64,000 bases of DNA. Origin: Hyalangium ruber (GTDB taxonomy: Bacteria > Myxococcota > Myxococcia > Myxococcales > Myxococcaceae). The notes beneath the pieces are model-generated. The model was not told the origin of the DNA. It did no database searches and worked only from the letters and a program-made list of their open reading frames with translations. Made by a program: the position numbers and the translations under genes. Location of the stretch: assembly GCF_034259325.1 (NCBI RefSeq), contig NZ_JAXIVS010000017.1:124001-188000 (forward strand), in the 5' to 3' direction. Below, piece after piece: positions 1 through 64,000 of this stretch (position 1 is the first letter of the stretch; each line of letters opens with the position of its first letter).

Positions 1-437
1 CACCCATGGAGGATGAGGAGAGCCTGTACCGCAACGCCGGCATCCAGGTGCTTCTCAACGGCAGCCACAAGGTGGCCGACGCCGTGTGGCTCGTCGGACT
101 GGATGACGCCCTGGCGGGAACGCCCGACCTCGCCCAGGCATTTACCGGGCTCCCTCCGGGAGCTCCCTGCGTGACGCTCTTCCACTCTCCTTCCATCGCG
201 AGCGAAATCGGCGGCAAGTGCCCCTTGGCGCTGACGGGACACACCCACGGCGGACAGGTGCGCCTGCCCGGGCTGGGAGCGCTGTGGCTGCCTCCGGGCT
301 CCGGCCCCTACGAGGCCGGGTGGTACGACGTTCAGGGGACGCGGATGTACGTGAGCCGAGGGCTGGGCAACTCCCTCCTGGACCTGCGCTTCCTGTGCCG
401 GCCGGAGCTGGCCATCATCACCCTCTCGGGTCGCTAG
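1..437 (+). CDS. Metallophosphoesterase, C-terminal part (5' end outside window)
   Basis: The frame is open to the left edge, so only about the last 145 codons are present. The visible part carries the C-terminal metal-binding motif of calcineurin-like phosphoesterases: LFHSP followed by GHTHGGQ, and then the G(L)GNS..DLRF..RPE tail typical of the YkuE/YaeI-type membrane-associated phosphoesterases. In this family two metal ions are held by His, Asp and Asn residues and the enzymes cleave phosphodiesters, for example in lipid A precursors or lipids; the substrate here is unknown. Its stop codon overlaps the end of the convergent ABC permease gene by 4 bp. The family is confident, the substrate is not. 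Confidence 0.85.
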   Translation, partial: PMEDEESLYRNAGIQVLLNGSHKVADAVWLVGLDDALAGTPDLAQAFTGLPPGAPCVTLFHSPSIASEIGGKCPLALTGHTHGGQVRLPGLGALWLPPGSGPYEAGWYDVQGTRMYVSRGLGNSLLDLRFLCRPELAIITLSGR

Positions 438-1225
438 CTGCTCGCGGAGGTGTAGTGGCCGATGGAGCGCAGCCACACGCGCCGCGAGACGAAGGCGAAC
501 ACGCAGGAGCCCACCACGGCGGCCACCAGGGACTTCAACGGCAGGCGCCCAAGCATCGCCTCCGCCGGAAAGGTGGTCATCAGCGCCAGCGGGATGATGA
601 AGGTGAAGACGAAGGCCAGCGCTCCCTTGAAGATGGGAGCGGGCCAGCGCGCGGCGTCGAAGATGGACTGGAAGAAGTAGGTGAGGTTGTCCACGCGCAC
701 CACGAAGAAGGCCGCGCTCACCGTGAGGATCCACAGCGAGTAGAGCAGGAGCGTGCTGGTGGCCAGCAGCACCAGCGCGGCGAAGAGCCCGGGGATGGAG
801 GGCCCTCGCCCCAGCAGGTGGAAGGCGTAGATGAAGATGCCGATGCCGGTGAGGACGTTGGTGGCCCGCCACGGCAGGAAGCGCGTGGTGGACACCAGGA
901 ACTGCGCATCCGCGGGCTTGAGCAGCACGAAGTCCAGCGTGCCCTTGCGGATGTGCTCCACCACGCCGTTGAGGCTGGGTGTAATCGCCCCCTCCAGCAC
1001 GCCCTGCAACAAGGTGAACCAGCCCACCACCAGCAGCGCCTCGCCGAAGCTCCACCCGGCGATGCTGCCTCGGTCCCCGTAGACGACGAACAGCGGCGCC
1101 AACGCCGTGCCCGTCCAGAAGAGGGAGATGAGCCCCTCCAGCAGGAAGTCCCCTCGGTACTGCATGGCCAGCAGGCTCGAGGCTCTCAGCTGTACGCCCA
1201 GCAAGCGCAGGTAGCGGCTCAGCAT
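434..1225 (-). CDS. ABC-2 type permease (DUF990/ABC2_membrane_6-like)
   Basis: 263-residue integral membrane protein with about six hydrophobic segments, read as the second permease of a three-gene exporter. The pattern around residues 90-105 (EHIRKGTLDFVLLKP) is typical of the ABC2_membrane_6 family, whose members pair with an ATPase and a sister permease. The sister permease stops four bases upstream of this start and the ATPase precedes that, so the three are almost certainly one transcript and one heteromeric transporter in the inner membrane. Substrate unknown; relatives are annotated as drug or lipid exporters only by analogy. The gene converges with the phosphoesterase with a 4-bp overlap. 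Confidence 0.88.
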   Translation of the reverse strand: MLSRYLRLLGVQLRASSLLAMQYRGDFLLEGLISLFWTGTALAPLFVVYGDRGSIAGWSFGEALLVVGWFTLLQGVLEGAITPSLNGVVEHIRKGTLDFVLLKPADAQFLVSTTRFLPWRATNVLTGIGIFIYAFHLLGRGPSIPGLFAALVLLATSTLLLYSLWILTVSAAFFVVRVDNLTYFFQSIFDAARWPAPIFKGALAFVFTFIIPLALMTTFPAEAMLGRLPLKSLVAAVVGSCVFAFVSRRVWLRSIGHYTSASS

Positions 1226-1229
1226 GCGC

Positions 1230-2033
1230 CTATCCTCCGAACGCCGCGAAGCGCCGCAGGCCCCGCCGCCAGAGGGTAATGGCGAAGACGCCCATGACCA
1301 GCACCCACAGCCACTGGCGGCCCAGCATCAGCAGCGCCTCCTGGAGGCCGTGCTTGTTCGTCATCAACTCCACGGGCAGGCCGATCTGGTTGCGGAAGGG
1401 CAGCCAGTCGGCGATGGAGCGCAACAGGGGCGGGAACAGCTCCACCGGGTACATGTACCCGGAGAAGACGAAGAAGAGCACCAGCCACACGTCCATCAGC
1501 TTCTGGCTGCTCTCCATGAAGAGCGCCATGGTGCCGATGGCCACGTTGGCCAGGAAGGTGATGAGCCACCCGCCGAGAATCGCCACCAGCAGCATCGGCC
1601 AGCCCCACCAGTGCTGGGGCACCGCCTGGCCTCCTACGATGGAGAGCGAGAGCAGCGTCACCGGCACGGCGATGAGGAGGCGCATGGGGAACGCCCCGAG
1701 GTTCTCCGCCGCGTAGGACCAGAGCGGCGAGATGGGGCGCAGCAGGCGCATGGCCAGCGTGCCCTGGCGCACCTCGAAGTTGATCTGCCAGGCGGCCCAG
1801 GCGCCGGTGAGCTGGCGCACCACGAAGGTGGCCAGGAAGTAGCCCACGAAGTCCGGGGCGCCGTAGCGGCCGATGGGCGCTTCCCGGGCCACCGCCGTCC
1901 ACAGCGCCATCATGATGAGGGGCATGGTGGTGGACAGCACCCAGACGATCAGCTCGGCCCGATAGGCGAGGGCTTCGGAGACGCCGACGCGCAGGAGCGT
2001 GGGGAAGGCGCGGACGGCGGTGCGCAGGCTCAT
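1230..2033 (-). CDS. ABC-2 type permease
   Basis: 267-residue membrane protein with about six transmembrane stretches and the FEVRQGTLAMRLLRP segment near residue 85, equivalent to the EHIRKGTLDFVLLKP segment of its neighbour, so the two permeases are paralogues. The start was placed at the ATG at 2033 because it overlaps the ATPase stop in an ATGA arrangement (2030-2033), which signals translational coupling. The open frame runs further upstream but that extension is an arginine/glycine-rich shadow of the ATPase gene. Together with the other permease and the ATPase it should form an asymmetric ABC exporter. Confidence 0.88.
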   Translation of the reverse strand: MSLRTAVRAFPTLLRVGVSEALAYRAELIVWVLSTTMPLIMMALWTAVAREAPIGRYGAPDFVGYFLATFVVRQLTGAWAAWQINFEVRQGTLAMRLLRPISPLWSYAAENLGAFPMRLLIAVPVTLLSLSIVGGQAVPQHWWGWPMLLVAILGGWLITFLANVAIGTMALFMESSQKLMDVWLVLFFVFSGYMYPVELFPPLLRSIADWLPFRNQIGLPVELMTNKHGLQEALLMLGRQWLWVLVMGVFAITLWRRGLRRFAAFGG

Positions 2034-3037
2034 GTGCCCCCCTGGCTGGCCAAGGCGGCCCTGCGGGCCTTGTTCTCGGAGAACAGCTCGCTCATCACCT
2101 CTTCCAGGGGCGCGTTCTCCACGGTGAGGTCCGACACGGGCAGGCTCGAGAGCGCGCGGCTGATGGTGGCGCTCACCGCCTCCGGAGGCACCTGGAGCAC
2201 CGCCGAGGTGGGCTCGTGCGACACCACGCGGCCCAGCGGCTCCAGGCGCGAGGCCTCCACGGGCTGCTCCAGCCGGAACACCACTCGCTTCTCCGGCCGG
2301 ATCCGCTGCACCAGCGCATCCAGCCCGCCGTCGTAGGACAGGAGCCCCTTGTCGATGACGATGACGCGCGGGCACAGGGCCGCCACGTCGTCCATGTAGT
2401 GGCTGGTGAGGATGAGCGTGGCGCCGTGACGCTCGTTGTACGCCTTGATGAAGGTGCGCATGGTGGCCTGCATCGACACGTCCAGGCCGATGGTGGGCTC
2501 GTCCAGGAAGAGCACCCGGGGCTGGTGGATGAGCGCCGCCGCCAGCTCGCACTTCATCCGCTCGCCCAGCGACAGCTGCCGGGTGGGCTTGGAGATGAGC
2601 TCCTCCAGCTCCAGCAGCGACACCAGCTCGTCCAGCGTCTGCTTGTACTGCGCCCGGGGCACGTCATAGATGGCGCGATTGAGCTCGAACGTCTCCGCCG
2701 GGGGCAGGTCCCAGAGCAGCTGCTGCTTCTGCCCCATGACGAGCATGATCTTCTTGAGGAAGGCGGCCTCGCGGTGACGGGGCACGTGGCCGTCCACCGT
2801 CACCTCTCCCTCGGAGGGGTGGAGCAGCCCGGAGAGCACCTTGAGAGTGGTCGTCTTCCCTGCCCCGTTGGGCCCCAGGAAACCCACCCGCTCGCCTGGG
2901 CGGATGTCGAAGGAAATGCCATCCACCGCCTTCACGGTGGTGTAGTTGCGGCGGAAGATCGACCGCAGGGCGGCCTTGAGGCCGGGCGGGCGCTTGTGGA
3001 CTTTGTAGTGCTTGCGCAGGCCGCGAACGGAAATCAT
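2030..3037 (-). CDS. ABC transporter ATP-binding protein
   Basis: 335-residue ATPase that energises the two downstream permeases. Visible motifs in order: Walker A GPNGAGKTT at about 55-63, Q-loop near 103-106, signature LSLGERM at about 155-161, Walker B VLFLDEP at about 175-181, and the switch His in TSHYMDD at about 213. About 90 residues follow the nucleotide-binding domain, as in the NatA/CcmA-like exporters of the DUF990-associated group. First gene of the three-gene operon; the intergenic region upstream contains two inverted repeats shared with the divergent methyltransferase gene. Clear family, unknown substrate. Confidence 0.93.
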   Translation of the reverse strand: MISVRGLRKHYKVHKRPPGLKAALRSIFRRNYTTVKAVDGISFDIRPGERVGFLGPNGAGKTTTLKVLSGLLHPSEGEVTVDGHVPRHREAAFLKKIMLVMGQKQQLLWDLPPAETFELNRAIYDVPRAQYKQTLDELVSLLELEELISKPTRQLSLGERMKCELAAALIHQPRVLFLDEPTIGLDVSMQATMRTFIKAYNERHGATLILTSHYMDDVAALCPRVIVIDKGLLSYDGGLDALVQRIRPEKRVVFRLEQPVEASRLEPLGRVVSHEPTSAVLQVPPEAVSATISRALSSLPVSDLTVENAPLEEVMSELFSENKARRAALASQGGT

Positions 3038-3045
3038 GTGGGACA

Positions 3046-3077
3046 GGGTTTAACCCGGTCGCCCGCTGGAGGCGACC
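3046..3077. promoter_or_regulatory. Two adjacent inverted repeats between divergent genes
   Basis: The short region between the ABC operon start (3037, minus) and the methyltransferase start (3099, plus) contains a perfect GGGTTTAACCC palindrome at 3046-3056, immediately followed by a 7-bp repeat GGTCGCC at 3057-3063 and its exact complement GGCGACC at 3071-3077 with a 7-base spacer. Position and symmetry suit an operator acting on both genes. No regulator gene is adjacent, so this is inference only. Confidence 0.35.
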
Positions 3078-3098
3078 CTTCGTGTGGAGTCAGTGTCG

Positions 3099-4274
3099 AT
3101 GGGCGACGCGTATAGCAAGGATCTCGAGCGCTGGATTCCACGGCTCATCGCCGTATGGAGGCAGCAGCGCCGCAAGGGGGGTGGGAACGAGCCCGAGACG
3201 CGGCTGACCCCCCAGGAGGTGAAGGAGGTCGGGGCAGGAGTGAAGCAGTTATCACTTGGCCTCACCCGGGAGCGGCAACTGGCCGGGGCCAAGTACATGG
3301 ACGACCCGCGCCTGCTGGGCGCCTACCTCCTCTTCTACTGGCCGGTGTCCTACGCCCAGGCCCGACAGGCGCTCGGGGAGCTGCCCCAGCGCCCGCGGCA
3401 GGTGCTGGACCTGGGCAGTGGCCCGGGCCCGCTGGCCTTCGCCGCGCTGGACGCGGGCGCCAAGGAGGTGATGGCGGCGGACCGGAGCAAGCCCGCCCTG
3501 ACGCTCGCCCGGGCGCTCGCCGCGGAGGCAGGCGAGGCGCTGGCCACGCGGGAGTGGGATCCAACGAAGAAGGCGCCTCCGCCCGAGGGCCAGTTCGACC
3601 TCATCACCATGGGCCACGTGCTCAACGAGCTGTACGGCACGGGGGATGGCGCCATCGGTCCCCGCGCGGCGCTGCTGGAGCAGGTGCTGAGTCAGGTGAA
3701 GAAGGGCGGCAGCCTGCTGGTACTGGAGCCCGCGCTGCGAGAGACGTCCCGCGCCCTGCTGAAGGTTCGGGACGTGCTGGTGGGCAAGGGCTACGCGGTG
3801 CGAGCCCCGTGCATGTTCCGAGGCAACTGCCCGGCGCTGGTGAAGGAGAGCGACTGGTGCCACGCGGAGCGCTCCTGGCCCATGCCGCGCGTGGTGGAGG
3901 AGCTGGCGCGGGCGGCGGGGCTGCACAAGGAGGCGCTGAAGATGAGCTACCTGGCACTGGCGCCGAAGGGCGAGGCATGGCCGGAGCTGCCCCAGAGCCG
4001 GCTCTTCCGCATCGTCTCCGAGTCGCTGGAGGGCAAGGGGCGCCAGCGCTACATCGGCTGTGGCCCCGAGGGCCGCGTGGGCCTGGCGATGCAGGAGAAG
4101 CACCGCACGGAGAAGAACGAGCGCTTCTTCAAGCTCCACCGCGGCGACGTCATCTCGGTGACGGAGACGGAGCCCAAGGGCGACGGCCTCGGGCTCGATG
4201 ACCGCACGGAGGTCAAGGTGGTGGCCTACGCGGGCCAGGGTGTTCCTCCTCCGAGCACCGAGAAGGACACCTGA
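3099..4274 (+). CDS. Rsm22-type small-ribosomal-subunit SAM methyltransferase
   Basis: About 391 residues. Motif I of class I methyltransferases is clear near residue 107 (VLDLGSGPGPLAFAALDAGA), followed by the acidic MAADRS and a NELYG segment. Past residue 235 a cysteine cluster C-x5-C-x9-C-H (from PCMFRGNC) matches the Rsm22/METTL17 family, where cysteines bind an iron-sulphur cluster and the protein acts in assembly of the small ribosomal subunit. Start choice: the ATG at 3099 has GGAG eight bases upstream; GTGs at 3084 and 3093 are in frame and remain possible. The gene is divergent from the ABC operon and ends nine bases before the convergent fabF. A role in ribosome assembly is inferred from the family. 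Confidence 0.8.
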   Translation: MGDAYSKDLERWIPRLIAVWRQQRRKGGGNEPETRLTPQEVKEVGAGVKQLSLGLTRERQLAGAKYMDDPRLLGAYLLFYWPVSYAQARQALGELPQRPRQVLDLGSGPGPLAFAALDAGAKEVMAADRSKPALTLARALAAEAGEALATREWDPTKKAPPPEGQFDLITMGHVLNELYGTGDGAIGPRAALLEQVLSQVKKGGSLLVLEPALRETSRALLKVRDVLVGKGYAVRAPCMFRGNCPALVKESDWCHAERSWPMPRVVEELARAAGLHKEALKMSYLALAPKGEAWPELPQSRLFRIVSESLEGKGRQRYIGCGPEGRVGLAMQEKHRTEKNERFFKLHRGDVISVTETEPKGDGLGLDDRTEVKVVAYAGQGVPPPSTEKDT

Positions 4275-4283
4275 CCCCCGGGT

Positions 4284-5525
4284 TCAGCGCGGCCGCTGGA
4301 AGATGAGCGTCACGTTCGTCCCGCCGAAGCCGAACGAGTTGCTCATCACCGCGTCCACCCGCTGCTCGCGCGCGACGTTGGGGATGCAGTCGAGCGTGAT
4401 GCGCGGGTCCTTCCGCTGCAGGTTGATGGTCGGCGGGAGGACGCCATTGCGCAGGGCCAGCACACTGATGACGGCCTCGGCTGCTCCCGCCGCGCCGTTC
4501 ATGTGGCCCGTCATGGACTTGGTGGAGGAGACGGCGAGCCGCCGCGAGGCCTCGCCGAACACGCGGGCGATGCCCTCCATCTCCAGCACGTCGCCGATGT
4601 CCGTGGAGGTGCCATGCGCGTTGACGTACCCGATGTCTCCGGGTGTGAGCCTCGCGTCCGCGAGTGCCAGCCGCATGCTGCGCTGAGCGCCCTCGTGCTC
4701 CGGGGCGGGCTGGGTGACATGGTGCGCGTCCGAGCTGGCGCCGTAGCCCGTGAGCTCCGCGTACACCCGCGCCCCACGGGCCCGGGCATGCTCCCACGAC
4801 TCGAGCACCAGCATTCCGGAGCCCTCGGCCAGCACGAAGCCATCCCGGTCCACGTCGAAGGGCCGACTGGCGGCCTGGGGCTCGTCATTTCGCGTCGAGA
4901 GTGCCTTCATCGCGGCGAAGCCACCCACGCCCAACACGGAGATGGGAGCCTCCGCGCCGCCGACCACCGCCGCGTCGAACTCCCCGCGCTGGATGCCCCG
5001 CATGGCCTCGCCGATGGCGTGGGCGCTGGTGGAGCACGCGGAGTTGGTGGACCAGCTCGGGCCTTTGATTCCGTGGCGCATGGAGATGTAGCCGGGCGCC
5101 ATGTTGATGATCATCTGCAGGATGAAGAACGGGCTGATGCGGTCCGCTCCCTTCTCCAGCACCTTGCGGTAGGTCTCCTCCAGGCTGGAGATGCCGCCGA
5201 TGCCCGAGCCGACGATGACGGCGACCCGCTCGGCATTCTGGGGAGAGATCTCCAGGCCTGAGTCCTTCAAGGCCATGTCCGCGGCGACCACCGCGAACTG
5301 GGCGAAGCGATCCATCCGCCGCACCTCCCGCCGCTCGATGAAGTCCTCGGGCTGGAAGTCCTTCACCTCTCCCGCGATGCGGCAGTCGAGGCCACTCGCA
5401 TCGAAGAGCGTGATGGGCCCTACCCCGCTCTGCCCTCGGACGAGCGCCTGCCAGCTCTTCTCTACCCCCGTTCCGCAAGGGCTGATGAGCCCGAGCCCGG
5501 TCACGACGACACGTTGCTTCTCCAT
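4284..5525 (-). CDS. fabF: 3-oxoacyl-ACP synthase II (FabF family)
   Basis: 413 residues, the usual FabF length. The thiolase-fold catalytic triad is intact at family positions: Cys164 in SACSTSAHA, His303 in NAHGTSTD and His340 in [11 protein letters not shown]. The enzyme condenses malonyl-ACP with acyl-ACP in fatty acid elongation. It stands apart from any acpP/fabG/fabD cluster and is instead divergent from a hotdog thioesterase and tetR gene across a perfect palindrome, so it is more likely a regulated extra copy, for membrane adaptation or a specialised acyl chain, than the housekeeping gene. This role is inference; the enzyme class is secure. Confidence 0.92.
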
Positions 5526-5551
5526 GGCGTTGTCCTCTCTTCCGCCTTAAT

Positions 5552-5565
5552 ATTATGACCATAAT
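5552..5565. promoter_or_regulatory. Palindromic operator with overlapping divergent -10 elements
   Basis: ATTATG-AC-CATAAT is a perfect 6-bp inverted repeat with a 2-bp centre, an AT-rich island in very GC-rich DNA. It lies 26 bp from the fabF start codon and 28 bp from the thioesterase start. Each arm read outward is CATAAT, a five-of-six match to the sigma-70 -10 hexamer, so one bound repressor could block both divergent promoters. The tetR-type gene two positions downstream is the obvious candidate ligand. TetR-type regulators normally bind 14-20 bp palindromes between divergent genes. Confidence 0.65.
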
Positions 5566-5593
5566 CCTATCGCCATCTGAAAGGCAGGAATCG

Positions 5594-6121
5594 ATGAGTG
5601 AGGAGACCGCCGCGCCCCGCACACGGACCGTGACGTGGAAGGACCCGAAGGAGGGAGTGACCGCCGCGAAGTCACTCCGCGGCGTGGAGTACCTGCGAGC
5701 CATCATCCAAGGAGAGGTGCCTGGCGCGCCCATCGCCTCGCTGATGGGCTTCGAGCCCGTGGAGGTTCAGGAGGGGCGCGCGGTCTTCACGGTGAAGCCC
5801 GCCGAGTACCACTACAACCCGATCGGGACGGTACATGGAGGGCTGGCGGCGACGCTGCTCGACTCCGCGATGGCGTGCGCGGTGCATTCCACCCTGGGGG
5901 TCGGCGAGGGTTACACCACGCTGGAGCTGCACGTGAACCTCGTGCGCCCCATCGCCCATGACACGGGGCGACTGACCTGCACGGGGGAGATCATCCATGT
6001 GGGTGGGCGCGTGGCAACGGCGCAAGGGCGGCTGACGGACGACGCGGGAAAGCTGTATGCCCACGGCACGACCACCTGCATGGTCTTCCGTGCTCCGGGT
6101 GCCGGCGGCCGGGAGAAATAG
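5594..6121 (+). CDS. PaaI-type hotdog-fold acyl-CoA thioesterase
   Basis: 175 residues from the ATG at 5594, preceded by GGCAGGAA; the frame opens at 5555 but the extra N-terminus would run through the operator. The PaaI/4HBT motif is present: HYNPIGTVHGGLAATLLDSA near residues 75-94, with the HGG and following Asp/Ser of the active site, then the C-terminal VGGRVATAQGRL strand. Such enzymes hydrolyse acyl- or aryl-CoA thioesters. It is followed 13 bp later by the tetR gene, so they form a transcript divergent from fabF and presumably act on related acyl substrates. Substrate not determinable. Confidence 0.87.
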   Translation: MSEETAAPRTRTVTWKDPKEGVTAAKSLRGVEYLRAIIQGEVPGAPIASLMGFEPVEVQEGRAVFTVKPAEYHYNPIGTVHGGLAATLLDSAMACAVHSTLGVGEGYTTLELHVNLVRPIAHDTGRLTCTGEIIHVGGRVATAQGRLTDDAGKLYAHGTTTCMVFRAPGAGGREK

Positions 6122-6134
6122 GAGACACGCACCG

Positions 6135-6743
6135 ATGCGGTATGGACCCGATCACAAGCAGGCCACGCACACCCGAATCCTCGCGGCGGCGCAGTCCCTG
6201 TTCCGCAAGCAGGGCTTCGCGGGCGCGAGCGTGGAGAAGGTCATGCGCGCGGCGGGCCTGACGGTGGGGGGCTTCTACGCCCACTTCGCCTCGAAAGAGG
6301 CACTGCTCGCCGAGTCGCTGCGGACCTTCATGCAGCAGAGCAGGATGCGCTGGGTCGGGGGACTCGAGGGGCTGCGCGGTCGAGAGTGGCTGAGCCCGTT
6401 CGTGCGCCGCTACCTCAACCCGCAGATCCGCGACAACCTGAAGAGCGGATGCATGATGCCCTCGCTCTGGTCGGACCTCACGCGGGCTTCCCCCAGCACC
6501 CAGGCCGTGCTCATCGAGGAGTTGGAGTTGCTGCTCCGAGAAGTCGAGGCGCGCCTTCGGGACGAGCCCGGCGCGACGGCACGGCAACGGGCGCTGGCCA
6601 CGGTGGCGATGTGCTTCGGGACGATGACGCTGGCCCGGGCCACGCGCTCACAGCCGCTCTCGGACGAGCTGCTCCAGGCGGCCCATGCCTTCCTGCTGGC
6701 GAGCGAGCAGGAGTCCTCTCCTCGGCGCGATGGGTCAGGTTGA
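6135..6743 (+). CDS. TetR/AcrR family transcriptional regulator
   Basis: 202 residues from the ATG at 6135, with AGGAGA nine bases upstream (6120-6125). The N-terminal 60 residues form a TetR helix-turn-helix: TRILAAAQSLFRKQGFAGAS, then VEKVMRAAGLTVGGFYAHFASKEALL. The C-terminal helical domain resembles TetR_C proteins with CxM(P)SL near residue 100. It probably represses its own operon and fabF by binding the ATTATG-AC-CATAAT palindrome at 5552-5565, with an acyl-CoA or fatty acid as likely inducer; both statements are inference from gene order. Its stop codon lies inside the -35 element of the next transcription unit. Confidence 0.9.
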   Translation: MRYGPDHKQATHTRILAAAQSLFRKQGFAGASVEKVMRAAGLTVGGFYAHFASKEALLAESLRTFMQQSRMRWVGGLEGLRGREWLSPFVRRYLNPQIRDNLKSGCMMPSLWSDLTRASPSTQAVLIEELELLLREVEARLRDEPGATARQRALATVAMCFGTMTLARATRSQPLSDELLQAAHAFLLASEQESSPRRDGSG

Positions 6744-6770
6744 CAGCTCCGTCGCGTCGCTTCATCTTAT
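6740..6770 (+). promoter_or_regulatory. Sigma-70 promoter for the thr leader / thrS-like gene
   Basis: A perfect TTGACA at 6740-6745 overlaps the tetR stop codon. TCTTAT at 6765-6770 (four of six to TATAAT, spacer 19) or CATCTT at 6763-6768 (spacer 17) can serve as -10. A start 6-8 bases downstream falls at about 6774-6778, on the ATG of the leader peptide, predicting a leaderless transcript. This agrees with the absence of any Shine-Dalgarno sequence before that ATG. Confidence 0.55.
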
Positions 6771-6775
6771 CCACC

Positions 6776-6850
6776 ATGAAGTGCGTCCAGCTCACGACTC
6801 CCACGACCACCACCACCCTCACGGGCGGGCCGGCGGTCGTGCGCACGTAA
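6776..6850 (+). CDS. Threonine-rich leader peptide (attenuation peptide)
   Basis: A 24-codon reading frame encoding MKCVQLTTPTTTTTLTGG followed by PAVVRT and a TAA stop. Nine of 24 residues are Thr, eight of them within ten codons (ACG, ACT and ACC, positions 6794-6823). It ends 112 bases before a threonyl-tRNA synthetase gene. This is the arrangement of classical amino-acid leader peptides, where ribosome stalling at runs of the regulated amino acid selects between alternative RNA hairpins. There is no Shine-Dalgarno sequence, but the promoter spacing predicts that the mRNA begins at this ATG, as for leaderless trpL in rhizobia. To my knowledge no such leader is described in myxobacteria. 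Confidence 0.7.
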   Translation: MKCVQLTTPTTTTTLTGGPAVVRT

Positions 6851-6857
6851 GCTAGCG

Positions 6858-6933
6858 CGCGGAGACCGCAGCCCCGCCGGAAGAACCGGACGGGGCGCTC
6901 CGCGAGAACCGCTTCAGCCCCGCTCCGGTCCGG
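6858..6933 (+). promoter_or_regulatory. Putative attenuator: mutually exclusive hairpins
   Basis: Four segments can pair in alternative ways. A, CCGGCGG at 6830-6836 inside the leader peptide, is complementary to part of B (6874-6880). B, GCCCCG-CCGG at 6871-6880, pairs with C (CCGG at 6886-6889 and CGGGGC at 6891-6896) around an AAGAA loop; the outer arms CGCGGAG (6858-6864) and CTCCGCG (6898-6904) extend this hairpin. C (CCGGACGGGGC, 6886-6896) can instead pair with D (GCCCC at 6917-6921 and GTCCGG at 6928-6933). This is the 1:2, 2:3, 3:4 logic of trp-type attenuators. Neither hairpin is followed by a T tract, so which is the terminator is uncertain; an effect on thrS translation is also possible. 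Confidence 0.5.
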
Positions 6934-6962
6934 CTTCACTCGTACCGACACGGAGAACGGAA

Positions 6963-8156
6963 ATGCTGAGCGAACACGATCATCGATCCCTGGGCGACCG
7001 CCTGGACCTCTTCCACCTGCAGGAGGAGGCCCCGGGCATGGTGTTCTGGCACCCACGCGGGTTCATCCTGTACCAACTGCTCGAGGAGCGCGTCCGGCGC
7101 GAGCTGTCCGCTGGGGGCTACCGCGAGGTGAGAACGCCGCAGATCCTCGGCCAGCGCATCTGGGAGAGCAGCGGGCACTGGCAGAACTTCCGAAGCGACA
7201 TGTTCGTCCTGAGCGACGGCGAGCGGCCTTTCGCGGTGAAGCCGGTGAGCTGCCCGGGCCACATCCAGCTCTTCCAGCGGATGGTGCCCTCGTTCCGAGC
7301 CATGCCCATCCGGCTCGCGGAGTTCGGGCTGGTCCACCGCAACGAGTCGTCGGGAGCGTTGCAGGGGCTGTTCCGCCTGCGGCAATTCACGCAGGACGAC
7401 GGCCACATCTTCTGCATGGAGGAGCAGGTGGCCGAAGAGGTCGCGGCGTTCTGTCGCTCGCTGCGCGCGTTCTACCGGGACTTTGGCTTCGAGGAGGTGC
7501 AGGTCGCCTTCAGCAGTCGCCCCGCGCAGCGCGCCGGGAGCGATGAGGTCTGGGACCGGGCCGAGGCCGCGCTGCTCGAGGCGGCCCGGAGCGTGGGGCT
7601 CGACTGCCGGATGCAACCCGGGCAGGGCGCGTTCTACGGGCCCAAGCTGGAGTTCATCCTGAAGGACCGCTCGGGCCGCGAGTGGCAGTGCGGGACGATC
7701 CAGCTCGACTTCGTGCTGCCCGAGCGCTTCGACCTCGGCTACGTGGACTCGGGAGGCGCGAGGCGGCGGCCGGCCATGCTGCACCGGGCGATCTTCGGCA
7801 GCGTGGAGCGCTTCCTGGGCATCCTGCTCGAGCACCACCAGGGCTCGCTGCCCGCCTGGCTGGCACCGGAGCAGATCCGTGTGCTGCCCGTGGGGCAGGA
7901 CTCGCAGGCCTATGCCTCGGAGGTGCGCGGGCGTCTGGAGGCGGCGGGGCTCCGGGTACACGAGGACGCGCGCGGCGAGACGCTGTCGCGGCGCATCCTG
8001 GACTCGCACCATGACGGCGTGCCGTTCGTCGTCCTGGTGGGGGCGCGGGAGCAGGCGGGGCGCTCGGTGCAGATTCGCGAGCGGAGCGGAGTCCAGCGGC
8101 AGGTCGCGCTGGAGTCCGCGGTGTCCGAGCTGGGGGAGTCCTGCCACTTGAGCTGA
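6963..8156 (+). CDS. Truncated threonyl-tRNA synthetase paralogue (no TGS/editing domains)
   Basis: 397 residues against about 640 for full ThrRS. It begins at the catalytic domain and lacks the N-terminal TGS and editing domains. Class II motifs are intact: motif 2 FGLVHRNESS with RLRQFTQDDGHIF, and motif 3 from MLHRAIFGSVERF. The zinc ligands are Cys97, His148 and His274; their spacings (51 and 126) are exactly those of Cys334/His385/His511 in E. coli ThrRS. An anticodon-binding domain fills residues 300-390. It should charge tRNA-Thr without post-transfer editing. The leader peptide upstream suggests induction when Thr-tRNA runs low. It may be a stress copy or resistance to a ThrRS-targeting antibiotic such as borrelidin or obafluorin; both are inference. 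Confidence 0.88.
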   Translation: MLSEHDHRSLGDRLDLFHLQEEAPGMVFWHPRGFILYQLLEERVRRELSAGGYREVRTPQILGQRIWESSGHWQNFRSDMFVLSDGERPFAVKPVSCPGHIQLFQRMVPSFRAMPIRLAEFGLVHRNESSGALQGLFRLRQFTQDDGHIFCMEEQVAEEVAAFCRSLRAFYRDFGFEEVQVAFSSRPAQRAGSDEVWDRAEAALLEAARSVGLDCRMQPGQGAFYGPKLEFILKDRSGREWQCGTIQLDFVLPERFDLGYVDSGGARRRPAMLHRAIFGSVERFLGILLEHHQGSLPAWLAPEQIRVLPVGQDSQAYASEVRGRLEAAGLRVHEDARGETLSRRILDSHHDGVPFVVLVGAREQAGRSVQIRERSGVQRQVALESAVSELGESCHLS

Positions 8157-8196
8157 GGTGGTAGTGTGCCCGCCCTTCCCTCTGGAGGACGAGCCC

Positions 8197-9159
8197 GTGC
8201 CCCCGACCGCGCCCCGCTCCATGTACCCGCCGATCGAGCCCTACAACACCGGCCGGCTCCGCGTGTCCACCTTGCATGAGGTGTACTTCGAGGAGTCCGG
8301 CAACCCGAAGGGCAAGCCGGTGGTCTTCGTGCATGGAGGGCCGGGAGGGGGCACGGACCCCAAGCAGCGGCGCTTCTTCGATCCGGACGTGTATCGCATC
8401 GTCCTGTTCGACCAGCGCGGCTGCGGGCAGAGCACGCCGCACGCCAGCGTGGAAGAGAACACCACGTGGCACCTGGTGGAGGACATGGAGACGATCCGCC
8501 GCCACCTGGGCATCGAGCGATGGATGGTCTTCGGTGGCTCGTGGGGCAGCACGCTCTCGCTGGCCTACGCACAGAAACACCCGGAGCGCGTCACGGAGCT
8601 GGTGCTGCGGGGCATCTTCCTGTTGCGCAAGCAGGAGATCGACTGGTTCTACCAGCGAGGCGCGAGCGCCCTCTTCCCGGACGCATGGGAGGGCTTCCTG
8701 GCGCCGATTCCTCCCGAGGAGCGAGGGAACCTGCTCCACGCCTACCACCGGCGACTGATGGGGGAGGATGCGCGGGCGCGACAGGAGGCGGCTCGGGCTT
8801 GGAGCACCTGGGAGGGCCGAACCATCACCCTGTTGCCGAACGAGGACCTCATCTCGCACCACGCGGAGGATGAGTTCTCGCTCGCGTTCGCGCGCATCGA
8901 GTGCCACTACTTCGTCCACGGTGCGTTCCTGCGCACCGAGACGCAGTTGCTGGACGACGTGCCGCGCATCCGTCACATCCCGGCCATCATCATTCAGGGC
9001 CGCTATGACATCCCCTGCCCGATGGAGAGCGCCTGGGCGCTGCACAAGGCCTGGCCAGAGGCGGACTTCAAGATCATCCCGAACGCGGGACACTCGGCAT
9101 ACGAGCCGGCCATTACCTCCGCGCTCGTGGAGGCCACGGACCGCTTCCGTGGCCGTTGA
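8197..9159 (+). CDS. pip: Proline iminopeptidase (alpha/beta hydrolase, S33)
   Basis: 320 residues from the GTG at 8197, which has GGAGG eight bases upstream; a GTG at 8158 opens the frame but has no such signal. The S33 proline iminopeptidase pattern is strong: MYPPIEPYNTGRL at the start, oxyanion motif VHGGPGGG, FDQRGCGQS, nucleophile elbow GGSWGS, and the catalytic Asp and His in GRYDIPCP and NAGHSA. It removes N-terminal proline from peptides in the cytoplasm. It follows the thrS-like gene by 40 bp and precedes the toxin cassette by 6 bp, so it may be co-transcribed with both. Confidence 0.93.
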   Translation: MPPTAPRSMYPPIEPYNTGRLRVSTLHEVYFEESGNPKGKPVVFVHGGPGGGTDPKQRRFFDPDVYRIVLFDQRGCGQSTPHASVEENTTWHLVEDMETIRRHLGIERWMVFGGSWGSTLSLAYAQKHPERVTELVLRGIFLLRKQEIDWFYQRGASALFPDAWEGFLAPIPPEERGNLLHAYHRRLMGEDARARQEAARAWSTWEGRTITLLPNEDLISHHAEDEFSLAFARIECHYFVHGAFLRTETQLLDDVPRIRHIPAIIIQGRYDIPCPMESAWALHKAWPEADFKIIPNAGHSAYEPAITSALVEATDRFRGR

Positions 9160-9165
9160 GTCTTG

Positions 9166-10636
<1,471 letters not shown>

Positions 10637-12034
10637 TCAGCGTTTGCTCAGCGCCTGCCCCAGCTCCTCGTACAGGTGGATGGCCGCGCGGATGGCCTTC
10701 TCCCAGTCACCCAGGTGCAGGCTCTCGTTCTCCCCGTGCGCATAGGTGTACGGATCCTCCACGCCAATCAGCAGCGCGGGCACCCCGCCCAGCTCCCGCG
10801 CGAAGGGCTCCACGAACGGAATCGAGCCGCCGCAGCCAATCGTCACCGCCTCCCGCCCATACCCCTTCTGCAACGCCCGGAACGCCGCCTGGAACGCCGG
10901 GTGCGACGAGTCCGTGTACCACCAGCCCGACGGCGAATCCTCGCGGATGTGCAGCTCCAGCCCCCACGGCGTCACCTTCCGCAGGTGCTCCACCAGCAGG
11001 CGCTGCACGTCCTGCGCGTCCATGTCCGGCACCACCCGGATGCCCACCCGCGCCCACGCCGACTCGCAGACGATGTTGCGCGCCTCCTCTCGCGTGCTGG
11101 CCTGGATGGCGTTGATGGCGATCGACGGCTGGCGCCAGTTCGTCTCCCACGGGTGTCGCCCTCCGCCCAGCATCTCCACCTTCGGCAGCAGGCCCACCTG
11201 CTCGCGGAACTGCGCGTCGTCTCCCGGCAGTGCCTGGATGCTCTTCTTCTCCGCCTCCGTCAGCGGCTTCACCCGGTCCAGCACGCCTGGGATGGCAATC
11301 GAGCCGTCCGGGTTCGTCAGCGTCGCCAGCATCCGGCACAGCCCCATCACCGGATCCGGAATCGGCCCGCCCCACATCCCCGAATGCACCGCCTGCTTCA
11401 ACCCCCGCACCTCCACCTCGATCGTCACCAGCCCGCGCAGCGCCGTGGTGATCGACGGCAGCCCCACGTCGAAGTTGGACGTGTCCGTCAGCACGATGGC
11501 GTCCGCCTGCAGCAGCTTTGCGTGCTTCTGCAGGAACTCCGTCAGGTGGCTGCTGCCCGCCTCCTCCTCGCCTTCAATCACCACCTTCACGTTGAGTGGC
11601 AGTGAGCCCGCTCCCTTCAGCCACGCGTCCACCGCAGACGAGTGAACCACGATGCCGGCCTTGTCATCCGCCGCGCCGCGGCCATAGAGCCGACCGTCGC
11701 GCTCCTCCGGCTCGAACGGATCCTTCTGCTTCCACTTGCCCAGGTCCCCCGCCGGCTGCACGTCATGGTGCGCGTACAACAGCAGCGTGGGCTTGCCCGG
11801 CGCCTTGAGCACCTCTCCGTAGACGTAGGGGTGTGCTCCCTCGATTTCGAGGAGCTGCACATTTTCAAAGCCACGGTCCTTGAGCAGCTTCGCGGTGGCC
11901 TCGGCGCTCTTGCGCACCTGGGAGGCGTCGAACCCTGCGAAGGAGACGCTGGGAATGCGCACCAGGGCCTTCAGGTCCTCCAAGTACGCGTTCTTCTGGG
12001 ACTCGAAACGGGCAAGGGCTTGGTCGATGGGCAT
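10637..12034 (-). CDS. M20 family dipeptidase / metallopeptidase
   Basis: 465 residues. M20 metal-binding motifs are visible: [10 protein letters not shown] (His90, Asp92 region), [10 protein letters not shown] (Asp123), EGEEEAGS (Glu157-158), and the C-terminal His of TYAHGENE. A dimerisation domain lies between about 200 and 330. Closest in type to CNDP/PepV-like dipeptidases that act on dipeptides or acyl amino acids. The ATG at 12034 is the natural start before [11 protein letters not shown]; its ribosome-binding site is weak and the frame is open further upstream. Abuts the convergent immunity gene with no gap and is divergent from a receiver gene. Confidence 0.88.
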
Positions 12035-12115
12035 GAAGCGTCCATACCTCAAAACTCCTGCCCCCTGCCCTCGGTCTGTCAGGCAGACACGAGGCACTGT
12101 CGGTATCATGGGGTC

Positions 12116-12490
12116 ATGTCCGACGCTCCGACCCTGCTTCTGGTGGATGATGACAACTTCGTCCGGCGCATCCTCAAAGACACCCTGGCGGAAACCGGCA
12201 TCGAGCTGAGACTGCTCGAGGCCTCGGATGGCGAGGAGGGCCTGGCCATCGCCGCGCGAGAGAAGCCGGCGCTGATGTTCCTGGACCTGTTCATGCCCCG
12301 ACGCAGCGGCCTGGAGGTGCTCGCCGCGATGAAGCAGACCTCGCCGGGCACGCGGGTGCTCATCATCAGCAGCATGGATGCCGAGCCCGTGGTGGAGCAG
12401 GCCCTCGCGGCCGGGGCGGTGGGCTTCGTGGGCAAACCCTTCCACCCCTTGGAGATCGCCTCCGCCGTCCGTCAGGCCCTCGCTCAATAA
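12116..12490 (+). CDS. Single-domain response regulator (CheY-like)
   Basis: 124 residues, one receiver domain and no output domain. The acidic pocket DDD at 11-13, phospho-acceptor Asp57 in MFLDLFMP, Ser/Thr near 87 and Lys in VGKPFHP are all present. It starts a three-gene operon: a PilZ-type effector follows after 16 bp and a histidine kinase overlaps that gene. It probably relays phosphate or competes for the kinase. Start at ATG 12116; an out-of-frame ATG lies at 12108. Confidence 0.9.
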
Positions 12491-12506
12491 GGAAGGAGGG
12501 ACGGCC

Positions 12507-13445
12507 ATGACGAACTACTGGATTGGTGACACCGCCGGCCGTGTCCTCGGACCGCTGACCCTCCAAGCCCTGCGTGACCTGGTCGGCTCGGGACGCCTGA
12601 AGGCCGTCAACCGCGCCTCGCGCGATGGCACGAACTGGATTCCCATCCAGGACTTCGAGGAGGTGAAGGACCTGCTCGCCAAGGCGAAGCCCTCGCCGGC
12701 CGCCGATCAACAGAACGCCGAGCGCATCCGCACCCAGATGCGCATGCTGCAGGCCAAGACGGCGCCGCACGAGGTCTTCGGCGTGCTGTCCACCGCCAAC
12801 CTGGACGAGCTGCGCCTGGCCTTCTTCCGGATGGCCAAGCGCTTCTCGCCGGACCACCTCGCCCCGGACACCCACCCGGACCTGCGCAAGGCCTCGCACG
12901 AGATGTTCGACTTCCTCTCGGCGAAGATGCGCGAGGCGGAGGCCCGCCCTCCTCAGGGCACCCCGGCCCGCGGCGTGGCGCCCCTGGGCGCGGCCGGAGC
13001 GCGCGCCGTTCCGCCTGGCTCGACGGCGCCCTTCCCCCCGGCCTCGCCGATGGCGACGCAGGTGCGCAAGCAGGTGGCCGCGCCCACCTACTCGAGCGAT
13101 GAGTTCGTCGGCCTCACGCTGCGCCACCACAATGACCAGGTGCATGCCGACATCCACGTCACCCCGCACAACGTGGGCATGTTCGTGGACCACCGGCTGA
13201 TCAACCTGTCCTCGGGCGGGCTCTTCATCAACACCCGGCGGCCCCTGAAGCTGGGGACGAAGGTGATCCTCAAGCTGAACTTCGACCAGCCGCAGCGCTC
13301 CATCGAGCTGCGCAGCGCCGTCATCTGGGAACATGCCATGGACGATGGCCGGCAGCCCCAGGGCTACGGGCTGGGGCTCGCGAGCCTGAGGCCCGAGGAG
13401 AAGACGTTCCTCCAGGAGTTCGTCCGCAGCCACCGCAAGGAGTGA
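12507..13445 (+). CDS. GYF-like / J-like / PilZ-domain protein
   Basis: 312 residues, start ATG 12507 with a strong GGAAGGAGGG at 12491-12500. Three parts are visible. Residues 1-60 ([19 protein letters not shown]) look like a bacterial GYF_2 domain. Residues 85-150 have a DnaJ-like helix pair, [13 protein letters not shown], in which the HPD tripeptide is SPD, so Hsp70 stimulation is unlikely. After an Ala/Pro linker, residues 195-312 form a PilZ-like domain with NLSSGGLFI (the N-x-S-x-x-G motif) but without a clear RxxxR arm, as in the PilZ-related paralogous family of Myxococcus. It is placed between a receiver and a kinase, so it is probably their output. Domain calls are from pattern only. 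Confidence 0.72.
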
Positions 13446-15091
13446 GCCTCGACAGGATGGCCCCCGTGCCCGACACCTCCGAGTACCGACCACTCGAAGG
13501 GCTGCCCATCCCCATCGCGGTCTTGCGCGCGGAGCGCGTGGCCTACGCCAACCCCGCGCTGACGGCGATGCTCGGGGTGCCGCTGGAGGAGCTGTCCCGC
13601 CTCTCCATGTTGGACATCATTGGCCGCTTCATTCCCCGGGAACAGTCCTGGTTGGAGCCGCTCTACGCGGCCCGTACGCGCGGGGAGCGGCCCCCGGAGT
13701 CTCAGCTCTGGATGCGCATGCGTGGCACCGCCGGACACGAGCGGACCTGCCATGTCCGGGTCACCCCTGGCACCCGGCCGGATGAGCAGCTGGTGGTGGT
13801 GCTGGACATGGAGCAGGAGGACTCGGTGCATCGCCTCACCGAGGCCCTGGTGTCCGCCACGGGCGCCATGCTGCATTGCCGGGACGAGCAGGCCGTGCTG
13901 GAGACAGCGGTGGAGGCCATCCACCAGCAGGGCTTCTTCGTGGCGGTGCTGCGCCTCGAGGGGGACTCGCTCGTCCACGGTCCCATGAGGCAGGACCCGG
14001 AAGTGGTCACCGCCGCCGAGCGGCTCTATGGCTGCCCCATGCACGAGGTGCGCTTCCCTCGCGAGAGCGTGCCGCATGTCCAGGCGGTGCTGACCCAACG
14101 CAAGGCGGCGTTCTTCCAGGACATCCACATGATGCTGGAGCACTTCCACGCGCCCGAGGTGGCGGCGCTGCTCAAGCACACCTTCCCCAACACGCCCTCG
14201 CTGGACGCGCCCATCTTCGTCGGCGGCACGCCCCTGGGCATTCTCTCGGTACAAGGCCGGTCACTCTCCCCCGCCAGCGCGAGCACCCTGGAGCTGTTCG
14301 CGGGCCTGGTGGGCAGCGCGCTGGAGAACGTGCGCCACCATCGCGAGGCCGCCGAGCGCCTGGCCGAGCTGGCGCGGTTGCAGGCCGAGCACGTGGCACA
14401 GGAGCGGCTCACGGTGCTGGGCCAGGCGGCGGGCGTGGTGGCGCACGAGGTGCGCAATCCCCTGGGCGCCATCCTCAACGTGGTGGCGGTCCTCAAGCGG
14501 GAGGCGAGGCTCGGCCCCATCGGAACCAGCGCGGTGTCCATGCTGGAGGAGGAGGTCATCCGGCTCGATGACATCGTCCGGGACCTGCTGGATGTGGTCC
14601 GCCCCTTCGAGCTCCGCCCCCGCTCACTCCACCTGGGCGAGCTGGCCCGGCGCACGGCAGAGTTCCTGACGCCCCTCTGCGAAGTCACCCAGGTGCAGAT
14701 CCACATCGAGGAGGAGGAAGGGCTGCCTCCGCTGCCAGCGGATGACACGCTCTTGCAGCTCGCGCTCGCCAACCTGCTGCGCTACACGCTGCGCTCCTCG
14801 CCCACGGGAGGCACCGTGCGGCTGGCGCTGGCGCGGGCCCCGCTGGGCCTCTCCCTCGTGGTGGAGGACCAGGGCGCGACCCTCTCCGGGACCGACTTCC
14901 AGCATGTCTTCGAGCCCTTCTTCACCAGCCGAGCCACCGGTGCGGGGCTCGGGCTCGCCGTCGTGCGGCGGGTCGTGCTGGCGCACGGCGGGCAGATCCA
15001 CGTCCGGGAGCGCATGGGCGGAGGAGCACGCTTCGAGGTCCTCCTGCCCCTGTGCGGCTCAGAGGCGCGAGAGAAGCACCCGGCAGCGTAG
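13442..15091 (+). CDS. PAS-GAF sensor histidine kinase with degenerate ATP-binding site
   Basis: 549 residues, no transmembrane segment: PAS-like (about 15-120), GAF-like (about 130-300), HisKA with His335 in VVAHEVRNPLGA, HATPase (about 430-540). The GTG at 13442 overlaps the previous stop (GTGA), though an ATG at 13457 lies 14 bases after AAGGAG. The N-box reads ANLLRYTL: the second, Mg-coordinating Asn is Tyr448. The G1 box reads EDQGAT, lacking its second Gly; G2 (GAGLGLAVV) is normal. Phosphotransfer from ATP may be weak or lost, leaving a scaffold or phosphatase. The 3' end overlaps the convergent methyltransferase by 33 bp. Confidence 0.88.
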   Translation: MSLDRMAPVPDTSEYRPLEGLPIPIAVLRAERVAYANPALTAMLGVPLEELSRLSMLDIIGRFIPREQSWLEPLYAARTRGERPPESQLWMRMRGTAGHERTCHVRVTPGTRPDEQLVVVLDMEQEDSVHRLTEALVSATGAMLHCRDEQAVLETAVEAIHQQGFFVAVLRLEGDSLVHGPMRQDPEVVTAAERLYGCPMHEVRFPRESVPHVQAVLTQRKAAFFQDIHMMLEHFHAPEVAALLKHTFPNTPSLDAPIFVGGTPLGILSVQGRSLSPASASTLELFAGLVGSALENVRHHREAAERLAELARLQAEHVAQERLTVLGQAAGVVAHEVRNPLGAILNVVAVLKREARLGPIGTSAVSMLEEEVIRLDDIVRDLLDVVRPFELRPRSLHLGELARRTAEFLTPLCEVTQVQIHIEEEEGLPPLPADDTLLQLALANLLRYTLRSSPTGGTVRLALARAPLGLSLVVEDQGATLSGTDFQHVFEPFFTSRATGAGLGLAVVRRVVLAHGGQIHVRERMGGGARFEVLLPLCGSEAREKHPAA

Positions 15092-16186
15092 GCCGCCGTT
15101 GCGCACTGGCAGGCTCCGCGCCTCGGGCAGGCCCAGCGCGCGAATCAATCCCGCCTCGTCCGGGACGAGCAGCGCCACACGCCAGCCTCCGAAGGACCTC
15201 CGCAGCGTGGCCCCCAGCGCGCGGTAGAGCTCCGGCAACTCCCCGCTCTCTCCCACGCGCTTGCCATACGGCGGGTTGGCCACCACCAGCCCCGGGCCCG
15301 ACACGGGAGGCACGAGCGTCTTCACGTCCCGCCGCTCCAGCGCCAGCGTCAGCCCCGCCCGCCGCGCGTTGCGCCGCGCCGTGCCGAGCGCGCCCGCGTT
15401 GATGTCGTAGCCGTGCAGCGCCGCGCGGGGCGCCGGCAACGCCTCGGCCTTCGCACTGGCTCGGCGCGCCTCCCACGCCGCCGCATCGAAGCCCGGAAAG
15501 CGCTCGAAGGCGAAGGTCCGCTCCAGCCCCGGCGCCCGGCGCATGGACAGCCACGCGCCCTCGATGAGGAAGGTACCCGAGCCGCACATCGGGTCCACCA
15601 GCGGCTCTACCCCGTCATACCCCGCGAGCCCCAGCATCCCCGCCGCGAGCGTCTCGCGCAGGGGCGCCCGGCCCACCTCCTGGCGATACCCCCGCCGGTG
15701 AAGGGGCCCTCCACTGGTGTCCACGCTCACGGTACACCCCTCCCCCTCCAACCGCGCCAGCAGGGTCAGCCCCTCTTCGGACTCCTCCTCGTCCAACGCG
15801 CCCGCACGCCCCACGCTCGACAGCCCCCAGGCCCGAGCCGCCGCCGCTGGCACCGCCGCCGCTGGCACCCGCGAGCCATGCGCCGCCACGGAGAGCCGAG
15901 GCGTCCCCTCTCCTGCCCACACCCGCCTCAGGTCCAGCGCCGCCAGCCCGCGCGTCAAGGCGCCCACGTCGTGCGCGCGGAAGCTTCCCAGGCGCAGCAG
16001 GACCCGGCTGGCGGTGCGCAGGCGCAGGTTGGCCTCCTGGTGCAGACCGGGCGGCCCTTCCAGCTCCACGCCACCCTCCACCCGCCGGGGATGGAAGCCC
16101 AGCGCCAAGGCCTCCGCCTCCAGCGCGGGTTCCAGCCCGGGAGGGGCCACGGCGAAAAGCTGTTCGGAGTGAGAAGCGCGAGTCAC
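15059..16186 (-). CDS. THUMP-domain RNA guanine-N2-methyltransferase (RlmL N-terminal/TrmG10-like)
   Basis: 375 residues. The N-terminal half fits a ferredoxin-like/THUMP RNA-binding region (FAVAPPGLEPALEAEALALG at the start is typical). The Rossmann half has DPMCGSGTFLIEGA at about 203-216, a GYDIN adenosine-binding acidic motif and the catalytic NPPYGKR of N-methyltransferases that modify guanine. This matches the RlmL/YcbY N-terminal enzyme, which makes m2G2445 in 23S rRNA; the RlmK half is absent, as in many bacteria. Convergent overlap with the kinase. Whether rRNA or tRNA is the target cannot be told here. Confidence 0.85.
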   Translation of the reverse strand: MTRASHSEQLFAVAPPGLEPALEAEALALGFHPRRVEGGVELEGPPGLHQEANLRLRTASRVLLRLGSFRAHDVGALTRGLAALDLRRVWAGEGTPRLSVAAHGSRVPAAAVPAAAARAWGLSSVGRAGALDEEESEEGLTLLARLEGEGCTVSVDTSGGPLHRRGYRQEVGRAPLRETLAAGMLGLAGYDGVEPLVDPMCGSGTFLIEGAWLSMRRAPGLERTFAFERFPGFDAAAWEARRASAKAEALPAPRAALHGYDINAGALGTARRNARRAGLTLALERRDVKTLVPPVSGPGLVVANPPYGKRVGESGELPELYRALGATLRRSFGGWRVALLVPDEAGLIRALGLPEARSLPVRNGGLRCRVLLSRL

Positions 16187-16267
16187 GGGAAGGGCATTGT
16201 CCGCGCCGGGCCGCCGGCCGCAATCCTTATCGGCAAGCCCCCGTCGGTTGCGTTAAGGGAGGAGCGC

Positions 16268-17152
16268 ATGAGCGCCGAAGCCGCCCCCCGCCTGAAGAAG
16301 CCCGTGGACTATGAGGTCACCGTCACCGAGGTGAAGATGGAGACGCGGGACACCGCCACCCTCTTCCTCGACTTCGGAGAGGCTCCGGTCGAGTACAAGG
16401 CCGGCCAGTTCCTCAACATCGACCCGCACCAGTTCCGCGCCCTCACCCCGCTGGCCGCCTTCCTCCAGGCGCAGAAGGGCCGCCGCGAGCTGTTCCGCTC
16501 CTACTCGATGTGCTCCGCGCCCCATGAGCCCCGGGTGGCCATCACCGTGAAGGACGAGGAGTTCATCCCCGGCATCACCCAGTACCCGGCGCTGCTGGCG
16601 CCCCTCCTCGTCCACGGCCGGCTCACCGGCGCCCGTATCCGCGTGCAGGGCTTCATGGGCCCCTACGTCTTTCCGGACGACGTGGAGCAGCGCACCGAGC
16701 ACATCGTCCACATCGTCGCGGGCTCCGGCGCGGTGCCCAACTTCGCCCTCCTCAAGCACGCGCTGCACCGCGGCCTGAAGATGCGCCACACCTTCCTCTG
16801 CTCCAACAAGACGTGGGCGGACGTGCTCTTCCGCGAGGCGTTGGAGGCGCTCGAGGCCGCCTACCCGGACAAGGTGCGCCTGGTTCACACGCTCACCCGG
16901 GAGACGGACGAGTCGCGCTTCGGCCCCAAGGTCCACAAGGGCCGGGTGAGCCAGGCCCTCCTGGAGGAGCTCATCCCCGACCGGCAGACGTGCCTCGTCT
17001 ACGCGTGCGGCCCGGCCATCAGCCCCTGGGAGCGACGCAAGGCCATGGAGACGCGCACGCCCGCCACGCCCCGCTTCATGGAGACGGTGCTCGGCCACCT
17101 CCACACCCTGGGCATCGACGACAAGCGCATCAAGCGGGAGACGTACGGGTAG
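16268..17152 (+). CDS. FAD/NAD(P)-binding ferredoxin-reductase-like oxidoreductase
   Basis: 294 residues from the ATG at 16268, preceded by GGGAGGAG; the very long upstream open frame is antisense to the methyltransferase and is not coding. The FAD-binding barrel motif RSYSMCSAP is near residue 77 and the NAD(P)-binding loop IVAGSGAVPNFALLKHAL near 157, followed by CGPAISPWERR. The architecture is that of the ferredoxin-NADP reductase superfamily reductases that feed oxygenases, such as the BoxA and HmpX type, but no CxxxxC iron-sulphur domain is present. No partner oxygenase lies adjacent. Partner unknown. Confidence 0.82.
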   Translation: MSAEAAPRLKKPVDYEVTVTEVKMETRDTATLFLDFGEAPVEYKAGQFLNIDPHQFRALTPLAAFLQAQKGRRELFRSYSMCSAPHEPRVAITVKDEEFIPGITQYPALLAPLLVHGRLTGARIRVQGFMGPYVFPDDVEQRTEHIVHIVAGSGAVPNFALLKHALHRGLKMRHTFLCSNKTWADVLFREALEALEAAYPDKVRLVHTLTRETDESRFGPKVHKGRVSQALLEELIPDRQTCLVYACGPAISPWERRKAMETRTPATPRFMETVLGHLHTLGIDDKRIKRETYG

Positions 17153-17984
17153 CGGGCGTCACGCCCAGCACCCGCGTCAGCTTCGGCTGCACCCCGAAGG
17201 AGCTCAGCAGCGCCTCCAGCTTCAGCCGCGCCGGGCGGTTCTCCCGGTGTACGCGCCGCCCGAGGATGAGCTCGTTCTTCAGCGAGTGCTCCCACCCCGT
17301 CAGCTCCGTCACCGTCACCTGGTAGCCGAACGCCTCCAGCGTCATCGCCCGGATGACGTTGGTCAGGTGCGAGCCGAACTCGCGCCGATGCCACGGGTGC
17401 TGGAAGAGCATCCCCAGCGAGGTTTCCACCTCGGGCCGCTTGCCCTTGAGCTGGGCGGCCACCTCCGCCTGACAGCACGGCACCACCGCCACGTGGTCCG
17501 CCCCATGCTGGATGGCGCCCACCAGCGCGTCATCCGTCGCCGTGTCGCACGCGTGCAGCGCCATGACCAGGTGTACGCGCTCCGGCCAAGTGGCCGCGTC
17601 CAGGTGCGCCGTCTGGAACTCCATGCGCGTGAAGCCCAGGCGCTGGGCCCGCTCCTTCGCGCGCTCGGTCAGCTCCGGGCGGCCCTCGATGGACAGCAGC
17701 GTGCCGCCGGCCGCCTCCTTGAGGAACAACTCATAGAGGATGAAGCCCAGGTAGGCGTTGCCGCTGCCCGCATCCACCAGCACCGGCGAGGGGTGGCGCG
17801 CGAGGATGTCCTCCACCGCCGGGCGCAGCAGGCCCATGAGGTGGTTGACCTGCTTGAGCTTGCGCAAGGCATCCGCGTTGAGGTGCCCCTCGCGCGTGAG
17901 CAGGTGCAGCTCACGCAGGAGCGCCTGCGACTGGTCCGGCAGCAGCTCTCGCCGGACCTGGGCGGCCTTGACGTTGCGCCTCAG
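17130..17984 (-). CDS. SAM-dependent methyltransferase (Methyltransf_32-like)
   Basis: About 284 residues. Visible are a SAM-binding loop VDAGSGNAYLGF with a following IEGRPEL, the ALHACDTATD segment and a PCCQAE segment, all features of the Methyltransf_32 group; substrate unknown. The start is problematic: the frame is open to a GTG at 18080, deep inside nfuA, while the first in-frame codon at the gene junction is a CTG at 17982-17984 overlapping the nfuA stop (CTGA). I favour coupled initiation there. The 3' end overlaps the convergent reductase gene by 23 bp. Confidence 0.75.
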   Translation of the reverse strand: MRRNVKAAQVRRELLPDQSQALLRELHLLTREGHLNADALRKLKQVNHLMGLLRPAVEDILARHPSPVLVDAGSGNAYLGFILYELFLKEAAGGTLLSIEGRPELTERAKERAQRLGFTRMEFQTAHLDAATWPERVHLVMALHACDTATDDALVGAIQHGADHVAVVPCCQAEVAAQLKGKRPEVETSLGMLFQHPWHRREFGSHLTNVIRAMTLEAFGYQVTVTELTGWEHSLKNELILGRRVHRENRPARLKLEALLSSFGVQPKLTRVLGVTPATRTSPA

Positions 17985-18541
17985 ACCGCCACCACCTCGG
18001 TCACCTCGGGGATGATCTCCCGGAGCCGACCCTCGATGCCCATCTTCAGCGTCGCCGTCGAGGACGGGCAGCCGCTGCACGAGCCCTGCATGTGCAGGTA
18101 GACGATGCCGTTCTCGAAGCGGTCCAGGGTGATGTCACCGCCGTCCTGCGCCACCGCGGGGCGAATCTCCGCGTCGAGGATCTCCCGGATGCGCTGCTCT
18201 ATCGAGCCGCCCTCGGCCGGGTTGGCGCGCGAGGCCGCCACCGCCGCCTCGTCCACGACGGGCTCGTTGGCGCCCAGGTGCGAGTCCAGCGTGGACATCA
18301 CCGCGTCATTGAGTTCGTCCCACTCGCCCTGCTCACCCTTGGTGACGGTGACGAAGTTGAGGCCGATCATCACCGCCGTCACGCCCTGAATGTCCATCAG
18401 CTTGCGCGCCAGCGGGGACTTCTTCTCCGCCTCCTCGCGCTGGGTGAAGTTCACCGCGCCGCTCGAAAGCAGCCGCTGGTCCACCACGTACTTCAGGGTG
18501 CTGGGGTTGGGGGTCCACTCCAGCTGGATGTTCACCGACAT
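17981..18541 (-). CDS. nfuA: NfuA-type Fe-S cluster carrier protein
   Basis: 186 residues: an N-terminal Nfu_N domain (about 1-90, beginning IQLEWTPNPSTLKY) and a C-terminal NifU-like domain (about 110-186) with the cluster-binding motif GSCSGCPSS. It carries and delivers 4Fe-4S clusters to apoproteins in the cytoplasm, especially under oxidative stress. The start ATG has an AGGAG Shine-Dalgarno. The methyltransferase downstream starts on its stop codon. The Nfu_N/NifU two-domain form is more like mitochondrial and alphaproteobacterial NFU1 than E. coli NfuA, whose N-terminus is a degenerate A-type domain, so the symbol is approximate. Confidence 0.88.
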   Translation of the reverse strand: MSVNIQLEWTPNPSTLKYVVDQRLLSSGAVNFTQREEAEKKSPLARKLMDIQGVTAVMIGLNFVTVTKGEQGEWDELNDAVMSTLDSHLGANEPVVDEAAVAASRANPAEGGSIEQRIREILDAEIRPAVAQDGGDITLDRFENGIVYLHMQGSCSGCPSSTATLKMGIEGRLREIIPEVTEVVAV

Positions 18542-18709
18542 GGAAATCTCCTGTCCCTCTCCTCTAAGGCGTCGAGGGCCCCATAGCAACCCGGAAGCCA
18601 TCCAGGCAAACGGGCCCTTGTCCTACCCGTTCAATGCCGCGCCGCTCGGCCCCGTTCCTGGCGAGCACCGACTCCGGACGTTATAGGCTCGCCTCACCCC
18701 GCACGTCCG

Positions 18710-19861
18710 ATGTCCAGCTCGCTGCCGCTCACCTTGCGCGTCCACCGCGCCATCACGGAGGTCCCCCAGGGTACCTGGGATGGGCTGCTCGACGACGCGG
18801 CCCTGCCCTTCCTGGAGTGGGCCTTCCTGGCGGCGCTGGAGCAGAGCGGCAGCGCCGTGCCGGAGCGGGGCTGGCACCCACGCCATTTGACGTTGTGGCG
18901 AGGCGCGCGCCTGGTGGCCGCCGCGCCCGCGTACCTCCGGGACGACAGCGACGGAGAGTTCGTCTTCGACGGCGCCTGGGCCACCGCCGCCGGACGTGTG
19001 GGGCTGCGCTACTACCCCAAGCTCGTCCTCGCTGTCCCCTTCACCCCGGCCACCGGGAGGCGCGTCCTCGTGGCGCCGGGAGAGGACCGGGCCGCCCAGG
19101 AGGCCGCGCTGTACGGTGCTGCCCTGGAGTACGCCCGCGCCGAGGGCGTCTCGGGCGTCCACGTCCTCTTCCACACCGAAGAGGAGGCCGCGGGCCTGGA
19201 GGCCGCGGGCTTCGCGCTGCGCCTGGGGGTGCAGTACCAGTGGCGCAATGAGGGCTACCACACGCTGGAGGACTTCCTCGGCCGCTTCCACGCCAAGCGG
19301 CGCCACCAGCTCCGGCGCGAGCTGCGCGCCCTGGAAGCCCAGGGCATCACCCTGCACACCCTGCGCGGAGAGGCGCTGGCGGAGCTAGACCCGGAGGAGC
19401 TCTTCCGCCTCTACGCCTCCACGGTGGACAAGTACCCGTGGGGCCGCCGCTTCCTCACCCCGGACTTCTTCGCTCGGTTGCTTGCTTCCTTCCGCCACCG
19501 CTGCGAGTTCGTGGAGGCCCGCAAGGAAGGAAGGCGCATCGCCGGGGCGTTCAACTTCATCGGCCCTGGCGTCCTCTACGGACGGTATTGGGGCTGCTTC
19601 GAGGAGCTTCCCTTCCTGCACTTCAACGTCTGCCTCTACCACCCCGTTCAGGAAGCCATCGCCCAGGGCTTGCGTCGCTTCGAGCCTGGGGCCGGTGGCG
19701 AGCACAAGCTCACCCGAGGCTTCGAGCCCCACTTCACCTACAGCGCCCACCTGCTCCTTCACCCTGGACTCGACCGGGCGGTGCGTGCCTTCCTGTATCA
19801 GGAGCAGGCGGCCGTGCGCGCCGGGCTTCCCCGGTGGCAGGCGGAAACTGGTTTCAAGTGA
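18710..19861 (+). CDS. FemAB-like / DUF482-type acyltransferase
   Basis: 383 residues with a GNAT-fold FemAB-like pattern: WHPRHLTLWRG early, LGVQYQWRNEGY at mid-length, FHAKRRHQLRRELR near 203, the YGRYWGC strand near 300 and the conserved ending GAGGEHKLTRGF. This is the peptidoglycan-biosynthesis/recognition (DUF482, PF04339) family found widely in proteobacteria. The biochemical substrate is unproven, possibly a cell-wall or amino-acyl acceptor. The gene lies 40 bp before clpS and may be co-transcribed. Ordinary base composition. Confidence 0.82.
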   Translation: MSSSLPLTLRVHRAITEVPQGTWDGLLDDAALPFLEWAFLAALEQSGSAVPERGWHPRHLTLWRGARLVAAAPAYLRDDSDGEFVFDGAWATAAGRVGLRYYPKLVLAVPFTPATGRRVLVAPGEDRAAQEAALYGAALEYARAEGVSGVHVLFHTEEEAAGLEAAGFALRLGVQYQWRNEGYHTLEDFLGRFHAKRRHQLRRELRALEAQGITLHTLRGEALAELDPEELFRLYASTVDKYPWGRRFLTPDFFARLLASFRHRCEFVEARKEGRRIAGAFNFIGPGVLYGRYWGCFEELPFLHFNVCLYHPVQEAIAQGLRRFEPGAGGEHKLTRGFEPHFTYSAHLLLHPGLDRAVRAFLYQEQAAVRAGLPRWQAETGFK

Positions 19862-19901
19862 GGAGGGTTGAAGCGCCCGCCTCATCTGTTCGAGAGAGCC
19901 C

Positions 19902-20225
19902 ATGGCCCAGAAGTTCGAAAACGACGAGAACGTCGCCACCGAGACCAAGCCCGAGAAGAAGCTCAAGAAGCCCACGCTCTACAAGGTCTTGTTACACAAC
20001 GACAACTACACGACGCGGGAGTTCGTGGTCGCCGTCCTCAAGGAGGTCTTCCACAAGTCGGAGACGGATGCCGTGCAGATCATGCTCCACGTTCATATCA
20101 ACGGCATCGGCGTGGCGGGCGTTTATACATTTGAGGTTGCCGAAACGAAGATCAAGATCGTGGAGGCCGCAGCCCAGGACAATGGGTTTCCCCTGCGCCT
20201 CTCGATGGAACCCGAGGAAGGTTGA
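19902..20225 (+). CDS. clpS: ATP-dependent Clp protease adaptor ClpS
   Basis: 107 residues. The N-degron pocket residues are present: LLHNDNYTTREFV (Asn-Asp pair) and MLHVHINGIGVAG with the pocket His, preceded by a charged disordered N-terminal arm. ClpS binds proteins with N-terminal Leu, Phe, Tyr or Trp and hands them to ClpA-ClpP. clpA starts three bases after its stop, the classic clpS-clpA operon. Confidence 0.96.
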   Translation: MAQKFENDENVATETKPEKKLKKPTLYKVLLHNDNYTTREFVVAVLKEVFHKSETDAVQIMLHVHINGIGVAGVYTFEVAETKIKIVEAAAQDNGFPLRLSMEPEEG

Positions 20226-20228
20226 ATC

Positions 20229-22523
<2,295 letters not shown>

Positions 22524-22525
22524 CA

Positions 22526-22597
22526 CTTCCGCTCCTTCGGGAGCGGGGAAGCTCGAGGGTGATGGGGACACCGCTCCCCGTCACCCTCTTCTCGTTT
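22526..22597. terminator. Tandem-hairpin terminator between convergent clpA and GT-C-like gene
   Basis: Hairpin 1: CTTCC/GCTCC-TTCG-GGAGC/GGAAG at 22526-22551 with a stable UUCG tetraloop. Hairpin 2: GAGGGTGA (22555-22562) pairs with TCACCCTC (22581-22588) and inner GGGGA with TCCCC, then TTCTCGTTT. Likely used in both directions. Confidence 0.75.
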
Positions 22598-22609
22598 CAG
22601 GAGCCTGCT

Positions 22610-23947
22610 TCAGAGGAGGCCGAGCGTGCCGAACACCATCTGCACCACCGGCTGATCGATGGAGTGCCCGTAGCGCATCACCGCGAAGCCATTGGTCAGT
22701 GCCGCGAAGAGCACGAGGTTCATGAAGAGCCAGCGCGGCGCGAAGCGCTGGAGCAGCGGAGACTCGAGCGCGCCGATGACGCCCACGCCGAGCAGGGGCA
22801 GCACGGGCACGAGCAACCTCGGGCCGTAGCACCACCCTCCGTCCCAGTAGAGCCAGATAGACGTGAGGATGAAGACGCAGAAGAACCCGGAGAGCAGCAT
22901 CGCGCTCTCCCAGGGCTTGCGACGCACCAGCGCGGGCCAGCCCGCCACGGCGAACAGGAGCCAGGGCGCGTACACCAGCATGCCCCGGCGCGGGTGGAGC
23001 CACAGGCCCCGAGCTCCCGTCCAGAAGTCCCCCTTGTAGAAGGGGTAGGGCCCGAGCGCGGGCGAGCCGTAGAGGCGTGCGTTCAGCCACAACTGGAGGA
23101 GCCCAGCCAGGAAGGGCAGCAGCCCCAGCATCACGATCGAGCCCCACTTGCGCTCACGCAGCGCTGGCAGGGCGAGCGGTGCCAGGAGCAGCACCGACTG
23201 GGGCTTCATGAGCATCGCCAGCGCGATGAAGAGCCCGGTGAGCCAAGCCAGCTTCGGGCGGAGCGCCGTGGCGAAGGCGCCGGCCAGGAGGAACAGGAGG
23301 AAGGGCTCGTTGAAGAAGGAGCGCGCGTAGTACCAGAGCGGACTGCCCAGGAAGAGGGCCACCAGCGCGAGCCGCACCGCCCCCGCGTCGTCCGTGAGCT
23401 GCCGCAGCAGGCGCCAGGTGAACAGGAGCGCGCCCACGGTGGCCAGCGCCGCGAACAGGATGGCCAGGGGCTCGAGCAGCCCCGAACCACCCTTGAAGGG
23501 ATAGAGGACGGGCGCGAGCAGGAGCGCGATGCCCACGGGGTGCGCGGGCGCCTCCGGCCCCTCGGCGATCCGCGGGTCGACGCCGGGCCGCACCTGGGCC
23601 ATGGGCCTGCCGGCGCCATCTCGGGGCCAGTCGAAGACGTTCGGCCAGAAGAGTTCGGCCCAGACCCGGCGCTCGCCGTTCACGTACCAGCTCGTGTGGT
23701 GGTCCACGGAGCTCCCCGCGAAGCGCAGCCCGGCCTGCTGCCCTCCCATGTGGACCTCGAGGTAGTTGTTCTTGAGGTCGAAGTCCCCGTCCTCGAGGAA
23801 GCTGTCGATGAGGACGAGGTAGTGCGGCTCATCCCCTCCCACCACGCGGGGCCACGCCGGGCTCTCCCGCGTCTCGGAAAACACGCACGGGAAGAGCAAC
23901 AGCGCTGCGATGACCGCGAGGAAGACCGCGTCCGCGCCCCTGGGCAT
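22610..23947 (-). CDS. GT-C-like polytopic membrane protein
   Basis: 445 residues with an N-terminal hydrophobic anchor, then a periplasmic-type loop containing GDEPHYLVLIDS, and about ten further transmembrane segments. The early acidic motif (DEPHY) after the first membrane helix and the repeated hydrophobic hairpins are those of GT-C glycosyltransferases (PMT/ArnT-like), which use polyprenyl-phosphate sugars; no definite family was recognised. It starts ten bases after the mcp stop on the same strand, so it may be the last gene of the chemosensory operon, but a terminator ends it against clpA. Glycosyltransferase function is tentative. Confidence 0.6.
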   Translation of the reverse strand: MPRGADAVFLAVIAALLLFPCVFSETRESPAWPRVVGGDEPHYLVLIDSFLEDGDFDLKNNYLEVHMGGQQAGLRFAGSSVDHHTSWYVNGERRVWAELFWPNVFDWPRDGAGRPMAQVRPGVDPRIAEGPEAPAHPVGIALLLAPVLYPFKGGSGLLEPLAILFAALATVGALLFTWRLLRQLTDDAGAVRLALVALFLGSPLWYYARSFFNEPFLLFLLAGAFATALRPKLAWLTGLFIALAMLMKPQSVLLLAPLALPALRERKWGSIVMLGLLPFLAGLLQLWLNARLYGSPALGPYPFYKGDFWTGARGLWLHPRRGMLVYAPWLLFAVAGWPALVRRKPWESAMLLSGFFCVFILTSIWLYWDGGWCYGPRLLVPVLPLLGVGVIGALESPLLQRFAPRWLFMNLVLFAALTNGFAVMRYGHSIDQPVVQMVFGTLGLL

Positions 23948-23957
23948 GGCTGGATTC

Positions 23958-25553
23958 TTACTCCACCCGGTAGCTCTTCACCGCGCTGCTGAGCTGCTCG
24001 GAGATGATCTGCAGCGTGGTGGCGGCCTCGCCCGTGGAGCCGATGCGCGCCACCGTCTCGTCCATCATCTGCGACAGCTCGTTGACGGCCTGGGTGATTT
24101 GATTGATGCCCACGTTCTGCTGGTTCACCGCGGCGGCGATCTGCCGCACCGCCGAGGCGTTGTCCTGGACGATATTGGACAGCTCCCGGAGGTTCTGGCC
24201 GGAGGTGCGCACCTGCGTGAGCCCCGACTCCATGCGCTCGGCGCCCCGCTCGGTGATGCGCACGGCGGCGGTCACCGAACCGCTGATGTCGTCGAGCAGC
24301 TCGCGCACGCGGCTGGTGGCCTGGATGGACTGGTCCGCCAGCGCGCGAATCTCTCGCGCCACCACGCCGAAGCCCTTGCCGTGCTCGCCGCTGCGCACCG
24401 ACTCGATGGCGGCGTTGAGCGCCAGCATGTTCGACTGGTCCGCTAGGTCCTTCACCGTCTGCGTAATGCCGCCGATCTGCTTGGTGCGCTCGCCCAGCTC
24501 GAGGATCTTCTGGGCGATCTCTCCCGCCTGGGCGCGAATGTCGTTCAGGCCGGCCATCGTCATCTCGATGGCTGCCTCGCCCGAGCGGGCCAGCTCGTCG
24601 GCGCGCTCGGCCACCGCCAGCACGCTCTCGGCCTTCTGCGCGGCCACGAGGCTCGTCTGGCGAATCTCGTGCGCCGTCACCTGCGTCTCCTGCAAGGCGG
24701 CGGCCTGGCGCGACACCGTCAGGGCCTGCTCGGCGGACGAGGCGTTGAGGTGGTCGGTGGACTGCTTGAGCGCATCGGCGGCCTGCTGGAGGTTGATGGT
24801 CACCTCTCGAAGCTTCTCCACCATCATGGAGAAGCTTCTGGCGAGCCTGCCCACCTCGTCGCCGCTCTTCACCTGGATGGCCCGGGTGAGGTCTCCCGAC
24901 TCGACGATGTGCGCGGCCACGTCGGTGAGCTCTCGCAGTGGCCGGACGATGGTGCGCACAAACACCGCCGTCAGCACCACGCTGCCGGCGACGATCAGCA
25001 CCGCCAGCACCAGCATCTCCCGGGGGAGTTCCTCCGCCCTGCGCTCGATGTGCTCGCGCGAGATGCCCACGTGAACCACCCCGCGCTTGCTCCCCAGCCG
25101 CACGGCGACGTCGAAGCCGCGGACGTGCCCCTCGGCCGTGTCCACGTCCACCGGGGTGATCAGCCGTTTGGTCGCCGATTCGGCGAGCACGCTCGGATCC
25201 ACCCGGGTGGAGGAGAGCAGCGTGGTGGGGGGCGTCCCCCGGAAGGAGTGGGCCAGCACGCGACCCGTCGCATCCGTCACGTAGATGTAGCTCACGCCCT
25301 CATGGGCGCTGAGGTCATCGACCAGGGTGCGCAGCGTGCTGCCATCCGAGGTGGCGGAGTACTCGGCGGCGCGCGCCAGACCCAGGGCAAGCGCGGCGCC
25401 CTCGCTGGTGTGGGCCTCCACGAGGCTGCGCCGGAGCTGGCGCGTGGCCGCCACGGTGAGCAGCAGGGTCAGCACCACGCTGATCGTCGCGGTGACGAGG
25501 ATGAACTTGAGGGAGAGGCCCAGCGAGAGCCGGGCCCGTAGGGGTAGTTTCAC
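23958..25553 (-). CDS. Methyl-accepting chemotaxis protein
   Basis: 531 residues, GTG start. TM1 at about 14-36, an extracytoplasmic PAS/Cache-like sensor (about 40-175), TM2 at about 180-202, HAMP (about 203-255) and the MA signalling domain, whose hairpin tip reads QSNMLALNAAIESVRSG followed by HGKGFGVVAREIRALA. It should signal to the CheA/CheW encoded upstream on the same transcript and be modified by their CheR and CheB. No CheR-docking pentapeptide is seen at the C-terminus (ends KSYRVE). Ligand unknown. It begins three bases after cheB. Confidence 0.95.
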   Translation of the reverse strand: MKLPLRARLSLGLSLKFILVTATISVVLTLLLTVAATRQLRRSLVEAHTSEGAALALGLARAAEYSATSDGSTLRTLVDDLSAHEGVSYIYVTDATGRVLAHSFRGTPPTTLLSSTRVDPSVLAESATKRLITPVDVDTAEGHVRGFDVAVRLGSKRGVVHVGISREHIERRAEELPREMLVLAVLIVAGSVVLTAVFVRTIVRPLRELTDVAAHIVESGDLTRAIQVKSGDEVGRLARSFSMMVEKLREVTINLQQAADALKQSTDHLNASSAEQALTVSRQAAALQETQVTAHEIRQTSLVAAQKAESVLAVAERADELARSGEAAIEMTMAGLNDIRAQAGEIAQKILELGERTKQIGGITQTVKDLADQSNMLALNAAIESVRSGEHGKGFGVVAREIRALADQSIQATSRVRELLDDISGSVTAAVRITERGAERMESGLTQVRTSGQNLRELSNIVQDNASAVRQIAAAVNQQNVGINQITQAVNELSQMMDETVARIGSTGEAATTLQIISEQLSSAVKSYRVE

Positions 25554-25556
25554 GGC

Positions 25557-26624
25557 TCAGGCTCCCTCGCCCTCGTTGCGGCCCACGCGGAGCCGGTCGA
25601 AGGGCCTGCTGCAGAACATCCGGATGAAGTCCGGCACGGCTGATAACGGCAAGGCCTGCTCGGTGCCGCCGATCTCCAGCGCTGCCCGTGGCATGCCGAA
25701 TACGACGGAGCTGGCCTCGTCCTGCGCGAAAGTAACGCCTCCCGCGCGGCGGATCTCCAGCAGCCCCCGCGCCCCATCATCCCCCATGCCTGTGAGCACG
25801 CCCCCGCCCGCTCGGCTGCCATACGCTCGCGCCAGCGACGAGAGCAGCAAGTCCCCCGACGGACACGGCCCTCCGCGCGTGCGGCTGAGCCGGGCGATGC
25901 CCCGCTCTATGGTGAGGTCATTGCCGTCCAGCGGGAAGTACACCTTGCCCGCCTCGAGCCGATCGCCCTCGCGTGCGAGGCACACGGTCAGGGGCGTCAT
26001 CTTTCCGAGCCACTGCACCATGCCGGGGGTGAAGCCCTCGGTGATGTGCTGGGCGATGACAATGGGGACCGACAAGTCCTTGGGCAGCCGCGATAGGAGC
26101 TCCGACAGCGCGGGAGGACCGCCGGTGGAGGCCGCGATCCCGAAGATGTCCACGCGAGCGCCCGTGGTGGGAGGAGGTGGCGCCATCTGGGCCCGCGGGC
26201 GACGGGAGACGACGGGCACCTCCGCCATGAGGCAGATGGACTGAACCAGCTCCCTGCCCCAGCGCCGCAGCTCGTCGGCCGAGCTCACGTTGGGCTTGGC
26301 GATGAGCTCCAGCGCTCCAGCGCGGATCGCCTGGAAGCCCAGCTCCGCGCCACGGTCCGCCACGGCGCTCACCACCAGGATGCGCGCCGGTGCATCCACC
26401 ATGATGGCCGCGATGGCCCCCGGCCCATCCAGCCCGGGCAGCAACAGGTCCATGGTGATGACGTCGGGGCGCAGCAGGCGGGCGAGCTGCACGGCCCGGT
26501 TGCCGTCTCCGGCCCGGCCCACCACCTCGATGCGCGGCTCCTGCGCCAGCAGCGCCGCCATCGTGTTCACCATGGTGGGCGAGTCATCCACCATCAGCAC
26601 CCGGATGCGCCGAGCCGTGTTCAT
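25557..26624 (-). CDS. cheB: Chemotaxis protein-glutamate methylesterase CheB
   Basis: 355 residues from the ATG at 26624, which overlaps the cheA stop as ATGA. Receiver domain 1-125 with Asp59 (TMDLLLPG), an MAPPPPT linker, and a methylesterase domain with the catalytic Ser in AASTGGP, His in IAQHITEGFTPG and Asp in TGMGDDGARG. It demethylates the receptor in the cluster when phosphorylated by CheA. The open frame extends upstream into cheA but has no supporting signal. Confidence 0.95.
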   Translation of the reverse strand: MNTARRIRVLMVDDSPTMVNTMAALLAQEPRIEVVGRAGDGNRAVQLARLLRPDVITMDLLLPGLDGPGAIAAIMVDAPARILVVSAVADRGAELGFQAIRAGALELIAKPNVSSADELRRWGRELVQSICLMAEVPVVSRRPRAQMAPPPPTTGARVDIFGIAASTGGPPALSELLSRLPKDLSVPIVIAQHITEGFTPGMVQWLGKMTPLTVCLAREGDRLEAGKVYFPLDGNDLTIERGIARLSRTRGGPCPSGDLLLSSLARAYGSRAGGGVLTGMGDDGARGLLEIRRAGGVTFAQDEASSVVFGMPRAALEIGGTEQALPLSAVPDFIRMFCSRPFDRLRVGRNEGEGA

Positions 26625-28804
26625 GAGCGACCTCCTCGACGGCTCATCACGTCGAGCACCTCGGACAGCAACCGACCCGCGGCGCAATCCCGTTTGCTGA
26701 GGAAGCCATCGGCTCCCGCCGCCCTTCCCCGCTCCCGCCCGGCCTCGTGGGTGGAGACGAGGATGATGGGCAGATCCCGGGTCTCCGGTCGCTCGCGCAG
26801 CCTCCGGATCAGCGCCTCGCCGTCCATCTCCTCCATCTCGAGGTCGCAGATGATGACGTCGTAGCTGTCGGTCTGCAGGCGCTCCAGCGCGCGCGTGCCG
26901 CTGGAGGCCAGGTGGACGGTGAAGCCGCCCGCCTCCAGGTTGGCTCGGTGCAGCGCGCGGGCGGTCAGCGAGTCGTCCACCACGAGCGCCCGACGAGTCT
27001 GTTGCGAGGGCGTCGGCTGCGCCGGGTCCGACACCAACCAGCTGGGGCGCAGGATGAGCATCAGCTCACCGCGGATGGAGGTGGCCGCGCCCTGGTAGGC
27101 GGGCACGTCTCGCACCTCGGCGGGCAGGGGCCGGATGACGAGATCCCTGTCGCCCTCCACCAGGTCCACCGTGAGCGCTACGCGCTTGCCACCGCTGCTG
27201 ATGATCATGATGGGCTGGCCCTCGGCGGGCAGCGTCGCCGCGCGCAGGCCCATGCGCGCCGCCAGGTCCATCACCGGAATGAGCTGGCCCTGGTGCTTGA
27301 GCTGCGCGCGCCGCCGGTTGATGTGCAGCACATCCATGCGGGTGAGCTGGGTGGCCTCCACCGCCAGCATGGGCAGGCCCATCATCTGATCGAACACGCG
27401 CACCACCAGCACGGGCGAGCTGCCCAGCTCCACCGGCAGGGTGAGCACGAAGCGCGTGCCCTGGCCCAGCGTGCTGGCCACCTCGATGCGGCCCTGGAGC
27501 GCCTCCACCGCGGCGCGCACCGCGTCCAAGCCCACGCCGCGCCCGGAGGTGTCCGTCACGTCGGTTCGGGTGCTGAAGGCCGGGCGGAAGATGAGGTCGC
27601 GGATCTGGTTGTCGTTCATCCGCGCCAGCTCTTCTGGCGGGGCGATGCCTCGCGACTCGGCTGCCTGGCGCACGCGCTTCACGTCGATACCGCGGCCGTC
27701 GTCGGCGCACTCCAGGAAGAGCAGGTTGCCCTGCTGCTCGATGCGCAGGGTGAGCGCGCCCTCGTGGTGCTTGCCCGCGCGCTCCCGGTCGCCCGGGGAC
27801 TCCAGGCCGTGGTCCACCGCGTTGCGCAGCAGGTGGACCAGCGCGACGTTGAGCTTCTCCAGCAGCCGGCGGTCCAGCGACACCTCCGCGCCCACCACCG
27901 AGAGCCGGGCCTCCTTGCCGAGCTGCCGCGACAGGTCGCGAACCATGCGCTGCAGAGGCTCGAGGATGGTGCGCACCGGGCGGGTGGTGATGGCCTTGAG
28001 GCCCTCCTCCAGCTCGTCGACGATGTCGCCCGTCTCCTCGCCGTCCGAGCGCAGCGCGCGCCCCACGCCGGACAGCAGCGTGCGCGCCTCGGCCGTCTCC
28101 GCCAGCAACCCCTGGCGCGCCAGCAGCGACACCACCCGGTCCAGCTCGCGAGAGCGCTCCTCGGTGCGCAGGCGCACCTCGCGCAGGCGCTCCACCTCGC
28201 GCATCAGCGACGTCACCTGCCGCGAACTCACGCGCCAGCTCGCGCCCTCGGAGTCTCCGGAAGGCCCCTCCTCGCGCGTCGGCATCTCCACCGGAGCGGG
28301 CGCGGCGGGAGCGGCGACAGGAGCGGCGGCCGGGGCCGCGGCGGCGGGACCGGCAGCGGGGGCGCCCGCGGCGGGTGCCGCCTCCGCCCCCTGCTCCGCA
28401 GGGGGCGCCTCGGTGACGAGCAGGGCGAGCGCGGCGGTGTAGTCGGGCAGCGAGTCGCCTCGCCCGTCCGAGTGGGCCTGCACGCGCAGCAGGAAGATGT
28501 CGAGGCCGTGCAGAAGCACGTCCACCACCTTGCGCGGCATCTTCTGCACGTTGGCGCGCAGCGGGGCGAGCGCATCCTCCAGCTTGTGGGCGATCTCGCT
28601 CAGGTCCTGCAGCCCGAGGCTGGCGGCACTGCCCTTGAGCGTGTGCAGGTGCCGCCCCAGCCGGTTGTAAGCCTTGTTGAGCGCGTCGGTGTCCTGCCCG
28701 CCGCGCTCCAGGTCCAGCAGGTCCATGGTGACCTTCTGGCAGATCTCTTGCGCCTCGGCGGCGAAGCCGGTCACCAGGCCTTGGAGGAGCGGGTCAACGG
28801 ACAT
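26621..28804 (-). CDS. cheA: Hybrid chemotaxis kinase CheA with C-terminal receiver
   Basis: 727 residues. Hpt domain 1-115 with phospho-acceptor His54 in HLHTLKGSAAS, a long Ala/Pro linker (about 150-190), a dimerisation helix region, HATPase with N-box HLLRNAVDHGLES, a CheW-like domain (about 460-590) and a receiver at about 605-727 with the Asp in CDLEMEEMDG and Lys in FLSKRD. CheA fused to a receiver resembles FrzE of Myxococcus and other alternative-function chemosensory systems; the receiver often acts as a phosphate sink or brake. Overlaps cheW by 11 bp at its 5' end and cheB by 4 bp at its 3' end. Confidence 0.95.
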   Translation of the reverse strand: MSVDPLLQGLVTGFAAEAQEICQKVTMDLLDLERGGQDTDALNKAYNRLGRHLHTLKGSAASLGLQDLSEIAHKLEDALAPLRANVQKMPRKVVDVLLHGLDIFLLRVQAHSDGRGDSLPDYTAALALLVTEAPPAEQGAEAAPAAGAPAAGPAAAAPAAAPVAAPAAPAPVEMPTREEGPSGDSEGASWRVSSRQVTSLMREVERLREVRLRTEERSRELDRVVSLLARQGLLAETAEARTLLSGVGRALRSDGEETGDIVDELEEGLKAITTRPVRTILEPLQRMVRDLSRQLGKEARLSVVGAEVSLDRRLLEKLNVALVHLLRNAVDHGLESPGDRERAGKHHEGALTLRIEQQGNLLFLECADDGRGIDVKRVRQAAESRGIAPPEELARMNDNQIRDLIFRPAFSTRTDVTDTSGRGVGLDAVRAAVEALQGRIEVASTLGQGTRFVLTLPVELGSSPVLVVRVFDQMMGLPMLAVEATQLTRMDVLHINRRRAQLKHQGQLIPVMDLAARMGLRAATLPAEGQPIMIISSGGKRVALTVDLVEGDRDLVIRPLPAEVRDVPAYQGAATSIRGELMLILRPSWLVSDPAQPTPSQQTRRALVVDDSLTARALHRANLEAGGFTVHLASSGTRALERLQTDSYDVIICDLEMEEMDGEALIRRLRERPETRDLPIILVSTHEAGRERGRAAGADGFLSKRDCAAGRLLSEVLDVMSRRGGRS

Positions 28805-29342
28805 GGCGCGCTCCTACGCCCGCGCGCGACAGCAGGCGCGGCGGATCAATCAGGTGGACGAGGTTCTGGTCGGCGTACACCTCGAGCACGGGCCCCTCGG
28901 CACGCACCCGCGCCGCCTCGACCGCGCCCACGGGCAGGCCCAGGGGACGGGGGATGGCCTCGCAGTCCACCGCGCACAGCTCGCCGTCGCCACGCTCCAT
29001 CACCAGGAGCACGGCCGGATCCTGCCGCCAGCCGTGGCCACCCAGCAGCGAGGCGAGGCTGAGGGCCGCGAGCACCTGGCCCTGGAAGCGCAGCACGCCA
29101 ATGACATGCGGCGCCGACAGGGGCACCGGGGTCACCATCCTCAAGGGCAGCGCCGCGCGCAGCGACTCGAGCGGCAGCGCATAGCGCTCCTCGCCCAGGG
29201 GGAACTCCGCTACCCAATGCACCGCCTCCTCGCGGCTGGACTCCGCTTGCTCGGCCTCACGCAGCCGCTTGGCGCGTTGCTCCAGCAGTTGGCGCAGCTC
29301 CTCTTCCTGCACCTCCTCCAGGGTCCGTGGCGTGACTTTCAT
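28794..29342 (-). CDS. cheW: Chemotaxis coupling protein CheW
   Basis: 182 residues; a charged helical N-terminal extension (about 1-40, rich in Glu/Arg) precedes a normal CheW SH3-like fold with VHWVAEFPLGEERYALPL and VIGVLRFQGQVLAALSL. It should bridge the receptor and CheA. The ATG overlaps the cheR stop as ATGA and the end overlaps cheA by 11 bp, so translation is coupled along the operon. The coiled N-terminal arm is longer than in E. coli CheW. Confidence 0.92.
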   Translation of the reverse strand: MKVTPRTLEEVQEEELRQLLEQRAKRLREAEQAESSREEAVHWVAEFPLGEERYALPLESLRAALPLRMVTPVPLSAPHVIGVLRFQGQVLAALSLASLLGGHGWRQDPAVLLVMERGDGELCAVDCEAIPRPLGLPVGAVEAARVRAEGPVLEVYADQNLVHLIDPPRLLSRAGVGARHVR

Positions 29343-30550
29343 TCAGCGGCTCCCTGCTGGTTCAGGTAGGCCTCGGCGGAGGCCTTGTAGAAGCGCGCCG
29401 GAAGGGCCTCGGGCCCCTCGACGATCTGATCCGGCGGAAGCCGGGCGGCCCGGGCATGGACGGCGCGCATGAGCGGGTAGGCGGCCGCGCGGGAGCCGCC
29501 GCGCTCGCGCAGCAAGGCCAGCTCCAACAGGCCGGGCAGGTACTCCGGGCACTGCCTCACCAGGTCCTCCAACTGGGCGGTGGCACGGTACTCATCCCCC
29601 TCCTCGATGCGCCGAAGCGCCTCCAGGTGGAGCTCCGTGGGAGAGCGCCGCGGAGGCAGGGGCACGGGCGTGAGGGCCACGGCGGGAATCGCGGACAGCC
29701 CCGTGCGCGAGGGCGCCCTGGGCATGGGGAGCGTCGGCGCCTCGGGGTGCAGGGGCCGGTGGAAGGCCTGCAGCTCGGGAGGCCCCACGCGCACCACGCC
29801 CACGGGAGGCCGGTCCACCTCCACCGTCCCCAGGAAGAGGTAGCCCCCCGGCGCCAGCGAGCGGACGATGTTGGCGATCGCCGCGTCGCGGGCCGATGGG
29901 GTGAAGTACGTGAGCACGTTGCGGCAGAGGATGAAGTCGAACGGGGCCACGATGCCCGACAGCGGCGCCATCAGGTTGGCGGCCATGAAGGTCGTGACGC
30001 TCCGCACGCTCTCGATGACGATGACCTGCCGCTCTCCAAAGGGCCGGTAGAGCGGAAACAGGTGCGGGCCGGAGTCGCGCCGGGACCAACTCCCGTAGAT
30101 GGCGCGACGGGCCGTGTCGAGGCTGCCCTCGTGCAGGTCCGTCCCCAGCACCTCGACGACGACGCCCGGGGAGGCGCAGGCCAGCATGCAGGCGGCCAGC
30201 GAGTAGGCCTCCTCACCGGTGGCGCAGCCCGCGCTCCAGCCCCGGATTCGCCGGGGGTGGCCGCGCAGCACGGCCGGCGCCGCCTCCCGCGCGAGGAAGC
30301 GGAAGTGCTCCGGGTGGCGGAAGAAGTACGTCTCCCCCACCAGCGTGGCGCGCACGACGGACTGGGAGAACTCGCTGTCGGGCCGCTGCAGCTCGGCGAT
30401 CAGGTCCCCCGGGGTGCGGCCCCGCGAGAGCTCGGCGCGCAGCGCCCGCTCGATCGACTCCCCTGAGATGGCATCTTCCCGAAAGCCCGTGCTCTCGGCG
30501 ACGAGCTGGCGGGCCCGGGCGAACAGCACCGGCTCGATTCCGCCCGTCAT
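29339..30550 (-). CDS. cheR: Chemotaxis protein methyltransferase CheR
   Basis: 403 residues from the ATG at 30550 (ATGA overlap with the upstream gene). The CheR N-terminal helical domain is followed by LVGETYFFRHPEHFRFLA and the SAM-binding loop GWSAGCATGEEAYSLA, then LCRNVLTYF. The last 130 residues are a Pro-rich linker and a helical repeat region (LHLEALRRIEEGDEYRATAQ) resembling TPR units seen in CheR-TPR proteins. It methylates receptor glutamates. The frame open to 31138 is antisense/overlap noise. Confidence 0.93.
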   Translation of the reverse strand: MTGGIEPVLFARARQLVAESTGFREDAISGESIERALRAELSRGRTPGDLIAELQRPDSEFSQSVVRATLVGETYFFRHPEHFRFLAREAAPAVLRGHPRRIRGWSAGCATGEEAYSLAACMLACASPGVVVEVLGTDLHEGSLDTARRAIYGSWSRRDSGPHLFPLYRPFGERQVIVIESVRSVTTFMAANLMAPLSGIVAPFDFILCRNVLTYFTPSARDAAIANIVRSLAPGGYLFLGTVEVDRPPVGVVRVGPPELQAFHRPLHPEAPTLPMPRAPSRTGLSAIPAVALTPVPLPPRRSPTELHLEALRRIEEGDEYRATAQLEDLVRQCPEYLPGLLELALLRERGGSRAAAYPLMRAVHARAARLPPDQIVEGPEALPARFYKASAEAYLNQQGAAE

Positions 30551-31410
30551 GCGTCCTGCCCCACTCCCCCCTGCCGGAGCATCGTGGGCAGATCTCGCAG
30601 CAGTCCGCGCGAGATGAAGACCTTGGGATCCAACAAGGGCAGCGCGCGGCCATTGCCGACCCGCAGCATGCCCATGAGCCCTTCCTTGAGCAGGCCGTGC
30701 TCGGCCCCACCCACGCGGCGGTCGATCTCCGTCGCCGCGAACTCCTCCGGGTCCTGCACCCGGTCCACGCAGAGGGCCAGCGGTGTGCCATCCACGTGGA
30801 TGATGACCAGCATGCGCTCGCGCACGGACGCGCGGTGCTCCAGGCCGAGCCGACGCGCCACGTCCAGCACCACCACGGCGGCCCCGCGCAACTCCACGTA
30901 CCCACTCAGGTACGAGGGGCCCCCGGGCAGCGGCCGCAGCGCCGGCTGCAGCAGCACCTCGCGCACCGAGTCCAGCGGCAGGGCGAACTCCTGATCTCCC
31001 GCCGTCATCCGCAGCACCAGCATGGCGCCCACGCGCGAGCGCCGCCGGGCGTTCTCCAGTGCGGAGGCCACCACCGACAGCAGATCCTCGGCGCGGAAGG
31101 GCTTGGCCAGGAAGGCCTCGGCCCCCATCCCCAGACACGACTCCGCCCGGGACTTCTCCGAGGAGATGATGATGACGGGGATGTCGGCGATGGCCGGATC
31201 CGCCTTCATCTTCTGCAGCACCTCGTCCCCGTCCATCTCCGGCATCGACAAGTCCAACAACACGGCGGCAGGCTGCAGCCGCCCCACCTTCTCGAGCGCC
31301 TCGCGGCCGTTGCTCGCGGTGTTCAGCGAGTAGTGGCCGGAGAGGATGGCTCGCTCGAGCGCGAGGATGGCGTCGCTGTCATCGACGAGGAGAAGGGACG
31401 GAAGGCTCAC
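30547..31410 (-). CDS. REC-CheW fusion (CheV-like, inverted domain order)
   Basis: 287 residues. Receiver at 1-120 (DD at 10-11, Asp53 in LLDLSMPEMDG, Lys in LAKPFRAED), then a CheW domain at about 130-287. CheV has CheW first and receiver second; here the order is reversed, so it is a phosphorylatable coupling protein of different build. GTG start overlaps the cheY stop (GTGA). It probably tunes receptor-kinase coupling in response to CheA phosphate. Confidence 0.9.
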   Translation of the reverse strand: MSLPSLLLVDDSDAILALERAILSGHYSLNTASNGREALEKVGRLQPAAVLLDLSMPEMDGDEVLQKMKADPAIADIPVIIISSEKSRAESCLGMGAEAFLAKPFRAEDLLSVVASALENARRRSRVGAMLVLRMTAGDQEFALPLDSVREVLLQPALRPLPGGPSYLSGYVELRGAAVVVLDVARRLGLEHRASVRERMLVIIHVDGTPLALCVDRVQDPEEFAATEIDRRVGGAEHGLLKEGLMGMLRVGNGRALPLLDPKVFISRGLLRDLPTMLRQGGVGQDA

Positions 31411-31790
31411 GGCGAGGCTTGCGGCAGGAACTGACGAACGGTATCGGTCAAGTCACTGTGGGACACCGGCTTCTGGATGAAGGCGTTGGCGCCCGCCTCC
31501 TTGCCCCTGCGCCGCAGGTCCTCGCCCTTCTCCGCTGTCAGGAGGATGACGGGGATGCCGCGCACCTGGGGCTTCTGGCTGGCACGCACCTCCTTGACGA
31601 AGGTGATGCCATCCATGCCCGGCATGTTGATGTCCGCGATGACGACGCTCACGGGCACGACGTTCAAGAGCTGCAGGGCTCTCGATGCATCCTCGGCCTC
31701 GATGATGCTGAGCCGGAGACCCATCAAGTAGATCTTGATGATGTTGCGGACAGTCGGGCTGTCATCCACGACCAGGATGTTGGCGCTCAC
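31407..31790 (-). CDS. CheY-like receiver, first gene of the chemosensory operon
   Basis: 127 residues, single receiver: acidic pair at 9-10, Asp53 in IADINMPGMDG, Thr in ILLTAEKG, Lys in FIQKPVSH. The start was set at the GTG at 31790 because GAGGAG lies eight bases upstream; the in-frame GTG at 31796 sits only two bases from that signal. It probably carries the output of the cluster or acts as a phosphate sink; no flagellar target is expected in a gliding bacterium. It closely resembles the receiver encoded at 54700. Confidence 0.92.
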   Translation of the reverse strand: MSANILVVDDSPTVRNIIKIYLMGLRLSIIEAEDASRALQLLNVVPVSVVIADINMPGMDGITFVKEVRASQKPQVRGIPVILLTAEKGEDLRRRGKEAGANAFIQKPVSHSDLTDTVRQFLPQASP

Positions 31791-31894
31791 TCCCACGACT
31801 CCTCATGCGGGTTCCAGCTCGGCTCCCGCCGTAAACGATTAGACTCTAGCGTGACCGCTCCTACCGGAGAAAGCGTGGGCGGTGCGTTCCCTGT

Positions 31895-31927
31895 GGTCGG
31901 GAGGGTGCCGGGCAGGCACCCCCGACC
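31895..31927 (-). terminator. Hairpin downstream of fabI
   Basis: GGTCGGG (31895-31901) and GGTGCC (31904-31909) pair with GGCACC (31915-31920) and CCCGACC (31921-31927), leaving a 2-base bulge and a GGGCA loop: 13 bp of GC-rich stem six bases after the fabI stop. No T tract. It separates fabI from the che operon promoter region. Confidence 0.55.
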
Positions 31928-31932
31928 CGCCT

Positions 31933-32754
31933 CTACTCACCCGCCGGGCGAGGCTCCTCTGCCTGCTCGGCGCTGGTGTCCACCGGCGGCGCGCCGATGG
32001 CGTGGTACCCCCCATCCACGTGGACCTGCTCCCCCGTCGTCGACGGCAGCCAGTCGGAGAGCAGCGCACAGGCCGTCTTGGCCACCATGTCGTGGCTGTC
32101 CTTGGCGCTCCAGCCCAGCGGCGCCTGCTTGCCCCAGCCCTGCTCCAGGGACTTGAAGCCCGGGATGCCCTTGGCGGCGATGGTGGACAGCGGCCCGGCC
32201 GCCAGCGAGTTGACGCGGATGCCCTTGGGGCCCAGGTCCCGGGCCAGGTAGCGCACGGTGGCCTCGAGCGCCGCCTTGCACACCCCCATCCAGTCGTAGA
32301 TGGGCCAGGCGATGCGGTTGTCGAAGTCCAGGGTGACGATGGAGCCGCCGTTCGTCATCAGCGGCGCCACCGCCACGGCCAGCTCCTTGAGCGAGAACGT
32401 GGAGACGCGGAACGCCGTCTGTACGCTCTCCCAGGGCGTGTTGAGGAAGTTGCCTCCCAGCGCATCCTCGGGCGCGTAGGCCACGGAGTGGACGGCGCCG
32501 TCCACCCGGCCCCACTTCTGCTTCAGCGCCTCGGTGAGCGCGGTGAAGTGCGCCGGCTGGACGACATCCAGCTCCAGCACCTCCGTGCCGGGCTTGAGGC
32601 GCTTGGCGCTGCGCTCGGTGAGGGAGCGGGCGCGACCAAAACCCGTGAGGATGATCTCCGCCCCCTGCGCCAGCGCATGCTCGGCGATGCCATAGGCCAG
32701 GGATTGGGGGGTGAGCACACCGGTGATCAGGATCTTCTTACCCTGCAACAGCAT
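31933..32754 (-). CDS. fabI: Enoyl-ACP reductase (FabI/InhA type)
   Basis: 273 residues. An SDR-like NADH-binding start, GKKILITGVLTPQSLAYGIA, has the extended nucleotide loop of FabI enzymes; the catalytic Tyr-x6-Lys is in YDWMGVCKAALEA and the substrate loop is GPLSTIAAKGIPGF. The GVLTPQSLAYGIA and MGVCKAALE forms resemble mycobacterial InhA more than E. coli FabI. It performs the last reduction of fatty acid elongation. AAAGGG serves as a modest ribosome-binding site. Divergent from sucA across a 300-bp gap. Confidence 0.92.
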   Translation of the reverse strand: MLLQGKKILITGVLTPQSLAYGIAEHALAQGAEIILTGFGRARSLTERSAKRLKPGTEVLELDVVQPAHFTALTEALKQKWGRVDGAVHSVAYAPEDALGGNFLNTPWESVQTAFRVSTFSLKELAVAVAPLMTNGGSIVTLDFDNRIAWPIYDWMGVCKAALEATVRYLARDLGPKGIRVNSLAAGPLSTIAAKGIPGFKSLEQGWGKQAPLGWSAKDSHDMVAKTACALLSDWLPSTTGEQVHVDGGYHAIGAPPVDTSAEQAEEPRPAGE

Positions 32755-33054
32755 GGGGACCCTTTCGCGATGAAGACGACTTGCCGGCGGTTTATCACTC
32801 CTGACGCTGGACGGGGGGCATGAAACCCACGTATGACACCTCGCGTCATCGCCTAACTCAGGGAAGACCTGCCTGGTTCGATCCCGCGGAGGTGGCGGTG
32901 GCCCCGTGTCCCTGGCGTGAAGTTGGGCTCACGGTGCGCATGACCTGTGCTGAAGCCTCGTGCTGAAACCTGGGCCCGCCTTCTCCTAAAGAGACCAACA
33001 AATCGCGGCGAAAACCCCCCAAAAGGGCGCCCTTCCAGTAAAAGACCATCCGCC
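32755..33054. other. 300-bp intergenic region between divergent fabI and sucA
   Basis: No credible gene is present. It should contain the promoters of fabI (leftward) and sucAB (rightward). The only clear structure is a perfect 12-bp palindrome AAGGGCGCCCTT at 33023-33034, 20 bases before the sucA ATG, within the expected untranslated leader. A weak TCTC-CTAAA-GAGA repeat lies just upstream near 32983-32995. Confidence 0.5.
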
Positions 33055-35937
33055 ATGGCGAACTTCCAGGACTCGTACCTCTCCGGCGCCAACATCGACT
33101 TCATCGAAGGGCTCTATGCCCGCTACCTCCAGGATCCCTCGAGCGTGGATCCGAGCTGGCGGGAGATCTTCGATCGCAACAACGGTGCCGGCCGTCCCAT
33201 CTACAGCAAGAACCTGCTGGAGCAGCCTGCTCCCGCCGCGCCGCCGGGCAAGAACGGCAAGCCGGCGGCCGCCGTCGTCCAGGCTCCCGCGGCCGCCCCG
33301 GCCGCCGCTCCGGCCATCCCCCAGCAGGACATGCGCCTGCAGTCGCGGGTGGATCAGACCATCACCGCCTTCCGGCTGCGCGGCCACCTGCGCGCGAAGC
33401 TCGACCCGCTGGGCCGCCAGCGCGCGCCGCTGGACCATGTGGCCGACATGGGCATGGTGGACGAGAACCACTTCTCCACCGGCGAGCTGGAGCAGACCGT
33501 CGAGTCCAGCAACGTCTTCCCCGAGCAGCGGGTGAAGCTCGCGGAGCTGCTGGGCCGGCTGCGCCGCACCTACACAGGCTCCATCGGCGTCGAGTTCATG
33601 CAGATGCTCGACAGCGAGCGGCGGCGCTGGCTGCTGGGGCGCATGGAGCACAGCGAGAACCGCACCCCGTTCTCGGTGGAGGATCGGCGCCACCTGCTCA
33701 CCAAGCTCTCCTACGCGGAGGGCTTCGAGAACTTCCTGCACACCAAGTACGTGGGTGTGAAGCGCTTCAGCCTGGATGGCGGTGAGAGCCTCATCCCCAT
33801 GCTGGACGCCATCATCGAGGTGGGCAGCCAGCAGAACCTCCGCGAGGTCGTCATCGGCATGGCCCACCGCGGCCGCCTCAACGTGCTGACGAACATCCTC
33901 CACAAGAGCCCGGACGAGATCTTCAGCGAGTTCGAGGGCCCGGCGGACCCCAAGGCGTACATCGGCCGCGGCGACGTGAAGTACCACATGGGCTTCTCGT
34001 CGGACCACACCACGCGCGGCGGCACCTCGGTACACCTGTCGCTGGCCTTCAACCCCAGCCACCTGGAGGCGGTCGACCCCGTGGTGGAGGGCCGCGTGCG
34101 CGCCAAGCAGGACCGCAGCGGCGACACCGAGCGCACCCGCGTCATGCCCCTGCTCATCCACGGGGACGCGGCCTTCATCGGCCAGGGCGTGGTGGCCGAG
34201 ACGCTCAACCTCTCGCGCCTGAAGGGCTACGAGACGGGCGGCACCATCCACCTCGTCATCAACAACCAGGTGGGCTTCACCACCGACCCGCACGACTCGC
34301 GCTCCTCCATCTACGCCACCGCCATCGCGCAGATGCTGGACGTGCCCGTCTTCCACGTGAACGGGGATGACCCGGAGGCCTGCGTCCACGTGGCGCGCAT
34401 GGCCGCCGAGTACCGGCAGACCTTCAAGAGCGACGTCGTCGTCGACCTCATGTGCTACCGGCGCTACGGGCACAACGAGGGCGATGACCCCTCCTTCACC
34501 CAGCCGTTCATGTACGACCTGATCCGCAAGCAGCCCACGGTGCGGACGATCTACGCCAAGGATCTGGCTGAGAAGGGCCACATCTCCGCCGAGCAGTCCG
34601 AGGCCATCAAGCAGGCCTGCCTCAAGGAGTTCGACGACGCGCTGACGCGCATCAAGCAGGCGCGCCAGTTCAAGGAGCCCAACGCGCTGCAGGGCCTGTG
34701 GAAGCCCTACCAGGGCGGCTCGCAGAAGAACGCGCCCGAGGTGCCCACCGCCGTGGACAAGGGCCGGCTGCGCGAGTACCTGCGCAAGCTGACCGAGGTG
34801 CCCGCCGGCTTCAACGTCCACCCGGTCGTCGAGCGCACGGTGCTCAAGAAGCGCCTGTCCATGCTGGACACCGAGGAGCTGCTCTGGTCCGAGGGCGAGT
34901 CGCTGGCCTACGCCACGCTGCTGTCCGAGGGCTACCCGGTGCGCCTGTCCGGCCAGGACAGCGAGCGCGGCACGTTCAGCCACCGCCACGCGGTGCTGCA
35001 CGACGTGAAGACCGCCGAGCGCTTCGTGCCGCTCTCCCAGTTCTCCACCGGCCGCGCCTCGTTCCAGGTCTACAACAGCGCCCTGTCCGAGATGGGCGTG
35101 ATGGGCTTCGAGTACGGCTACAGCCTGGACGTGCCGGACGGCCTCACCATCTGGGAGGCGCAGTTCGGCGACTTCGCCAACGGCGCGCAGATCATCATCG
35201 ACCAGTTCTTCGCCGCTGGTGAGAGCAAGTGGCGCCGGCTCTCGGGCCTGACGCTGCTCTTGCCCCACGGCTACGAGGGCCAGGGTCCGGAGCACTCCAG
35301 CGCCCGCCTGGAGCGCTTCCTCAGCCTGTGCGCCGAGGACAACCTCCAGGTCTGCTACCCCACCACGCCGGCGCAGATCTTCCACCTGCTGCGCCGCCAG
35401 GTGGTGCGCCCCTACCGCAAGCCGCTCGTCATCATGTCGCCCAAGAGCCTGCTGCGCCGCCCCGAGGCGGTGAGCAAGCTGGAGGAGCTCGCCACCGGCC
35501 AGTTCCAGGAAGTCATCCCCGACCGCAAGGACATCGACCCGGCGGGAGTGACGCGGCTGCTCTTGTGCTCGGGCAAGGTCTATTACGATCTCGTCAAGGC
35601 GCGGGACGAGCAGAAGGCGAACCACATCGCCATCGTCCGCCTGGAGCAGCTCTACCCGTTCCCGTTCGAGACGCTGGCCCGCATGGTGGCGAGCATGCCG
35701 AAGCTCGCCGAACTCTTCTGGGTCCAGGAAGAGCCGCGCAACGCGGGCGGGTGGTATTTCATGTTCCCCCGCTTGCACGACGTGGCATCCTCGCGCGCCA
35801 GCGGGCCCCTGAAGATCGGCTACATCGGGCGGGCGGATGCCGCCAGCCCCGCAACCGGCTTCACGAAGACCCACGACTACGAGCAGCAGCTGATCGTCGA
35901 GGAAGCCATCCTCCGAGGAACCAAGAATGGCCGTTGA
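33055..35937 (+). CDS. sucA: 2-oxoglutarate dehydrogenase E1 component
   Basis: 960 residues from the ATG at 33055 ([20 protein letters not shown]). The N-terminal E2-docking helix, an Ala/Pro linker, the thiamine pyrophosphate domain with [10 protein letters not shown] and [17 protein letters not shown], and the C-terminal transketolase-like domain with GFEYGYSLD are all present at the expected size. It decarboxylates 2-oxoglutarate in the TCA cycle and passes the succinyl group to the E2 lipoyl domain. sucB begins 11 bp before its stop. The frame is open upstream to 32947 but those codons show no coding character. Confidence 0.96.
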
Positions 35938-37135
35938 ACTGAAAGTGCCGCCGCTGGGCGAGTCCATCACCGAAGCCGTCGTCGGCAAGTGGAACAAGAA
36001 GAAGGGTGAGGCTGTCTCCGTGGACGAGCCGCTGCTCGTCCTGGAGACGGACAAGGTCACCATCGACGTGCCCGCCCCCGCCGCGGGCGCGCTCGTCAGC
36101 CTCAACTTCAAGGAGGGCGACAAGGTCCGCGTGGGTGAGGTGCTTGGCCTCATCGAGGCCTCGGGTGCCGCCGCCGCCGCGGCTCCCGCGTCCGCGCCCG
36201 CCGCCGCGGCTCCGGCGCCCGCCGCCGCTCCCGCCGCCGAGACGCGCACGGCGCCCATCACGCCCACCGCCGTGAAGATGGCGGAGGCCCACAACCTGGA
36301 CCTGGCGCAGATCCAGGGCTCGGGCACCGGCGGCCGCGTCACCAAGGAGGACGTGCGCGGCAAGCTCAACCAGGGCACCCCGGCTCCGGCGCCCGCCGCC
36401 GCGCAGCAGGCGCCCTCGGGCCCCCGCGCCAACGCCGCCCGCGAGGAACGCGTGCGGATGACGCCGCTGCGCAAGCGCGTGGCCGAGCGCCTCATCCAGG
36501 CCCAGTCCACCGCCGCCATCCTCACCACCTTCAACGAGGTGGACATGGGCGAGGTGATGGCGCTGCGCAAGAAGTACAACGACAAGTTCCAGGCCAAGCA
36601 CAACGTGAAGCTCGGCTTCATGAGCTTCTTCGTGCGCGCCAGCATCGAGGCGCTCAAGGCCTTCCCGCAGATCAACGCGGAGATCGACGGCGAGGACGTC
36701 GTCTTCAAGAACTACTACGACATCGGCGTGGCGGTGTCCGGCTCGCGCGGGCTGGTGGTGCCGGTGGTGCGCGACGCGGACAAGATGTCGCTGGCGGACC
36801 TGGAGAAGAAGATCGGCGACTTCGGCACGCGCGCCCGCGCCGACAAGCTGACCCTGGCGGAGCTGCAGGGCGGCACCTTCACCATCTCCAACGGCGGCAT
36901 CTTCGGCTCGATGCTGTCCACGCCCATCCTCAACCCGCCGCAGACGGGCATCCTGGGCATGCACAACATCGTCGAGCGGCCCGTGGTGCGTGACGGGCAG
37001 ATCGTCATCCGCCCCATCATGTACGTGGCGCTCAGCTACGACCACCGACTGGTGGACGGACGCGAGGCGGTGCAGTTCCTCGTGCGTGTCAAGGAAGTCA
37101 TCGAGGATCCGGAGCGGCTGCTCCTGGAGGTTTGA
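35927..37135 (+). CDS. sucB: 2-oxoglutarate dehydrogenase E2 (dihydrolipoyl succinyltransferase)
   Basis: 402 residues. Lipoyl domain 1-77 with the lipoylated Lys43 in [12 protein letters not shown], an Ala/Pro hinge, an E3-binding domain (about 113-147, [13 protein letters not shown]), a second Ala/Pro hinge, and the catalytic domain with [15 protein letters not shown] near the C-terminus. It takes succinyl from E1 to CoA. It overlaps sucA by 11 bp; the E3 gene (lpd) is not in the window. Confidence 0.96.
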
Positions 37136-37181
37136 CGGCTTAATCGTCAATTCCCCACTCGCATCTGGACTTGTGGCGGGA

Positions 37182-37203
37182 GCCCCCACTACAACATGGG
37201 GGC
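37182..37203 (+). terminator. Hairpin between sucB and the cold-shock gene
   Basis: GCCCCCA (37182-37188) pairs perfectly with TGGGGGC (37197-37203) around an 8-base loop, 46 bp after the sucB stop and 67 bp before the csp start. It could end the sucAB transcript or be part of the csp leader; no strong T tract follows. Confidence 0.5.
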
Positions 37204-37270
37204 CTTCCGGTAGTCGGAGGGCAGAAGAACCCGGGGGGCTCCGGCGCCGCCCGTCGACGAAGGAAGCAAT

Positions 37271-37474
37271 ATGGCAACTGGTACCGTGAAGTGGTTCAAC
37301 GATGCGAAGGGCTTCGGTTTCATCACGCAGGACGGCGGGGGCGAGGACGTGTTCTGCCACCACACTGCGATCAACATGGACGGCTTCCGCACCCTTCAGG
37401 AGGGGCAGAAGGTCCAGTTCGAGGTGACTCGCGGCCCCAAGGGCCTTCAGGCCCAGAACGTTCGCGCTGCCTGA
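37271..37474 (+). CDS. Cold-shock-domain protein
   Basis: 67 residues, the standard size. RNA-binding motifs RNP1 (KGFGFI) and RNP2 (DVFCHHTAI) are present; RNP2 has Cys-His in place of the usual Val-His (VFVHHS). Such proteins bind single-stranded RNA and melt structure. GAAGGAAG just upstream serves as Shine-Dalgarno. It is flanked by hairpins on both sides, so it is likely a single-gene transcript. Myxobacteria carry several csp genes, so no symbol is given. Confidence 0.95.
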
Positions 37475-37519
37475 TGTGAGCGTAAGCCCGAACCACTCCT
37501 CACGGACTGGTGGGTAGGC

Positions 37520-37561
37520 GAGGCCCGGTTTCCCCTGGTGGGAGCCGGGCCTCTCTCTTTT
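37520..37561. terminator. Intrinsic terminator of the cold-shock gene
   Basis: GAGGCCCGG (37520-37528) pairs perfectly with CCGGGCCTC (37545-37553), followed by TCTCTTTT. It lies between the csp gene and the convergent peptidase gene that ends at 37573 and could work in both directions, though the T tract favours the plus strand. Confidence 0.85.
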
Positions 37562-37572
37562 GGCGCTCCCTG

Positions 37573-39780
37573 CTACAGGTGCTTCTGGAAGTAGCCGAGC
37601 ACCCACTCGTACTGGCGCTGGGTGACGAGCGGGTCGGGCACCATGTGCGTCAGCCCGCTGAGCGGCAGCAGGTCGTGCGGCTTGCCTGCGCGGAAGAGCG
37701 CGTCGGAGAGCTTGAGGGTGTGGAAGAAGTAGACGTTGTCGTCCGCGGTGCCGTGGATGAGCAGCAGCGGGCGCATGGGCTTGCTCTCGTCCTTCGCGTA
37801 GGTGAGCAGCGAGCTCTTCTCGTAGGCCTCGGGGTGCTCCTGGGGCAGGCCCAGGTAGCGCTCGGTGTAGTGGGTGTCGTAGTCGAGCCAGTCCACCACG
37901 GGCGCGCCGGAGACGGCGGCCTTGAAGAAGTCGGGGCGCTTGAGGACGGCGAGCGCGGCCATGTAGCCGCCGAAGCTCCAGCCCTCGATGCCGACGCGAG
38001 CCAGGTCCACCTCGGGCACCTTCTCGGCCAGGGCCTTGAGGGCGGCGATCTGATCATCCAGCGTGGCGGTGGCGAAGTCGTACTTCACCGTGCGCTCCCA
38101 GGCGGCGGTGCGCAGCGGGGTGCCGCGCCCGTCGAACTTGACGACGAGGAAGCCCTTGTCCGCCATCCACTGGTTGAGCAGGTTCTCCGCCATGCTGTGG
38201 CGCACCACGGTGGTGGTGGGACCGGCGTACACCTTGATGACGACGGGCAGCTTCACCCCGGGCTTCGCGTTCCGGGGACGGAGGACGGAGGCGTGGAAGC
38301 CCTCCTTGCCGACCTGGAAGAACTGCGCGTTGGGAGCGAAGGGCGGCTCCACCGCGACGGAGGGCAGCTCGCCCACGCGCGTGCCGTCCGAGCGCAGCAC
38401 GACGAAGCGCGGCATGGTGGTGGCCGTCTGGGTGGTGGCGACGCTCAGCCCGCCCGACTTCGCGACGTGGGCGAACTGCTCGTGCGCGGGGCCCTGCGTG
38501 CCCGTGGAGAGCTTCTCTGGCGCTCCCCCGTCCCGCACCCGCCAGAGGTAGCTCTGGGTGGGGTTCGGGTCCCCGTAGAAATAGAGGGTGCGGTCGGCGT
38601 CCACGTAGCGCGCCAGGCCGAAGAAGCCCGCGGCTGGCTTCACCCACGACTGAGCGAGGCTGCCGTCCGGCTTGCGCAGCTCTACCTCGGGGCCACCGTT
38701 GCGCTCGGTGTACCAGAGGAAGCCGCTGCCATCCTCGAGCCACCGGGGGAAGTCCTGGTCCAGGTTGAGCCAGGCGTCATCCTTCTCCGTGAGCAGCAGG
38801 CGCGTCTTGCCGGTGGCCGCGTCCACCGAGAGCAGCTGCTGCTCGGTCTGCGTGCGGTTCTGCACCAGCACCGTCAGCGGGCCGCCCTTCTTCCAGGTGA
38901 CGGTGGCCACATACGGGTACTTCTTCGCGTCCCAGTCCACCCACACCGTCTTGCCGCCGGCGATGGGAATGATGCCCAAGCGCACCACGGCGTTGGCCTT
39001 GCCCGGGCGTGGGTACGGGAAGGTGTTGCCGCCCCGCTCGGGGCGCATCACGTCCACGATGGTGAGCTTCTCCACGCCGGTGGTGTCGGACTCCGTGTAG
39101 GCGAGGTGCTTGGCCTCCGGGCTCCACCAGAAGCCGGAGTAGCGCCGCATCTCCTCCTGGGCGACGAACTCGGCCAGGCCGTGGGTCTTCGCCTCCGTGC
39201 CTCCCTGGGTGACGCGCTTCTCCGTGTTGGTGGCCAGCTCGAGCCGGTACACGTCGTGCCCGCGCACGTACGCCACCTGCTTGCCGTCCGGCGAGAAGTG
39301 CGGGTCGATGACGCCCGGGCCCGTCTTCAGCTCCAGCACCTTGCCGGTGGCGCGCTCGAAGACGTAGAGCTTGCCGGACAGGCTCACGAGGATTCGCTGG
39401 CCGTCGTCCGACAAGTCGTAGCCGGTGAAGCCCTTGGCGCTCACGCGCATGCGCTCGCGACGGGCCTGCTCCTCCACTGTCAGCGTCTCCTCGGCGCCTC
39501 GCAGGAGGATCTCCGGAGTGAGGAGCTCCTTCGTCTCGCCCGTGGCCACGTCGAAGGCGAAGAGCGTCTGCGTGGCGGAGGTGGGCTGGGCGCGCAGGAA
39601 GAGGACGGTCTTCTCGTCCGGGGTGATGCGCGGCTTGGTGGGACGGCCGCTCATGAAGCGGCGCGTCTCGGCGAACTGGCGAAGGAAGGTGTCCGTCTTC
39701 GGGTCGTTCATGGGCTTGGCGACGGTCTGGGCGAAAACCGGGAGGCTCGCGAGGAGGAGCGCGGCGACAAGGTAGCGCAT
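37573..39780 (-). CDS. Dipeptidyl-peptidase IV-type S9 serine peptidase, exported
   Basis: 735 residues from the ATG at 39780, giving a signal peptide MRYLVAALLLASLPVFAQ. The N-terminal beta-propeller (DPPIV_N) contains the double-Glu substrate motif in QEEMRRYSGFWWSP. The hydrolase domain has the nucleophile in EGWSFGGYMAA, the Asp in HGTADDNVYFFH and the His in LTHMVPD. DPP4-type enzymes release Xaa-Pro dipeptides; here probably periplasmic or secreted, fitting a predatory proteolytic lifestyle. It converges on the csp terminator. A GCCCGG-AA-CCGGGC repeat lies just upstream of the start. Confidence 0.92.
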   Translation of the reverse strand: MRYLVAALLLASLPVFAQTVAKPMNDPKTDTFLRQFAETRRFMSGRPTKPRITPDEKTVLFLRAQPTSATQTLFAFDVATGETKELLTPEILLRGAEETLTVEEQARRERMRVSAKGFTGYDLSDDGQRILVSLSGKLYVFERATGKVLELKTGPGVIDPHFSPDGKQVAYVRGHDVYRLELATNTEKRVTQGGTEAKTHGLAEFVAQEEMRRYSGFWWSPEAKHLAYTESDTTGVEKLTIVDVMRPERGGNTFPYPRPGKANAVVRLGIIPIAGGKTVWVDWDAKKYPYVATVTWKKGGPLTVLVQNRTQTEQQLLSVDAATGKTRLLLTEKDDAWLNLDQDFPRWLEDGSGFLWYTERNGGPEVELRKPDGSLAQSWVKPAAGFFGLARYVDADRTLYFYGDPNPTQSYLWRVRDGGAPEKLSTGTQGPAHEQFAHVAKSGGLSVATTQTATTMPRFVVLRSDGTRVGELPSVAVEPPFAPNAQFFQVGKEGFHASVLRPRNAKPGVKLPVVIKVYAGPTTTVVRHSMAENLLNQWMADKGFLVVKFDGRGTPLRTAAWERTVKYDFATATLDDQIAALKALAEKVPEVDLARVGIEGWSFGGYMAALAVLKRPDFFKAAVSGAPVVDWLDYDTHYTERYLGLPQEHPEAYEKSSLLTYAKDESKPMRPLLLIHGTADDNVYFFHTLKLSDALFRAGKPHDLLPLSGLTHMVPDPLVTQRQYEWVLGYFQKHL

Positions 39781-39896
39781 GCGATGCTGGCGCCCGGAAC
39801 CGGGCACCTCTCCTTTCACGTCGGAGGGGCGCGAAGCCTACACTCCGGCTCCACGCATCGGGTGGGAAAGCACGGACCCGGGAGGTTATTCCCCAG

Positions 39897-40667
39897 ATGG
39901 ACCCAGAAGCACCGCACCACCTGCGCCTCGCCGGTGTCATCCGCCTGTCACTCGGCGGCGGGCGCGGGCCATCGGATGCCTACGTCTTCGATCCGCATCG
40001 GCTCGCCCTGCCCTCCTGGGCGTGCGCGCTCGGCGGGTCGGGGCCGCCAGCACTGCTGGTGACACTGGATCGGCACTTGGACATCGTGCCTCCGAGCAAG
40101 CCCGAGGCAGTGCCGGATCGAAGCGCCGGGCTGCGCGCTCTGGATGAGCACGCGCGGTGGACGCTGGACGTGCGCAACTACGATCACATCCTCGCCGCCA
40201 TGGAGGCGGGGCTGGTAGGCGACGCGTTGTTCATCGCGCGGGCGCGGCCCCGGGGCTCGTTCGCGGGGGACGTATATAAGGATACGCGCGGCCGGGAGCA
40301 CCGGCTGGTGGCGGTGTCCACGGTGGACCGGGCGGCGGAGGCGTTCCTCTCCCCTGCTCCGGGAGATGCGGTGCGCGAAGTGCTGGAGCGCGCCGAGCGC
40401 GTGTTGCTGGACGTGGACCTGGACTGCTTCACGTCTCCGAGTGACGCGGATCCGACCACGGTGCTGCCGTGGCCCCGGAGCGTGATTCGTGAGTTCCTGC
40501 TGCCCGACGGGAGCGAGCCCTTCTGGGACGCCGTGCTGGGCAAGGCCGTGGCGCTCACGCTCGCCCGGGAGCCCCACCACTGCGGAGGGCTGCTTGCCTC
40601 GGGTGAGCTGTTCCACGACGCGGCCGAGGTGCTGTTCCGCGAGCTGCTCCACGCCGAGCCTCCCTGA
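39897..40667 (+). CDS. UPF0489-family protein
   Basis: 256 residues without signal or membrane segment. Recognisable pieces are LLVTLDRHLDIV (a D-x-H metal-type motif), VLLDVDLDCF and the end segment LAREPHHCGG, matching the UPF0489 family, whose arginase/deacetylase-like motifs suggest a metal-dependent hydrolase. No function has been established for the family. Divergent from the peptidase and convergent on the Omp85 gene, so it is probably a single-gene unit. An ATATAAGGATA stretch inside the gene is coding (DVYKDT), not a promoter. Confidence 0.7.
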   Translation: MDPEAPHHLRLAGVIRLSLGGGRGPSDAYVFDPHRLALPSWACALGGSGPPALLVTLDRHLDIVPPSKPEAVPDRSAGLRALDEHARWTLDVRNYDHILAAMEAGLVGDALFIARARPRGSFAGDVYKDTRGREHRLVAVSTVDRAAEAFLSPAPGDAVREVLERAERVLLDVDLDCFTSPSDADPTTVLPWPRSVIREFLLPDGSEPFWDAVLGKAVALTLAREPHHCGGLLASGELFHDAAEVLFRELLHAEPP

Positions 40668-40678
40668 GGTGGCGCGGC

Positions 40679-42475
40679 TCAGCGCAGGGGCGTGTCCAGG
40701 ATGCTCGGACGGTACTCGGTGATCTGCCCGCCGCTGAAGGTGAAGCGCTGGCCCACGGGCGGCAGCGTGTCGTTGAGCACGTACCCGAAGTCCAACCGGA
40801 ACGGGTACACGTTGAACTGTGGGAACAGGAAGCGGATGCCCACGCCCACCGAGTGGACCATCTTCGGTCGCCGGTCGAACGCCGAGCCCGCGTCGTAGAA
40901 GAGCACCCCGCCCATATGCAGCGTCTGGAAGACCACCGGCGCCGTGCGGTACTCCACGTTCACCAGCAACAGCCGCTTGCCCGAGTACGCGTCCTGCCGC
41001 GCCCCGCGGAGTCCGTTGGCGCCGCCCAGCAGCTCGATCCGATCGAACAGGTCGTCGATGTTCACGTCGAGCACGCCACGCGCCATGAAGCGCCCGCCCA
41101 GCACCTTCGGCGAGACCTGATGTATCTCCGCCGCCCAGCGGCGGTTCGTCCACTGGCTGCCCGTGCCCAGCGCTCGGCGAATTGCCCCCGCCGCTGACAC
41201 CGTGGTCAGCGCATCCGCGTACAACCAGCGGTAGCGCACCGCCGCGCCCGCTTCCGCGTAGTGCGCCGCGGAGGGGAATGCTGGCGGCGCGTACCGGAGG
41301 CTCGCCACCACATAGTGGCCGATCTGGTAGTCCTCCGAGAGCGCGTAGGTGTCCACGCCGCGCATCACCTCGTAGCGGGCCTCGAAGGCCGACAACGACA
41401 GGGAGGCATAGGTGGCGTCCTCGCTGTGCGGCAGGTGGTTCTCCTTCAGCCACTCGCGCTGCGCGTCGTCCAACGGCGCCGCCGCAGGCGCGGCGTACTC
41501 TCGGTGGTACGCCTCCACCCCGCCCGTCACGTTCACCTTGTAGTACTCGCCATAGGAGCGCGTGTAGCTGGCGCCGCCGGACACCTCGCTCGTCACGTAG
41601 ATGAAGGGCACGGGCTCGCCGTCCGGGTAGGGCAGTTGCCACACCTCCGTGCCCCGGAACACCCGCGTCGTCGCCGTGTTCCACGTCACCGAGGTGCTCG
41701 CGCCCCACGGCGTGGACAGCGAGTACAGCGGGCGCTGCAACACCAGCGTGCCCCGAGATCCCTCCGGCTTGCCGCTCTCGCGCCCGAGGATGAGGGAAGC
41801 CGTCTCCCCCAAGTACCAGCGGCTGCCCCCCACCCGCCGGTTGATATAGGTCTGCCCGAAGCTCAGCGTGTCCGGCCGCAGCAGGAAGTCGAGCGCCAGC
41901 CGCTGGTTGAGGCCCAGGAAGTTCGCCTCGGTGCCTTGCAGCCGCAGGTAGCGCACGAACGAGCCCACCAGCTCGAAGTCCTGGCTGAGGCGCAGCGACC
42001 AGATGTCCTTGGTGATGACCAGCAGCGCCACGCCTCCCGGCGTCTGGCCCTTCACCGGCACCACGCGCACCACCGCGAAGATGTTCAGCTTGCGCAGGTT
42101 GCGCGCCGTCTCCTCGGCCAGCGCGGGCGAGTACAGCGCCCCGGGCTCCAGCAGCACCTCTCGGCGGATGACCTCCTCGCGCGTGCGCACGTGGAACACG
42201 TTGAGGATGTTGGGGTACGGGTCGCTCTGGGCCACCACGTCCTCGGCGGCGACGAGCACCGCCTCCAACCGCTTGCCCTCCGGAGAGCGCTCCAGCTCAC
42301 TGCCGTGCTGGGCGAGGCCCCAGGCCAGGAGCGACTCCTCGTACCCCGCCGCCGGAGTTGGGGCCTCCGGCTCCGGGGCCGTCGCCATCAGCGGCGCGAC
42401 CAGTAGGGTGAGGAGCGCGAGCGACACACACCCATCTTGGCATGCGCGGCGCTGTTGGCTGGGAGAGATTTCCAC
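40679..42475 (-). CDS. Omp85 superfamily outer-membrane protein (BamA/TamA-like)
   Basis: 598 residues: signal peptide, one or two POTRA-like units (about 75-170, NILNVFHVRTREEVIRREVL), then a beta-barrel rich in alternating aromatic residues. The Omp85 L6-type motif GGANGLRGARQDAYSGKRL is near 505 and the protein ends in a strand finishing at TPLR rather than the canonical terminal Phe/Trp. It is shorter than BamA (about 800) and carries fewer POTRA units. The GTG at 42475 gives a charged N-terminus before the signal; the in-frame GTG at 42427 (SLALLTLLVAP) may be the true start. Function in protein or lipid insertion is inferred. Confidence 0.82.
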   Translation of the reverse strand: MEISPSQQRRACQDGCVSLALLTLLVAPLMATAPEPEAPTPAAGYEESLLAWGLAQHGSELERSPEGKRLEAVLVAAEDVVAQSDPYPNILNVFHVRTREEVIRREVLLEPGALYSPALAEETARNLRKLNIFAVVRVVPVKGQTPGGVALLVITKDIWSLRLSQDFELVGSFVRYLRLQGTEANFLGLNQRLALDFLLRPDTLSFGQTYINRRVGGSRWYLGETASLILGRESGKPEGSRGTLVLQRPLYSLSTPWGASTSVTWNTATTRVFRGTEVWQLPYPDGEPVPFIYVTSEVSGGASYTRSYGEYYKVNVTGGVEAYHREYAAPAAAPLDDAQREWLKENHLPHSEDATYASLSLSAFEARYEVMRGVDTYALSEDYQIGHYVVASLRYAPPAFPSAAHYAEAGAAVRYRWLYADALTTVSAAGAIRRALGTGSQWTNRRWAAEIHQVSPKVLGGRFMARGVLDVNIDDLFDRIELLGGANGLRGARQDAYSGKRLLLVNVEYRTAPVVFQTLHMGGVLFYDAGSAFDRRPKMVHSVGVGIRFLFPQFNVYPFRLDFGYVLNDTLPPVGQRFTFSGGQITEYRPSILDTPLR

Positions 42476-42605
42476 GCACCTGGAGCTTCCGGTGGCCCGC
42501 CGAAGCTACCGCTGGTCAACAGTCCACCCGGATGTGGCGCACCGCGTGCTGCAGGGAGGCGGGGGCGGACAGAAGATGCCACTGGCCTGAACCTGGAAAG
42601 ACACC

Positions 42606-42995
42606 TTGGACTCCAGCACCGCGACAACGGTCCTCCTCGTAGAGGACAACGAAGACATCCGAGAGGGTCTGAGTACCCTGCTGGAAGCCGAGAACTACGA
42701 GGTGACTCCCGTGGGCACGGCCGAAGATGGGATGGAGCGGCTGCGTGTGCGGTCGTTCCACATCATCGTCACCGACTACATGCTCCCCGGAGAGAGCGGC
42801 AGGTGGATGGTGGAGCAGGCCCGGAGAGAAGCGTGCATCGGTAAGACGCCGGTGCTGATGATCACCGCCCACCCGCGCGTCGAACCTCCCGCGGGAGTGC
42901 ATATCCTCCACAAGCCGCTGGACATCAACGAGTTCCTGCGTGCGGTGGAGAAGGTGCTCACCTCGGCCTCTCAGCGCACAGCGAGGACGGGCTGA
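42606..42995 (+). CDS. Single-domain response regulator
   Basis: 129 residues, one receiver: Glu13-Asp14 acidic pair, Asp57 in IVTDYMLPGESG, Thr in MITAHP and Lys in LHKPLD. A TTG start with GGAAAG seven bases upstream. Orphan: divergent from the Omp85 gene and convergent with the binding-protein gene, whose stop is three bases away. No kinase is adjacent. Confidence 0.88.
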   Translation: MDSSTATTVLLVEDNEDIREGLSTLLEAENYEVTPVGTAEDGMERLRVRSFHIIVTDYMLPGESGRWMVEQARREACIGKTPVLMITAHPRVEPPAGVHILHKPLDINEFLRAVEKVLTSASQRTARTG

Positions 42996-42998
42996 GCC

Positions 42999-43862
42999 TC
43001 AAGCCGAGCGGAGATCTCCCGGGCGCGGCGAAGGGAGCTGCTCGCCACGGGCCACGGCGGCGACGATGCGCGCCAGCTGATCCACTCCGTCCGTGAGGGA
43101 AGCGGGGCCCGGCTGGAGGATGAACGTGCTCTTCACTTCGTAGAGCTGATCATCCACTACCGCTCGCACGTTCGACCAGCCTGGGCGGGAGACGATCTTC
43201 TCCCGCTTCGCCTTGCGGCCGCACCAGCTGGCGATGACGCCCTCCGGGTCCCTGCGCGCCACTTCCTCGGGCGTGAAGATGCGGCCCTTGGCGCCCTGGT
43301 GCTCGCGCGACTCGCGGCATACGTCCTCGCCTCCCACCAGCTCGACCAGCTCGGAGCACCAGCGAATGCCGGAGATGAGCGGCTCGTGCCACTCCTCGAA
43401 GAAGATGCGAGGGCGGCGTGGCAGCTTCTCCGCGGCCTCCGCGTGCCGCTCCAGGTTCGCCGTCAGCGTGTTCGCCAGCTTCTCGGCCTCCTCCGCCCGC
43501 CCCACCAGCGCGCCCACCACTCGCACCGTCTGGAGGATCTCCGCGATCGAGCGCTGGTTGAACAGGTACACGGGCACCCCGCGCTTGCACAGCTCGCGGC
43601 CCAGATCCGCCTGCAGGTCCGAGAACCCCAGCACCAGATCCGGCTTCAGCTCCAGGATGCGCTCGAAGTTGGCGTCGAGGAACGAGCTGACCCGGGGCTT
43701 CTTGCGCGCCTCGGGTGGGCGCACGGTGAAGCCGGACACGCCTACCACCTGGTCCCCGGCCCCAATGCGGTAGAGCGTCTCCGTCGTCTCCTCCGTCATG
43801 CAGACGATGCGCTGGGGGTAGCGCGGCGCGGAAGCGAGCAGGCTCTCCAATCGAGCGTTCAT
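42999..43862 (-). CDS. BtuF-like periplasmic-binding-fold protein lacking a signal peptide
   Basis: 287 residues. Typical of the cobalamin/iron-siderophore binding-protein (BtuF/FecB, PF01497) fold: IVCMTEETTETLYRIGAGDQVVGVS, FERILELKPDLVLGFSD, and EEWHEPLISGIRWCSELVELVGG. Unusually, the N-terminus (MNARLESLLASAPRYPQR) has no hydrophobic signal or lipobox and no permease or ATPase lies nearby. Such stand-alone cytosolic members are annotated as cobalamin-binding proteins without demonstrated function. It lies just downstream of the Sit-type cassette on the same strand, 14 bp from the immunity gene stop. Confidence 0.82.
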   Translation of the reverse strand: MNARLESLLASAPRYPQRIVCMTEETTETLYRIGAGDQVVGVSGFTVRPPEARKKPRVSSFLDANFERILELKPDLVLGFSDLQADLGRELCKRGVPVYLFNQRSIAEILQTVRVVGALVGRAEEAEKLANTLTANLERHAEAAEKLPRRPRIFFEEWHEPLISGIRWCSELVELVGGEDVCRESREHQGAKGRIFTPEEVARRDPEGVIASWCGRKAKREKIVSRPGWSNVRAVVDDQLYEVKSTFILQPGPASLTDGVDQLARIVAAVARGEQLPSPRPGDLRSA

Positions 43863-43876
43863 GGGTGGGCCTTATG

Positions 43877-44488
43877 TCAGAACTTCACGCCGTCCAATTT
43901 CTCCAGGACGGCCCTGATGGCTTCCGGGGTGGTGCCACTGCGCTTCGCCAGGTCCGGAGCCGAGTACGTCACCGCCACCTCTGTCAGTGGCCCTTCAGCG
44001 AAGCCTTCCACGACCACTGGACCGATGTCCCCGGGCCATTGGAGGGCGCTCAGCTCGCGCCACCTTCGCACCGGGTCGAAGATGGTGAAGCATGGCCAGG
44101 ATGGAAACCGGAGCGTGCGGACATCGCAGCCGAGGAACGAGCACTGATCCAGATGTGCTCCTGTGAAGTCACAGTCCTCTATGCCCGCATCCTGTGACCC
44201 GTCCGTCGGGATCCCAAAGACGTTGCCCTTGATGCGACCCGTAAACCGGCAGCCTTTCAGGAAGCCCTTGTGCCAGCGGAAGTTCTTCAACTCCTGCTTC
44301 ACTTCGATCGCACAGTCGATGAACCGGGCTCCCGAGATGATCATCCTCTTCGCGGGCACGCTCAAAACAAGCGTACAGCTCCTCAGTGTCAGCTTGGGCC
44401 CGAGATAGTAGAGGCCGTCCTCATCGCCAAGTACGAGTCGCTCACGCTCGATCTCTCGGTTCTCGAAGATGATGTTGTTCAGCCACAT
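43877..44488 (-). CDS. Putative SitI-type immunity protein, pentapeptide-like
   Basis: 203 residues, no signal peptide. The middle (about 35-135) consists of short repeats with aromatic or Cys residues every five to twenty positions, such as ISGARFIDCAIEV, LKGCRFTGRIKGNVFG and IEDCDFTGAHLDQCSFLGCD, i.e. a pentapeptide-type right-handed beta-helix. Starts 11 bp after the SitA5-like toxin stop with GAGG seven bases upstream, so it should be its cognate immunity protein. GC content is lower than in flanking genes, as expected of exchanged toxin-immunity modules. Function inferred from position and from similar genes next to myxobacterial toxins. Confidence 0.65.
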   Translation of the reverse strand: MWLNNIIFENREIERERLVLGDEDGLYYLGPKLTLRSCTLVLSVPAKRMIISGARFIDCAIEVKQELKNFRWHKGFLKGCRFTGRIKGNVFGIPTDGSQDAGIEDCDFTGAHLDQCSFLGCDVRTLRFPSWPCFTIFDPVRRWRELSALQWPGDIGPVVVEGFAEGPLTEVAVTYSAPDLAKRSGTTPEAIRAVLEKLDGVKF

Positions 44489-44499
44489 TCCTAGGCCTC

Positions 44500-45981
44500 T
44501 CAGAACGTGATCATCCGAAAGAACGCGTCCGCTAAGCGCCGACCATGCAAAGCCAGGTTCGAATCAGTCCCTGAGAGAAGCTCGTACCGGCAACCGGTAA
44601 CCGGGTCAACGGCGTCGACCCCTGTCTTGCTCCAACGGAGGTGGCGGAACTGATCCTTCACTTCATTCTCCACGAAGCGCCCGCGGGCCTGCCGCTCTAG
44701 TAAATGAGACAGCCAATCCTTGCCCTGCTCGCTGGCTCGGCGAATGGCGGTACGCTCTTCGGGTGTCAGTTGCTGCCGGCTCCAGGTCCCGGCCACTCGT
44801 TGCGCAGCCGCCTGAAGTTGGTCCCCCACGGGATCCGCTGCGGGTATCTCCTTCACGGATTTACCGGCGGGTACGTGCCACCGCTGCCCGTTGATGAAGA
44901 CCTGCCGGTTGCCTCCCTGGTGGCGGATGACCGTGGCAACGCCTACTCGCGTCTCCACTGACGCGGCAACCCCTCGACCACCGGGGCTGCGCACCATGAG
45001 GGTGAAGGTGCCCTCGGCGGGGGCCGCCACCGCCTCCACCTCTCCCGCCGCCGCCAGCCTCATGCCTCCCTGTGCCTCAGCCTGCGCCGCCGCGCGCGCA
45101 AAGCCGGGCAGCGTGGGCAGCTTCTCTGCGAGCTTCGCCGTGGTGCCGCCAAGAGCCGCTGTCACCAGCAGCACCAGCCCCCGTGCCGTGTTCTCTCCCA
45201 TCACCTTGCCGAACCGCTCGCCTGCGTCCCGTAGGTGTTCGAAGCGGGTGGCCCGGTCGGCTTCCTGAACCAACCGCGCCCAGCCGTTCATCAGGCTCCA
45301 CACGGTGTCCATGCCCAGCCAGGCAACGAGTGCCACCGTCAGCACCGCCGCGATGCCCTTCGAGATGGGCTCCGGAAGCAGCCACAACGTGAGGTACACG
45401 GCGCTGGTCCACACCACCAGGGCCAGCACCGCCCGCGGGTCCGCCATCTGCACGAGCGCGTGCTTCATCTCCTGGAGGACCGAACCGAAAGCCATGGCCA
45501 GCGCCAGGGTGCGCCGGTCCTCCATCCCCAAGGTGGGCCCGTCCGCCAACAGTCCCAGGCAGTCGCTCCCTGCGTGATCCACCGCGCACATGCGCAGGTA
45601 CTCGCGTGTCATCCGCGCCGCGCTGGAGGCGTCCAAGGCACTGCCCTCCTCCACCGGCACCATCCTCACCACGCGCCCGCAGTCCACCTCCGCCAACAGG
45701 TTGGCTTCCAGCCCTCCCTCCATGAGCCAGTGTGCAGCCTCCGAAGGGCGAGAGGAGGACTGCACATTCCTGGCCAGTTCCCGCATGGCTGACTGGAAGT
45801 CGCCTTCGTCCAACTCCAGCGGCTCGGCGTGAACCGCTCCAGCCGTGAGCACTCGCACCTCATACCGGAGGGCCGCCAGTTCCGCCTCGTAGGGGTCGGT
45901 GCTCCCGGCGGCGCCCCTCTGCGCACTCACGCATGCGGTAAGCACCGCCAGTAGCAGGGCCCCCACCTGACGCAATCCCAT
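44500..45981 (-). CDS. SitA5-like polymorphic toxin lipoprotein
   Basis: 493 residues from the ATG at 45981, which has GGAGG five bases upstream; a GTG at 45996 is less likely. Lipobox LLAVLTAC (Cys17). The conserved delivery part shows SitA5-family landmarks: LWLLPEPISKGIAAVLT, MDTVWSLMNGWARL, AGERFGKVMGENTAR, PTLPGFARAAA and AEAQGGMRLAA, including two hydrophobic segments at about 180-235. The C-terminal 110 residues are the variable toxin, with GVDAVDPVTGCRYELLSG and an FRMITF end, resembling PD-(D/E)XK restriction-fold toxins. In Myxococcus, SitA proteins spread by TraAB outer-membrane exchange and kill cells without the cognate immunity. Confidence 0.75.
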   Translation of the reverse strand: MGLRQVGALLLAVLTACVSAQRGAAGSTDPYEAELAALRYEVRVLTAGAVHAEPLELDEGDFQSAMRELARNVQSSSRPSEAAHWLMEGGLEANLLAEVDCGRVVRMVPVEEGSALDASSAARMTREYLRMCAVDHAGSDCLGLLADGPTLGMEDRRTLALAMAFGSVLQEMKHALVQMADPRAVLALVVWTSAVYLTLWLLPEPISKGIAAVLTVALVAWLGMDTVWSLMNGWARLVQEADRATRFEHLRDAGERFGKVMGENTARGLVLLVTAALGGTTAKLAEKLPTLPGFARAAAQAEAQGGMRLAAAGEVEAVAAPAEGTFTLMVRSPGGRGVAASVETRVGVATVIRHQGGNRQVFINGQRWHVPAGKSVKEIPAADPVGDQLQAAAQRVAGTWSRQQLTPEERTAIRRASEQGKDWLSHLLERQARGRFVENEVKDQFRHLRWSKTGVDAVDPVTGCRYELLSGTDSNLALHGRRLADAFFRMITF

Positions 45982-46113
45982 GAATGCCTCCAGCACGAGG
46001 TGACACCCAGGCTACTGAAACGCTACAGAGGGAACGACGACGCTCCAGGTCCTCTCCGCTGCGTGGAAGAGGGAATGAAACTTTTTGGCCCTCCCCGGGT
46101 TGGTGACAGCGTG

Positions 46114-47799
46114 ATGGACTCGATGCCTCGTCGCTCAGCCTTGTGGTGCCTGGCGGCACTCCTTGTCCTGGGGTGCGCCTCGGCCTCCAAGCCTTCGGTT
46201 CCTCCGTCCGCGACTCCGACCGCGCCCTCCGTGCCCTCACTCGCATTGCCGGACAGCGGTTGGAGCGAGGAGAAGCGCGCGCTCCATGCGCTGCGACGCC
46301 TTGCCTATGGGCCCTCGCCCCAGGACTGGCAGGAGGTGCGTCGCCTCGGAGTCGCCCGGTGGATGGCGCTTCAGCTCTATCCCGAGCACCTCCCGGATGA
46401 GGCCATGGCCGCGCGTCTGGCGCCGCTGCCCACCCTGCGATTGAGCACCGAGGAGCTGATCGCCCGCTACCCGCCTTTGCGCCAGCAGGCTCGCGAGCTG
46501 GGCTTCCCCCTAGAGACCCGTGAAGACCGCCGCGATCTCACGATGATGCTCGGCCCCGACGCCCTGCCGCGACGCGTGGCAGGCGACCTCATGGCCCAGA
46601 AGCTCATCCGCGCCGTGGAGAGCCAGCACCAACTCCAGGAGGTGCTCGTCGACTTCTGGTTCAACCACTTCAACGTCTCCGCCGAGAAGGGCCCCGTGCG
46701 GTGGATGGTCACCTCCTACGAGCGCGACGCCATCCGCCCCCACGTCTTCGGCCGCTTCCGTGACCTGCTCCGCGCCACCGCCCGCCACCCGGCGATGCTC
46801 TTCTACCTGGACAACTGGACGAGCGTCCGCGACGGCTTCGAGCCCCCGCGCCGCCGCTCCGGCATGCCTCCCGCCTTCCGCAAGAACGCGCGCGGCCTCA
46901 ACGAGAACTACGCCCGCGAGTTACTCGAGCTGCACACCCTCGGCGTGGACGGTGGCTACACCCAGCAGGACGTGCGCGAAGTGGCCCGCATCTTCACCGG
47001 CTGGTCCCTCAACCGCCCACGCGTGGCTCCCTCCTTCGTCTTCCGCGCCAGTGCGCATGACGCCGGAGAGAAGACCGTGCTGGGCCACACCTTCCCCGCG
47101 GGCGGTGGTGAGCAGGACGGAGAACGCGTCCTGGACATGCTCTCCCGTCACCCCGCCACCGCGCGCTTCCTCGCCACCAAGCTGGCGCGCAAGTTCGTCT
47201 CGGATGAGCCCCCGGCCGCGCTCGTGGACCGGCTGGCCCAGGTGTTCCTCGACACCGACGGAGACTTGCGCGCCCTCTATACCGCCCTCTTCACCTCTCC
47301 CGAGTTCTGGTCCGACGCGGCCTGGAGCGCCAAGACCCGGACGCCCCTGGAGCTCGTGGCCTCCAGCATCCGCGCCCTCGGCGGCACCACCACTGGCGAC
47401 TTCCCGCTGGCCCGCGCCGTGGAGCGCATGGGCGAGCCCCTCTACCGCGCCCCCGCGCCCACCGGCTACCCCGAGCACGCCGCGCCCTGGGTCAACGCAG
47501 GTGCCCTCGTGGTCCGCCTCAACTTCGCCCTCGCCCTCGCCTCCGACCGCGTGCGCGGCACCGACGTGAACGTGATGGCGCTCGTGCCCCAGCCGCCTCC
47601 CGCCGACACTGGCGCGCTCGTGGATGCCCTGGCGCTGCGCCTGCTCTACGAGCCCCTCTCTCCCCAGACGCGCGCCACGCTCCTGGCCGCCCTCGAGCCG
47701 GGCGAGGACGAGCGCATGCCCGATGGCGAGGTGCGCCCCGTGGACGTGCGCCGTGCCGTCGGCCTCCTCCTCGGCTCCCCCGAGTTCCAGAAGCAGTGA
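46114..47799 (+). CDS. DUF1800 family lipoprotein
   Basis: 561 residues from the ATG at 46114; lipobox LLVLGC then a Ser/Pro-rich linker. The DUF1800 core follows: HALRRLAYGPSPQDWQEV, a LVDFWFNHFNVSAEKGP segment, NENYARELLELHTLGVDGGYTQQDVREVAR and a C-terminal SSPEF-like repeat. DUF1800 proteins are almost always encoded beside DUF1501 proteins, as here (9 bp gap), and are thought to work together outside the cytoplasm; the reaction is unknown. Divergent from the SitA5-like gene. Confidence 0.85.
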   Translation: MDSMPRRSALWCLAALLVLGCASASKPSVPPSATPTAPSVPSLALPDSGWSEEKRALHALRRLAYGPSPQDWQEVRRLGVARWMALQLYPEHLPDEAMAARLAPLPTLRLSTEELIARYPPLRQQARELGFPLETREDRRDLTMMLGPDALPRRVAGDLMAQKLIRAVESQHQLQEVLVDFWFNHFNVSAEKGPVRWMVTSYERDAIRPHVFGRFRDLLRATARHPAMLFYLDNWTSVRDGFEPPRRRSGMPPAFRKNARGLNENYARELLELHTLGVDGGYTQQDVREVARIFTGWSLNRPRVAPSFVFRASAHDAGEKTVLGHTFPAGGGEQDGERVLDMLSRHPATARFLATKLARKFVSDEPPAALVDRLAQVFLDTDGDLRALYTALFTSPEFWSDAAWSAKTRTPLELVASSIRALGGTTTGDFPLARAVERMGEPLYRAPAPTGYPEHAAPWVNAGALVVRLNFALALASDRVRGTDVNVMALVPQPPPADTGALVDALALRLLYEPLSPQTRATLLAALEPGEDERMPDGEVRPVDVRRAVGLLLGSPEFQKQ

Positions 47800-47807
47800 G
47801 GCCTGTC

Positions 47808-49052
47808 ATGTCCCTGTCCCGACGCGCCCTGCTCCGCTCCGCCGGCCTCTCCCTGCTGGGACTGGCCACCCTGCCTCCCTTCCTCGCCCGCGCCGCCGAG
47901 GCCCTCCCCACCGGCCGCCGCAAGGTGCTCGTCACCCTCTTCCTGCGCGGCGGCGCCGATGGCCTCTCCCTCCTGCCACCCGTGGGAGACCCGGACTACT
48001 ACCGCCTCCGTCCACAGCTCGCGCTCGCCGCACCGGGCTCGGCAGAGGACGCGGCGCTCCGGTTGGACGACACCTTCGGCCTCCACCCAGGCCTGGAACC
48101 TCTGCTCCCCTGGTGGCGCGAGGGCGTGCTCGCCGCCGTTCCCGCCGTGGGACTGCCCCACCCCGTGCGCAGCCACTTCGACGCTCAGGACTTCGTCGAG
48201 TCCGGCACCCCCGGCGTGAAGTCCACCCGCGACGGCTACCTCAACCGCGCCCTGGCCTTGCTGCCCGTGGATCCCTCCGCCGGCGCCTTCCGCGCCGTGG
48301 CCCTGCAGCCCACCCTCCCCCGCGCCCTGGCGGGAGACGCTCCGGCGCTCGCCCTCGACTCCCTGCAGAGCTTCCGCCTGCGCGTCCCCAGGCGCACCGG
48401 CGCCCTCAGCTTCGACTCGCTCTATGCCTCCGCCGTGGACGAGGCCCTGCGCACCACCGGCGTGGAGACCTCCTCGGCGCTCTCCCTGGTGACCGACCGC
48501 CAGCTCGCCGACCAGCCGCCCCAGCATGGCGCCACCTATCCCCGCTCGCCCCTCGGTCGCCGCCTGCAGGACCTGGCCCGTCTCATCCACGCCGACGTCG
48601 GCCTTCAGCTCGCCGCCACCGAGTCCGGCGGCTGGGACACCCACATCCTCCAGGGACGCGGCAAAGGCCCCTTCGCCACCCGGGCGAAGGACCTCGGCGA
48701 GAGCCTGGCCGCTTTCGCCACGGACCTGGGCCCCCGGCTGGCCGACGTGCTCGTGGTGGTGCTCAGCGAGTTCGGCCGCACCGCCCGGGAGAATGGCAAC
48801 CGAGGCACCGACCACGGCACCGGCGGCGCCGTCCTCCTGCTGGGCGGCACCGTGCGCGGCGGCCGAGTCGCAGGACCGTGGAGGGGTCTGTCCGAACCCA
48901 ACCTGTTAGATGGGAGAGATGTGCCCTCGCTCACCGATGTGCGCAACGTCCTCGCCGAGGCCCTCATGACGCACTGCGGCCTGCTCACGCCGGAGGCCGT
49001 ATTTCCAGGGCTCGGCGCGCGGCCCGCCCTGCTCCGTCTCTTGGGTGACTGA
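47808..49052 (+). CDS. DUF1501 family exported protein
   Basis: 414 residues from the ATG at 47808 with GAGG six bases upstream; a GTG at 47796 overlapping the previous stop is the alternative. A twin-arginine-type signal SRRALLRSAGLSLLGLA leads a sulfatase-like DUF1501 domain: LVTLFLRGGADGLSLL, SHFDAQDFVESGTPG, GGWDTH and LSEFGRTARENGNRGTDHGTG. Partner of the DUF1800 protein encoded just upstream. Tat export suggests folding with a metal cofactor in the cytoplasm. Function unknown. Confidence 0.86.
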   Translation: MSLSRRALLRSAGLSLLGLATLPPFLARAAEALPTGRRKVLVTLFLRGGADGLSLLPPVGDPDYYRLRPQLALAAPGSAEDAALRLDDTFGLHPGLEPLLPWWREGVLAAVPAVGLPHPVRSHFDAQDFVESGTPGVKSTRDGYLNRALALLPVDPSAGAFRAVALQPTLPRALAGDAPALALDSLQSFRLRVPRRTGALSFDSLYASAVDEALRTTGVETSSALSLVTDRQLADQPPQHGATYPRSPLGRRLQDLARLIHADVGLQLAATESGGWDTHILQGRGKGPFATRAKDLGESLAAFATDLGPRLADVLVVVLSEFGRTARENGNRGTDHGTGGAVLLLGGTVRGGRVAGPWRGLSEPNLLDGRDVPSLTDVRNVLAEALMTHCGLLTPEAVFPGLGARPALLRLLGD

Positions 49053-49116
49053 AGGTCCGGTGCTACCATACCCCCAGGATTGGCCATGAAGCCGCCCGGG
49101 GGCGGCGGGGAAGCCC

Positions 49117-50763
49117 ATGATTGAAAGCGACGCCTCAGCCGGGGGCGCGCCACCCACCGTGGTGGATCCCCTGCTGGGAAAAGTCCTCAACGAGCGCTTC
49201 AAGATCCTGGAGGCATTGGGCTCCGGCGGGATGGGCCGTGTCTACAAGGCCATGCAAGCGCCCCTGGACCGGCCCGTCGCGCTCAAGGTCCTCAATCCCC
49301 AGTACGGTCAGGACAAGGACCCGGGCTTCCAGCGTCGCTTCTTCCTCGAGGCCAGCGTCACCGCCCGGCTGCGCCACCCCAACACCGTCACCGTCATCGA
49401 CTACGGAAAGACCGACGACGGCATCTACTACATCGCCATGGAGTACCTGGAAGGGCAGACGCTCTCCCAGCTCCTCACGCAGATGGGCCCCCTGCCGTGG
49501 GCCCGCGCGCTCAACATCGCCCAGCAGATCGCCCGCTCCCTGCGCGAGGCGCACAAGATCGGCCTCATCCACCGCGACCTGAAGCCCGCCAACGTGATGA
49601 TCCTCAATCAGGAGACGGATCACGACGTGGTGAAGGTGCTGGACTTCGGCCTGGTGAAGTCCTTCATCCCCGACGGCGGCCAGTTCCCCGCCGACGTGTC
49701 GCTGACGCAGGCGGGCGTCATCCTCGGCTCGCCGCAGTACATGGCGCCCGAGCAGGCGCGCAACATCTCGGATCCGCGCGGCGACGTGTACTCGCTGGGC
49801 GTGGTGCTCTACCAGATGCTGCTGGGCCGCCCGCCGTTCCACGCCGAGCAGAGCATCGACATCATCGTCAAGCACCTCAACGAGCCGCCGCCGGCCTTCT
49901 CCGCGCTGTGGCCCAACCACACCATCCCTCCCGAGGTGGAGGCGCTGGTGATGAAGTGCCTGGCCAAGCGCCCCGCGGACCGCTTCGACTCCATGGACGC
50001 GGTGCTCGAGAGCATGCGCCGCGCCTCGGCCAACGGCGGCATCAGCGGCGTGTTCACCGGCCCGCGCAGCTTCCCCGGCGTGGGCAATACCGGGCCGCTC
50101 ACCGGCCCCATCTCCCCGCCAGCCTCGGCCCTCTCGCCCTCGGGCGCGTCCACCGTGGCGCTCGACATCTCCGTGGAGGAGCCCGAGGCGCGCAAGCGCC
50201 GCAACTCCCTGGCCATGGCCCTGTTCGGCGGCTCGGTGCTGCTCGGCGTCGGCGTGGCCCTGGTGCTCGCCTTGCGCTCGCCCACGCCCAGCCCTCCGCC
50301 AGTGCTGCCTCCGCCCGCGCAGCAGCCCGTGGCCACCGCCCCGGTGCCACCGCCTCCCGCGCCCGTCCAGGAGACCGCTCCCGCCTTCAAGGCGCTCACC
50401 CCCGAGTCGAACGCGGAGCCCGTCCCCGAGGAGCTCGTCCCCAACGCGCAGAAGCCGCCTACCGAGACGGCACCGGCCCTGCCCGCGCAGGTGCGCTTCC
50501 TCATCGCCAGCGAGCCGAGCGGCGCCCGGGTGACGCACGCGGGCCGCAAGCTGGGCCAGACGCCGCTGGAGCTGAAGCTCCCCGCAGACGACGCGGGCCG
50601 TGCGAGCGCCGAGCTGACCTTCGAGCTGGCTGGCTACCCTCGTGCCACCGTCACCGCCGAGGGTGAGGGCCCCGAGGTGCGCTTCACGCACAAGCTGAAG
50701 AAGAAGAGCTCGCGGCCCAAGTCGTCAGGCTCGCGTGGTTACAAGGACGATCCCTACCAGTGA
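49117..50763 (+). CDS. Transmembrane Ser/Thr protein kinase with PEGA domain
   Basis: 548 residues. Hanks-type kinase domain (about 28-300) with the glycine loop LGSGGMGRVYKA, Lys in VALKVL, IHRDLKPANVM, VLDFGLV and SPQYMAPEQA; all catalytic residues are intact. A single transmembrane helix lies at about 366-388 (ALFGGSVLLGVGVALVLAL), then a long Pro-rich spacer and a C-terminal PEGA domain (SEPSGARVTHAGRKLGQTPL) that should face the periplasm. The next gene, a TonB-dependent receptor, starts inside its stop codon, so the kinase is probably linked to nutrient uptake or envelope sensing. Confidence 0.93.
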   Translation: MIESDASAGGAPPTVVDPLLGKVLNERFKILEALGSGGMGRVYKAMQAPLDRPVALKVLNPQYGQDKDPGFQRRFFLEASVTARLRHPNTVTVIDYGKTDDGIYYIAMEYLEGQTLSQLLTQMGPLPWARALNIAQQIARSLREAHKIGLIHRDLKPANVMILNQETDHDVVKVLDFGLVKSFIPDGGQFPADVSLTQAGVILGSPQYMAPEQARNISDPRGDVYSLGVVLYQMLLGRPPFHAEQSIDIIVKHLNEPPPAFSALWPNHTIPPEVEALVMKCLAKRPADRFDSMDAVLESMRRASANGGISGVFTGPRSFPGVGNTGPLTGPISPPASALSPSGASTVALDISVEEPEARKRRNSLAMALFGGSVLLGVGVALVLALRSPTPSPPPVLPPPAQQPVATAPVPPPPAPVQETAPAFKALTPESNAEPVPEELVPNAQKPPTETAPALPAQVRFLIASEPSGARVTHAGRKLGQTPLELKLPADDAGRASAELTFELAGYPRATVTAEGEGPEVRFTHKLKKKSSRPKSSGSRGYKDDPYQ

Positions 50764-53288
50764 AAATGCCCGGAGCTTTCAAGCACGCCGGCGTCCTCGC
50801 GCTGTGTCTGTTCGCGGGGAATGCCATGGCCGACGAGCGCCTGGAGGCGCGCCGCCACTTCCGCAATGGCATGAGCCTCATCGCCCAGGGGCAGTTCGAC
50901 CAGGGCATCGCCGAGCTGCAAGAGGCCTACGTCATCAAGCCTCACCCCAACGTCCTCTACAACATCGCGCGCGCGTACCTGGACGCGGGCCGCTCGGTCG
51001 AGGCGCTGGAGTGGTACCGGCGCTACCTCACCTTCAACCCACCGGACGCCGAGTCGGTACGCGCCACCATCGCCCGGCTGGAGGCCACGGTGAACGCGGC
51101 CGAGCCCGCGAAGCCGGCCGATCCACTCCCTATGCCTCCGCCCCCGCAGAAGGGCGGCCCCGCGCTGGACGCGCAGGCCATGGCCGCGCTCCTCGAGCGG
51201 CTGGAGAAGGCCATTGCCCGCGCGGAGGCACTGCCCGCGGCGCCCGCCACGCCTGTCCCCGCTCCCTCGGCGACGCCCGGTACGGCCACGCCAGGAGCGC
51301 AGGGCTCCGGCACCTCCACCGATGACGAGGGCGCGGTGCCCTACGAGGAGCGCGTGGTGACGGCCAGCCGTCGCGCCCAGTCCGCGCTGGAGGCCCCCAA
51401 CGCCACCACGGTCATCACCGCCGAGGACATCCGCCTCTCGGGTGCCACCAGCCTGGTGGAGCTGCTGCGCCGGGTGCCTGGCGCGGACGTTATGGAGCTG
51501 GGCGTGGGCAGCGCCAACTACTCGCTGCGTGGCTTCAACCAGCGCGTGGCCAACAAGGTGCTCGTGCTGGTGGACGGGCGCACCGAGTACCAGGACTTCC
51601 TGGGCATGACGCTCTGGTCCAGCATGCCCATCGCGCTGGAGGAGATCGAGCGCATCGAGGTCATTCGCGGACCGGGCAGCGCCCTGTACGGCGCCAACGC
51701 GATGCTGGGCGTCGTCAACATCATCACCCGCGCGCCGGGCACCGGGCCGCGCGCCCAGTTCCAGGCCATCGCGGGTGGCGGCAACACCGCGGGAGGCTCC
51801 TTCCTCAGCCATGGAGCCACGGGCGCGCTGCGCTACCGCATGTCCGTGGGCTACGGGCAGATGGACAAGTGGAGCCGGGACTTCGCCGAGGAGCGCCAGG
51901 ACGTGGTGCGGCGCATGCCCGAGGAGACCGTGGGCCACCGCGGCGCCCGGGGCAACCTGTCCACCGAGTACACCTTCGCGCCGGGCTTCGACCTGGGGCT
52001 GTCCGCGGGCCTCAACCGCTTCTCCACGGAGCTGTACCCGCTGGGGGTGCTGCGCAACTTCTACATGGACGGCATCACCTCCTACGCCAAGGCGGACGGG
52101 GGCCTGGGGCCGGTGAAGCTCAAGTTCTTCTGGAACCACCTGAACGTGGACGCGGGGCCGCAGTACGAGCCCATCGGCCAGCGCTCGCTGGCCACGCGTG
52201 TCACCTCGCACCTCTTCAACGGAGAGGCCCTCTTCAGCAAGGGCTTCGAGCTGGCCGGAGAGCACCAGCTCAACGTCGGCGTCGAGGGTCGCCTCAAGCG
52301 CGTGACGTGGAACTACCTCGGCCCCGGGCTGAAAGAGGAGTTCCACGCCGCCGCCTTCGTGCAGGACGAGTGGCGGCCGGTGCGCCCCCTGCGCCTGCTG
52401 GCCTCGTACCGCGTGGACCGGCACCCGCTGCTGGACGCGGGCAAGCCGGGCCTGGCGCACTCGCCTCGCGTGTCCGCCATCGTCATCCCCATCGAGGGGC
52501 ACGCCTTCCGCGCCAGCGCGGCCTCCGCCTTCCGGGAGCCCACCTTCCTGGAGAGCTACACGGACCTGTTCGTCCCCGCTCCCGGCGTGCCCGGCGCCAG
52601 CGCCAACACCCGAGGCAGCCGCTCCCTGAAGCCCGAGCGGCTGGTGGCCCTGGAGCTGGGCTACCGCGGCGAGGCGCCCGCCCTGGGCATCGACTGGGAC
52701 GTGGCCCTCTACCAGAACACGGTGAAGGACCTCATCGACCTGTCGGCGGTGCAGCGACTGCCGGCCAACGAGTCCTTCGACCCGAGCACCGGCACGTACC
52801 TGCTGGGCCGCTCCTTCTTCCAGAACGAGCAGGCCACCTATGTCTCGCGCGGGGCGGAGGCCGGCGTCTCCCTGGCCCCCATCGACGGCCTGGGCATCAA
52901 GGCCAGCGCCGCCCTGCAGAAGGTGTCGGCGGAGGGCGAGGCGAACGAGCAGTGCGGCCCGTGCAACCAGGCGCCCCAGCTCAAGCTCTTCGGTGGCCTC
53001 ACCTACCGCACGCGCGCGGACCTGGAGTTCGGCATCGACGCGACCTACACCTCGGGCACCACCTGGATCGAACGCGAGCCCAACGCGGCGGACCCCACCA
53101 GCATCCAGCTCATCGCCAACCCGCTGGCCGCCTACACCCTGCTCAACGCCCGCGTGGGCTACGAGGTGCTCGAGGATCGGCTCACGGTGGCCCTGGTGGG
53201 CTCGAACCTGGCCAGCGCCCACAACCAGCACCCGCTCGGCAACCGCATCGAGCGCCGCGTCTACGCGACGCTGACGGTGACTCCATGA
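50760..53288 (+). CDS. TonB-dependent receptor with N-terminal TPR domain
   Basis: 842 residues. Signal peptide ends near NAMADE. Residues 25-110 are two to three TPR units (ARRHFRNGMSLIAQGQFDQG, then VLYNIARAYLDAGRSVEALE), followed by a Pro/Ala linker with a helix. A plug domain (about 195-320, EERVVTASRRAQSALEAPN and VIRGPGSALYGANAMLGVVN) and a 22-strand-type barrel follow. A TPR in place of the usual short TonB box or signalling domain is uncommon. GTG 50760 overlaps the kinase stop; ATG 50766 is in frame. The ending (TLTVTP) lacks the usual terminal aromatic. Substrate unknown. Confidence 0.88.
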   Translation: MKMPGAFKHAGVLALCLFAGNAMADERLEARRHFRNGMSLIAQGQFDQGIAELQEAYVIKPHPNVLYNIARAYLDAGRSVEALEWYRRYLTFNPPDAESVRATIARLEATVNAAEPAKPADPLPMPPPPQKGGPALDAQAMAALLERLEKAIARAEALPAAPATPVPAPSATPGTATPGAQGSGTSTDDEGAVPYEERVVTASRRAQSALEAPNATTVITAEDIRLSGATSLVELLRRVPGADVMELGVGSANYSLRGFNQRVANKVLVLVDGRTEYQDFLGMTLWSSMPIALEEIERIEVIRGPGSALYGANAMLGVVNIITRAPGTGPRAQFQAIAGGGNTAGGSFLSHGATGALRYRMSVGYGQMDKWSRDFAEERQDVVRRMPEETVGHRGARGNLSTEYTFAPGFDLGLSAGLNRFSTELYPLGVLRNFYMDGITSYAKADGGLGPVKLKFFWNHLNVDAGPQYEPIGQRSLATRVTSHLFNGEALFSKGFELAGEHQLNVGVEGRLKRVTWNYLGPGLKEEFHAAAFVQDEWRPVRPLRLLASYRVDRHPLLDAGKPGLAHSPRVSAIVIPIEGHAFRASAASAFREPTFLESYTDLFVPAPGVPGASANTRGSRSLKPERLVALELGYRGEAPALGIDWDVALYQNTVKDLIDLSAVQRLPANESFDPSTGTYLLGRSFFQNEQATYVSRGAEAGVSLAPIDGLGIKASAALQKVSAEGEANEQCGPCNQAPQLKLFGGLTYRTRADLEFGIDATYTSGTTWIEREPNAADPTSIQLIANPLAAYTLLNARVGYEVLEDRLTVALVGSNLASAHNQHPLGNRIERRVYATLTVTP

Positions 53289-54520
53289 ACCGCTCCGCCG
53301 CCCGAGGCCTGGCCCTCGTGGGCCTCTGCTTCTCCACCCTCCTGCCGCTGGGCTGCGAGCCGCCGGACGTCGTGGCCACCGAGGACCGCCAGCAGCAGAC
53401 GCAGACGGCGCGCATCGAGGGCACCGTCGTGCTGCAGGGCCGTGCTCGCGGCAACGCCGTGGTGTTCCTCTACGACGCCGAGCGCCCGCCGCCGCCTCAG
53501 GGCACCGGGCGCCCCCTCTCCTTCACCGTGGTGCCCCAGGAGGAGCTCTTCGGCGCGGAGCTCGGCACTGCCTCCGTGGGGCCCTTCACCGCGCCCTTCA
53601 TCTTCCCCCTGGTGCCTCCGGGCCGTTACCTGCTGCGCGGCTTCATCGACGGGGACCCGTGCCGCATCGGCGGCGCGTTCTGCCATGGCCCGGACTTCAT
53701 CCCCTGGTTCAACGTCACCGCCGAGCCCAATGGAGGAGACGTGGCCGGCGCCGCCATCGACCCGCTCACCCGCGTGCAGCGCGTGGTGGAGGTGGACGTG
53801 AGCGCCAGCGGCGAGCCCCTGCCCGTGCTGGGCGTGCCGGTGAGCTTCTCCGACGCGGCCGCCGTGCCGACCGACCGCCCCGCCTTCGAGGTGGAGGGCA
53901 CCTCGCGCTTCGAGGCCGGAGAGAACCTCAAGGTGCTCAAGCTCCACTCCCGCGCCATGCCCGAGGGCGTGATGAACCTGCGGGACCCGCTCTTCCTCGT
54001 GCGCTTCATGGACGAGAACCACGATGGCGTGCCGGATGACGCCAACCGCGACGGCAACCCGGACCTCTGGCCGCGCGTGGTGGTGCGCAAGCTCGCCAAC
54101 GGCGCCGCGCTCACCGACGAGAACGACCTGGACAACAACGGGGTGCTCGACACCCAGGGCGTGGACTATGCGCACGCCGACGGCTCCCAGGACGGCAAGC
54201 CGGACCTCGTGGTGCTCGCCTCCGGCCTCGTACCCGACACGTTCATCAGCGGCCTCACCGACGCCGAGGGCAACCCGCGCATGGACGCCGTGCTGCCCTT
54301 GAAGGAGCTGACCCTGGCCGTGCGTCCCATCGCCTTCGATGCACGGGACGCCAGCGCGCCCGCGATGCTCGCGAAGGTGCCCTCCGGCCGCTACGCGGTC
54401 ATCGTCCTTCAGTCGACCGGACAGACGTGGCGAGTGCCCAACGAGCTCTCCCCGGCGCTGGCCGAGCGGCTGGGCCTGCCTCCCCTGGAGCGCCAGGCCT
54501 TCGTTCTGGAAATCCCCTAA
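53285..54520 (+). CDS. Lipoprotein of the TonB-receptor operon, calcium-binding-like repeats
   Basis: 411 residues; the ATG overlaps the receptor stop as ATGA. Signal peptide ending in LLPLGC (Cys24). A carboxypeptidase-regulatory-like beta-sandwich follows (RIEGTVVLQGRARGNAVVFLYDAE). Asp/Asn-rich loops DENHDGVPDDANRDGNPD and DLDNNGVLDTQ near 240-290 look like EF-hand/thrombospondin type-3 calcium sites. Probably a surface or periplasmic partner of the TonB receptor, perhaps a substrate-capture lipoprotein by analogy with SusD-type partners, although it has no SusD similarity that I can see. Confidence 0.75.
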   Translation: MNRSAARGLALVGLCFSTLLPLGCEPPDVVATEDRQQQTQTARIEGTVVLQGRARGNAVVFLYDAERPPPPQGTGRPLSFTVVPQEELFGAELGTASVGPFTAPFIFPLVPPGRYLLRGFIDGDPCRIGGAFCHGPDFIPWFNVTAEPNGGDVAGAAIDPLTRVQRVVEVDVSASGEPLPVLGVPVSFSDAAAVPTDRPAFEVEGTSRFEAGENLKVLKLHSRAMPEGVMNLRDPLFLVRFMDENHDGVPDDANRDGNPDLWPRVVVRKLANGAALTDENDLDNNGVLDTQGVDYAHADGSQDGKPDLVVLASGLVPDTFISGLTDAEGNPRMDAVLPLKELTLAVRPIAFDARDASAPAMLAKVPSGRYAVIVLQSTGQTWRVPNELSPALAERLGLPPLERQAFVLEIP

Positions 54521-54620
54521 ACCCTGGATTTGACAGGTATTTCGTCCCCGCGCTCCTGGGTCTTCCCACCCTGGCCTCGGGTGCTGTACGATTTACCTGT
54601 TTCTCGGACTTAACTTTGTT

Positions 54621-54662
54621 TTGACACCCACCCTGGATTCCTGCATTATTCAAATTATGCAG
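54621..54662 (+). promoter_or_regulatory. Promoter of the 54700 receiver gene with palindrome over the -10
   Basis: A perfect TTGACA at 54621-54626, a 17-bp spacer and CATTAT at 54644-54649 form a good sigma-70 promoter. An imperfect 22-bp palindrome CTGCAT-t-ATT-ca-AAT-t-ATGCAG at 54641-54662 covers the -10 and the likely start site, so it could be an operator or a 5' hairpin. The region is distinctly AT-rich compared with its surroundings. Confidence 0.65.
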
Positions 54663-54699
54663 TTCAGGGGGATTTTCCTGAACGAACGAGGCAAGGTCT

Positions 54700-55176
54700 A
54701 TGAAGGCTGCAACGCTCGCTCCTGTCGCCGCTATCTCCGTTCCTCGTCCCGCCGTGGAGTCGGCTCGCCAAGTGTTGAAAGTCGCCACGGGGACGTCCCA
54801 GCGCGTCCTGCTCATCGATGACAGCCGCTCCATCCGGACGCTGCTGAAGATCTACCTGATGGCTCGCAACTTCGAGTACGTCGAGGCCGAGTCCGGTGAG
54901 GAGGCCCTGCGGCTGCTGGACCAGGGCGGGATCGACCTGGTGCTGACCGACTTCCGCATGGAGGGCATGGACGGCGCCGAGTTCGCCACCCAGGTGCGCG
55001 CCAACAAGAACATGCGCATCGCCCGCACGCCCATCCTGATGATGACGGGCGAGTCGAACGTGGCCGAGGTCCGCTCGCTGGGCCAGAAGGCCGGCATCAA
55101 CGCCTTCGTGCGCAAGCCGGTGAGCTGCGCGCAGCTGATGACGCTGGTGGACACGATCCTGCCGCGCAACACCTGA
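54700..55176 (+). CDS. Single-domain response regulator with N-terminal extension
   Basis: 158 residues: a 33-residue low-complexity N-terminal extension, then a receiver (RVLLIDDSRSIRTLLKIYLM) with the phospho-acceptor in LTDFRMEGMDGAEF, Thr in MMTGES and Lys in VRKPVSC. It resembles the first gene of the chemosensory operon (31407-31790) in KIYLM and KPVS segments, so it may accept phosphate from the same kinase. A strong promoter precedes it and a hairpin follows, so it is monocistronic. Confidence 0.9.
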   Translation: MKAATLAPVAAISVPRPAVESARQVLKVATGTSQRVLLIDDSRSIRTLLKIYLMARNFEYVEAESGEEALRLLDQGGIDLVLTDFRMEGMDGAEFATQVRANKNMRIARTPILMMTGESNVAEVRSLGQKAGINAFVRKPVSCAQLMTLVDTILPRNT

Positions 55177-55196
55177 GTCGTTGCAGGGAAGTCCGT

Positions 55197-55219
55197 GAGC
55201 TGGGGCGCATGCCCCGCTC
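55197..55219. terminator. Hairpin between convergent receiver and msrQ genes
   Basis: GAGC (55197-55200) and GGGGC (55202-55206) pair with GCCCC (55211-55215) and GCTC (55216-55219) around GCAT, with one bulged T. No T tract. It lies 20 bp after the receiver stop and 19 bp after the msrQ stop. Confidence 0.5.
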
Positions 55220-55237
55220 GAGAGGCGAGGCCGTGTA

Positions 55238-55858
55238 TCAGGCCGGGCGTGGCGAAGTACGGGCCCGCCGGCGCTTGCGGATCGCCTCGATGGCCCGGAT
55301 GCCCAGCAGCACCGCGAGCACGCTGGCGTAGACGAGCGGCTCGGTGGCGTCCTTCTTCACCCGCCAGATGAAATGCACCACGCCCAGCGCCGCCGCTACG
55401 TACGCGAGCCGGTGCAGGCGCTGCCAGGCGGGAAAGCCCATGCGCCGTACGGCCGCGTTCGTGGAGGTCAGCGCCAGGGGCACCAGCAGCATCAGCGCGG
55501 CGAAGCCCACGGTGATGAAGGGCCGCTTGGCGATGTCCTCGACGATGGCGCCCAGCGCCAGTCCCTGATCCGCCACCGCGTACGTGAGGAAGTGCAGCAC
55601 CGCGTACCCGAAGGCCATCAGCCCCAGCAGCTTGCGCAGGCGCATGGGCCAGGTCCACGCGAACAGCAGCTTGGCCGGGGTACACGCCAGCGACAGCACC
55701 AGGAAGACGAGGGCGATCAACCCGGTCTGGTTGAGCACCACCTCGATGACGTTGGCGCCCAGCGTGCCCTGCGCTCCCTGGAACGCCAGGAGCGCCAGCG
55801 GAGCGAGGCCTCCGACGAGGACAGCGGGCTTGAGCCAGGGCAGCGGCGGGGGGGCCAT
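55238..55858 (-). CDS. msrQ: MsrQ-type haem-binding membrane subunit
   Basis: 206 residues with about six transmembrane helices and the ferric-reductase-like pattern LRKLLGLMAFGYAVLHFLTY, GFPAWQRLHRLAYVAAALGVVHF; the histidines of these helices would hold haem b. MsrQ passes electrons to MsrP for repair of oxidised methionines in periplasmic proteins. It starts three bases after the msrP stop, the usual operon order. Confidence 0.93.
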   Translation of the reverse strand: MAPPPLPWLKPAVLVGGLAPLALLAFQGAQGTLGANVIEVVLNQTGLIALVFLVLSLACTPAKLLFAWTWPMRLRKLLGLMAFGYAVLHFLTYAVADQGLALGAIVEDIAKRPFITVGFAALMLLVPLALTSTNAAVRRMGFPAWQRLHRLAYVAAALGVVHFIWRVKKDATEPLVYASVLAVLLGIRAIEAIRKRRRARTSPRPA

Positions 55859-55861
55859 GGG

Positions 55862-56860
55862 TCAGTAGTTCTTGCGAAGGTCCATGCCAGCGTAGAGGGA
55901 GGCCACCTGCTCCGCGTACCCGTTGAAGGGCAGCGTGGGGCGGCGGCTGTACTCGCCGATGCGGCGCTCCGTGGCCTGGCTCCAGCGGGGGTGATCCACC
56001 TGGGGGTTCACGTTGGCGTAGAAGCCGTACTCGTGAGGCGCCGAGAGGTTCCAGGTGGTGGGCGGCTCCTGCTCCGTCAGCGTGATCTTCACGATCGACT
56101 TGATGCCCTTGAAGCCGTACTTCCAGGGCACCACCAGCCGCATCGGCGCGCCGTTCTGGTTGGGCAGCGTCTTGCCGTAGAGACCCACCGCCATGAGGGT
56201 GAGCGGGTTCATGGCCTCGTCCAGGCGCAGGCCCTCGACGTAGGGCCAGTCGAGCACCTGGCGCTTCTGGCCGGGCATCTGCTCGGGGTCCACCAGGGTG
56301 GTGAAGGCCACGTACTTGGCGCGGCTGGTGGGCTCCACGCGCTTGAGCAGGGCGCCCAGCGGCAGGCCGAGCCAGGGGATGACCATGGACCAGGCCTCCA
56401 CGCAGCGCATGCGGTAGACGCGCTCCTCGAGGGGGGACCAGGAGATGAGCTGGTCGATGTCCACCGTCTGCGGCTTGTGGACCTCGCCGTCGATGGTGAC
56501 GGTCCACGGCCGGGTCTTGAGCGTGTGGGCGTTTCGGGCCGGGTCGTTCTTGTCGAGCCCGAACTCGTAGAAGTTGTTGTAGGTGGTGATGTCCTCGAAG
56601 GGCGTGGGCTTCTCGTCGGTGTCGTAGGGCCCGGGGCCCTGCGTGTTGGCGGTGGGCAGCGAGGCCAGCCCGCCCCCATCCGGCACGTAGCGATCCATGG
56701 GCCGGGTGCGCTTCATGCCCAGCAGGTAGATGCCACCGCCCACGACGGCCGCGGCGCCTACGAAGAGGCCGGCGTTCTTGATGAACTCGCGGCGACGCAG
56801 GTACTGCTGCTCGGGGGTGATTTCGGAGCTGGGGGGCTCTGGCGCCTTCTTGTCGGACAT
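55862..56860 (-). CDS. msrP: MsrP, molybdopterin-dependent methionine sulfoxide reductase
   Basis: 332 residues from the ATG at 56860. Twin-arginine signal [10 protein letters not shown] then a hydrophobic stretch, as expected for a Mo-cofactor enzyme exported folded. The sulfite-oxidase-like fold shows [16 protein letters not shown] with the Mo-ligand Cys and a conserved [11 protein letters not shown] near the end. It reduces protein-bound methionine sulfoxide in the periplasm with MsrQ. A CrtW-like gene lies 66 bp upstream on the same strand. Confidence 0.94.
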
Positions 56861-56926
56861 GGCACCCGCATTACGCGGCAACTCGGGGCCCGGTTACCAC
56901 TGAGAACGCCAGGCTCCCTCCCCTGC

Positions 56927-57682
56927 CTACCGGGAAGCTTCCACCTCGGCCGGGGAGGCCAGGGCCGCGGCACGCTCGCGGGCCTCCTTCATGCGCCACA
57001 GGGCCCACCAGGGGGTCGACGGTGACTCGTGGTGCTCCCAGTGGTAGCCGAAGAAGTAGCAGGAGAGCATGGCCCACAGGTGGTTGCGCGGCAGGGTGCG
57101 CGCGTGGTGGGGGGCCATCTCGGCGGTGTCCGGGCGGCGGTGCGGCCGGTAGGTGCCGAAGTAGAAGAGCTGGAGCGTGCCCAACAGCGCGGGAGCGCCC
57201 CAGAAGAGCCACAGGCGCCACATGGGGACGCCCAGCCACTCCAGCACGTTGAACTTCACCGCCATGATGACGAGCTGCGACACGGTGGTGTAGCGGACCA
57301 TGAAGGTGGCCAGCCACACCCAGAAGGACTGCGAGCGCGTGGAGAAGTCCGGATCGCCCTCGCCTGTCGGGTCGGCGTGGTGGGCGCGGTGGTTCACCAC
57401 CAGCCGACGGTAGGAGAGCCCCGCGAAGAGGAAGCAGGCGACCGTGCCCACCGCCGTGTTCACCCAGCGGCGGCGGCTCACCGTGCCATGCATCGCGTCA
57501 TGGCCGGTGATGAAGAGGCCGGTACACAGGTAGCTCTGCACCACGACATGGAGCCAGGTAAGCGGGGAAGCCCACGACAGCCCGTCCGCCGTGAGCAGCC
57601 AGGCGAGGTGCCCCAGCCAGGCGCCGAGGATGATCAGCGCGAGGGGCACTCCCCAGGGACCATGGTGGACGCGGGTACTCAT
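56927..57682 (-). CDS. CrtW-like carotenoid ketolase / fatty-acid-desaturase superfamily
   Basis: 251 residues from the ATG at 57682 (the open frame continues upstream to 57727). Di-iron His boxes: GLFITGHDAMHGTV (H-x3-H), NHRAHHADPTGEGDPDF and FGYHWEHHESPSTPWW, plus LQLFYFGTYRPHR. The order and the flanking residues are those of bacterial beta-carotene 4-ketolases (CrtW), integral membrane oxygenases that make keto-carotenoids. No other carotenoid gene is in the window, so a desaturase of other lipids is the alternative. It lies 10 bp after the M49-like gene and may share a transcript with msrPQ. Confidence 0.78.
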   Translation of the reverse strand: MSTRVHHGPWGVPLALIILGAWLGHLAWLLTADGLSWASPLTWLHVVVQSYLCTGLFITGHDAMHGTVSRRRWVNTAVGTVACFLFAGLSYRRLVVNHRAHHADPTGEGDPDFSTRSQSFWVWLATFMVRYTTVSQLVIMAVKFNVLEWLGVPMWRLWLFWGAPALLGTLQLFYFGTYRPHRRPDTAEMAPHHARTLPRNHLWAMLSCYFFGYHWEHHESPSTPWWALWRMKEARERAAALASPAEVEASR

Positions 57683-57692
57683 GCGCCAAGCA

Positions 57693-59402
57693 TTATGGCT
57701 TGGTCGGCTCGGAGCCACCGAACTCACGCACGAGCTGGTCGGCGGTGACGAAGCGCGGCTCGATGTCCACGGGGACGTTCTGCAGCCGGTCGAGCACGCG
57801 CTTCACCTCGGGGCGCACCACGCCCAGCTTCGCGAGCAGGGCTTCGGCCTGGGCGCGGTCTCCGCGGCCCTGCAGCTCCATGAGCTGCTTGGTCAGGTCC
57901 GTCACCGAGGCCTGGATCTTCTCGGGAACGATGGCGAAGGTGCCATCCGCGTTCACCTTCACCGCGCCGGTGTCCAGGAAGTAGTTGAGCTGGAGCGCCA
58001 CGCCCTTGCCGTGGGCCTCGTCCACGCCAAAGCGGATGGAGCGGAACATGGAGGCCAGATAGGTGGTGTACATGGTGCGCTCCAGCGCCTTGTCCAGGGA
58101 GCCCTTGTTCACCAGCTGCTGCAGGGCCCAGAGGCCGGAGATGTCCGCCTTGGCCTCCTCGATGGCGCTGGAGGAGGACTGGAGCGCCTGGCGCACCGTG
58201 GTCTCCTTGCCGCTCACGGAGATGTTGTGGGGCCCCAGCCCGTGCATCAGCTCGTGCATGAGGATGTGGGTGAAGAAGGCCTCGAAGGAGACGTCCTTGC
58301 GGTCCTTGGCGGCGAGCGCCACCTTGGCGATGGGCTGGAGCACGCGCTGGAACTTGGCCTCCTGCACGTTCTTGAGCATCACCCGCTTGCTGCCCTTCTC
58401 GGCGGTGACGCGCTCATCGTTGGGCAGGTTGAAGGCGGCCGTCTGCACGCCCCGGTTGGCGTCACCCGAGGAGAAGACGCTGTTGACGACCCGGATGGGC
58501 GCCAGCGCGCCGAGCTTCGGGTTGCGCATCTTCGGATCGATGGGGAGGGCGTTCTCCAGGCCCTGCAGCTCGGAGCTGAAGCGCGAGAGCTTCTGGGTCT
58601 CCGCGTCGTCGCGCAGGGTGATGAAGGCCTCGAAGGCGGCCTTGTAGTTGAACCAGTTGTCCTCGTAGACCTCGTAGGGCCCGATGGTGGGCTCGACGGT
58701 GGCGTCCAGCTCCATCCAGGCCACATCGCTCGCGTAGTAGTCGTTGGAGAGGAAGGCGTCGGCGCGTGCGGAGAGGAAAGCCTTGAGCGTGGGCTGCTGG
58801 GTGAGCGCCGCCGCCTCGCGCAGGAGCTGGGCGGCTTGGACGAGCTCTCCCTGGTACTCCACGCTGAAGGGCACGGAGATGAGCTTGCCGTCCGGCGCGC
58901 GGCGCAGGGTGGTGTAGAAGCCGGTGGCCTCTCGCTGCTGGGTCTCGGGCAGTGCCTTCACCCATTTCTCGAGGTCGGCCTTGGTGGCACCGGCCGGGTA
59001 GAAGTTGCCCTCCTCGGGCTTGGCGGGCACGCCGGGGATGAAGGGGCGCGCCTCGTCCAGGCGGGACCAGGGGCCCTTGTTGAGGAGGAACGCGTGCAGC
59101 CGCGCGCGGCCCAGGGGCGTCGTGTCCTGCACCAACTCCAGGAGCAGCGTCTCGTTGCCGGCCCACACCTGGCGCAGGAAGAGGGTGTCCATCAGCTGCG
59201 CGGCCTGCACCATCTTGGCGAGGGCGCGCTTCTCGTTGGCGGGGAGCTTGGAGGTGTCGACCTGGAGGTCCACCGGGGCGAAGCGCGCCGTCATGCGCTG
59301 GAGCTGGGCGGCATCCGGGTAGGAAGTGGGCTTGGGCTCATCGGCCCGTGCGGCGCCCGCGAGGAGCACCGCCGAGAGGAGAGACAGGAGGGAGCGTGTC
59401 AT
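57693..59402 (-). CDS. M49/dipeptidyl-peptidase III-like exported zinc peptidase
   Basis: 569 residues with a signal peptide ending at ARADE. The zinc site is visible as HILMHELMHGLGPH, and the second motif EEAKADISGLWAL supplies a further Glu. Overall layout (long helical domain first, zinc site at about 410) follows the DPP III family. Classical DPP III has the six-residue HEXXGH motif, but here it is HEXXH (HELMH), so the family fit is real but the active-site geometry differs. Probably periplasmic or secreted. First gene of a minus-strand row with the CrtW-like gene and msrPQ. Confidence 0.78.
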   Translation of the reverse strand: MTRSLLSLLSAVLLAGAARADEPKPTSYPDAAQLQRMTARFAPVDLQVDTSKLPANEKRALAKMVQAAQLMDTLFLRQVWAGNETLLLELVQDTTPLGRARLHAFLLNKGPWSRLDEARPFIPGVPAKPEEGNFYPAGATKADLEKWVKALPETQQREATGFYTTLRRAPDGKLISVPFSVEYQGELVQAAQLLREAAALTQQPTLKAFLSARADAFLSNDYYASDVAWMELDATVEPTIGPYEVYEDNWFNYKAAFEAFITLRDDAETQKLSRFSSELQGLENALPIDPKMRNPKLGALAPIRVVNSVFSSGDANRGVQTAAFNLPNDERVTAEKGSKRVMLKNVQEAKFQRVLQPIAKVALAAKDRKDVSFEAFFTHILMHELMHGLGPHNISVSGKETTVRQALQSSSSAIEEAKADISGLWALQQLVNKGSLDKALERTMYTTYLASMFRSIRFGVDEAHGKGVALQLNYFLDTGAVKVNADGTFAIVPEKIQASVTDLTKQLMELQGRGDRAQAEALLAKLGVVRPEVKRVLDRLQNVPVDIEPRFVTADQLVREFGGSEPTKP

Positions 59403-59504
59403 GGGCCGGCGTCTTAGCGCCTTCCCTGGCAGGTGGGGAGCACGACTGTGGTCTGACTTCCGCGCTCTTTCCCCTGGATGACGAAGGGGTTGGCAGCCGC
59501 TGTC

Positions 59505-59523
59505 AGACCTATCCGGTAGGTCT
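59505..59523. promoter_or_regulatory. Perfect inverted repeat upstream of nuclease module
   Basis: AGACCTA-TCCGG-TAGGTCT, seven perfect base pairs around a 5-base centre, 53 bp before the nuclease gene ATG. As DNA it could be an operator; as RNA a short hairpin. No regulator gene is next to it. The rest of the 174-bp gap shows nothing else I can name. Confidence 0.45.
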
Positions 59524-59576
59524 CCCGTCAGGTTACTCTCCCATCAGGGTGGGTAGGGCGTCGGGCGGGGAATGTC

Positions 59577-60113
59577 ATGGGTAGGGAGCACCGTTACGTG
59601 GAGCAGATACGCACATTGGACCGGCTGGGCCTGCTCCGACTCTGGGACTGGCTCTTGGAGGGGAAGCCCGTCGACGGGTGGGCGGAGGGGAAAGCGTTCG
59701 AATACCTCATCCTTCGCGCCTTCGAGGTGGAGACAGCCCACGTCGTCTGGCCCTATTTCGTGAGCAGGTCCGAGCAGATCGATGGCGCTGTCTTCGTTGA
59801 TGGCATGTCCTGCCTCGTTGAGTCCAAGCAACAGGCCCATCGCCTCGGCTTTGGCCCCATCGCCCGATTCAAGGCCCGGCTGGATCGTCGTCCCTCCGCC
59901 GCCATCGGCCTCCTGTTCAGCTCCAGCGGCTTCACGGAGCCAGCCGTCGAGGAAGCCACGCGGCACCCCACCCGAAATGTCCTGCTGTGGAAGGGCGCCG
60001 ACATCACCCACGCGTTGATGAACGGTATGCGCGCAGGGCTCCAGCTCAAGTGGCGGAAGGCCGTGGAACAGGCCACGCCTGACTACCAGCTCGGCAGCGA
60101 GGAGGACGCTTGA
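59577..60113 (+). CDS. PD-(D/E)XK (Mrr-like) restriction-endonuclease-fold protein
   Basis: 178 residues. The core of a PD-(D/E)XK nuclease is visible: Glu43 in GKAFEYLILRAFE, Asp69 in SEQIDGAVFVDG and E82-S-K84 in CLVESKQQ, the E...D...ExK order with normal spacing. The second half (LLFSSSGFTEPAVEEATRHP and VLLWKGADITHAL) resembles Mrr-type restriction proteins. No target-recognition or methylase gene accompanies it. The next gene overlaps its stop codon (TTGA), so the two work together. Probably an anti-phage or DNA-quality effector; unproven. Confidence 0.72.
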   Translation: MGREHRYVEQIRTLDRLGLLRLWDWLLEGKPVDGWAEGKAFEYLILRAFEVETAHVVWPYFVSRSEQIDGAVFVDGMSCLVESKQQAHRLGFGPIARFKARLDRRPSAAIGLLFSSSGFTEPAVEEATRHPTRNVLLWKGADITHALMNGMRAGLQLKWRKAVEQATPDYQLGSEEDA

Positions 60114-60667
60114 GAATCCTACGTGTCGTCACGGAAGGTGAATGCGAGGCGGCGATCCTGGAACACCTGCTCAAGCCGCACCTGGGGGAATCGCTCCGGG
60201 TGAGCGTCAGCCCTGGAGGGGGCGCGGCGCCCGTCTCCTCGGCTCGCTCCAAGCTCGCGGATGGGCTGCGAGTCGCCCTGGTCCTCAACACGGGCACACT
60301 CAACTTCGGGAAGATCCGCACGCGCATGGCCCGACTGGAGAACCTGATGGGCATGGTCGCCTACCGTGACCGGTGGAAGATCGTCCTCTTCAGGCCCGAG
60401 CTGGAGATCGTCTTCTTCCATGAGCCGGAACTCCTGCGCCAACTCGTGGGCCGTGCGGTCACCCTGGAAGAGCTGGAACGCGCCCAGGCGCATCCCAAGC
60501 AGGTCCTGACGGAGTTGCTGAATGTCCAGCCGGAGGACTTCCTGCCGGAACTGCGCCGACGCCTGGACTCCATCGACCTTCGCCCGCTGGCATCCCACCC
60601 CCAGATACGGGCCCTTCTCGACTTCCACGCACCGCTCAGGCCCGAAACCTGGCTCATCTCGCCTTGA
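60110..60667 (+). CDS. TOPRIM-like protein with degenerate acidic site
   Basis: 185 residues, TTG start overlapping the nuclease stop, with GGAGGA just upstream. The beginning RVVTEGECEAAILEHLL fits the first, Glu-containing motif of OLD/DUF4276-type TOPRIM domains. The position where relatives carry the DxD pair (VVDADT-like) reads LVLNTGTLN, so both aspartates are gone (Asn60, Gly62). The downstream PELEIVFFHEPELLRQL and HPKQVLTELL segments match the same group. A catalytically dead TOPRIM beside an intact nuclease suggests a sensor, inhibitor or structural partner. Family assignment is from pattern only. Confidence 0.6.
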   Translation: MRILRVVTEGECEAAILEHLLKPHLGESLRVSVSPGGGAAPVSSARSKLADGLRVALVLNTGTLNFGKIRTRMARLENLMGMVAYRDRWKIVLFRPELEIVFFHEPELLRQLVGRAVTLEELERAQAHPKQVLTELLNVQPEDFLPELRRRLDSIDLRPLASHPQIRALLDFHAPLRPETWLISP

Positions 60668-60768
60668 TACTGAACGGCCGGGGCCCAGGCAGGCAGTCCT
60701 CCGACTCGACAACGCTCCTGGAATGGTTATGGGGACAGGGTCGCGCCCCCAAGGCGCCCGGAGGAGCC

Positions 60769-62700
60769 ATGTCCGTCGAACCCCAGCGCGAAACCCATTC
60801 GTTCCAGGCCGAGATCAACCAGCTGCTCAACCTGGTCATCAACTCGCTCTACAGCCACAAGGAGATCTTCCTGCGTGAGCTGGTATCCAACGCGTCCGAC
60901 GCGCTGGACAAGCTGCGCTTCCGCGCCATCACCGAGCCCGAGCTGCTCGGGGACACACCCGCACTCGAAGTCCGCCTCATCCCGGACGCGGAGAAGGGCA
61001 CGCTCACCATCGAGGACACCGGCGTCGGCATGACGCATGACGAGCTGGTGAAGAACCTGGGCACCATCGCCCACTCCGGCTCGCGCGAGTTCCTCGAGTC
61101 GCTGGCCCAGCGCGGGCAGCAGGACGTCAACCTCATCGGCCAGTTCGGCGTGGGCTTCTACAGCGCCTACCTCGTCGCCGACCGGGTGGAGGTGGTGAGC
61201 CGCGCCGCTGGCAAGGACTCGGCCGCCTTCCGGTGGACCTCGGAGGCCAAGGGCACCTTCACCGTGGAGCCCGCCGAGCGCGCCTCGCGCGGCACCGCCA
61301 TCACCCTGCACCTCAAGCCGGACCAGAAGGAGTTTCTGGACGAGTGGCGCCTGCGCTCGCTCATCACCCAGTACTCGGACTACGTCGGCCACCCCATCCT
61401 GCTCCAGGTGAAGAAGCCCTCGGAGGTCATCGACGCCAGCACCGGCGAGAAGGGCACCACCACCTCCTTCGAGACGGTCAACAAGGCCAGCGCGCTCTGG
61501 CAGCGCCCGAAGTCGGAGCTCACCGACGAGCAGTACCAGGAGTTCTACAAGCACCTCACCCACGACTTCGAGCCGCCGCTGGCGTGGACGCACTTCAAGA
61601 CGGACGGCCACCAGCAGTTCACCGGCCTCATCTTCCTGCCCAAGAACAAGCCGTTCGACCTGGACGCCGCCGGCAAGCGGCGCGGGGTGCGGCTGTTCGT
61701 CAAGCGCGTCTTCATCATGGACGACTGCGAGGAGCTGCTGCCGCCCTGGCTGCGCTTCGTGCGCGGCGTGGTGGACTCGGATGACCTGCCGCTCAACGTC
61801 TCGCGCGAGCTGCTGCAGGACTCGGCGGTGGTGCGCTCCATCCGCAAGCACGTGGTGAAGAAGACGCTCGACCTGATGGAGAAGCTCTCCAAGGACAAGC
61901 CGGAGGACTACCTCACCCTGTGGAAGAGCTTCGGCGCCATCCTCAAGGAGGGGCTCACCTCCGAGACCGAGCACCGCGAGAAGCTGGGCGCGCTGGTGCG
62001 CTACGAGAGCAGCCGCGACGAGGGGCTCACCTCGCTGGCCGACTACGTGTCGCGGATGAAGGAGGGCCAGCAGGCCATCTATTACGTCTTCGGTGAGTCG
62101 CGGAAGGCGCTGGAGGGCTCGCCCCACCTGGAGGCGCTGCGCAAGCGAGGCTACGAGGTGCTCTACCTCACCGACGCGGTGGACGAGTGGGCAGCCCAGG
62201 GCTTGCGCGAGTTCAGCGGCAAGCCGCTCGTGTCCGCGCTGCAGGCGGACCTGAAGCTCCAGGAGACGGACGAGGAGAAACGCGAGAAGGAGCAGCGCTC
62301 CGAGGGCCTCAAGGCGCTCACCGAGCGGATGAAGGAGGTGCTCAAGGACGCCATCCGCGAGGTGCGCGTGTCGGATCGCCTCACCGACTCGCCGGTGTGC
62401 CTGGTGCTGCCCGAGGGCGGCTCACCCGCCTTCCTGGAGCGCCTGCTGCGCGAGCACGGGCGGAACATGCCTCGCGCCAAGCGCATCCTCGAGGTGAACC
62501 CCACCCACCCCGTCATCGAGCACCTGCGCAAGCTGACCGAGAAGGATGCGGGCTCGGCGCAGGTGGCCGAGTGGATCGAGCTGCTCCACGACCAGGCACT
62601 GCTCACCGAGGGCAGCACGCTGGAGGACCCCAACCGCTTCGCGAAGCGGATGACGGGGCTGCTCACCCAGCTGGCCTCTGGCTCCAACGCCCCGGCCTGA
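60769..62700 (+). CDS. htpG: Chaperone HtpG (Hsp90)
   Basis: 643 residues from the ATG at 60769, with GGAGGAG directly upstream; the frame is open to 60664. GHKL ATPase motifs: [39 protein letters not shown], followed by the Hsp90 middle domain (ESTEKG-type catalytic loop replaced by [14 protein letters not shown] with its Arg) and a C-terminal dimerisation domain. It remodels client proteins with DnaK. About 100 bp separate it from the TOPRIM-like gene. Confidence 0.96.
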
Positions 62701-62711
62701 CGGCCCGGGGC
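62689..62711. terminator. Hairpin spanning the htpG stop codon
   Basis: GCCCCGGCC (62689-62697) pairs with GGCCCGGGGC (62702-62711) with one bulged C and a TGAC loop that contains part of the stop codon. It lies between convergent htpG and the kinase gene. No T tract. Confidence 0.5.
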
Positions 62712-62715
62712 TGAC

Positions 62716-64000
<1,285 letters not shown>

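Follow-up and report, generated by a model that had tools for sequence, protein, structure and literature searches.

The last six amino acids of a transmembrane Ser/Thr kinase encoded by Hyalangium ruber are nearly unchanged in its relatives across the phylum Myxococcota, and this kinase end is the new result that emerges from our analysis of a window of 64,000 nucleotides taken from the 10.77 Mb genome. The kinase gene is the first of a three-gene operon, followed by genes for a TonB-dependent receptor and a lipoprotein (Table 1). The interpretation that we favor, by a little over even, is that the three proteins constitute a trans-envelope signalling unit: the receptor would hold the kinase tail with its TPR domain, providing a route from the outer membrane to the cytoplasm.

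Table 1. Coordinates of the operon and its features within the 64,000-nucleotide window
Feature	Position	Strand	Remarks
Transmembrane Hanks-type Ser/Thr kinase, 548 aa	49117..50763	+	kinase domain, single transmembrane stretch, predicted periplasmic PEGA domain, C-terminal tail
Kinase domain, residues 29-295	49201..50001	+	Pfam Pkinase, 3.5e-48
Single transmembrane stretch, residues 368-386	50218..50274	+	hydropathy 2.39 over 19 residues
PEGA domain, predicted periplasmic, residues 462-529	50500..50703	+	Pfam, 1e-4, 22.5 bits vs cut-off 20.8
C-terminal tail YKDDPYQ	50740..50760	+	only YK[DE][DN]PY-coding site found in the genome
TonB-dependent receptor, 842 aa, N-terminal TPR domain	50760..53288	+
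TPR domain of receptor, predicted periplasmic, residues 26-114	50835..51101	+	five predicted helices; Pfam TPR_16 at 36-97
Conserved EERVVTASRR stretch, residues 196-205, between TPR linker and plug	51342..51377	+	sequence, receptor alignment
Plug domain, residues 210-318	51387..51713	+	Pfam Plug, 1.7e-23
Beta-barrel, residues 394-817	51939..53210	+	Pfam, 5.2e-32
Lipoprotein, 411 aa	53285..54520	+	no Pfam or NCBIfam model for this family
Asp/Asn-rich loop DENHDGVPDDANRD, candidate calcium site	54011..54052	+	lipoprotein alignment
Asp/Asn-rich loop DLDNNGVLD, candidate calcium site	54125..54151	+	lipoprotein alignment

Gene content and gene order

The initial annotation described a transmembrane Hanks kinase with a PEGA domain, a TonB-dependent receptor bearing a TPR domain and a lipoprotein with Asp/Asn-rich loops, joined by overlaps of four bases, and this observation is confirmed by both Pfam and the sequence. 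The kinase has the Pkinase domain, transmembrane stretch and extracytoplasmic PEGA domain of a PEGA-bearing Hanks kinase; the order of these parts is the basis for predicting the membrane side, and would place catalysis in the cytoplasm and both PEGA and the tail in the periplasm. Its catalytic motifs (K57, HRDLKPAN at 152-159, DFG at 176-178 and APE at 210-212) are invariant in all 22 aligned kinases, and PEGA is detected in every one of them at E<=0.1; the 22 rows include the window's own kinase and omit L041, L042 (frameshifted) and L044 (no kinase). Little is known in general about the signals that such kinases detect with their extracytoplasmic parts. The receptor has the plug and beta-barrel expected of a TonB-dependent receptor, and among receptors of solved structure its best profile matches are the colicin I receptor and BtuB. 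NCBIfam assigns no ligand class: its best match, the TOL_0244 family, scores 174 bits where 645 are required.

The lipoprotein matches no Pfam or NCBIfam family at E<=0.001. It contains a lipobox-like LPLGC whose cysteine, C24, is invariant in all 22 aligned sequences (the window's included; L041, L050 and L064 are omitted, the lipoprotein starts of the latter two being ambiguous), and its Asp/Asn-rich loops include DENHDGVPDD and DLDNNGVLD. In the same alignment D243 and D281 are invariant and D247, G248, D251, D252, D283 and G286 are present at >=90%; the first loop is missing from L062 and most of the second from L053. As to a dockerin- or EF-hand-like nature of these candidate loops, the sole solved-structure match is 5lxv, at E 0.071. 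The structure model (pLDDT 78) is mostly beta; it gives zero Foldseek matches at E<=0.001, and VIA-align scores reach at most Z 7.2, within the common range of that tool, with Mfa3 the best of a set of fimbrial and adhesin beta-sandwiches.

The junction between the receptor and lipoprotein genes is a true ATGA overlap. That between the kinase and receptor genes is a four-base GTGA overlap only if the receptor starts at the GTG at 50760, the alternative being an ATG at 50766; the GTG is favored because L039 and L056 retain the overlap without an ATG at that place. With starts chosen by rule, the receptor-to-lipoprotein overlap is exactly four bases in 20 of 24 distinct relative loci, and the kinase and receptor genes overlap by four bases in 11 of 22 scorable loci, lie within five bases in six more, and are separated by 18 to 586 bases in the remaining five. 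These counts are more than chance. Eight proteins of the window were scanned with Pfam: the kinase, receptor and lipoprotein, a DUF1800 and a DUF1501 protein, a response regulator, a molybdopterin oxidoreductase and one without a match. We have rejected two groups of neighbors as members of the unit: the DUF1800/DUF1501 pair directly upstream of the kinase, which is found in full only in L039 and L057 (one contig, of the nearest relative) with a partial DUF1501 match in L056, and the response regulator at 54700, found by search in only 14 of the 24 distinct loci.

The initial annotation named a lack of conservation of the three-gene order among the grounds for refuting its proposal, and on this point it is not refuted: the order is kept far beyond the genus. 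It is the same in every distinct Myxococcaceae locus with the complete set of three genes, 23 of the 24 distinct family loci (26 were fetched, L057 and L060 repeating L039 and L043), the other being L044, which begins within the receptor; L041 and L256 are apparently from a single contig. Because these loci were selected for a receptor or lipoprotein the count tests order and not presence. Outside the family, 15 genomes matched the lipoprotein profile; loci of 11 of these, belonging to other families or classes of the phylum, were fetched, and 9 have the order (with the kinase cut by a contig end in two); of the other two, L240 starts inside the receptor and L242 holds a relative of the lipoprotein without receptor or kinase. 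The barrel segments of the distant loci are 35-48% identical to that of the window receptor, and the closest named receptor found is that of Hyalangium versicolor, at 78% identity. Judged by relative position in assemblies of one genus, the corresponding locus of Myxococcus xanthus DK1622 may lie near MXAN_6044, a gene that PMC3222651 lists as a TonB-dependent receptor. As to presence, the lipoprotein query matches 89 of 96 family genomes, four weakly (G013, G048, G088 and G089), the lipoprotein profile matches 101 of 195 genomes of the phylum at E<=1e-8, and the kinase is matched in 94 of the 96 family genomes at E<=1e-90, some of these matches being to a paralogue. In several of the loci outside the family the lipoprotein match is repeated inside one long frame.

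A conserved C-terminal tail on the kinase

Behind a variable linker the kinases end in [YF]K[DE][DN]PY followed by at most one residue. The window kinase has this tail, and so does every one of the 23 relatives whose kinase end can be read, L042 in a shifted frame. Within the family it reads YK[DE]DPY or FKDNPY, followed by the stop codon or a single Q, and the same consensus holds in other families and classes, where all nine distant loci with a kinase end carry YK[DE]DPY, FKENPY or YKENPY, once with a K after it. Across the 22 aligned kinases mean column identity is 0.96 in the tail, compared with 0.40 in the linker before it, 0.59 in PEGA and 0.80 in the kinase domain, and the distance from the invariant L527 to the tail ranges from 15 to 36 residues. 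The evidence points to this tail beyond PEGA as the likely ligand of the TPR domain, more than to the contact of PEGA with TPR that the initial annotation had suggested.

The pattern YK[DE][DN]PY is encoded at 91 sites in 87 of the 195 genomes, compared with nine sites for a reversed control. It is present in 72 of the 96 family genomes; among the 24 without it, 11 have FK[DE]NPY ends (L062 is one), G087 has FKDDPYQ, contig ends truncate G047 and G052, and ten lack a strong lipoprotein match. When 30 of the 91 sites were inspected with their flanks, 27 proved to lie at a C-terminus with receptor sequence behind them (in L260, part of genome G116, the TPR part only), and three were internal to one unrelated protein of a single genus; two further off-target sites occur in G056 and G167. 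The H. ruber genome has at least 154 Pkinase-family matches (150 of 235 candidates scored), of which 37 have a C-terminus inside the fetched stretches and match a kinase regular expression, and only two of these 37 end in [DN]P[FYW] plus no more than three residues: the window kinase and a second one, in locus L071.

Conservation at the end of a gene raises the question as to whether the DNA is kept for the translation of the next gene, as a ribosome-binding site or an overlap, and not for the peptide it encodes. An AAGGA does lie in the Lys-Asp codons about 12 bases before the receptor GTG, and in a second kinase family, described below, the tail overlaps the start of the neighboring gene. 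The tail codons are nonetheless silently variable, with all four codons used for Pro, two for Lys and two for the second Asp, and therefore selection acts on the peptide and not on the DNA alone. AAG and AAA interchange, as do Asp and Glu, and the tail is kept in L048, L049 and L050 where the next start is 18 to 586 bases away. Codon use thus largely refutes a ribosome-binding site as the cause of tail conservation and, with the base changes of the second family considered below, we give next to no credence to an explanation from translation.

Candidate TPR partners of the tail

The TPR domain of the receptor is predicted to consist of two repeats plus a cap helix, and in the structure model, which has an overall pLDDT of 68, most TPR blocks score 78-88. 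It follows a signal-peptide-like N-terminus and precedes the EERVVTASRR stretch, which we take to be the TonB box. In the receptor alignment of 23 sequences, which omits L041 and L044, R27 is invariant and R31, R32, R71, R78 and R88 are kept at >=90%; that these conserved residues are basic and the tail acidic is only suggestive of a contact between tail and TPR. No compensating changes between the two stood out on reading the TPR alignment.

The second H. ruber kinase with this type of ending offers a comparison. In L071 a PEGA kinase gene (9000-10472) whose product ends in DAIIDPFAQ overlaps a TPR gene (8297-9028), and apart from the receptor itself nothing in the genome matches the receptor TPR better than this TPR protein (E 2.4e-9). 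This pair thus shares with the operon a PEGA kinase, a conserved C-terminus of the [DN]P[FY] type and an overlapping gene for a homologous TPR protein, but the TPR protein carries a hydrophobic C-terminal stretch in place of a barrel and there is no lipoprotein of the window's family. The free TPR protein is found at E<=1e-30 in 43 of 92 family genomes searched, and in all 30 loci examined, of 44 places listed, the preceding kinase ends in RD..I[DN]PF plus two or three residues. Because the kinase and TPR genes overlap at this tail, base changes could be compared in the two frames. Counted over related genomes, and so not as independent events, there are 23 base differences from the consensus in the I-D-P-F codons, of which 21 are silent in the kinase and alter the TPR protein; the other two, both Asp to Asn, alter the kinase and are silent for the TPR protein.

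A further arrangement is seen in G116, a genome of 97% completeness, where a kinase with YKDDPY is accompanied by a TPR protein, 226 residues long, that stops at the TonB-box-like stretch; neither a barrel nor the lipoprotein was detected in 8.5 kb around this pair. The minimal pair shared by the second family and G116 is a kinase tail and a TPR domain, and this speaks for the TPR domain as the tail's partner. A TPR neighbor does not itself require a tail, since in L137 of the H. ruber genome a kinase gene followed by a TPR gene (6936-11073) has none, nor does what is probably a second such kinase there (958-5107), whose TPR lacks a confirming match. The two tail-bearing kinase families may not be independent, since both may have inherited the tail from a common ancestor. 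A further receptor, in L065, combines TPR, PEGA repeats, plug and barrel within a single polypeptide, and its gene adjoins a divergent lipoprotein-like gene.

An alternative is that the tail is the ligand of some other periplasmic partner, such as a PDZ protease, a chaperone or the lipoprotein. A short C-terminal aromatic motif would suit PDZ domains too, but the residue past the Tyr varies between none, Q and K, two or three residues follow the PF in the second family, and the neighbor common to that family and G116 is a TPR protein, not a lipoprotein or a barrel; we consider such a partner improbable. EEVD-type recognition uses a TPR of three repeats and a carboxylate clamp that binds a free C-terminus. 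Here two repeats and a cap are predicted, and neither a peptide groove nor a classical clamp was made out. The number of residues after the motif differs (none or one past PY here, two or three past PF in the second family), and a free carboxylate would thus not be at a fixed place.

It could also be that the operon serves uptake, with a co-transcribed kinase that makes no contact with the receptor; the kinase would monitor the envelope by means of its PEGA domain and control either enzymes in the cytoplasm or the transporter's expression. The gene overlaps by themselves suggest only co-expression, the receptor and lipoprotein resemble an uptake pair, and the DUF1800/DUF1501 pair lies just upstream, albeit in full only in the nearest relative. 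An uptake operon of this kind leaves unexplained, however, the fixed periplasmic tail across families and classes, the TPR domain before the TonB-box-like stretch and the kinase-TPR remnant of G116, and we regard it as unlikely while still deserving of consideration.

A candidate signalling route across the envelope

If the three proteins form a signalling unit as we favor, the TonB-dependent receptor, probably together with the lipoprotein, would engage a ligand outside the cell. The receptor TPR, predicted to be periplasmic and ahead of the presumed TonB box, would contact the periplasmic end of the kinase through [YF]K[DE][DN]PY, with PEGA nearby, and ligand binding together with pulling by TonB would alter this contact and hence the activity of the kinase. 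Signalling from receptor to kinase is the likelier direction, and is likely the reverse of that put forward in the initial annotation, whose idea is partly supported: its suggestion of a surface-sensing complex fits, and its suggestion of phospho-regulated uptake does not fit the topology. In the latter the kinase would phosphorylate the receptor and thereby regulate uptake, and the tight coupling of the genes is in keeping with this. The kinase domain precedes the transmembrane stretch and PEGA follows it, however, such that the catalytic domain is predicted to be in the cytoplasm and its target would be in the outer membrane; the periplasm is without ATP, and ATP-dependent phosphorylation would take place in the cytoplasm. 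Because of this topology we consider phosphorylation of the receptor very improbable.

The arrangement invites comparison with several known systems. In FecA-FecR-FecI transducers a receptor has an extra periplasmic domain before the TonB box, the STN signalling domain of FecA, and a co-encoded inner-membrane partner. Here a TPR, ahead of the putative TonB box, stands in place of STN and a PEGA Hanks kinase with a tail in place of FecR and an ECF sigma factor, and a lipoprotein is added. Pfam finds no STN in the receptor at E<=0.001, and there are no FecR-like anti-sigma or ECF sigma genes among the eight window proteins scanned; because both are absent we do not class the unit as FecA-type, although the two would work alike. 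SusC/SusD-type pairs also comprise a TonB-dependent receptor translationally coupled to a lipoprotein, SusD, of alpha-helical fold. The window lipoprotein is not SusD by sequence, matching no Pfam or NCBIfam model at the threshold given above, and here a kinase belongs to the unit; we suppose that the lipoprotein partners the receptor. A third comparison is with PknS of Xanthomonas citri, a transmembrane Hanks kinase whose own periplasmic region is formed by TPRs and modulates the kinase (PMC13147305). It shares with the present unit a modulating periplasmic region and the involvement of TPRs, but the TPRs of PknS are fused to the kinase and the term TonB is absent from the main text of that report (PMC13147305).

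Among the matches listed in our literature search, which covered sources other than subscription journals, no TonB-dependent receptor tied to a Hanks kinase is described, and it does not follow from this that the unit is unpublished. That it represents a new class of TonB-dependent transducer, in which the plugging of a tail into a TPR is a module used repeatedly and connects other kinases with free TPR proteins too, is a tentative proposal that we hold at slightly below even.

The operon sets a single kinase beside a named outside receptor, provides a six-residue handle for mutation, and has relatives across the phylum. If the proposed route is correct, TonB-dependent receptors can use Ser/Thr kinases for signalling in addition to sigma factors, and the Myxococcota would have a direct line from ligand binding at the outer membrane to Ser/Thr phosphorylation.

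Gene neighbourhood of the operon and copies in other genomes

The operon of PEGA kinase, TPR-bearing TonB-dependent receptor and lipoprotein is preceded in the window by a DUF1800/DUF1501 pair. Among the loci read, the nearest relative (L039 and L057, which are a single contig) is the sole other one with the complete pair upstream of the kinase. A response regulator follows the lipoprotein; of the 24 distinct loci from the family, 14 have it next to the operon.

Two loci in other genomes, as assembled, differ from the window's operon. At L301 the receptor remnant retains the start and the TPR and ends at the TonB-box-like stretch, and neither barrel nor lipoprotein was detected at this locus. 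The tail of the Archangium lansinium kinase (L042) is intact in the other frame, and the shift may be an assembly error or a real mutation.

Coordinates of the features discussed
Feature	Location	Remark
DUF1800 and DUF1501 genes	window 46000-49052	4-base mutual overlap; directly upstream of kinase
CGPC of receptor barrel	window 52953-52964	
Single-domain response regulator	window 54700-55176	starts 180 bases past lipoprotein
Kinase with YKDDPY tail, then receptor remnant	L301:1092-3389	
A. lansinium kinase with shifted reading frame	L042:7361-9010	shift near codon 295
PEGA kinase gene overlapping TPR gene	L071:8297-10472	
Tandem of two large kinases	L137:958-11073	similar small gene after each
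TonB-dependent receptor, TPR and PEGA repeats in a single chain	L065:5217-10553	

Related kinases and receptor elsewhere in the genome

The overlap of the kinase and TPR genes in the L071-type pair is dual-coding, and IDPF or INPF lies near the kinase end in all 30 such loci examined. Both L137 tandem kinases lack the DP[YF] tail; the small gene after the second matches the receptor's TPR. The single-chain receptor gene at L065 is divergent from a gene whose lipoprotein-like product carries a carboxypeptidase-regulatory-like domain as well as DANGDG loops.

Receptor cysteines and distant lipoprotein relatives

The Cys pair of the receptor barrel motif (C732 and C735) is invariant across 23 aligned sequences, and the motif sits in a model loop of low confidence. 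At four loci with distant lipoprotein relatives (L240, L241, L243 and L246) the lipoprotein family is matched at least twice inside one long frame, as if this unit occurred in repeats.
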